A stretch of DNA of 29,793 nucleotides, from contig CALMSE010000310.1 in assembly GCA_937872275.1 (NCBI GenBank), forward strand, positions 1 through 29,793. The letters are read 5' to 3'. The first letter of the stretch is position 1. The number at the start of each line of letters is the position of its first letter. Both the position numbers and the translations under genes were made by a program. The notes under the pieces were generated by a model, which was not told the DNA's origin, did no database searches, and was given only the letters and a program-made list of their open reading frames with translations. This document shows positions 1 to 29,793 of the stretch, in pieces. Source of the DNA: an uncultured Leucobacter sp. GTDB lineage: Bacteria > Actinomycetota > Actinomycetes > Actinomycetales > Microbacteriaceae.

Positions 1-990
1 CGCGCCGAGCGCCTGCTCCGCGCGCTGGAGCTGCGCGCGGTCGATGCGGAACTGTTCACCGCGCGCGGCGCGATGGGCGAGGACGCGGCGCGGGCCGCCG
101 GCTGGGAGCCCCGGCTCGTGCTGCCGCTGCCCGAGGAGGGGCGCGCGACGAGCGCCGAGGACACGACCCGCGTCGCGGCCGCGCTGCGCGCGCTCCCCGT
201 GGACGTCATCGTCTTCGCGGGCGGCGACGGCACGGCCCGGGACGTGCTCGCGGGCACCGACGAGGAGACCGTGATGCTCGGCGTGCCCGCGGGGGTGAAG
301 ATGCACTCGGGGGTGTTCGCGAGGTCGCCCGAGGCCGCCGCCGGCATCATCGCCGCGGCCGGGGGCGCGACGGTGTCGCACCCCGCCGAGATCGTCGACA
401 TCGACGAGGAGGCCCGGCGCGCCGGGAGGCTGAACTCCCGGCTCTACGGGCGCGCGCGCGTGCTCGGCCGCAGGGGCGGCACCCAGGGCGGCAAGATCGG
501 CTCGAGCGCCGAGACCGGCGAGCGACTGGGCGGCATCGCCGCCGAGATCGCGGATCGCATCGACGCCGAGGCCGTCGTGCTGCTCGGGCCGGGCACCACC
601 GTGCGCCGCGTCGCCGAGGCGCTGGGGCTGGACTCGACGCTGCTCGGCGTCGACGCGGTGATGGGCGGTCGGGTGATCGCCCGGAACTGCTCGGCGGACG
701 AGCTGCACCGGATCGCCGAGGGGCGCCGGGTGCAGCTCGTGGTCTCGCCCGTCGGCGGGCAGGGCTTCCTGCTCGGACGCGGCAACCAGCAGCTCGACGG
801 GCGCGTGCTCGCCCGAGTCGCGAGCGACGATCTGCTGATCGTGTGCACCGCCGAGAAGCTCGGCGCGCTCGCCGGAGGTCCCTTCTGGGTGGATGTCGAG
901 GACCCGGCGCTCGCCCGGCACCTCGCGGGACCTCGGCGGGTGATCGTCGGCCGGAACCACGAGGCCGTCGTCCGCGTGGCCGTGGCCTAG
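1..990 (+). CDS. AcoX-like / ATP-NAD kinase family protein, 5' end cut off by the window
   Basis: The open frame runs in from base 1 without a stop, and the first ATG (73) lies inside a continuous, family-like sequence, so the true start is upstream of the window. The visible part carries the kinase-fold motif GGDGTARD (about nt 220-243), then LGVPAGVKMHSGVFA, which is characteristic of the COG3199 family that includes AcoX of acetoin operons and relatives of NAD kinase. The C-terminal half holds a GPGTT segment and ends in a VIVGRNHEAVVRVA-type tail. The family is predicted to bind ATP and NAD-like ligands; the true reaction of AcoX is not established. It ends 8 nt before the convergent dehydrogenase operon. 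An AcoR-like regulator lies 3.8 kb downstream, so both flank the ADH/ALDH genes, which may mean that acetoin- or diol-type catabolism continues to the left of the window. Family assignment is firm; function is not. Confidence 0.85.
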   Translation, partial: RAERLLRALELRAVDAELFTARGAMGEDAARAAGWEPRLVLPLPEEGRATSAEDTTRVAAALRALPVDVIVFAGGDGTARDVLAGTDEETVMLGVPAGVKMHSGVFARSPEAAAGIIAAAGGATVSHPAEIVDIDEEARRAGRLNSRLYGRARVLGRRGGTQGGKIGSSAETGERLGGIAAEIADRIDAEAVVLLGPGTTVRRVAEALGLDSTLLGVDAVMGGRVIARNCSADELHRIAEGRRVQLVVSPVGGQGFLLGRGNQQLDGRVLARVASDDLLIVCTAEKLGALAGGPFWVDVEDPALARHLAGPRRVIVGRNHEAVVRVAVA

Positions 991-998
991 GATCCGGC

Positions 999-1937
999 TC
1001 AGTCCTCTCGCGCGTCGAAGTGCCGGCGGAACTCCAGCAGGCGCCGATCCCGCCACAGGGCGCGCCGCTGCCAGTCCTCCTCCGGCAGCAGCCGACGGCG
1101 CTGCGCGGCGACCTCGGCGACGAGCTCCGGGCTCCACGGATCGTGCTGCCCGCGCTCCGCGCCCATGCGCTCGTACGCCGGGCCCATCTTCTCCGCGTGC
1201 GCGGCGATGCCGCCGCGGGTGTTGAGGTCCGAGGTCTCGAAGGGGCCGATGAACGCCCATCGGCGCCCGAGCCCCTGCCGCATCACGGTGTCGATGTCTT
1301 CGACGCTCGCGACCCCGTCGCGCACGAGGCAGTAGGCCTCCCGCAGCACCGCGCCCTGCAGGCGGTTGAAGACGAAGCCCTCGACCTCCTTGCGCACGAG
1401 CACCGGGTCGAGCCCGGCCGCACGGTACAGCTCGAGCGCCGAGTCGACGATGGACGGGCGCGTGGCGGAGGACGGCACGACCTCGATCACCGGGATGAGG
1501 TAGGGCGGGTTGCCCGGGTGGCCGACGATCAGCTGGTCGGCCCGATCCATCCCCTCGGCGATGAGCGACGGCACGATCGCCGAGCTCGAGCTCGCGAGCA
1601 CCGCGTCGTCTGAGACCGCCTCAGAGATCGCGGCGAACAGCTCGCGCTTCAGCTCGAGCCGCTCGGGCGCGCACTCCTGCACGAGCGCGGCGCCCGCCAC
1701 GGCCTCCGCCGCGTCGTCGAGGAAGTCGACCCGGCCGAGCACCGCGCCGGGATCCTCCGCCGTCAACCCGCTGCCGTGCAGCAGCTCGAGCCGGGCGCGC
1801 AGCTCCGCCGCGGCGCGCTCCCGCGCCTCGGGAACGGGATCCCAGACCCGCACCCGCGCCCCGCTCGCGCCGAACAGCACCGCGAAGGCGACGCCGATCG
1901 AGCCCGAGCCGAGGATCGCGACCCGGGGTCCGGTCAC
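999..1937 (-). CDS. 3-hydroxyacyl-CoA dehydrogenase family protein (L-gulonate 3-dehydrogenase / lambda-crystallin-like)
   Basis: NAD-dependent dehydrogenase of 312 aa with an N-terminal Rossmann fold (GSGSIG at residues 10-15, and VWD at 31-33, whose Asp33 is placed to bind the NAD ribose). The catalytic His-Glu pair is visible in GHPGNPPYLIPVIEV (His140, Glu152). The HPxNPPY form is more like the short L-gulonate 3-dehydrogenase/lambda-crystallin branch than classical 3-hydroxybutyryl-CoA dehydrogenases, and the length fits that branch. It therefore may oxidise a free or CoA-bound 3-hydroxy acid. The start overlaps the stop of the upstream alcohol dehydrogenase by 4 nt (ATGA), which indicates translational coupling. 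It is the last gene of the ALDH-ADH-dehydrogenase operon. Exact substrate is not readable from sequence. Confidence 0.88.
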   Translation of the reverse strand: MTGPRVAILGSGSIGVAFAVLFGASGARVRVWDPVPEARERAAAELRARLELLHGSGLTAEDPGAVLGRVDFLDDAAEAVAGAALVQECAPERLELKRELFAAISEAVSDDAVLASSSSAIVPSLIAEGMDRADQLIVGHPGNPPYLIPVIEVVPSSATRPSIVDSALELYRAAGLDPVLVRKEVEGFVFNRLQGAVLREAYCLVRDGVASVEDIDTVMRQGLGRRWAFIGPFETSDLNTRGGIAAHAEKMGPAYERMGAERGQHDPWSPELVAEVAAQRRRLLPEEDWQRRALWRDRRLLEFRRHFDARED

Positions 1938-3184
1938 GACGCCTCCCAGTACGAGCGGTCGCCGCGGTGCGCCCGCCGGAGCACCTCGAGCGCGTCCTGC
2001 TGCGTCAGCTCGCGCGGGTTGTTCGCGAGCAGCCGCGTCGACAGCATCGCCTGCTCGGCGATGAGCTCGAGATCCTGCTCCGCGACGCCGAGCTCGGCGA
2101 GGTCGCCCGGCACGCCGAGGGCGGCGAGCAGCGCGTCGACCCGCTCGATGCCGGCCCTGGCCTGGCTCAGCTCGTCGGCGCCCGGCTCGGCGACGCCGAG
2201 CAGGCGCCCGAGCTCGGCGAACACCGAGACCCTGGCCGGCAGGTTGAAGCGCATGACGTAGGGCAGCAGCGCGCCCACGCCGAAGCCGTGCGGAGTGTGG
2301 GTCAGCCCGCCGATGGGGCTCTGCAGCGCGTGCGCGGCCGCGGTGCCGGCGGTGTTCAGCGCCATGCCGCCGCAGTAGGCCGCCAGCATCGTGTCGGCGC
2401 GCGCGGCGAGGTCGGAGGGATCGGCGACCACCCGCTCGAGCGAGCGGTTCAGCAGTTCGAGGCCGTAGCGACAGTAGACATCGGTGAGCAGGTTCTTGCC
2501 GACGTAGAGGTGCCGCTGCATCTCATCGAGCGAGGGGTTCTTCGCGACGTCGGTGAACGACTCGACGAGGTGCGAGAGCGCGTCGGCGCCCGTGGCCGCG
2601 GTGAGGCCGGGCGGGGCGCTGAGCGTGAACTCGGGATCGATCACGGTCGCCACCGGCTCCAGGTAGGCGCTCGCGACCCCCACCTTGACCCCTCGCTCGG
2701 TGTCGAACACGACGCCGATGCAGGAGACCTCGGCGCCCGTGCCGGCGGTCGTCGGGACCGTGATGACGGGGAGCGCCGGGCCGGGGACCAGGTTCTCGCC
2801 GTAGTAGTCGCGCACGTCGCCCCCCTGGGCGAGCACGAGCGCGGTGACCTTCGCCATGTCGAGGCAGCTGCCGCCCCCGAGGCCGATCACCACGTCGATG
2901 CCCTCTCCGCCGAAGCGCTGGACGGCGCGCTGGATGTTCTCGCGCGGCAGCTCGGCCTCGACCTCGCCGTAGACGTGGGTCTCGAGCCCGGCCGTCTCGA
3001 GCGACTCGATCAGCCCGGCGAACTCGGGCGTCGTGGTCATCCGCTCGTCGGTGACGACCAGCACCCGGCTGCCGTGCCTCGCGGCCAGGCCGGGGAGGTG
3101 GGCGCGCTGGCCCGGGCCGAAGACCACCGTGCCCGGCTGCCGCAGCAGCCCCAGGCGGATCTCGTTGCGGTTCTCCGCGGTCAT
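1934..3184 (-). CDS. Iron-containing alcohol dehydrogenase
   Basis: Group III alcohol dehydrogenase, 416 aa. The NAD-binding GGGS motif is at 103-106 and PTTAGTGAE at 144-152. The four metal ligands expected for the family are in place: Asp201 and His205 in GADALSH, and His285 and His299, the latter two separated by 14 residues as in FucO-type enzymes. It should interconvert a primary alcohol or hydroxyacid and its aldehyde or semialdehyde using NAD(P). A much longer open frame continues upstream, but that part runs antisense to nothing plausible and overlaps the aldehyde dehydrogenase; the ATG at 3184 overlaps the ALDH stop (ATGA), which fixes the start. Tight coupling with an aldehyde dehydrogenase implies sequential oxidation of alcohol to acid. 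In chn-like pathways such a pair oxidises 6-hydroxyhexanoate; here the link to the BVMO genes is only inferred. Confidence 0.93.
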   Translation of the reverse strand: MTAENRNEIRLGLLRQPGTVVFGPGQRAHLPGLAARHGSRVLVVTDERMTTTPEFAGLIESLETAGLETHVYGEVEAELPRENIQRAVQRFGGEGIDVVIGLGGGSCLDMAKVTALVLAQGGDVRDYYGENLVPGPALPVITVPTTAGTGAEVSCIGVVFDTERGVKVGVASAYLEPVATVIDPEFTLSAPPGLTAATGADALSHLVESFTDVAKNPSLDEMQRHLYVGKNLLTDVYCRYGLELLNRSLERVVADPSDLAARADTMLAAYCGGMALNTAGTAAAHALQSPIGGLTHTPHGFGVGALLPYVMRFNLPARVSVFAELGRLLGVAEPGADELSQARAGIERVDALLAALGVPGDLAELGVAEQDLELIAEQAMLSTRLLANNPRELTQQDALEVLRRAHRGDRSYWEAS

Positions 3185-4659
3185 GCCAGTGCGCCCTTCT
3201 CGTCGACGGTGAGAGCCAGGTAGTGCGGCTCGAGGAACTCGTACACGCCCTCCTGGCCCGCCTCGCGACCCAGCCCCGACTTCTTGGTGCCGCCGAAAGG
3301 CGCCGCCGGGTCGGACATGATGCCGCGATTGATGCCGACCATCCCGAACTCCAGCCGCTCGCCGATCACGATAGCGCGGGAGATGTCGCGAGTGAAGAGG
3401 TAGGCGGCGAGGCCGTAGCTCGTGTCGTTCGCGAAGGCCAGCGCCTCGGCGGTCGAGTCGACGGTGTAGAGGGCCGCGACGGGCGCGAACATCTCCTCGT
3501 TGCAGAAGTCGTAGCGCTCGCGGCCGAGCCGCAGCACGGTGGGCTCGAAGAAGTAGCCCGGCCCGTCGACCGGCCGGCCGCCGAGCAGCACCTCGGCGCC
3601 GGCGCCCACGAAGCGGTCGAGCAGCTCGACGACGCGGCGGCGCTGGCCGTCGGAGATCACCGGCCCGACCTCGGTGCCCTCGGCGAAGCCGTCGCCGACC
3701 CGCAGGCGGCTCGCCGCGGCGACGAACTTCTCGGTGAACTCCTCGGCGATGTCGCGATGCAGGATGATGCGGTTCGCCGCGACGCAGGCCTGCCCGGCAT
3801 TGCGGAACTTGCAGGCGACCGCCTCGCGCACGGCGAGGTCGACGTCGGCGTCGTCGAGCACCACGAAGGGCCCGTCGCCGCCGAGCTCCATGGCGGCGTT
3901 GACGATGCCGGGCGCCGCCTGGCCGAGGAGCTGGGACCCGACGCCGGTCGAACCGGTGAAGCTGACCTTCCGCAGTCGCGCATCCGCCATGATCGCGGCG
4001 GAGACGTCGCCCGTCTCGCGGGTGTGGATCAGGTTCACGACGCCGGCGGGGAAGCCCGCGTCGTGGAGCACCTGTGCGAAGAGCGCCTGGGTGAGCGGCG
4101 TGTCGCGCGCGGTCTTCATGATCACGGTGCAGCCGGCGCCGAGCGCAGCGCCGGCCTTGCGCGCCGACATGAGCAGGGGGAAGTTCCACGGCGTCACGAG
4201 GTAGCAGGGCCCCACCGGCCGGTGGCCGACGATGATCCGGTAGCCGCCGTTGGAGCCGTCGGCGTAGCTGCCGTGCAGATGCGCCACCTGCTCGGCGAAC
4301 CAGAGGAAGAAGGCGGCGGAGAGTGCGAACTCGCCCTTCGACTCGGCGAGCGGCTTCCCGCTCTCGAGCGTCATCGTCTCGACGAACGCGGCCTCGCGCT
4401 CGAGCAGGAGCCGGTGCGCGCGGTGCATGAGGTCTGCGCGGGCGCGGGGCGCCCAGTCGGCCCACTCGGCCTGGACCGAGGCGGCCGCGTCGAGCGCGCG
4501 CAGCGCGTGCTCGACTCCGCCGCTCGTGGGCTCGGCGATGACCGAGCCGTCGGCGGGGTTGGTCACCGCGTAGCGGCCGTCGGCGGATACCCACTCGCCG
4601 CCGATCAGCAGGTCGAGCGGGATCTCATGCCCGCGGAGGGTCGCGCTGCGCTGTGCCAT
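3181..4659 (-). CDS. NAD(P)-dependent aldehyde dehydrogenase (succinate-semialdehyde dehydrogenase-like)
   Basis: Aldehyde dehydrogenase superfamily, 492 aa from the chosen start. Visible landmarks are TPWNFP with Asn159, the cofactor lysine in IMKTARDTPLT (Lys182), FTGSTGVG (about 234-241), the general base in MELGGD (Glu258) and the catalytic Cys292 in NAGQACVAANR. Sequence style and length fit the succinate-semialdehyde/medium-chain semialdehyde group. The in-frame ATG at 4689 is passed over because the ATG at 4659 is preceded by a strong AGAGGAG ribosome site at about 8 nt, and family similarity starts just after it. It is the first gene of the three-gene minus-strand operon and overlaps the next start by 4 nt. 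It probably oxidises the aldehyde made by the neighbouring iron alcohol dehydrogenase. Confidence 0.93.
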   Translation of the reverse strand: MAQRSATLRGHEIPLDLLIGGEWVSADGRYAVTNPADGSVIAEPTSGGVEHALRALDAAASVQAEWADWAPRARADLMHRAHRLLLEREAAFVETMTLESGKPLAESKGEFALSAAFFLWFAEQVAHLHGSYADGSNGGYRIIVGHRPVGPCYLVTPWNFPLLMSARKAGAALGAGCTVIMKTARDTPLTQALFAQVLHDAGFPAGVVNLIHTRETGDVSAAIMADARLRKVSFTGSTGVGSQLLGQAAPGIVNAAMELGGDGPFVVLDDADVDLAVREAVACKFRNAGQACVAANRIILHRDIAEEFTEKFVAAASRLRVGDGFAEGTEVGPVISDGQRRRVVELLDRFVGAGAEVLLGGRPVDGPGYFFEPTVLRLGRERYDFCNEEMFAPVAALYTVDSTAEALAFANDTSYGLAAYLFTRDISRAIVIGERLEFGMVGINRGIMSDPAAPFGGTKKSGLGREAGQEGVYEFLEPHYLALTVDEKGALA

Positions 4660-4824
4660 CTGTTCTCCTCTGAAGCTCGCGATGCTCACCCGTCCGGGCG
4701 CCCGTTAAGCGTAGCACCATACTCTCGTAATACGGTATCCTTCTCGTATCGATGCGCCCCGATCCGGAGCGGTTGGAGTTATGCTGCCGGAGATGGCCGC
4801 CGTCAGCGCCGACACGGAGGAACG
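4660..4824. promoter_or_regulatory. Divergent promoter region between the ALDH operon and the AcoR-like regulator
   Basis: This 165-bp gap separates oppositely transcribed genes and is locally AT-richer than its surroundings (about 4715-4750). It contains ATACGGTAT (4730-4738), a palindrome with a single central base, flanked by two direct copies of TCTCGTA (4723-4729 and 4742-4748) spaced 19 bp apart. An outer ATAC at 4719 can also pair with GTAT. These look like binding sites for the adjacent regulator. No sigma-54 (GG-N10-GC) promoter was recognised. Promoter elements could not be assigned with confidence on either strand. Confidence 0.5.
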
Positions 4825-6573
4825 ATGTTGTCACCTCGCATACGCCCCGCGCAGATCGATTCCGCGAAGGAGGCCGTCCTCGCCGAGGCGCCGCTCCCCG
4901 TCGGCGGCGCGGTCGTCGCGAGCCAGCTCATCGTCGACAGCTGGCTGCGCTCCAAGGCCGCGATCGGGATGCCCGAGCGGGTGACGGACGTGCCGGTGCT
5001 CGCCGAGGATCAGCTCGACGACTCCCTGCTCGAGGTGCTGCACACCCCCATGGCGAGCTTCGCCCGATCGCTCGAGGGCACCGGGGTCGGGCTCCTGCTC
5101 GCGGATCAGCAGGGCCGCATCCTCGATCGCTGGGCCGCGAACTCGAACGGGCTCGACCACCTCGACCGGGTCGGCACCGTGCGCGGCGCCGTGCTCGCCG
5201 AAGAGGTGGTGGGAACCAACGGCGTCGGCACGGTCATCGCGACCCGGCGGCTCACCCAGGTCGTCACCAACGAGCACTACTCCGAGTTCTACCGCACCGC
5301 GGTGTGCACCGGCGCGCCGCTGTTCCACCCGATCTCGGGCGAGCTCCTCGGCGCCGTCACGCTCTCCTGCGACGCGGCGCCGCAGACCGAGCTGCTGCAG
5401 GCCCTGATCCGCACGCTCACCGCGAACCTCGAGCAGCACATGATGACGATGGAGCAGCCGGGAACCCGCCAGCTGCTCGACGAGTTCCTGCGCCTGGCCC
5501 GGAACGGCAGCGTTCCCGTGATCGGCTTCGGCGCGCAGGGGCTGCTCGTGCAGAACGCTTCGGCGAGCCAGTTCAGCCCCGTCGACTTCCAGCTCATCCG
5601 CCAGGCCGCCGCCGAGGCCGACTCGCGCGGTCGCGCCACGGGAGAGACCTCCGTGGGCAAGGTCGACCTGAAGATCGAGCGCTTCCCGGGCGCCGGCAAC
5701 ATCCTCGTGCGCATCACGCCCGCGAGCCAGCGGAGCTTCACCGCCAGCGTCCCGAGGCTCCGCACCGCCGAGCCGCTCGTCGGCAAGTCGAACGAGTGGC
5801 GCGACACCCTGGCGCAGATCTCGCGCGCCCGGACGACCTCGCGCCCGCTCCTCATCGTCGGGGAGCCGGGGAGCGGCAAGACCTCCCTCGCCATGGGCCA
5901 GATCTACCGGCCCGCCCAGCCGGCCCCCGACATCGCGATCATGGATTCGGGCGCGATCCCGATGGTGGGCACCCGGCGCTGGTTCGAACGGCTCGAGCAG
6001 CACATCGAAGAGCACCACCGCATCGTGATCCGCAACATCGACGCCCCCGAGCAGCGCACCCTCGACGGCATCCGCACCCTCGTGGCCTCGCTCCCCCGCC
6101 CGAACCGCGTCACCCTCACCGCCACGGTCTCGGACGAGCGCGAGGGGCGCGACCTCGCCCTGAGCCTGGGGTCGCACCTCGTGGTCGCCCCGCCGCTCCG
6201 GGAGCACCCGAACGACATCGCGTCGCTCTGGAGCCACTTCGCCGAGCGGGAGCATCCGGGGTCGAAGATCGCCCTCGACCCGGAGGCGCTGCGCGCGCTC
6301 CAGCGCTACAGCTGGCCGGGCAACCTCCGCGAGCTCCAGACCCTCGTGGCCGACGTCCTGAGCCGGCGCAAGTTCGGCTCCGTGACGCTCGACGAGCTGC
6401 CCGAGGCGATCCGCAGTCCCCGCACCACCGGACTCATCGAGCGAGCGGAGGAGGAGGCGATCCGCAGGGCGCTGCTCGAGGCGGGGGGCAACCGGCTGCG
6501 GGCCGCGGAGATCCTCGGCGTCTCCCGCGCCACCGTCTACCGCAAGATGAAGAGCTACAAGCTCTCCTCCTGA
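4825..6573 (+). CDS. AcoR-like GAF / AAA+ / Fis-HTH regulator lacking the sigma-54 contact motif
   Basis: Transcriptional regulator of 582 aa with the order expected for acetoin-catabolism-type activators: a GAF sensory region (about 65-210; LLLADQQGRILD and EEVVGTNGVGTVIAT match this group), an AAA+ region (about 315-475) with Walker A GEPGSGKT (346-353) and YSWPGNLREL (495-504), and a Fis-type helix-turn-helix at the C-terminus (551-577; GNRLRAAEILGVSRATVYRK). The GAFTGA loop that touches sigma-54 is absent, the segment between Walker A and the Walker B position is shortened, and the Walker B equivalent (about 398-406, IVIRNID) lacks the usual DE pair. Known actinobacterial members behave as sigma-54-independent regulators. 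The start ATG follows GGAGG with a 5-nt gap; the open frame upstream of it is antisense to the ALDH gene. It is divergent from the dehydrogenase operon, its likely target. Confidence 0.9.
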   Translation: MLSPRIRPAQIDSAKEAVLAEAPLPVGGAVVASQLIVDSWLRSKAAIGMPERVTDVPVLAEDQLDDSLLEVLHTPMASFARSLEGTGVGLLLADQQGRILDRWAANSNGLDHLDRVGTVRGAVLAEEVVGTNGVGTVIATRRLTQVVTNEHYSEFYRTAVCTGAPLFHPISGELLGAVTLSCDAAPQTELLQALIRTLTANLEQHMMTMEQPGTRQLLDEFLRLARNGSVPVIGFGAQGLLVQNASASQFSPVDFQLIRQAAAEADSRGRATGETSVGKVDLKIERFPGAGNILVRITPASQRSFTASVPRLRTAEPLVGKSNEWRDTLAQISRARTTSRPLLIVGEPGSGKTSLAMGQIYRPAQPAPDIAIMDSGAIPMVGTRRWFERLEQHIEEHHRIVIRNIDAPEQRTLDGIRTLVASLPRPNRVTLTATVSDEREGRDLALSLGSHLVVAPPLREHPNDIASLWSHFAEREHPGSKIALDPEALRALQRYSWPGNLRELQTLVADVLSRRKFGSVTLDELPEAIRSPRTTGLIERAEEEAIRRALLEAGGNRLRAAEILGVSRATVYRKMKSYKLSS

Positions 6574-6600
6574 CCGGACCCTCCGGGCGGGCGCACGCGA

Positions 6601-7281
6601 CTAGTACGTCGCCCGGCCCCCGCTGATGTCGTACACGGCCCCCGTCGAGAAGCTGACACGGTCCGACGCCAGCCAGGCGACCAGCTCCGCGACCTCCGCC
6701 GGCTGCCCGACCCGGTGCATCGGGATCATGCTCAGCATGTACTCCAGCGACTCCTCCGACTCGTCGTCGTTCATCGGCGTGGCGAACAGCGCCGGGGCGA
6801 TGGCGTTGACGAGCACGCCGTCCGTCGCGAGCTCCTTGCCGAGGGACTTCGTGAGGCCGATGACGGCGGCCTTCGAGGCCGAGTAGGGCGACATAAACGG
6901 GTTGCCCTCCTTGCCGGCGACGCTCGCGATGTTGACGATCCGCCCCCACCCCCGCTCCCGCATCCCCGGCGCGAACGCCCGGCAGGCGTTGAAGACGCCC
7001 GTCGCGTTGACGGCCATGGTCTTCTGCCACTCGGCGGGCTCCACCTCCCAGAGAGGTCGGTCGGTCGGCCCGACGATCCCGGCGCTGTTGACGAGGATGT
7101 CGACGGCGCCGATCCGCGACGCGGCGGCATCGACCGCCTCGTGATCCGTGACGTCGACCACGACGTCGGCGTCTCCCGACAGGTCGAGCCGGACGACCTC
7201 GATCCCGTCGGCGGCGAGCCGTCTCGCGCACTCCGCGCCGAGACCGCTCATGCCCCCGGTGACGACGGCTTTCCTGGGCAT
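6601..7281 (-). CDS. Short-chain dehydrogenase/reductase, last gene of the ABC importer operon
   Basis: Classical SDR, 226 aa, short for the family. Cofactor motif TGGMSGLG is at 8-15, NSAG (NNAG variant) at 65-68, and the catalytic Ser120, Tyr133 and Lys137 (YSASK) are present. The C-terminus ends in a DISGG-type motif seen in many SDRs. A good AAGGGG ribosome site precedes the ATG. The gene lies 82 nt after the permease with a hairpin (7318-7346) in the gap, so it may be expressed less than the genes before it. The usual long beta2-alpha3 segment is compressed, which shortens the protein. It probably oxidises a hydroxyl group of the imported substrate or an intermediate; which one is unknown. 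It ends 27 nt from the convergent AcoR-like gene. Confidence 0.87.
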   Translation of the reverse strand: MPRKAVVTGGMSGLGAECARRLAADGIEVVRLDLSGDADVVVDVTDHEAVDAAASRIGAVDILVNSAGIVGPTDRPLWEVEPAEWQKTMAVNATGVFNACRAFAPGMRERGWGRIVNIASVAGKEGNPFMSPYSASKAAVIGLTKSLGKELATDGVLVNAIAPALFATPMNDDESEESLEYMLSMIPMHRVGQPAEVAELVAWLASDRVSFSTGAVYDISGGRATY

Positions 7282-7317
7282 GCGTTCCCCTTCCGTGTTT
7301 CCGCGCAGACGCGCGCC

Positions 7318-7346
7318 GCGGCCGCCCCGTATGGGGAGGCGGCCGC
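7318..7346 (-). terminator. Intercistronic hairpin between permease and SDR
   Basis: Arms GCGGCCGCC and GGCGGCCGC pair perfectly (9 bp) around an 11-nt loop that can itself add two C-G pairs. It lies 18 nt downstream of the permease stop on the transcribed minus strand. No U-run follows, so it may attenuate or protect the message rather than fully terminate. Confidence 0.5.
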
Positions 7347-7363
7347 CCGACGACCGTTTCCCG

Positions 7364-8407
7364 TCAGGAGGCCGCGGATACCGCGGCGGGCCCCCTGCTG
7401 CGCCGTCTCTCCGTCATCGACCGTCTGATCATCGGCACGATCTCGCGGATCAGCACGACCAGCATCAGCACGACCGCCTGCGCGATGAGCTGCCAGGCGT
7501 CCGACCAGCCGACCGCGCGGAAGAGCTGCCCGAGCTGGGTCAGGAACAGCGCGGCCACGCCCGAGGCGACGATGCTCGCGAGGCCGCCGGTGAGCGCCGT
7601 GCCGCCGAGCACCACCGCCGCGACCGTGGGCAGCAGATAGGAGTCGCCGAGGAACAGCGGCGGCGTCTTCGTGTAGGAGGCGAGCAGGATGCCGGCGGCC
7701 GCGTAGAACGCCCCCGCGACGCCGTACGCGAGCACCTGGTAGCTGACGACCGGGGTGCCGATGGCGCGCGCGGCCGGCTCGCTCACGCCCACCTCGGTGA
7801 GGCGGCGGCCGATCACCGTGCGGCTCGCGACGAAGCCGGCGATGATGATCACGACGATCGCGATGAGCAGGGTGTTCGGTATGCCGAAGGTGCGGTCGAG
7901 CGTGAACTGGTACAGCTGCGTCGGCGCGCTCGACGGGGTGCCGCCGGAGATCATGAACACGACGCCCAGCAGCACGCTGTTCATGCCGAGGGTCACGACG
8001 AGCGGCATCACCTTGAACACGACGACGATGACGCCGTTGAGGAGGCCGAACAGCAGCGGCACCGCGACGCCGACGATCACCGCCGGCACCACGTCCCAGC
8101 CGTAGGACTGCGGGAGCTTGGTGACGAGCACCGCGCCGAGGGCGAGCATGCCCGGCACCGACAGGTCGAGGCCCCGCTGCTGCACCACGAGCGTCTGCCC
8201 GACCGAGGCGATCGCGAGCACCGCCGCGAACGGCAGCATGCTCAGCAGGGGCGCCGAGCCGAGGCTGCCGGGGGCGATGAGCGGACTGATCGCGAACAAC
8301 GCGATCGTCGCGATCCAGATGGCGGTGTAGCGGCCCGACAGCAGGCGCGTCCAGATCTGACCGACCGCCTGGGAGCCCCTGGGGTCCGGGGAGGTGCGAT
8401 TGTCCAT
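7364..8407 (-). CDS. ABC transporter permease, ribose/simple-sugar (RbsC) type
   Basis: Integral membrane permease of 347 aa with about 8-10 hydrophobic segments. The family loop VVQQRGLDLSVPGM (the GGxDLSVG motif of RbsC-like proteins), VFKVMPLVVTLGM and the C-terminal VVLGGTALTGGLASI are all present. It is the second membrane subunit; the first is fused to the ATPase encoded just upstream. The ATG lies 2 nt past the stop of the fusion gene and uses AAGGAG embedded in the end of that gene, so the two are translationally coupled. A longer open frame reaching 9343 is a shadow of the fusion gene. CUT2-type importers carry pentoses, polyols, autoinducer-2 and similar small hydroxylated molecules; the substrate here is not evident. 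Confidence 0.92.
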   Translation of the reverse strand: MDNRTSPDPRGSQAVGQIWTRLLSGRYTAIWIATIALFAISPLIAPGSLGSAPLLSMLPFAAVLAIASVGQTLVVQQRGLDLSVPGMLALGAVLVTKLPQSYGWDVVPAVIVGVAVPLLFGLLNGVIVVVFKVMPLVVTLGMNSVLLGVVFMISGGTPSSAPTQLYQFTLDRTFGIPNTLLIAIVVIIIAGFVASRTVIGRRLTEVGVSEPAARAIGTPVVSYQVLAYGVAGAFYAAAGILLASYTKTPPLFLGDSYLLPTVAAVVLGGTALTGGLASIVASGVAALFLTQLGQLFRAVGWSDAWQLIAQAVVLMLVVLIREIVPMIRRSMTERRRSRGPAAVSAAS

Positions 8408-8409
8408 GA

Positions 8410-10956
8410 TTAGCTCCTTGCCCGACGCAGCTGCGCGTAGAAGATGGCGGCGCCGACGGTGATGACGCCCGGAAGCAGGTACGACCACTCCTGGGTGAGC
8501 CCGAAGAAGGGCATCGCGTTGATGACCTGCTGCACGAGCACGGCGGCGACGATGATCACCGCGAAGGAGCCGCGGCCGCCGAAGATGCTCGCGCCGGCCA
8601 GCACGAGCACGGTCACCGAGGCGAGGGTGTAGGCGAGGCTCGGGCGCCCGTCGCCGATGCCGACCTGGGCCATCATGATGAGCGCGGCGGGGAACACGAG
8701 CAGCGAGGCGAGCACGTACGACATGAGCTGCACCCGGCGGACCGGGATGCCGAGGCGCTCCGCCGCAGCGGCGTCGGAGCCGTATCCGCGCAGCTTCAGA
8801 CCCCAGCGCGTGCGCCGCAGGCACCACTCGAGCACGAGGGCGACCACGACCGCGACGATGAAGGCCACCGGGACCATGCCGATCTTGAAGGTCACGATGC
8901 TCGTGAGCGACGAGGAGATCAGACCGCCGGGCGTGGGGCGGAGCGCCAGGAAGGCGCCCTGCAGGGCCATGTAGGTGGCGAGGGTCACGACGACGGGGCT
9001 GATTCCGAAGCGCGACGACAGGAAGCCGTTCACGAAGCCGACGAGCAGGGCGCCGACCAGCACCAGCCCGAGCCCGAACCAGAGGTTGCCGCCGTCGATG
9101 ATCCAGAACGAGCCCAGTACGACGAGGAAGCCCATCAGCGGGCCGACCGAGAGGTCGAAGCCCGCGCCGAGCACCACGACGAGCTGGGCCGAGCCGACCA
9201 GGATCAGCGGCGCCACCAGGAACAGCAGGTTGCCGATGTTGAAGGCCGAGAAGTACGAGGCGTTCGTCGCGCCCACGGCGATCGCGAGCGCGACGACGAT
9301 GAGGCCGAGCACCGCGGCCGGCGACTGGTCCCCCCGGAGCCACTTGCGGAAGCGCGACGACCGGCCCTCCTTGCCGACGACCTCGATGCGGGAGGTCGTC
9401 GAGGTGAGCGCGGCGTGCGCGATGCCCTCCTCCGTCACCTCCTCGCCGACGAGCTCCTTCACGACCTGGCCGCGCGACATGATCAGCACGCGGTCGCAGA
9501 GGCCCTCGAGCTCCACGCCGTCGGAGGAGAGGATCACCACCGCGGCGCCCTGATCCGCCGCATCTCGGAGGATCTGGTAGATCTCGACGCGCGCGCCGGC
9601 GTCGACGCCCTGCGTGGGCTCCTCCGCGAGGATGACCTTCGGGTGCGCGAGCAGCGTGCGGGCGAGCACGACCTTCTGCTGGTTGCCGCCGGAGAGCGAC
9701 TGGATCGGCGTTCGGCTCGACGGCGTCTTGATGCCGAGCTTCTCGATCTGCTCCCTCGCGGCCCTCGCGATCCGGGATTCGCCCACGACGCCCCCCGGCG
9801 AGAACCGGCGCAGCGTATGGGCGACGATGTTCGAGCCGACGGACAGCGGGAGGAAGACCCCCTCGCCGTGGCGATCGGCCGGAACGAAGACCATGCCCGA
9901 CTTCGCCGCGTGCACGTTGCTGCCGCGACGCACCGCCGCGCCCTCGACGGCCACCTCGCCGCTGGAGCCCGAGAGCCCCGCCAGCGCCCGCATGAGCTCG
10001 CTCTGGCCGTTGCCCTGCACGCCCGCGATGCCGACGATCTCCCCGGCTTTGACGTTCATCGACACGTTGTGGAAGCCCGCGGAGCTGAGCTTCGTCACGG
10101 TCAGCTGATCGGCCGTGCCGACCGTGCCTGCGACGCTGCCCTTCACCGGGAACACCGCCTCGAGCGCGCGCCCGATCACGAGCTCGACGATCTGGTCCTC
10201 GCTCACCGCGTCGGCCTCGAAGGTGCCGCGGATCGCGCCGTCGCGGAGCACCGTCAGGCGGTCGGAGATCCGCTTCACCTCGGGGATGCGGTGCGAGATG
10301 TAGACCACGGCGCTGCCCGAGGCCACGACCTCGCGCACCCGCTCGAACAGCCGCTCGACGAGCGACGCGTTCAGGTGCTCGGTCGGCTCGTCGAGGATCA
10401 GCACCTTGGGCTCGAGCGCGAGCGCCTTCGCGATCTCCACGATGAAGCGCTGCTCCACGGGGATGTCCGAGACGCGGGCGGTCGGATCGATGTCCATGCC
10501 CCAGGAGTCGAGCTGCTCCCGCGCCCAGGCCGGTGCGCGCCCGATCCCGCCGACCCGCTCGTAGCCGACGCCGATCGCCATGTTCTCGGCGACGGTGAGG
10601 TCGGGTAGCAGCGCGGGGTGCTGGCGCACGATGCCGAGGCCGAGGCTTCGCGCCTCGTCGGGCGAGGCGCTCTCGAGCTGCACCCCGCCGATGTGCACCG
10701 TGCCCTCGTTGGGCGCCAGCGCCCCCGAGGCCACGGCCATCAGCGTCGACTTGCCCGCGCCGTTCTCGCCGACGAGCGCGTGGACCTCGCCGGCGCGCAC
10801 GGTGAGGTTCACGTTCTTGAGGGCGTGCACGCCGGGGAATCGCCGTTCGATCCCGCGGAGATCGAGCAGGATGTCGGTCCCCGCGGTCCCCGCGGTCCCG
10901 GCGGCCTGCGCGCCCTCGGCGCCGGAGACGAGCTGCGCGCTGGGGGTTTCGGTCAT
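8410..10956 (-). CDS. Fused CUT2 ABC importer subunit: double ATPase (RbsA-like) joined to permease (RbsC-like)
   Basis: 848 aa, equal to an RbsA-type tandem ATPase (about 28-520) plus a full RbsC-type permease (about 545-848). ATPase 1 has Walker A GENGAGKS (63-70), Q-loop at VRQH, Walker B VLILDEPTEHL (around 186-194) and SHR (221-223), but its signature reads VSDIPVEQR instead of LSxGQ. ATPase 2 has the degenerate P-loop GVQGNGQSE usual in RbsA, an intact LSGGNQQK signature (421-428), and a Walker B of VILAEEPTQG in which the Asp is replaced by Ala. The permease half carries LGAGFDLSVGPLMG and, near its end, LAGASIFGGRG. The join is a charged linker (KEGRSSRFRKWLRGDQ). There is no stop or frameshift at the junction, and RBS AGGAG precedes the ATG, so the fusion is genuine. 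It should form the importer core with the next permease. Confidence 0.93.
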   Translation of the reverse strand: MTETPSAQLVSGAEGAQAAGTAGTAGTDILLDLRGIERRFPGVHALKNVNLTVRAGEVHALVGENGAGKSTLMAVASGALAPNEGTVHIGGVQLESASPDEARSLGLGIVRQHPALLPDLTVAENMAIGVGYERVGGIGRAPAWAREQLDSWGMDIDPTARVSDIPVEQRFIVEIAKALALEPKVLILDEPTEHLNASLVERLFERVREVVASGSAVVYISHRIPEVKRISDRLTVLRDGAIRGTFEADAVSEDQIVELVIGRALEAVFPVKGSVAGTVGTADQLTVTKLSSAGFHNVSMNVKAGEIVGIAGVQGNGQSELMRALAGLSGSSGEVAVEGAAVRRGSNVHAAKSGMVFVPADRHGEGVFLPLSVGSNIVAHTLRRFSPGGVVGESRIARAAREQIEKLGIKTPSSRTPIQSLSGGNQQKVVLARTLLAHPKVILAEEPTQGVDAGARVEIYQILRDAADQGAAVVILSSDGVELEGLCDRVLIMSRGQVVKELVGEEVTEEGIAHAALTSTTSRIEVVGKEGRSSRFRKWLRGDQSPAAVLGLIVVALAIAVGATNASYFSAFNIGNLLFLVAPLILVGSAQLVVVLGAGFDLSVGPLMGFLVVLGSFWIIDGGNLWFGLGLVLVGALLVGFVNGFLSSRFGISPVVVTLATYMALQGAFLALRPTPGGLISSSLTSIVTFKIGMVPVAFIVAVVVALVLEWCLRRTRWGLKLRGYGSDAAAAERLGIPVRRVQLMSYVLASLLVFPAALIMMAQVGIGDGRPSLAYTLASVTVLVLAGASIFGGRGSFAVIIVAAVLVQQVINAMPFFGLTQEWSYLLPGVITVGAAIFYAQLRRARS

Positions 10957-11005
10957 GATGTGTTCTCCTGAATACAGTGCGGGTGCGGGTGCACCCCCGG
11001 GCCTT

Positions 11006-11728
11006 CTACTGCGCGAGATAGCCGCCGTCGATGACGAGCTCGGCGCCGGTCATGAAGCTGGACTCGTCGCTCGCCAGGAACAGCGCGCCGTTCGCGATCT
11101 CCTCCGGGTTCCCCGCGCGGCCCATGGGCGTCTGCCCCACGACGTACTCGTTCACCTCCGGCGCCTGGTTCTCGGTGAGGGGGGTCCAGATGAAGCCGGG
11201 GTGCAGCGAGTTCACGCGGATCCCCGTGGTCGCGTAGGTGATCGCGGCGTTCTTCGACATGTTGCGCACGGCGCCCTTGGTCGCGTGATAGGCGTGCGCG
11301 CCGCCGACGGCGGCGTTGCCCCAGATCGAGGAGACGTTGATGATCGAGCCCGCGCCCTGCGTGATCATGTGCGGGATCACCTCCCGCATGCCGAGGAAGA
11401 CGCCGGTCTGGTTCACGGCGACGACGCGGTTCCAGGCCTCGAGGGAGAGCGCGTCGACGGGGTCGTACTCGATGATGCCGGCGTTGTTGACGAGCACGTC
11501 GATGCGGCCGTGCCGCTCGAGCACCTCGGCGACGAGCTCGTGCCAGCCCGCCTCGTCGCCGGCGTCGTGCGAACGGTACTCGATGCCCTCGGCGTCGTAC
11601 TCCTCGTGAGCGGATCGCGCCGTCGCGTACACGACCGCGCCCTCTCGGGCGAACAGCTCCGCGGTGGAGCGGCCGATGCCCCTGCCGGCCCCGGTGACGA
11701 TGGCGATCTTGCCGTCGAGTCGCTTCAT
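11006..11728 (-). CDS. Short-chain dehydrogenase/reductase inserted between binding protein and ATPase genes
   Basis: Classical SDR, 240 aa from the chosen start. TGAGRGIG (12-19), NNAG (81-84), catalytic Ser134, Tyr147 and Lys151 (YHATKG) and the C-terminal GxxLxxDGGY motif are present, the last typical of tetrameric FabG-like oxidoreductases. A GTG at 11752 would add eight residues, but the ATG at 11728 has AGGAG at a suitable distance and family similarity begins immediately after it. The gene sits inside the importer operon, after the binding-protein gene and a strong hairpin, and 49 nt before the ATPase-permease fusion. This placement suggests that it acts on the imported compound, oxidising an alcohol or reducing a ketone with NAD(P). 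Confidence 0.9.
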
Positions 11729-11765
11729 GGTTGGATTCTCCTGACTACTCACGTCGTTGTGATGA

Positions 11766-11820
11766 GACGGTCGAGTTCTCCGGGGCGGCGCTGCCGCCCC
11801 GGAGAACTCCGGACACCGTC
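11766..11820 (-). terminator. Very strong intercistronic hairpin after the binding-protein gene
   Basis: A perfect 17-bp stem (11773-11789 with 11793-11809, starting GAGTTCTCCGGGG) closes on a 3-nt loop. A further 6-bp stem (11766-11771 with 11815-11820) lies outside a small internal loop. It begins 20 nt past the binding-protein stop. No U-tract is present. Such hairpins after binding-protein genes usually lower transporter expression relative to the binding protein by partial termination or by protecting the upstream message. Confidence 0.75.
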
Positions 11821-11839
11821 GGGATGCCCATCGGGCGGT

Positions 11840-13000
11840 CTAGCTGAAGAGCTCCTTCAGGCGCTCGACGCTCAGGCCCGACGAGAGGATCGCGTCGGCC
11901 GGCAGGCTCGCCTCGCACTGGGGCATCAGATCCGGATCGGTCGAATCCTCGATGATCTCCAGCTTGAAGATCGAGGGATCCGTGCTGATGATGCCGTTGT
12001 GCGCCGCGAGTGCCTTGTTCAGCGCGGCCTGGACGACCCAGTTGCGCGATGACATGGTCGCGATCTGGTACTTGGAGTCCTCGGAGCCGTGCTCGTACCA
12101 CAGGCAGGCGAACTCGTTCGAGTCGTTCGCCGTCCACACCGGCAGCTCCTTGCCCGCGGCCTGGAAGGCGCGGATGCCGCCGACGGAGCCTCCGCCGTAG
12201 TCGGAGACGATGCCGTCGATGTCGCCGTAGGAGGTGATGAGGCCCGCGACCACCTGCTGGGTCTTGCCGGGCTCCCAGTCGGTCGAGACGGGGCCGTCCT
12301 CGTTCAGCAGCGTGATGTTCGGGTAGTCGTCGAGCGCGCGCACGACGCCGTCGTACACGCCCTGCGAGTACGAGTTGCCGGCGATGCCGCCGAGCATGAC
12401 GAGGTTGCCCTCGCCGCCCATCTGCTCCATCGTCCAGCGGGCGAGGCCCTCGCCGTAGGTCTCGATGTCCTCGGCCACGAAGTCGACGTAGTCGACGCCC
12501 GGCTCTCCGCCCGGCGAGCCGACGAACGGCACGAAGCTCACGCCCTGCTCGGTCGCCTGACGGATCGTCGGCAGCAGCGCCTCGCCCCCGTCGACGAAGC
12601 TCACGATCACGTCGACGCCCTGCGCCACGAGCGAGTTGATGTCGGAGATCGCCTTCTGCGTGTCGCCCTGAGCATCCGTGTAGATGATGTCGGTGATGTT
12701 GTCGCACTTGGCGGCCCAGTCCTCGAAGATCGCGCGAGTGATCTTGCGCCAGGAGTTGCCGCCGAAGCCGTCGGCGAGCGCGACCTTGATGGGCTCGTCG
12801 CCGCAGTACTCGGTGATGTCGACGATCTCCGACTGGAGGCCGGCCCTGCCGAGCTCCTGGCCCTCCGGCACGACGGAGCCCGCGCCGGCGCCGCCGCCGT
12901 CGCCCGAGCCGCCGTCGGATCCGCCCGAGGCGCAGCCGGTGAGCGCGAGGCCGGCCACTGCGAGAAGCGCGGCGCCCCGGATTACCTTTCTCCGAATCAT
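11840..13000 (-). CDS. Substrate-binding lipoprotein of the ribose-type ABC importer
   Basis: Extracytoplasmic binding protein, 386 aa. The signal peptide MIRRKVIRGAALLAVAGLAL ends in lipobox LTGC (Cys23 is the lipidated residue), followed by a Gly/Ser-rich tether (about 25-42). The mature part is a periplasmic-binding-protein-1 fold of the sugar class: IKVALADGFGGNSWRK, GDTQKAISDINSLVAQGVDVIVSFVDG, and IDGIVSDYGGGSVGGIRAFQAAGKELPVWT. It captures the substrate at the membrane surface for the permeases encoded downstream. The ATG at 13000 is favoured over upstream in-frame starts because the signal peptide begins there; AGAAGG lies about 12 nt upstream, slightly far. It is the first gene of the operon and is divergent from the esterase-BVMO operon across 386 bp. 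The sequence does not tell which small molecule is bound. Confidence 0.93.
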   Translation of the reverse strand: MIRRKVIRGAALLAVAGLALTGCASGGSDGGSGDGGGAGAGSVVPEGQELGRAGLQSEIVDITEYCGDEPIKVALADGFGGNSWRKITRAIFEDWAAKCDNITDIIYTDAQGDTQKAISDINSLVAQGVDVIVSFVDGGEALLPTIRQATEQGVSFVPFVGSPGGEPGVDYVDFVAEDIETYGEGLARWTMEQMGGEGNLVMLGGIAGNSYSQGVYDGVVRALDDYPNITLLNEDGPVSTDWEPGKTQQVVAGLITSYGDIDGIVSDYGGGSVGGIRAFQAAGKELPVWTANDSNEFACLWYEHGSEDSKYQIATMSSRNWVVQAALNKALAAHNGIISTDPSIFKLEIIEDSTDPDLMPQCEASLPADAILSSGLSVERLKELFS

Positions 13001-13386
13001 GTCTGTATTCACCCTTCTGGTCTGGAGTGTTGCGCGATTCCGCCGTACGTCCGCTCGTCGGCGAGCGGATCCCGAACGCACGGCCGCGCTGAGGTTTCGA
13101 ATTCTCCTCCGCACCCTCCGAGCGGGGACTGCGGAAACAAGGGGTCCGGAGGCAATTCGTGATCAGACTATGCACGTCCGGTCGCCATCATCTCAGGCTG
13201 CATCATCGTGAGACGGCGGAGTCTCATTTTGAGACTCCGCCCGGTCCGCGGCGAGCGTCGCAGGCGAAGCTAGAGCCATCGCAACGGCCGCTCCGGCCGC
13301 GCGAGCGCCGGGCGGCGAACCCGGCCGGGGCGATCCGCCCCCGCTCGAGACTACCCGCACACCCCTGTTCGAAGGAGAGCATCAGC
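13001..13386. promoter_or_regulatory. Divergent control region of the importer and BVMO operons
   Basis: This 386-bp region has no convincing gene. It holds the operator-like palindrome described separately (13209-13241). On the minus strand a possible promoter reads CTGAGA, then an 18-bp spacer, then CATAGT (13167-13172) just downstream of that palindrome, serving the binding-protein gene with a long leader. A hairpin CCGCTCG/CGAGCGG (13051-13068) with a TCGG tetraloop would lie in that leader. On the plus strand AAGGAG (13374-13379) is the ribosome site of the esterase gene; its promoter is not clear by eye. Confidence 0.5.
13209..13241. promoter_or_regulatory. Operator-like nested palindrome, putative GntR site 1
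   Basis: TGAGAC occurs at 13209 and 13230 with the inverse GTCTCA at 13221, giving two overlapping inverted repeats. The stronger one is a perfect 12-bp arm pair (GGCGGAGTCTCA at 13215-13226 and its complement at 13230-13241) around TTT. Its core GTCTCATTTTGAGAC matches a second site near 22914 at 12 of 15 positions. Location between divergent operons and symmetry fit a dimeric repressor, most likely the GntR protein encoded at 18138-18860. Confidence 0.6.
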
Positions 13387-14292
13387 ATGACCGCACCTCG
13401 CCCCACCGACCGTCTCGGAGAGGTCTACGCCGAGTGGGCCGTCGAGATGGGCCGCTACCCCGACATGTCCATCGAACTGCTGCGGATCATCTTCGACGAC
13501 TGGCAGCGCGTGACCGGCGAGCCCGAGGGCGTCACCTATGCCGACACCGAGATCGGCGGCGTGCCCGGCATCCTCGTCACTCCGCTGGGCGCCGACCCGC
13601 AGCAGGTGCTCGTGCTGCTGCACGGCGGCGGCTTCGCCCTCGGCTCGTCGCGCAGCCACCGCAAGCTCGCGGGGCACCTCGCCAAGGCGGCCGGCACCAC
13701 GGCCTTCGTCGTCGACTTCCGCCTCGCGCCCGAGCACAAGTTCCCGGCCGCCATCGAGGACGGCGTGGCCGTGATCCGAGCGCTGCGCGAGGCCGGGCAC
13801 CGCGTCGAGGACGTCAACCTGGTCGGCGACAGCGCGGGCGGCAATCTGGCGATCGCCACGGTGCTGAAGCTGCGCGAGCTCGGCGAGCCGCTGCCGGCCC
13901 AGGTGCTGACCATGTCGCCCTGGCTCGACATGGAGAACAGCGGCTCCACCATCGAGACCAACGACGCGACCGACTTCCTGATCGCGCGCGAGGGCCTGCA
14001 GGCGAACATCGACCGCTACATCGAGGGCGTCGTCTCGCCCACCGACCCGCTCGCGAACCCGCTCTACGCCGACCTCACGGGCTTCCCCCGCCTCTACATC
14101 ACCGCCGCCGACACCGAGTCGCTGTTCGACGACAGCGTGCGGCTGCACGACCGCGCGAAGGCCGCGGGCGTCGACGTCGCCTTCTCGATCGGCGAGGGCA
14201 TGCAGCACGTGTTCCCGTTCCTCGCGGGCAGGCACCCGCGCGCCGACGAGGAGATCGCGCGCATGGCCGAGTGGTACCGCGCCGGCCGCTGA
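13387..14292 (+). CDS. Alpha/beta hydrolase, HSL (GDSAGG) family: probable lactone hydrolase or esterase
   Basis: Cytoplasmic hydrolase of 301 aa with no signal peptide. Oxyanion-hole motif HGGGF (79-83), nucleophile motif GDSAGG (147-152, Ser149), an acid in ADTESLFDD (about 242-248) and catalytic His274 in GMQHVF are all present, so it should be active. The hormone-sensitive-lipase family includes monoterpene epsilon-lactone hydrolase and caprolactone hydrolases of cyclic-ketone pathways. Because the next gene encodes a Baeyer-Villiger monooxygenase, I infer that it opens the lactone or cleaves the ester made by that enzyme. The ATG is preceded by AAGGAG. It is first of the plus-strand operon, directly downstream of the putative GntR operator. 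Confidence 0.9.
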   Translation: MTAPRPTDRLGEVYAEWAVEMGRYPDMSIELLRIIFDDWQRVTGEPEGVTYADTEIGGVPGILVTPLGADPQQVLVLLHGGGFALGSSRSHRKLAGHLAKAAGTTAFVVDFRLAPEHKFPAAIEDGVAVIRALREAGHRVEDVNLVGDSAGGNLAIATVLKLRELGEPLPAQVLTMSPWLDMENSGSTIETNDATDFLIAREGLQANIDRYIEGVVSPTDPLANPLYADLTGFPRLYITAADTESLFDDSVRLHDRAKAAGVDVAFSIGEGMQHVFPFLAGRHPRADEEIARMAEWYRAGR

Positions 14293-14346
14293 CACGACGA
14301 CACCTCACCCGAGAACCCCAGAACCCGAGAAAGAGACTCAACGACC

Positions 14347-15984
14347 ATGACTGACACCATCACGAAGCCCGACTACGACGCCCTGGTGATCGGCGCCGGC
14401 TTCTCCGGCCTGGCCATGCTGCACCACCTCCGCGAGGCGGGGTTCAACACCCACGTCGTCGACGGCTCCGACGGCATCGGCGGCACCTGGTGGATCAACC
14501 GGTACCCCGGCGTCCGCACCGACAGCGAGTACAGCTACTACTCCTTCTCCTTCTCGAAGGAGGTGCGCGAGGAGTGGGTCTGGAAGCAGCGCTACCCCGC
14601 CGGCGACGAGGTGCTGGCCTATCTCGAGTTCGTGGCGGACCGCCTCGACCTCCGCCGCGACATCGAGCTGAACACCTTCGTGGAGCGTGCCGTCTACGAC
14701 GAGGACGCCAACCTCTGGAGGGTCACCTACCGCGACGGGCGCACGGTCACGACGCGCTACCTCGTCAGCGGCATGGGCGTGCTGTCGCAGCCGGTGTTCC
14801 CGGCGATCCCCGGCATCGAGACCTTCAGGGGAGAGAAGTACCACGCCGCCCGCTGGCCGCGCGAGGGCGTGAGCTTCGAGGGCAAGCGCGTGGGCATCAT
14901 CGGCCTCGGCGCCTCGGGCATCCAGATCGTGCCCGTCGTGGGCCCCCAGGCGAAGGAGTTCTTCGTCTTCCAGCGCACGCCGAACTACATCGTCGAGACG
15001 ACCAACGAGGGCGTCACCGACGAGCAGATGCAGCACCTCCGCGAGAACTACGACGCGATCTTCGAGAAGGCCGCCCGCCACCCCTTCGGCGTGGCGATGG
15101 AGCCCGCCGAGCACAGCGCGCTCGAAGTCTCGCCCGAGGAGCGGGAGCGCATCTTCACCGCCAAGTGGAACGAGGGCGGCTTCCACTTCGCCAACGAGTG
15201 CTTCAACGATCTGGCGACGAACCCGGAGGCGAGCGAGCTCGCGGCCGAGTTCATCCGCAGCAAGATCCGCGAGACGGTGAAGGACCCGGCGACCGCCGAG
15301 CTGCTGTCGCCGCGCAGCTACACCTTCAACGGCAAGCGCGTGCCCACCGGCCACAACTACTATGCGACGTTCAACCTCGACACGGTGCACCTCATCGACA
15401 CCAAGTCGACGCCGATCACCCGCATCAGTGAGAAGGGCGTCGTCGTCGGCGACACCGAGTACGAGCTCGACATGATCATCTTCGCGACCGGCTTCGACGC
15501 GATGACGGGCACCCTGACCGCGATCGACATCGTCGGGCGCGACGGGCGCACCCTGGAGCAGAAGTGGGGCGAGGAGGGGCTGAAGACCAACCTCGGCATC
15601 GGGGTGCACGGCTACCCGAACTTCTTCGTCTCGCTCGGCCCGCAGACCCCCTACGCCAACCTCGTCGTGCCGATCCAGATGGGCGCCCAGTGGCTGCAGC
15701 AGCTGCTGGTGTGGGCGCGCGACCACGGCGTCGAGCGCATCGAGGCCACCCCGGAGTCGGAGGAGGCCTGGGCCGAGGAGACCGTGCGCGCCGCGAAGGC
15801 CACCGTCATGTACGAGGAGGGGAAGAAGGCCGGCGCCTGGTTCATGGGCGACAACATCCCGGGCAAGCGCGAAGAGGTGAACGTCTACATGGGCGGGCAC
15901 GGCACCTACCAGGACTTCTGCAAGGCCGAGGCCGAGGCCGGCTATCCGACCTTCCGCTACGGCGCCGAGACCGTCGGCGCCTGA
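14347..15984 (+). CDS. Type I Baeyer-Villiger monooxygenase (FAD/NADPH)
   Basis: 545 aa, the usual length for cyclohexanone-monooxygenase-like enzymes. FAD Rossmann motif GAGFSG is at 16-21, the NADPH Rossmann motif GLGASG at 186-191, and the diagnostic BVMO fingerprint FxGxxxHxxxWP is intact between them (FRGEKYHAARWP, 160-171). GGTWWINRYPGVRTDSE (45-61) replaces the more common GGTWYWNRYPGARCD form, which places it in a distinct BVMO subgroup. IIFATGFD and the C-terminal WFMGDNIPGK are also typical. It inserts oxygen next to a ketone to form a lactone or ester at the expense of NADPH and O2. It lies 54 nt after the hydrolase gene and 23 nt before an SDR, so ketone formation, oxidation and hydrolysis are encoded together. 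Cyclic, terpenoid and short linear ketones all remain possible. Confidence 0.94.
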   Translation: MTDTITKPDYDALVIGAGFSGLAMLHHLREAGFNTHVVDGSDGIGGTWWINRYPGVRTDSEYSYYSFSFSKEVREEWVWKQRYPAGDEVLAYLEFVADRLDLRRDIELNTFVERAVYDEDANLWRVTYRDGRTVTTRYLVSGMGVLSQPVFPAIPGIETFRGEKYHAARWPREGVSFEGKRVGIIGLGASGIQIVPVVGPQAKEFFVFQRTPNYIVETTNEGVTDEQMQHLRENYDAIFEKAARHPFGVAMEPAEHSALEVSPEERERIFTAKWNEGGFHFANECFNDLATNPEASELAAEFIRSKIRETVKDPATAELLSPRSYTFNGKRVPTGHNYYATFNLDTVHLIDTKSTPITRISEKGVVVGDTEYELDMIIFATGFDAMTGTLTAIDIVGRDGRTLEQKWGEEGLKTNLGIGVHGYPNFFVSLGPQTPYANLVVPIQMGAQWLQQLLVWARDHGVERIEATPESEEAWAEETVRAAKATVMYEEGKKAGAWFMGDNIPGKREEVNVYMGGHGTYQDFCKAEAEAGYPTFRYGAETVGA

Positions 15985-16007
15985 CGCCGGCAGAGCAGGA
16001 GGAGAAC

Positions 16008-16778
16008 ATGGCGAGGTTGCAGGGCAAGGTCGCGTTCATCACGGGAGCGGCCATGGGCATGGGGCGGGCGACCGCCGAGCTCTTCGCCGCGGAGGGCGCC
16101 CGGGTGGCGGTCACCGACTTCAACGAGGAGGCGGGGCGGGCGACCGCCGAGGCGATCGCGGCGCAGGGCGGCGACGCCGTCTTCCACCCGCTCGACGTCT
16201 CGGACGAGCGGCAGGTGGCCGACGCCGTCGCCCGGGTCGTCGAGCGCTGGGGAACCATCGACGTGCTGGTGAACTGCGCCGGGGTGATCGGCCCCGACAA
16301 GCAGACCCACGAGGTCACCGAGGAGGAGTGGGATGCGCTCTTCGCGGTCGACGTCAAGGGCGTGTTCTTCGCCACGAAGCACGCGGTGCCGCACATGATC
16401 GCCCAGCGCAGCGGGAGCATCGTGAACTTCTCGTCGATCTACGGGCTCATCGGCAACGACGAGTTCTCGCCCTATCACGTGGCGAAGGGCGCCGTGACGA
16501 TGCTCACGAAGCAGGATGCCGCGAGCTACGGCCAGTACAACGTGCGGGTCAACTCCGTGCACCCGAGCACCGTGCTGACCCCGCTGGTCGAGGGCATCGC
16601 CAACGCGTTCGAGGGCGGGCTGCCCGCCTACGAGCGGCACATGACCTCGAACCAGTCGATCCGACGCCTCGGCACGCCGCTCGACGTCGCCTACGCGGTG
16701 CTCTTCCTCGCCTCCGACGAGTCGAGCTGGGTCACCGGGGTGAACCTGCCCGTCGACGGCGGCTACACGGCCCGATAG
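16008..16778 (+). CDS. Short-chain alcohol dehydrogenase (SDR), partner of the BVMO
   Basis: Classical SDR, 256 aa, preceded by a strong AGGAGG ribosome site. TGAAMGMG (12-19), Asp37 after the second strand (predicts NAD rather than NADP), VNCAG, Ser143, Tyr156 and Lys160 (YHVAK) and the C-terminal PVDGGYTAR are present. The sequence style (AAMGMGRATAELFAAEGARV) resembles the group containing carveol and related cyclic-alcohol dehydrogenases, although this cannot be settled by eye. In context it probably oxidises a secondary alcohol to the ketone used by the BVMO. A hairpin follows 6 nt after its stop and separates it from the Old Yellow Enzyme gene. Confidence 0.92.
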   Translation: MARLQGKVAFITGAAMGMGRATAELFAAEGARVAVTDFNEEAGRATAEAIAAQGGDAVFHPLDVSDERQVADAVARVVERWGTIDVLVNCAGVIGPDKQTHEVTEEEWDALFAVDVKGVFFATKHAVPHMIAQRSGSIVNFSSIYGLIGNDEFSPYHVAKGAVTMLTKQDAASYGQYNVRVNSVHPSTVLTPLVEGIANAFEGGLPAYERHMTSNQSIRRLGTPLDVAYAVLFLASDESSWVTGVNLPVDGGYTAR

Positions 16779-16784
16779 CGCGCA

Positions 16785-16815
16785 GCGGGCCGGTCCGCGC
16801 GTCGGACCGGCCCGC
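16785..16815 (+). terminator. Hairpin downstream of the SDR gene
   Basis: A perfect 13-bp stem (GCGGGCCGGTCCG at 16785-16797, complement at 16803-16815) with a 5-nt CGCGT loop. It begins 7 nt past the stop codon. No U-run follows. It could be a partial terminator that lowers expression of the downstream OYE and GntR genes or a message-stabilising element. Confidence 0.65.
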
Positions 16816-16919
16816 GGATCGAGCCCGACGCGCCCGGCGTCCTCGCGGCCCGGCAGCCCCGCGGCCCGGCATCCTCATCGCGCCGCGGTCCCGCGGCCCC
16901 GACGAACATGGAGACACGA

Positions 16920-18017
16920 ATGCCAGCGCACCTCTTCGACCCGCTCACCATCCGCGGCGCGACCTTCCGCAACCGGATCTGGGTGTCTCCCATGTGCCAG
17001 TACGCCTGCCTGGGCTTCGACGGCGTTCCGAACGACTGGCACTTCGTGAACGCGGGAGGCTACGCCTCGGGCGGTGTCGGCCTGGTGATGGTCGAGGCCA
17101 CCGGGGTGAGCCCCGAGGCTCGGATCACGTCCGAGTGCGCCGGCATCTGGAACGAGGAGCAGCAGGAGCAGTGGGCCCGCATCGTCGGCTTCGTGCATTC
17201 GCAGGGGGCGCTCGCCGGCATGCAGCTCGCGCACTCCGGCCGGAAGGGCTCCGACTACCGGGGCTTCACCGATGAGGCCGGGAGGACCAAGCCGGTCGCC
17301 GAGGGCGGCTGGGAGACGGTCGCCCCCTCGGCGATCGCCGCTCCCGGCTTCGACGTGCCGCTCGAGCTCGACGAGGCCGGCATCCGGAAGATCGTCGACG
17401 ACTTCGGCGACGGGGCCCGGCGGGCGGTGCGGGCCGGGTTCGACGTCGTCGAGATCCACGCGGCCCACGGCTACCTGCTGCACACCTTCCTCTCCCCCCT
17501 CAGCAACCACCGCACCGACGAGTACGGCGGCTCGCTCGAGAACCGGGCCCGGCTGCTGCTCGCCGTGGTCGAGCGGATCCGCAGCGTCATCCCCGACTCC
17601 ATGCCGCTCTTCATCCGCTTCTCGGGAACCGACTGGGTCGCGGACGGCTGGACCCCGGAGGAGACCGCCCGGGTGGCGGGGTGGGCCGCCGAGCTCGGCG
17701 CCGACTTCTTCGACATCTCCAGCGGAGGCCTGCTCAGGGACATCTTCATCTCGGTGTCACCCGGCTACCAGGTGCCCCTCGCGGAGACGGTGCGCGAGCT
17801 GGGCGGGGTTCGGGCGGCCGCGGTCGGCAAGATCACGACACCCGCGCAGGCGGAGGCCGTTCTCGCCGAGGACCGCGCCGACGCGGTGTTCATGGCGCGC
17901 GAGCTGATCCGCGATCCGCACTTCGTCTTCCGGGCGGCCGCCGAGCTCGGGGTCGACATCGACTACGTCCCGCTCTCCTTCCGCGGCGCGAACTGGAGGA
18001 GCACGGAGAGCGCCTGA
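16920..18017 (+). CDS. Old Yellow Enzyme family ene-reductase (YqjM class)
   Basis: FMN-dependent NADH:flavin oxidoreductase of 365 aa. It has the thermophilic-like/YqjM hallmark SPMCQYA with Cys26 and Tyr28 at the same residue numbers as in YqjM, the substrate-binding pair His180/His183 in EIHAAHGYLLHTFLSPLSN, and the HSGRKGS loop (105-111). Such enzymes reduce the C=C bond of alpha,beta-unsaturated ketones and aldehydes. An upstream in-frame ATG at 16908 has no ribosome site; GGAG sits 6 nt before the ATG at 16920, which is chosen. Beside a BVMO and an SDR this suggests that an enone is saturated before ring oxidation, as in carvone or cyclohexenone breakdown. A 141-bp gap with a hairpin separates it from the SDR. 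Confidence 0.93.
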   Translation: MPAHLFDPLTIRGATFRNRIWVSPMCQYACLGFDGVPNDWHFVNAGGYASGGVGLVMVEATGVSPEARITSECAGIWNEEQQEQWARIVGFVHSQGALAGMQLAHSGRKGSDYRGFTDEAGRTKPVAEGGWETVAPSAIAAPGFDVPLELDEAGIRKIVDDFGDGARRAVRAGFDVVEIHAAHGYLLHTFLSPLSNHRTDEYGGSLENRARLLLAVVERIRSVIPDSMPLFIRFSGTDWVADGWTPEETARVAGWAAELGADFFDISSGGLLRDIFISVSPGYQVPLAETVRELGGVRAAAVGKITTPAQAEAVLAEDRADAVFMARELIRDPHFVFRAAAELGVDIDYVPLSFRGANWRSTESA

Positions 18018-18094
18018 CGCCCGCCACGGTCCCGGCCGTCGACCCCGGCGGAGCACCGGCGGTCCGCCCGGGCGCCCCCGCCGCGATCTGCATC

Positions 18095-18137
18095 TAGAAT
18101 TGAGTGGTGCGCGAGCAAGCGCGCGGAGAGTTGAGAC
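18095..18137 (+). promoter_or_regulatory. Probable -10 element and leader of the GntR gene
   Basis: TAGAAT at 18095-18100 differs from TATAAT at one position. A start of transcription about 7 nt later would leave a leader of some 30 nt containing GGAG (18125-18128), 9 nt before the ATG. No clear -35 box is seen. ATTGAG and GTTGAGAC nearby resemble half-sites of the putative GntR operator, which would allow autoregulation. Confidence 0.5.
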
Positions 18138-18860
18138 ATGTCGGCCACAACGGTGATGCGGCAAGCAGCCCCGGTTCGGGAGCAGGTGGCCGCCGCGATG
18201 CGCGCCGAGATCGTCGGCGGCGCCCTCGTGCCGGGAGGACGCCTCTACGAGAAGACCCTCTGCGAGCGCTACGGCGTCTCCCGCACCGTGATCCGAGAGG
18301 TGCTGCGACAGCTGGAGTCGGAGAGCCTCGTCACCGTGCGGCCGGGGCACGGGCCGATGGTGACCGTGCTGACCCCCGCCGACATCGAGGCGCTCTACGA
18401 GGTGCGGCAGGAGCTCGAGGGGCTCGCCGCCGAGCTCTTCGCCCGCCGCGCCACCGACGAGCAGGCCCTGGGCATGCTCGAACTGGTGCGGGGCATGGAG
18501 CAGAGCTATCTGCACGGCACCCTCGAATCCCGGGGGGAGAGCAAGGACGAGTTCTACCGCCGCCTCCTCGAAGGCGCGGGGAACCCGGTGCTGAGCTCGA
18601 CGCTGGAGGGCATTCATGCCCGAATCGGCATATTCCGCTACTTCGCCTTCACCGACCCCGAGCGGGTCAGGATCTCCTACACCGAGATCCTCGCCATCGT
18701 CGAGGCCGCCGCGCGCGACCGCGATCCGAAGACCGCGCGCCTGAACTCAGAGCACCACGTCTCGCTCGCAGGCAAGCTCGCCATTCTCGAGTACCGGCGC
18801 AGGCGCTCCGACGACGGCCTCCTCACCGAACCGGAGCACCCGCTCACGCCCATCGGCTAG
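18138..18860 (+). CDS. GntR-family regulator with FCD (FadR C-terminal-like) domain
   Basis: 240 aa. An N-terminal winged helix (about 13-76; YEKTLCERYGVSRTVIREVLRQLE is split by the turn at GVSRT) is followed by an all-helical ligand-binding FCD domain (about 83-215). FCD domains normally hold a metal with Asp and three His; here the FH position is Phe139-Tyr140, the second His position reads YTE, and only the last (SEHH, 205-207) remains, so metal binding is doubtful. Members repress catabolic operons and release on binding a carboxylic acid or related metabolite. The gene follows the OYE gene by 120 nt with its own likely promoter, and ends 3 nt before the convergent hyuB stop. It is the best candidate to bind the shared palindromes at 13221 and 22914. 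Confidence 0.93.
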   Translation: MSATTVMRQAAPVREQVAAAMRAEIVGGALVPGGRLYEKTLCERYGVSRTVIREVLRQLESESLVTVRPGHGPMVTVLTPADIEALYEVRQELEGLAAELFARRATDEQALGMLELVRGMEQSYLHGTLESRGESKDEFYRRLLEGAGNPVLSSTLEGIHARIGIFRYFAFTDPERVRISYTEILAIVEAAARDRDPKTARLNSEHHVSLAGKLAILEYRRRRSDDGLLTEPEHPLTPIG

Positions 18861-18863
18861 GCC

Positions 18864-20648
18864 TCAGCCAGCCGCCGCGGCGCGCAGCTCGGCCGTGGCC
18901 GCCTCGTCCACCCGCAGCGCCTCGGAGAACACGTCCTCGACGAAGACCACGCCGTAGTCGTCACGGGCCGACGCGAACGAGACGAAGCCCGCGAGCACGT
19001 CCTCGCGCACCTGCTCGGCCGGGCGCAGTCGCGGATCGCCGTAGCCTCCCCCGCCGCTCAGCCGGTGGCCGAGGAACTCCCCGGGCTCGAGGCCGATGCT
19101 GCCGATCAGGGGCGCCGTGGCCAGGTCGCCCTCGGGGGTCAGCACATAGGGCTCGGAGGGGGCGGCCGAACCGCCGCCGACCGCGCCGCGGGGCGGATTC
19201 ACGTTGCCGTCGGTGACATAGTAAGCGGTCATGGTCGCGTGCGACGGGCCGTACTCGAGGACGGTGCCGGGCGCACCGCGCCACCGGCCGGCGCCGCCCG
19301 AGTCGGGGCGGATCCGCAGTTGCCGCACGTGCAGCGGGTACTTCTGCTCGTCGACCTCGACGCTGTCGCGCAGCATCAGGCCGTTGGTCACCGAGTTGCC
19401 GTAGGTGAGCCAGCCGTCGTAGCCGGGGCTCGCGGGTCCCCCCTGGCTGCCCAGGAAGAGCTGGTTGATGTAGGCGGCCGGCGCGTTGCCCCGGTAGTCC
19501 TTGCCCGACACCACGGCGAAGCCCGCCCCGAGGCCGCTCGAGCCCTCGGCTTGCCCCTCGCCGGGCCAGCGCTCGGCGATGATGCGCTGCGTGGTCATGA
19601 CCAGGCGCTCGCCGACGTTCGTCGTCGCGACCGAGGTCGAGTGCGGGAACGACGGGCGACCGACGATGCAGTTGTCGCGCAGCAGCACCTCGATGCAGCG
19701 GAAGCTGCCGGCGTTGCGCGGCACGTTCGGGTCGAGGCAGTTGAGCACTCCGGTCATGGAGTTGTTGACCGCGCAGGTCTCGGACTCGTTGATGCCGCCG
19801 TCGACGCAGTCCATGTTGTCGCGCAGGTCGACGACCACGCGGCCCTCCTCGGGCAGGATCTCGACCCTCACGTTCACGGGAACGCCGTCGGGCACGAGGT
19901 CGCCCACGGGGTCGTGCATGCCGGTCCCCTCGGCGACCCCGGCCGGCATCTTCGCGATGGTGTCGCGCATCATCCGCTCCGAGTAGTCGAACCAGTCGTC
20001 GATGAAGTCGCGGATCCGCTCGGCGCCGTACTTGCGCGTGAGCTCCTGCAGACCGCGCTCGCCGATGCGGGCGGCGCCCACCATCGCCAGGTAGTCGCCG
20101 TACCACTGGTCCGGCACCCGGATGCGGTTGCGGCACATCGTGATGATGTCGTCGATGTCGTCGAAGTCGCGCTGCACCTGCGTCGCGCGGAAGATCAGCG
20201 CGCCCTCCTCGTACACGTCGCGCGCGAAGGGCATGTAGGTGCTCGGCACCGAGTTGCCGATGTCGGCCTGGTGCGCCTTCGCGAGGGTCGTGAACATGTG
20301 CACGCCGTCGACGAACACCGGCACCATGAGGGTGTGGTCGGCCGCGTGGGTGTTGCCCGCGTAGGGGTCGTTGTGCAGGAAGGCGTCGCCCTCGCGCAGA
20401 TCCGGGTGGATCGTGGTCATCGCCACGCCGAGCCGGTCGCTGCCGATCACGTGCACCGGCAGGCCCTCGGCCGTGGCGAGCAGGCGGTTGTCGCCGGTGA
20501 TGATGCTGCACGAGAAGTCGCGCGCCATGTTCAGGACGGCGGATCGGCCCGCGCGCAGCAGGGTGTTCTCCATCTCGCGCACGATGCCGTCGAGGCGGTT
20601 CGCGATGACCGACATGTCGATGATGCTGGTCGAGTAGGCGGTGCTCAT
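18864..20648 (-). CDS. Hydantoinase B / oxoprolinase family subunit
   Basis: 594 aa, matching the length of HyuB-type subunits (about 590) and clearly shorter than acetone carboxylase alpha (about 770). MARDFSCSIIT near the N-terminus, HNDPYAGNTHAADHT and the C-terminal glycine-rich SGGGGYGDP are family signatures. It partners with HyuA to form an ATP-dependent enzyme. Hydantoin, N-methylhydantoin, 5-oxoproline and caprolactam are hydrolysed by relatives, and ketones are carboxylated by others. No small gamma subunit, which ketone carboxylases need, is found nearby, so amide-ring hydrolysis is favoured. The ATG has GGAG 7 nt upstream and lies 24 nt behind hyuA. It converges on the GntR gene with only 3 nt between stops. 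Confidence 0.92.
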   Translation of the reverse strand: MSTAYSTSIIDMSVIANRLDGIVREMENTLLRAGRSAVLNMARDFSCSIITGDNRLLATAEGLPVHVIGSDRLGVAMTTIHPDLREGDAFLHNDPYAGNTHAADHTLMVPVFVDGVHMFTTLAKAHQADIGNSVPSTYMPFARDVYEEGALIFRATQVQRDFDDIDDIITMCRNRIRVPDQWYGDYLAMVGAARIGERGLQELTRKYGAERIRDFIDDWFDYSERMMRDTIAKMPAGVAEGTGMHDPVGDLVPDGVPVNVRVEILPEEGRVVVDLRDNMDCVDGGINESETCAVNNSMTGVLNCLDPNVPRNAGSFRCIEVLLRDNCIVGRPSFPHSTSVATTNVGERLVMTTQRIIAERWPGEGQAEGSSGLGAGFAVVSGKDYRGNAPAAYINQLFLGSQGGPASPGYDGWLTYGNSVTNGLMLRDSVEVDEQKYPLHVRQLRIRPDSGGAGRWRGAPGTVLEYGPSHATMTAYYVTDGNVNPPRGAVGGGSAAPSEPYVLTPEGDLATAPLIGSIGLEPGEFLGHRLSGGGGYGDPRLRPAEQVREDVLAGFVSFASARDDYGVVFVEDVFSEALRVDEAATAELRAAAAG

Positions 20649-20672
20649 GATTCTCTCCCTCTGCTCGCCGCT

Positions 20673-22757
20673 TCAGACGGCCCGGTTGCTCAGGCGGTAG
20701 TCGCCGGAAGGAAGCACCTCGAGCAGTTGCCCGGGGTGGATGACGATGGTCGTGATGTCTTCGCGGATGATCGCGGGGCCGTCGAGGCTGCCGCGGCGGA
20801 CCACCTCGAGGGCGTCGAGCACGGGGGTCTCCTGCCACCCGGTCTCGCCGAAGTAGCCCGGGCGCGACGCGACCCCGCCCTCGGTGCCCGAGGAGACGAA
20901 GCTCCCCTTCTCCTCGCTCGCGACGAGCTGCGCCCGGGCGCGCGCGCCCCAGGCGACGATCTCGATGTGCTTGCCGACCTCGCGCACGCCGAACACGCGC
21001 TCGTGCTCGAGGTGAAAGCACTCCTCCACGTCGCGGGCCGAGAGGCCGTCGAGGGCCTGCCGGTCGCCGAGCGGGATCGTGAGCTCCCAGGCCTGCATCG
21101 GATAGCGGGCCTGCATGTAGAAGTCGGTCGAGGTGCCGGCGATCGTGGCGTGGTCGAGCGTGCCGAAGAACTCCTCCGCCGCCGCGCTCACCCGGCGGAT
21201 CCCCTCGTTCTCGACCGAGAAGCCCTCGCTGTCGGTCGTCATGAAGGTGACCGCGTCGAACTCGCTCACGATGTCGGAGTAGAGCGCCCCGTACGCGCTC
21301 ATCGCGCCGGCCGCCTTCGGCAGGATCACCGAGCCCGCGCCGAGCTCGCGGGCGATGAGGCCGATCGTCAGGCCCGACGCGCCGCCGCCGGCGACGACCG
21401 CGAGCTCGCGGGCGTCGATGCCCTTCGCCACGGTCTTCTCGCGGATCGCGGTGACGATGTTGTCGACCGAGATGTGCAGGGCCGCGCTCGCGGCCTCCTC
21501 GATCGTCATGCCGAGGCGCTCGGCGACGCCCTCGATCGAGCGGCGGGCGCCCGCGAGGTCGAGTCCGAGCCGGCCGCCGAGGAAGTTGGAGGAGTCGAGG
21601 TAGCCGAGCACCAGCGCCGCGTCGGTGATGGTGGGCTCGGTGCCGCCGCGACCGTAGCAGACGGGGCCGGGCTCGGAGCCCGCGCTCTGCGGGCCGACCC
21701 GCATCAGGCCGCCGCCGTCGACCCAGATGATCGAGCCGCCGCCGGCGCCGATGCTCTCGATGTCGACCGAGCGGGCGCCCGTGATGTCGCCGATCCACTT
21801 GCCGCCGAGCCAGGTGTCGGTCGTGCGGGCGACCTCGCCGCGCACGACGACGGCCAGGTCGAAGGTCGTGCCGCCCATGTCGGTGACGAGCAGGATGTTC
21901 TCCGCGGCTCCGCCCGGGAGGTTGTGATCCGCGACCTCGATCGCCGCGAGAGGCGCCATCGAGGGACCCGAGCCGATCGAGTACACCGGCTGCTCGGCGA
22001 TGCGGTCGGCGTGCCAGCCGCCGCCGTAGGAGGTCGAGATCAGCAGGGTGCCGGTGAAGCCGGCCTCGGCGAGATCGCTCTCGAGGTCGCCGAAGAACTT
22101 CTGCATCGAGGGCTTGAGCGAGGCGTCGATCGCGGTCGCCGACGCCCGCCGGTACTCGCGGATGCTGGGGTTCACCTGGTGCGACAGGGTGTAGGGGATG
22201 CCCGGCAGGTGCTCTTCGATGAGCTCGCCGACGCGCAGCTCGTGCGCGGGGTTGCCGATCGACCAGATCAGGCTGACCGCGATCGCCTCGACCTCGGACT
22301 CCCGGCAGCGCCGCAGGGCCTCGACGACGGTCCGCTCGTCGAGCGGGGTGTACACGGAGCCGTCGCTCGCGATGCGCTCGCCGATCTCGAAGGTCAGGTA
22401 GCGCGGAACGTAGGGGCCGCGGTAGTGCAGGCGGCGGAACGGATCGGGCTTGCCGCCCTCGCGCAGCAGCAGCACGTCGGGGAAGCCCTCGGTGGTCAGC
22501 AGCGCCGTCTTCGCCGTCTGCGCGGTCACGACGAGGTTCGTCGAGCGGGTCGTGCCGTAGTTGATCTGGCTCGACCGGCGCACGAGCTCGTCGACGGAGA
22601 TGCCGATGGTCTGCGCGATGTCCTCGAGGCCCTGCTCGATCGCGAGGTAGGCGCGCTCGCGCGTGGTGAGCGCCTTCGACATGTAGACGTTGTTGCGGTC
22701 GTCGCGGACCACCAGGTCGGTGAAGGTGCCGCCGGTGTCCACAGATACTCGATACAC
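20673..22757 (-). CDS. Hydantoinase A / oxoprolinase family subunit (ATP-binding)
   Basis: 694 aa, GTG start preceded by GAGGAG at about 7 nt. The ASKHA-type nucleotide-binding motifs are clear: DTGGTFTD (7-14), DMGGTTFD (293-300) and ESIGAGGGSI (334-343), followed by VGPQSAGSEPGPVCYG. The subunit is expected to phosphorylate the substrate carbonyl (lactam/imide oxygen, or ketone enolate in carboxylase relatives) so that the HyuB subunit can complete the reaction. Size of both subunits fits N-methylhydantoinase/caprolactamase-like enzymes rather than acetone carboxylase. The gene leads a two-gene operon whose promoter region carries the putative GntR palindrome (22911-22931). The substrate is unknown; a lactam or cyclic imide related to the BVMO substrate would make sense but is inference. 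Confidence 0.93.
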   Translation of the reverse strand: MYRVSVDTGGTFTDLVVRDDRNNVYMSKALTTRERAYLAIEQGLEDIAQTIGISVDELVRRSSQINYGTTRSTNLVVTAQTAKTALLTTEGFPDVLLLREGGKPDPFRRLHYRGPYVPRYLTFEIGERIASDGSVYTPLDERTVVEALRRCRESEVEAIAVSLIWSIGNPAHELRVGELIEEHLPGIPYTLSHQVNPSIREYRRASATAIDASLKPSMQKFFGDLESDLAEAGFTGTLLISTSYGGGWHADRIAEQPVYSIGSGPSMAPLAAIEVADHNLPGGAAENILLVTDMGGTTFDLAVVVRGEVARTTDTWLGGKWIGDITGARSVDIESIGAGGGSIIWVDGGGLMRVGPQSAGSEPGPVCYGRGGTEPTITDAALVLGYLDSSNFLGGRLGLDLAGARRSIEGVAERLGMTIEEAASAALHISVDNIVTAIREKTVAKGIDARELAVVAGGGASGLTIGLIARELGAGSVILPKAAGAMSAYGALYSDIVSEFDAVTFMTTDSEGFSVENEGIRRVSAAAEEFFGTLDHATIAGTSTDFYMQARYPMQAWELTIPLGDRQALDGLSARDVEECFHLEHERVFGVREVGKHIEIVAWGARARAQLVASEEKGSFVSSGTEGGVASRPGYFGETGWQETPVLDALEVVRRGSLDGPAIIREDITTIVIHPGQLLEVLPSGDYRLSNRAV

Positions 22758-22910
22758 GTTGATCTCCTCGAATCGTCCGGCTCGGCTCCGACCGCCCGGC
22801 TCGCTGCGCGGGGACGTCGGGGAGCAGAGCCGTCGGGCTCCGCCGCCGCTTCCGACGAGGCCCCGCCCCGTGAATCCTCATGCTAGGCGCGCCGGAGCGG
22901 GCTCGGGCGG

Positions 22911-22931
22911 GTTGTCTCATATTGAATCAAC
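22911..22931. promoter_or_regulatory. Operator-like palindrome, putative GntR site 2
   Basis: The 21-bp element GTTG-nn-TCA-tat-TGA-nn-CAAC is an inverted repeat with two mismatched pairs per arm. Its core GTCTCATATTGAATC (22914-22928) equals the site at 13221-13235 at 12 of 15 positions, including an 11-of-12 match over GTCTCATnTTGA. It lies 154 bp upstream of hyuA and immediately upstream of the dcd -10 box, in a locally AT-rich patch of an otherwise GC-rich gap. Confidence 0.6.
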
Positions 22932-22948
22932 GGCGGTCCCGCACCCCG

Positions 22949-22961
22949 TAAACTGGAGCGG
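22949..22961 (+). promoter_or_regulatory. -10 box giving a leaderless dcd transcript
   Basis: TAAACT (22949-22954) fits the actinobacterial -10 pattern TAnnnT and is followed by six bases and then the GTG start codon. Transcription would therefore begin at or next to the first base of the gene. The only SD-like sequence, GGAG, is too close to the GTG to serve as a normal ribosome site. No convincing -35 box at 17 bp. Confidence 0.6.
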
Positions 22962-23551
22962 TGCTGCTCTCAGATCGCGACATCAACGCCGAACTCGAGT
23001 CGGGCCGCATCCGCCTCTCGCCGAGCGAGCCCGGAATGGTGCAGCCGTCGAGCGTCGATGTGCGCCTCGACCGCTACTTCCGGCTCTTCGACAACCACAA
23101 GTACGCCGTGATCGATCCCGCGGAGGAGCAGCCCGAGCTCACCCGCCTCATCGAGGTCGATCCGGCCGAGGGCTTCATCCTGCACCCCGGGGAGTTCGTG
23201 CTGGGATCCACCTACGAGCAGGTGGGCCTGCCCGACGACATCGCCGCGCGCCTCGAGGGCAAGAGCTCGCTCGGGCGCCTCGGCCTCCTCACCCATTCGA
23301 CCGCGGGCTTCATCGACCCGGGGTTCGAGGGGCACGTCACGCTCGAGCTCTCGAACGTGGCGACGCTGCCGATCCGCCTCTGGCCGGGCATGAAGATCGG
23401 GCAGCTGTGCTTCTTCCGGCTCTCCTCGCCGGCCGAGCGGCCCTACGGCGCGGGCGCCACCCACTCCCGCTACCTGGGGCAGCGCGGGCCGACGGCCTCG
23501 CGCTCGCACCTGAACTTCCACCGCGCAGACTTCTCAGAGGAGAACGCATAG
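22961..23551 (+). CDS. dcd: dCTP deaminase, probably the bifunctional dCTP deaminase/dUTPase type
   Basis: 196 aa homotrimeric pyrimidine nucleotide enzyme. MLLSDRDI at the N-terminus, [10 protein letters not shown] (29-38), GKSSLGRLG (100-108), [12 protein letters not shown] (111-122) and the catalytic Glu129 in TLELSN are all present. The [12 protein letters not shown] form and C-terminus match the mycobacterial enzyme, which converts dCTP directly to dUMP. It provides dUMP for thymidylate synthesis and limits uracil in DNA. GTG start; apparently leaderless. It is a housekeeping gene inserted between catabolic genes, divergent from hyuA and convergent with the flavin monooxygenase gene. Confidence 0.96.
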
Positions 23552-23587
23552 CGTTCCTCGAAATCTGCGCCGGCGTTACTGCGCCGG
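23523..23587 (+). terminator. Compound hairpin across the dcd stop codon
   Basis: GCGCAGA (23523-23529) pairs with TCTGCGC (23564-23570). Nested inside, GAACGC (23542-23547) pairs with GCGTTC (23551-23556), extended by a GAGG/CCTC pairing. A second hairpin, CCGGCG (23570-23575) with CGCCGG (23582-23587), follows. The stop codon (23549-23551) lies at the apex. Together they would end or protect the dcd message. Confidence 0.55.
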
Positions 23588-23619
23588 ACGTGACGGCCGT
23601 CGGGAAGGGCGCGGTCGGT

Positions 23620-23652
23620 GGTCGGGCGCTGCCGCCGGCCTCCCGCCCGACC
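23620..23652 (-). terminator. Hairpin downstream of the flavin monooxygenase gene
   Basis: GGTCGGGCG (23620-23628) pairs perfectly with CGCCCGACC (23644-23652) around a 15-nt loop. It lies 50 nt past the stop of the minus-strand gene ending at 23702. No U-run; a terminator role is inferred from position. Confidence 0.45.
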
Positions 23653-23701
23653 TCCGCGGGGCGGGGGTCTGGCCGCCCGCTCGCGCGGACGGCCCGATCC
23701 C

Positions 23702-24796
23702 TCAGCCGTTCGCGCGGATCCCGCGCTCCTCGAGAATCGGCAGCACGTTGTCGCGGAAGTAGGGGAACTCCTCGACGTAGTCGACGAACGACAGCGTCGT
23801 GCCGCTGAAGCCGGCCTCCTGCAGCGCCTGGATGCCGTCGGCGACCTGCTCGGGCGTGCCGACGAGCTGGAAGCCGCCGTGCCCGATCGCGAAGCTGTCC
23901 TTCAACTGCTCCAGCAGATCGTGGGGGAACGACTCGGCGTGGGCGATCTGCAGGCGCACCGTGTTGTCGAGCGCCTCGCGATCCACGTTGTCGCGCGCCG
24001 TGTACTGCAGGTAGTCGCGCGCCTCCTGCTCCGTCGGTCGGCAGATGACGTGCGAGAAGGTGAGCACGTCGACGTCGCGGCCCACGGCCGCGCCCTGAGC
24101 CCTGAGCTCGGCGTTCTCGTCCTTCGAACGCGCGAGGTCGAGGGCGCTCGTGAAGAGGAAGTCGGCGTTCCTCACCGCGAACTCGCGGCCGGTGGCCGAG
24201 CCGGCGGCGTTCAGGATCGGCAGCCGCTCCACCGGGTGCGGATCGCTGTGCACGTTCTTCAGCGAGAAGTGCTCGCCGTCCCAGTCGAAGCGCTCGTCGC
24301 TCTCCCAGAGCTTGCAGATCACGTCGAACCACTCCTGCGCGTACGCGTACCTGGTCTCGTGGTCCTCGGGGAGCTCGAGGCCGAACGCCTCGTACTCGGG
24401 CTTGTTCCAGCCCGCGACGATGTTGAGGCCGACGCGCCCGCCGCTGATGTGGCTGATCGTCGCCAGCTGCTTCGCCACCACGATCGGATGGAACATCGCG
24501 GTGTGGACGGTGGCGAAGACGTTCAGCCGCGAGGTGCTCGCGAGCAGGCCCGCGGCCCAGGTCAGCGTCTCGAGCACACTGCCGTGGAAGTTCGTCTCGC
24601 CCCCGTTGCCGACCCAGCGCGCCACGGGGAGCATGAAGTCGATGCCCGCCTCATCGAGCATCTTCGCGAGCTCGAGGTTCTTCTCCCAGGAGGCGTCCCA
24701 GCGCTCGGGCACCTTGGTGATCGTCATGCCGCTCGAGCAGTTGGAGGTGAAGGTTCCCAGCAGGAACCTGTCCTTGTCGAGCATCCGGTTCGTCAT
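23702..24796 (-). CDS. LLM-class flavin-dependent monooxygenase, RutA/SfnG-like
   Basis: Bacterial-luciferase-like monooxygenase of 364 aa using reduced FMN and O2. The block GISGGR-type ISGGRVGLNIVAGWNKPEYE (about 117-136), TSRLNVFATVHTAMFHP (88-104) and LNAAGSATGREFA match the RutA/dimethylsulfone monooxygenase branch rather than alkanal luciferases. RutA cleaves the uracil amide bond oxidatively; others cleave C-S or C-Cl bonds. AAGGAG lies about 9 nt before the ATG, and longer upstream frames have no support. It needs a flavin reductase from elsewhere; none is seen in the window. Near a HyuAB amidohydrolase, an amide or N-heterocyclic substrate is plausible but not shown. It is divergent from the 3-hydroxybenzoate monooxygenase across 439 bp. 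Confidence 0.88.
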   Translation of the reverse strand: MTNRMLDKDRFLLGTFTSNCSSGMTITKVPERWDASWEKNLELAKMLDEAGIDFMLPVARWVGNGGETNFHGSVLETLTWAAGLLASTSRLNVFATVHTAMFHPIVVAKQLATISHISGGRVGLNIVAGWNKPEYEAFGLELPEDHETRYAYAQEWFDVICKLWESDERFDWDGEHFSLKNVHSDPHPVERLPILNAAGSATGREFAVRNADFLFTSALDLARSKDENAELRAQGAAVGRDVDVLTFSHVICRPTEQEARDYLQYTARDNVDREALDNTVRLQIAHAESFPHDLLEQLKDSFAIGHGGFQLVGTPEQVADGIQALQEAGFSGTTLSFVDYVEEFPYFRDNVLPILEERGIRANG

Positions 24797-24985
24797 CTCA
24801 GCGTTCTCCTTCGAATGCGGACGCCGCGCCCCGGCGGGCGTACGGCGAGACTTCCGCCCGGTCCGTGCGGCCCGGAGCGGGCGCGGCCAGGATAGGTCGG
24901 CGGCGCGGGCGGGCAGAACACGAGGCGGCCAAGTTTCTGATGGAGGAATGAGCGCGCCGCGGCTCGGGGCCCGCCCGCGGGGGTA

Positions 24986-25077
24986 TTCCGGCAGAGATCT
25001 GCGTTCCGTCTGAGATCCGCACTCGGGCCGATCGAAACGCGAGATCGGCTCCGCCCGAGTGCGGATCTCTGCCGGAA
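24986..25077. repeat. Composite inverted repeat, possible mobile or REP-like intergenic element
   Basis: GAGATCCGCACTCGGGC (25012-25028) and its exact complement (25053-25069) form a 17-bp stem, with an inner CCGATC/GATCGG stem (25028-25033 and 25043-25048). The right arm continues as TCTGCCGGAA, which is the complement of TTCCGGCAGA at 24986-24995, so 24986-24999 also pairs with 25064-25077. On the left, GAGATCTGCGTTC and GAGATCCGCACTC are imperfect 18-bp-spaced direct repeats. The design resembles a small foldback element rather than a simple operator. Confidence 0.7.
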
Positions 25078-25110
25078 CGCCGGAGCGGGCGGGATGCCCA
25101 GGACGCCCGA

Positions 25111-25150
25111 AGACGGACACAGACGGGCGCAGACGGGCGCAGACGGGCCG
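25111..25150. repeat. Four tandem 10-bp repeats AGACGGGCGC
   Basis: Units start at 25111, 25121, 25131 and 25141. The middle two are identical (AGACGGGCGC); the first reads AGACGGACAC and the last AGACGGGCCG. The array ends 17 bp before the -35 box of the downstream gene. A 10-bp period puts each copy on the same face of the helix, so it could be an array of protein sites or a product of slippage. Confidence 0.8.
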
Positions 25151-25166
25151 AGATCCGATCCCTCTC

Positions 25167-25196
25167 TTGCAATCGTTGGGGTACTGACTATATGCT
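25167..25196 (+). promoter_or_regulatory. Probable sigma-70-type promoter of the 3-hydroxybenzoate monooxygenase gene
   Basis: TTGCAA (25167-25172) and TATGCT (25191-25196) are separated by 18 bp; each matches consensus at four of six positions. The transcript would start near 25203, followed by AAGGAG (25225-25230) and the GTG at 25236. Confidence 0.6.
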
Positions 25197-25235
25197 CGTT
25201 CCACCGGCCCCAGGCCCGCGACCGAAGGAGTTCCT

Positions 25236-27143
25236 GTGCAGCAGTACTACCGCGACGGCTTCCGCCCCGGCGACCCGACGATCCTCCCCGCCGCGCCCGG
25301 CAGGGCGCTCGGCCAGACGCCCCCCGACGCGGTCGACGTGCTCATCGTCGGCTCCGGCCCCGCCGGCGTCATGCTCGCGGCGCAGCTCTCGCAGTTCCCC
25401 GAGATCACGACCCGCATCGTCGAGCGCCGCGAGGGCCGCCTGCAGCTCGGCCAGGCCGACGGCATCGCCTGCCGCACGGTCGAGACCTTCGAGGCCTTCG
25501 GCCTCGCGGGCAAGCTCATCGACGAGGCCTACTGGGTGAACGAGGTCTCGTTCTGGCGCCCCGGCGGGGCCGACCGCAGCAGCATCGTCCGCACCGGCCG
25601 CGTGCAGGACGTCGAGGACGGGCTCAGCGAATTCCCGCACGTCATCGTCAACCAGGCCCGCATCCAGGACTACCTGCTCGACTACGCCGAGAAGAGCCCC
25701 TCGCGGCTGCAGCCCGACTACGGGCTCGAGTTCGTCTCGCTCGAGGTCGACCGGAACGCGGAGTACCCGGTCTCGGCGACCTTCGCACGGGTCGACGGCG
25801 AGGGCACGGCGGGCGACGCCGAGCCCAGCACCGAGACCATCCGCGCCAAGTACCTCGTCGGCGCCGACGGCGCCCGCAGCCGCGTGCGCGCCGCCATCGG
25901 GCGCAGCCTGCACGGCGACGCCGCGGGCCACGCCTGGGGCGTCATGGACATCCTCCCGGTCACCGACTTCCCCGACATCCGGCTCAAGGCCGCCATCCAG
26001 TCGGCCGACGAGGGCAGCATCCTGCTGATCCCGCGGGAGGGAGGCAACCTCGTGCGCCTCTACGTCGACCTCGGCAGCGTCGACGGGGGCAACCGCGAGG
26101 CGGTGCGCGGGCTGACGGCGGACGAGATCGTCGACACGGCCCGCCGCGTGCTGCACCCCTACGCCCTCGAGGTGCGCGAGACGGCGTGGTGGTCGATCTA
26201 CGAGGTCGCCCAGCGCGTCACCGACGGCTTCGACGACGCCGCGGGGCGGGGCGGGGCGGATCCCCGCGTCTTCATCGCCGGGGACGCCTGCCATACGCAC
26301 AGCGCCAAGGCGGGTCAGGGCATGAACGTCTCGATGCAGGACACCTTCAATCTCGGCTGGAAGCTGATCGCGGTGCTGCGCGGGCAGGCCGACGCCTCGC
26401 TGCTCGAGACCTACTCGGGCGAGCGGCAGCCCGTCGCCCAGGATCTCATCGACTTCGACCGCGAGTGGTCGGCGATGATGGCGGCGGCGCCGAAGGATCC
26501 GGATCACCCCGAGCAGGGCGGCGTCGACCCCGACGAGCTGCAGGCCTACTTCGTGAAGGCCGGGCGCTACACCGCCGGCTTCGGGGTGCGCTACACGCGG
26601 TCGCTCCTGACCGGCGGAGTCGAGCACCAGGCGCTCGCCGCGGGGCTCGAGGTGGGCACCCGCTTCCACTCGGCCCCCGTGACGCGCATTGCCGACGCCC
26701 AGCGCGTCGAGCTCGGACACGTGCATCGCGCCGACGGGCGCTTCCGCCTGTACCTCTTCTCGGACCGGGACGAGACCGCGTTCGGCGCCCTCTGCGAGTG
26801 GCTCGAGACCTCGCCCGAGTCGCCGATCACGAGACTCGGCGGCGACGTCGACAGCGTCATCGACGTCCGCGGCGTCGTGCAGCGCCCGCACCGCGAGGTC
26901 GACCTGGGCTCGCTCCCGGGTCTGCTGCGCCCCCGCACCGGCCGCTACGGCCTCGTCGACTACGAGAAGGCGTTCTCGTCGGTCACCCGCGGCGGCGACT
27001 ACTTCGACGCGCGCGGCATCGACCGCGAGCGCGGCGCGGCGGTCGTCGTACGGCCCGACATGTACGTCGCGCAGGTGCTGCCGCTCGACGCGACGGCCGA
27101 GATCGCGGGCTACTTCGCGGGGATCTTCCCGCGGGCGCGGTAG
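25236..27143 (+). CDS. mobA: 3-hydroxybenzoate 4-monooxygenase (FAD-dependent aromatic hydroxylase)
   Basis: 635 aa, nearly the same length as MobA of Comamonas testosteroni, whose N-terminal style (MQ...GFRPG.P) it shares. FAD motif GSGPAG is at 39-44, the DG motif GADGARSRVR at 209-218, and the GD motif GDACHTHSAKAGQGMN at 349-364. LGQADGIACR places Asp75 at the position of the MobA substrate-site Asp, and Lys251 and Tyr276 are candidates for the other contacts (recalled from the MobA structure, not checked). A thioredoxin-like C-terminal domain (about 440-635) ends in VRPDMYVAQVLPL as in the phenol-hydroxylase subgroup. It would convert 3-hydroxybenzoate to protocatechuate with NADPH and O2. 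GTG start with AAGGAG 5 nt upstream. Ring-cleavage genes are not in the window. A related phenol substrate remains possible. Confidence 0.88.
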   Translation: MQQYYRDGFRPGDPTILPAAPGRALGQTPPDAVDVLIVGSGPAGVMLAAQLSQFPEITTRIVERREGRLQLGQADGIACRTVETFEAFGLAGKLIDEAYWVNEVSFWRPGGADRSSIVRTGRVQDVEDGLSEFPHVIVNQARIQDYLLDYAEKSPSRLQPDYGLEFVSLEVDRNAEYPVSATFARVDGEGTAGDAEPSTETIRAKYLVGADGARSRVRAAIGRSLHGDAAGHAWGVMDILPVTDFPDIRLKAAIQSADEGSILLIPREGGNLVRLYVDLGSVDGGNREAVRGLTADEIVDTARRVLHPYALEVRETAWWSIYEVAQRVTDGFDDAAGRGGADPRVFIAGDACHTHSAKAGQGMNVSMQDTFNLGWKLIAVLRGQADASLLETYSGERQPVAQDLIDFDREWSAMMAAAPKDPDHPEQGGVDPDELQAYFVKAGRYTAGFGVRYTRSLLTGGVEHQALAAGLEVGTRFHSAPVTRIADAQRVELGHVHRADGRFRLYLFSDRDETAFGALCEWLETSPESPITRLGGDVDSVIDVRGVVQRPHREVDLGSLPGLLRPRTGRYGLVDYEKAFSSVTRGGDYFDARGIDRERGAAVVVRPDMYVAQVLPLDATAEIAGYFAGIFPRAR

Positions 27144-27169
27144 GAGCGGCGGGAGAGCCCGGGCGTCGC

Positions 27170-27186
27170 GCGGGCCGAGGGCCCGC
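27170..27186 (+). terminator. Small hairpin between monooxygenase and MarR genes
   Basis: GCGGGCC pairs with GGCCCGC around GAG, 27 nt after the monooxygenase stop. No U-run. A TACGCT at 27195-27200, 28 nt before the MarR start, might be a -10 box for separate expression of the regulator. Confidence 0.4.
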
Positions 27187-27228
27187 CGCTCGGCTACGCT
27201 GAACGGCAGACCCCTCGGACCGGAAGCG

Positions 27229-27696
27229 ATGAACACCGACATCTCCACCCGCTATCACACCGGGCACCTGCTGCGCCGCGCGCAGCAGCTGCACCTGGCG
27301 CTGTGGAACCGCGAGGTCTCCCTCGACGTCTCCAGCGTGCAGTTCGCCGCGCTCTCGGTGCTGGAGCGCCGGCCCGGCATCGGGCAGGTGGATCTCGGCG
27401 CCGAGCTCGACCTCGACCGCTCGACCATCGCCGACCTCGTCGAGCGGATGACGCGCAACGGGCTCGTGGCCCGGGAGCAGAGCACGGAGGATCGCCGCCG
27501 CAAGGTGCTGACCCTCACCCCGCGGGGGCGCGCGACGGTCGCCGAGCTGCGGCCGCGCGTCGACCGCGTCGAGGAGCTGCTGACCGAGGGCCTCGGCGCC
27601 TCCGAGAGCGAGGCGCTGCGCCGGGCGCTGCTCGCCATGCTCGCCCACGGCGTGGAGCAGGGCGCGCTCAGGAACGCCGCAACGCCTACCCGCTGA
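27229..27696 (+). CDS. MarR-family regulator, probably of the 3-hydroxybenzoate monooxygenase gene
   Basis: 155 aa, the usual MarR size. The winged helix spans about 33-100, with recognition helix DLDRSTIADLVERM (61-74) and wing STEDRRRKVLTLTPRG (85-100), flanked by dimerisation helices. In Comamonas, the MarR protein MobR represses mobA and is released by 3-hydroxybenzoate; the pairing here, with the regulator 85 nt downstream on the same strand, suggests the same role. The start ATG has only a weak GGAAG site, and longer frames upstream overlap the monooxygenase. Its operator was not identified with confidence; the tandem repeats at 25111-25150 are one candidate. It ends 14 nt before the convergent CopD-CtaG gene. 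Confidence 0.88.
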   Translation: MNTDISTRYHTGHLLRRAQQLHLALWNREVSLDVSSVQFAALSVLERRPGIGQVDLGAELDLDRSTIADLVERMTRNGLVAREQSTEDRRRKVLTLTPRGRATVAELRPRVDRVEELLTEGLGASESEALRRALLAMLAHGVEQGALRNAATPTR

Positions 27697-27710
27697 CCCC
27701 TGCGCGCGGA

Positions 27711-29711
27711 TCAGCGCCCGCGCCCGGCGGCGCGAGCGTCCCGCTCCGCCGCCCGCGCCAGCATCTCGTTGTAGGCCAGCAGCTCCGCCTCGCCCGAGCG
27801 ATCGGCGGCGCGATCCTTCCGCTTCTGCTCCTTCTCGTCGCTGCGCGACCACTGGAGCGCGACGATGAGCGCGAGCGCGAGCGTCGGCAGCTCGCCGATG
27901 CCCCAGGCGATGCCGCCGCCGGTGTTCTGATCCTCGAGCGGCGTCGCGCCCCAGGTGCGGCCCATCGCCCCGTACCAGTCGGCGAGCATGAGTCCGTCGC
28001 CCGTCATGATGGTCACCCCGAAGAACGCGTGGGAGGCCATCGTGGCGAAGAGCGTCACGATGCGCAGCGGATAGGGGAAGCGGTAGGGCACCGGGTCGAT
28101 GCCGATCATCGAGAGGCTGAAGAGGTAGCCGGCGATGAGGAAGTGGACGATCATCCACTGGTGGCCGAGGTGGTCCTCCGCGGCCCAGCGCGCGATCGGC
28201 GTGAAGTAGAAGATCCACAGCGAGCCGGCGAAGATCACGGCCGCGACCGCGGGGTGGGTGATGAACTTCGAGTACGGGGTCTGCACCGCCCACATGATCC
28301 ACTCGCGCCCGCCCCATGAGCCGTCGTGTCGCTTCTCGGCGGCGCGCAGCGCGAGCGTGACCGGGGCCCCCAGCACGAGCACGAGCGGGATCAGCATCGT
28401 CAGCATCATGTGCTCGAGCATGTGCATGCTGAAGAGGTACTGCTCATACGCGTTCAGGGCGCCGTTCGTCGTGTAGCAGAGCATGAGCAGGCCGGCGACC
28501 CACGCGACGGTGCGGCCGATGGGCCAGCGGTCGCCGCGGCGGCGCAGGCGGATCGCGCCCGCCAGATAGAGCCCGATGCCGAAGGCGCACACGAGCGCCC
28601 AGGCGAGGTCGAACCTCCACTCCGTGAAGAAGCTCGTCGGCTCGAGCTCGGGCGGGAGCGGATCGCCCGTCAGCCATTCCGCCGGCGACACCGTGAAGTC
28701 GCGCGTCTCGCGCGCCGAGTCCAGCGCCACCGGGGTGGCCGTGCGGCCGAGCGCGCCCGCGAGTCCGCTCGCGGCCCCCATCACCGCGAGCTCGACGACG
28801 ACGAGCCAGGCGAAGACGCGGCCGCCGCCCTCGCGAGCGATGCGGGGGATCGCGTACCGGCGCCACACCGCGCCGAAGACGCCGAGCACCAGGAGGGCCG
28901 CGGTCTTCAGCATCACGATCCGCCCGTAGCCGGTGCCGAAGAGCGCGTCGAGGCTGCCGATGCGCTGCGCCGCGCTCACGACGCCGGAGGCGGAGACGCC
29001 GATGAAGGCGAAGAGGGCGAGCGTGCTGTACCGGCCGACGATGACCGAGAGGCGGGGCCGATCCACCGTCTTGCACAGCAGCACGACCGTGATGAGGCCG
29101 CCGAGCCAGACCGCGGCTCCCACGAGGTGCACGAGCAGCGAGTTCACCGCGAGGGAGTGGCCGGAGGCGCCCGCGGCGTGGCCCTGCAGCGCGAGCGGCA
29201 GCACCGTGACGAGCGCGGCGGCGAGCGCGAGCAGCACCCACCGCCGGTCGCGCACCGCGAAGCACAGCACGGTGGTCATGGCGGCGAGCATCAGCTGCAG
29301 CAGCCAGAGCCTGCCGAGCTCGATCTCGGTCACGAACTGGCCGAGGCCCGCCCCGAAGACGGTGTCGCCGGAGAAGGAGAGGCCCGTCACGTCGATGTAG
29401 GTGAGGATCAGCGTCGCCCCGCTCGCCACGGTGACGATCGCGGCGCTCGCCGCGGCGAGGTCCATCGCGAGCCGGCCCTCCGGGCCCTCGGTGTCGAGCG
29501 CCCAGAGCACCATGACGAGCGAGCCGATGAGGCCGGCGAGGCCGACGTTCACGAGGGTGCGGGCGACGGGGAGGCCGTAGCGCACGACGGCCCCGGGGTC
29601 GAGCAGGGTGCGCTCGTCCGCCGCGCCGCCGATGGCGAGGCCCGCCATGAGCGCCGCGAGGGTGACCGCGAGCAGCACGGCGGGCGCGAGAACGCGAAGG
29701 GATCTGGGCAT
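27711..29711 (-). CDS. CopD-CtaG fusion: copper-resistance D domain joined to cytochrome c oxidase assembly domain
   Basis: Polytopic membrane protein of 666 aa, with about fifteen hydrophobic segments. The N-terminal half (about 1-325) is CopD-like, with HSLAVNSLLVHLVGAAVWLGGL (185-206). The C-terminal half (about 360-620) is of the caa3-oxidase CtaG type, with the histidine pair in HMLEHMML (430-437) and further His in the helices; it ends in a charged cytoplasmic tail rich in Arg, Glu and Ala. Such fusions are common in actinobacteria and probably deliver copper to cytochrome oxidase or handle copper at the membrane. It is a housekeeping-type gene at the edge of the catabolic region and shares no operon with it. 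Confidence 0.93.
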   Translation of the reverse strand: MPRSLRVLAPAVLLAVTLAALMAGLAIGGAADERTLLDPGAVVRYGLPVARTLVNVGLAGLIGSLVMVLWALDTEGPEGRLAMDLAAASAAIVTVASGATLILTYIDVTGLSFSGDTVFGAGLGQFVTEIELGRLWLLQLMLAAMTTVLCFAVRDRRWVLLALAAALVTVLPLALQGHAAGASGHSLAVNSLLVHLVGAAVWLGGLITVVLLCKTVDRPRLSVIVGRYSTLALFAFIGVSASGVVSAAQRIGSLDALFGTGYGRIVMLKTAALLVLGVFGAVWRRYAIPRIAREGGGRVFAWLVVVELAVMGAASGLAGALGRTATPVALDSARETRDFTVSPAEWLTGDPLPPELEPTSFFTEWRFDLAWALVCAFGIGLYLAGAIRLRRRGDRWPIGRTVAWVAGLLMLCYTTNGALNAYEQYLFSMHMLEHMMLTMLIPLVLVLGAPVTLALRAAEKRHDGSWGGREWIMWAVQTPYSKFITHPAVAAVIFAGSLWIFYFTPIARWAAEDHLGHQWMIVHFLIAGYLFSLSMIGIDPVPYRFPYPLRIVTLFATMASHAFFGVTIMTGDGLMLADWYGAMGRTWGATPLEDQNTGGGIAWGIGELPTLALALIVALQWSRSDEKEQKRKDRAADRSGEAELLAYNEMLARAAERDARAAGRGR

Positions 29712-29720
29712 CGTGCCTCT

Positions 29721-29726
29721 AGCCTA
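29721..29726 (-). promoter_or_regulatory. Possible -10 box of the CopD-CtaG gene
   Basis: Read on the minus strand the sequence is TAGGCT, a common actinobacterial TAnnnT -10 form, 9 nt before the ATG. Transcription would begin within a few bases of the start codon, leaving little or no leader. No -35 box is evident. Confidence 0.4.
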
Positions 29727-29740
29727 CGGCGTGCCGCCGC

Positions 29741-29766
29741 GCGGGCCCCTGGGCGACGGGGCCCGC
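29741..29766. terminator. Hairpin at the right edge
   Basis: GCGGGCCCC (29741-29749) pairs perfectly with GGGGCCCGC (29758-29766) around an 8-nt loop. It may belong to the terminator of a gene beyond the window; its strand cannot be told. Confidence 0.45.
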
Positions 29767-29793
29767 ACGGGGTCGGGGGCCTGATCCCGGCCG

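Follow-up and report, generated by a model that had tools for sequence, protein, structure and literature searches.

The window analysed here, a 29,793-nt stretch of DNA from an uncultured Leucobacter sp., raises the question of which regulator reads a palindromic signal, hereafter motif 1 and written as GTCNCAnnnTGNGAC, that recurs upstream of several operons of a ketone-oxidising gene cluster. One operon, on the minus strand, starts with the substrate-binding protein of a sugar-type ABC importer (11840–13000, the start being placed by eye at a conserved ATG) and continues with a short-chain dehydrogenase (11006–11752), an importer ATPase fused to a permease domain (8410–10956) and an importer permease (7364–8413). 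Divergently, on the plus strand, lie a hormone-sensitive-lipase-type esterase (EST, 13387–14292), a Baeyer-Villiger monooxygenase (BVMO, 14347–15984) whose closest solved relatives are steroid and phenylacetone monooxygenases, a short-chain dehydrogenase (16008–16778) and an old-yellow-enzyme-type ene reductase (16908–18017). HyuB-type (18864–20648) and HyuA-type (20673–22757) subunits follow on the minus strand. On the other side of the importer, an aldehyde dehydrogenase gene (ALDH, 3181–4689, minus strand), the first of an ALDH-FeADH-HCDH operon, is divergent from a gene for an AcoR/DhaR-type activator (4825–6573, plus strand). The cluster enzymes may form a terpene (carveol/carvone) pathway. 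The ketone-oxidising pair of BVMO and esterase is shared with acmAB of Gordonia sp. TY-5, where a ketone is converted to an ester and hydrolysed, as described in the available part of PMC6215540; in that text the string 'regulat' has 0 occurrences and regulation is not covered. Unlike acmAB, the present cluster adds an importer, dehydrogenases, an ene reductase, HyuAB and two regulators.

Two copies of motif 1, site 1 GTCTCATTTTGAGAC at 13221–13235 and site 2 GTCTCATATTGAATC at 22914–22928 upstream of hyuA, had been located by a first-pass annotation, and a direct count agreed that they are alike at 12 of 15 bases. Both had been described as lying in inverted repeats. Site 1 is indeed a perfect repeat, GGCGGAGTCTCA-TTT-TGAGACTCCGCC, with 12-bp arms in the window, whereas site 2, GTTGTCTCA-TAT-TGAATCAAC, is an imperfect one, with pairing at 7 of 9 arm bases. 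The annotation had overlooked a third copy, GCATCATCGTGAGAC (13200–13214), which stands exactly 21 bp before site 1, and the two form a tandem pair between the divergent importer and esterase-BVMO operons, the third copy being importer-proximal and site 1 EST-proximal.

The annotation had also held that such a match was unlikely to arise by chance. The window alone is suggestive at most, since 5 of 100 shuffles (mean 1.25) reached its four matches with up to three mismatches, a count that includes both strands of site 1. For the 203-bp hyuA-dcd gap, the probability of a match was ~3e-4 when calculated from the rate of a backwards control pattern. The genome itself (2.57 Mb, 77% complete) gave 19 rows with up to three mismatches as against 11 for the control; 16 of the 19 had three mismatches, the third copy among them, and the matches with two mismatches or fewer were limited to site 2 and to site 1 on its two strands. 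Across 54 genomes (172 Mb), the 15-mer with up to two mismatches was hardly commoner than its control (252 versus 219 matches), so that isolated matches elsewhere mean little. The decisive support for motif 1 is its conservation.

All three sites were kept in Leucobacter relatives, with mostly diverged flanks. Mean pairwise identity among four Leucobacter genomes was 0.97 for site 1, 0.79 for the second tandem copy and 0.38–0.41 for the flanks of the pair. When conservation was checked beside orthologous genes, the pair was present in 4/4 Leucobacter genomes with a BVMO ortholog (window included), and each of the 4 HyuA upstream regions found among the five loci examined held the single site. 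On the importer side, a putative -10-like hexamer, TAGTCT (13165–13170, minus strand), lies 29 nt from the pair, a spacing identical in 4/4 Leucobacter genomes. On the esterase side, a conserved GAAGCT (13266–13271, plus strand), which may likewise be a promoter element, lies 30 nt from the pair, with offsets of 30, 30, 30 and 29 in the four genomes. Note that the constant distance of -10-like elements was seen in Leucobacter only: with all genera pooled, the TANNNT consensus at offset 29 was found at 4/32 loci, the four Leucobacter ones. It is extremely unlikely that site 1 acts as an RNA hairpin, whether terminator or attenuator, and not as an operator. The perfect 12-bp arms in the window would suit a hairpin, but these long arms are not conserved, site 1 lies upstream of both divergent operons, and different genera keep the 21-bp distance between the tandem sites; the terminator reading was rejected on the grounds that relatives keep a 15-bp core and that no T-run follows site 1.

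When 84,980 species were scanned with the tandem pair as the sole criterion, 43 stretches were returned, of which 29 (28 genomes) were at the esterase-BVMO cluster, and the 21-bp spacing was common to other actinobacterial genera. Six ORFs near two of the other 14 stretches comprised a recombinase, an HNH nuclease, a weak MarR match and three familyless proteins, and a search with one sigma-54 pattern found no match near the 14, which were set aside as unrelated or chance. The repeated signal is real and is conserved across actinobacteria; it is likely a switch for the ketone-oxidising cluster. The grouping of the importer, esterase-BVMO and HyuAB operons into one regulon, as first proposed, is supported by the Leucobacter pair, the HyuA site and the occurrence in other genera; what did not stand is the regulator assigned to it, a GntR-family protein with an FCD domain.

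The gntR gene does lie between sites 1 and 2 (18138–18860, plus strand), which favours the view that its product binds motif 1 and regulates all three operons. Among the 28 motif-bearing genomes, a set selected by motif presence, an AcoR ortholog was found in 28/28 and a GntR ortholog in 21/28, indicating that the regulator is probably not GntR. Herbiconiux ginsengi, a cultured relative from soil, is one of those with both genes. In a second scan of 398 family genomes selected independently of the motif, AcoR occurred in 14; the tandem pair with up to one mismatch was found in 9, all within these 14, and the remaining five carried it with two mismatches upstream of the esterase. Across the two scans (28/28 and 14/14), motif 1 was thus present along with the AcoR gene, including in genomes without GntR, and the backwards control gave 0 in all 398 rows, although AcoR travels with the whole cluster and co-occurrence alone cannot separate it from other cluster genes. 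In total, the tandem pair occurs without a GntR ortholog in 8 genomes from 3 lineages; one of them, G082, a single-contig genome of 99% completeness, carries AcoR together with the pair, with no GntR match at E ≤ 1e-50 in the genome and none in the cluster stretch.

Other observations bear on GntR. The clearest point for the first-pass annotation is G047, where a GntR ortholog (87%) is present and the hyuA site is intact, with no AcoR match at E ≤ 1e-40. In that genome the hyuA homology switches frame and BVMO is represented by 40–41% paralogs with no ortholog, and the site is possibly a leftover. Motif-1 copies stand directly before gntR in two relatives (g12 and g76), which would also fit GntR autoregulation, and in the window and G047 the sequence TTGAGAC stands immediately ahead of the gntR start. 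In favour of AcoR as the binder of motif 1, the ALDH/AcoR gaps of six GntR-less mycobacteria hold a motif-1-like copy matching 9–10 of 12 arm bases, for which 0.7–12% of shuffles did as well, only two standing out. Against it, no motif 1 was seen in the same gap of the window (best 7/12 arm bases, equalled in 88% of shuffles), nor above shuffles in those of Arthrobacter G446 and G082 (95% and 99% as good).

The GntR protein appears to have an operator of its own. It scored above the cut-offs of PF00392 and PF07729, thus carrying both the winged helix-turn-helix (HTH) and the FCD domain, and reached the cut-off of none of the NCBIfam models listed. A second motif, GTAWTAC (motif 2), resembles a classical FadR-type operator, and its window copy, CGTAATACG at 4726–4734 in the divergent ALDH/AcoR gap, is likely the GntR site. 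Motif 2 was found in 30/31 clusters with GntR and 0/8 without, where shuffles expect 0.75 and 0.14; the Fisher value of 1.5e-7 ignores relatedness, the eight GntR-less genomes being only three lineages. As exceptions, G448 has GntR without an exact motif 2, and G082 has one exact copy inside coding DNA. The consensus operator of the FadR subfamily is TNGTNNNACNA according to the accessible portion of PMC2230225, and motif 2, which carries its GTNNNAC core, fits it with 0–1 mismatches in most clusters; several have TCGTAATACGA, and the window copy is one mismatch away. Motif 1 lacks a GTNNNAC core. The protein shares its GntR and FCD domains with FadR-subfamily regulators such as GntR1/GntR2 of Corynebacterium glutamicum, and differs from these in its proposed target, the aldehyde-dehydrogenase side of the BVMO cluster. 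Given the GntR-less genomes with the pair and the tracking of motif 2, binding of motif 1 by GntR was rejected as the best reading and is improbable.

That motif 1 is bound by a different regulator, with its gene outside the cluster, is also quite improbable. A regulator gene can lie far from the sites that its product binds, but AcoR accompanies the motif in 28/28 motif-bearing genomes and in 14/14 of the family scan. Furthermore, 8 of the 19 uncovered ORFs around the clusters of two GntR-less genomes were scanned, and the other regulators among them were limited to an ANTAR response regulator in G446 and an RpiR-type gene in mycobacterium G455, neither of them shared, and no regulator was found among the G082 cluster neighbours (2 of 8 ORFs scanned). 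We therefore consider it likely that the cluster's own AcoR/DhaR-type activator has motif 1 as its operator, with GntR as a second regulator.

The features of this activator are consistent with such a role. It has a GAF domain, a degenerate AAA+ region and a Fis-type C-terminal HTH_8 (PF02954, 43.1 bits against a 22-bit cut-off). The AAA+ model PF00158 scored 18.1 bits, under its cut-off of 20.2; Walker A is present, and no GAFTGA loop was seen in any of 33 aligned AcoR orthologs. Among five stretches measured in these 33 proteins, the HTH recognition helix was the most conserved (0.91; AAA, 0.61). Sigma-54 (PF04552) was above the Pfam cut-off in 0/54 Leucobacter genomes, with one weak sub-cut-off match (G035), in a search whose control was positive in 4/14 genomes. 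Actinobacteria are described as a phylum without sigma-54 in the available part of PMC3162934, and the missing GAFTGA loop fits this absence. Hence, of the features of sigma-54 enhancer-binding proteins of the NtrC/AcoR type, the HTH was found, but an AAA+ core with both Walker A and a GAFTGA loop and a sigma-54 in the host were not, whereas the domain features of a DhaR-like, sigma-70-dependent protein, namely GAF, AAA+ without GAFTGA and HTH_8, were all present. The best NCBIfam relative is DhaR of Escherichia coli (128 bits, below the 551-bit cut-off), described as sigma-70 dependent in the same portion of PMC3162934, which shares the GAF domain, degenerate AAA+ region and Fis-type HTH, and also lacks GAFTGA. 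Unlike DhaR, the present protein belongs to an actinobacterial BVMO cluster, its AAA+ region has diverged, and its proposed operator is placed in tandem at two divergent promoters.

From the observed sites, their conservation, spacing and co-occurrence with AcoR, we infer the following mechanism. The activator would use its GAF domain to sense a compound of the pathway and would bind the two tandem sites, which at 21 bp apart are separated by two helical turns and each stand ~29–30 nt from a weak -10-like element. It would then recruit sigma-70-type RNA polymerase to the importer and esterase-BVMO operons. In Leucobacter, the single hyuA site would bring HyuAB into the regulon. The GntR/FCD protein would bind motif 2 in the ALDH/AcoR gap and control the aldehyde-dehydrogenase side.

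We found no literature on the motif-1 operator or its regulator among open-licence papers. The persistence of NtrC/AcoR-type proteins in actinobacteria, described in PMC3162934 as lacking sigma-54, makes their mode of action there a good question, and the exact operator, promoter layout and 28 genomes proposed here for one such activator make it directly testable. The sites also provide candidate inducible promoters for BVMO clusters that are of interest in biocatalysis, and the obvious choice of the nearest GntR gene as the source of the regulator, which is probably mistaken, is corrected. More tentatively, with slightly less than an even chance of being right in full, the locus may represent an actinobacteria-wide, sigma-54-independent two-way switch of AcoR type, in which adjacent palindromes each serve one divergent sigma-70-type promoter at a fixed distance of ~29–30 nt and both the aldehyde-dehydrogenase operon and the activator itself are under the control of a second, FadR-type regulator; Leucobacter would have added HyuAB to this switch by gaining one site.

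Pfam scans assigned the gene content of the window. After an NAD-kinase-like gene, genes for a 3-hydroxyacyl-CoA-type dehydrogenase, an iron alcohol dehydrogenase and an aldehyde dehydrogenase (ALDH) lie on the minus strand, followed by a plus-strand gene for an AcoR/DhaR-type regulator (AcoR; 4825-6573), which the first-pass annotation left unmentioned. Next come, all on the minus strand and in this order, a dehydrogenase, a sugar-type ABC importer, a second dehydrogenase and a binding protein; then, on the plus strand, esterase, BVMO, dehydrogenase, ene reductase and GntR (GntR/FCD; 18138-18860), followed by HyuB and HyuA (minus) and dcd (plus). The importer ATPase (two ABC_tran stretches) and the permease domain form one 848-aa protein (8410-10956), and the alignment of this fusion is uninterrupted in several relatives. 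HyuAB (18864-22757) most resembles caprolactamase CapAB (HyuA, 495 bits; HyuB, 262 bits), although these scores are far under the CapAB cut-offs of 1000 bits. Two relatives (loci L098 and L099) have an additional, shorter AcoR-type paralog (about 40-46% identity) beside the 3-hydroxyacyl-CoA dehydrogenase gene, and the window's own genome also has a shorter paralog elsewhere (G000 contig 21).

The palindrome described earlier in two promoter regions (motif 1) was located at 13221-13235 and, before hyuA, at 22914-22928, with 12 of 15 bases identical as claimed. In the window alone this match is only mildly unusual: its four matches at ≤3 mismatches were reached by 5 of 100 shuffles. In the window's own genome (77% complete), ≤3 mismatches gave 19 rows versus 11 with the backwards control, and ≤2 mismatches occurred at these two sites only. 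Over 54 Leucobacter genomes the bare 15-mer was hardly enriched (252 matches versus 219 in the control), so that the case for motif 1 depends on where its copies lie and on their conservation. The first site makes up a tandem pair with a third copy, GCATCATCGTGAGAC, found 21 bp ahead of it (13200-13214).

GntR orthologs at 70-87% identity were found in four of the 54 genomes besides the window (next best matches, ≤46%), three of which have a BVMO ortholog (83-85%). The tandem pair, with its 21-bp spacing, is present in the esterase-importer gap of all four BVMO genomes, window included, and the single site is kept in all four HyuA upstream regions seen. Mean ungapped pairwise identity was 0.79 and 0.97 for the tandem sites versus 0.41 and 0.38 for their flanks. 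The hyuA site is identical at 13-15 of 15 bases in every pair compared, and its flanks at 0.27-0.35, except for the promoter side between the window and its close relative G047 (0.92). On the importer side, a TANNNT hexamer starts 29 nt from the tandem pair in 4/4 Leucobacter, and was not seen at this offset in loci outside Leucobacter; on the esterase side, GAAGCT starts 30, 30, 30 and 29 nt away. Taken together, the palindrome shared by these promoter regions is genuine, conserved and operator-like.

Twelve further GntR orthologs (56-62%), mostly in rearranged forms of the same cluster, were found among 398 genomes of the family, and three loci of the family (L115, L117, L118) carry the tandem pair with identical 21-bp spacing. 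When 84,980 species were scanned with the tandem pattern alone, 43 stretches were obtained. Of these, 29 map to the esterase-BVMO cluster and come from 28 genomes, which belong to Leucobacter, Herbiconiux, Microbacterium, Agromyces, Lacisediminihabitans, another Microbacteriaceae MAG, Arthrobacter, Nakamurella, Streptomyces, mycobacteria and a Corynebacterium-like strain. The other 14 stretches are, as far as checked, unrelated or chance. Palindromes of the form GTCTCA-N3-TGAGAC, spaced by 21 bp, form arrays in records from Nocardioides soli, Ignavibacteria, Paludibacteraceae and Bacteroidales (L126, L128, L143, L161); the two arrays examined have a recombinase or HNH gene nearby.

The AcoR-type regulator was found in 28/28 tandem-pair cluster genomes (40-62% identity, E ≤ 1.3e-119). 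A GntR-family match of some kind was also present in 28/28, but a GntR ortholog (52-74%) in 21 only; six mycobacteria and Arthrobacter sp. B2a2-09 are without it (best matches, ≤43%). In the scan of the 398 family genomes, AcoR occurred in 14, and the tandem pair (≤1 mismatch) in nine, all within those 14; the remaining five have the pair with two mismatches upstream of the esterase, and the backwards control gave zero in every row. Among the 14 is G082, a single-contig genome (99% complete) with AcoR, the tandem pair and the cluster, in which no GntR match at E ≤ 1e-50 was found among the best few candidates scored per genome. Motif 1 thus persists without a GntR ortholog in 7 of 28 genomes and in G082, which argues against the first-pass assignment of GntR as its regulator; most probably, the AcoR-type activator binds it instead.

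Against AcoR as the binder stands G047, in which GntR and the hyuA site are kept but neither an AcoR match nor a BVMO ortholog was found; HyuAB and ene reductase are also retained (L048, L101, L255), and importer and esterase orthologs are absent from the 47 kb examined. The hyuA homology of G047 changes frame partway, as from a frameshift or assembly error, and 55/60 hyuA promoter bases equal those of the window, so that recent decay is plausible. Motif-1 copies also precede gntR in genera g12 and g76, and the half-site TTGAGAC lies directly 5' of the gntR start codon in the window (18131-18137) and G047 (absent from the relatives G045 and G029); both are compatible with either regulator. Motif 1 is missing from the window's own ALDH/AcoR gap. 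When such gaps were compared (L205, L208, L212, L214, L220, L222, L226, L252), six mycobacteria showed motif-1-like copies (9-10 of 12 arm bases), which were not found in Arthrobacter G446 and G082.

The AcoR-type protein combines a GAF domain with a Fis-type HTH, and its diverged AAA+ region contains a Walker A motif. Conservation across 33 orthologs was 0.91 for the recognition helix, 0.86 for the HTH, 0.75 for GAF, 0.61 for AAA and 0.58 for the lid, and no GAFTGA loop was seen in their alignment. In this it resembles DhaR and TyrR, GAFTGA-less relatives described as sigma-70-dependent in an excerpt of PMC3162934, which also describes Actinobacteria as without sigma-54; no sigma-54 exceeded the Pfam cut-off in the 54 Leucobacter genomes (one weak match under cut-off). 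The layout fits a sigma-70-type activator that would bind near the promoter.

Gaps upstream of the aldehyde dehydrogenase share GTAWTAC, usually CGTAWTACG (motif 2; window 4726-4734, in the ALDH/AcoR gap), which fits the FadR-subfamily consensus TNGTNNNACNA as cited in an excerpt of PMC2230225. It occurs in non-coding DNA from aldehyde dehydrogenase to AcoR in 30/31 clusters with GntR (G448 being the exception) and 0/8 without, versus shuffle expectations of 0.75 and 0.14; three of the 30 (G467, G442, G451) have it between GntR and AcoR only, and the single exact copy in G082 lies within the importer ATPase gene. As the eight clusters without GntR represent three lineages, the Fisher value of 1.5e-7 overstates independence. 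In three loci of genus g13 (L116, L119, L123), motif 2 is embedded in a longer palindrome, ATGACnGTATTACnGTCAT, after which comes a -10-like TAGGCT; both lie ahead of the ene reductase and gntR genes.

The two motifs show a double dissociation: where GntR is missing, motif 1 persists and motif 2 does not. GntR would probably control the aldehyde-dehydrogenase side through motif 2, a separate operator of classical type. The regulators, operators and genes are of known kinds, and no description of their pairing, operator and layout was found in the open-licence papers searched. The importer, the BVMO pathway and HyuAB, as first proposed, are probably tied together by the shared palindrome.
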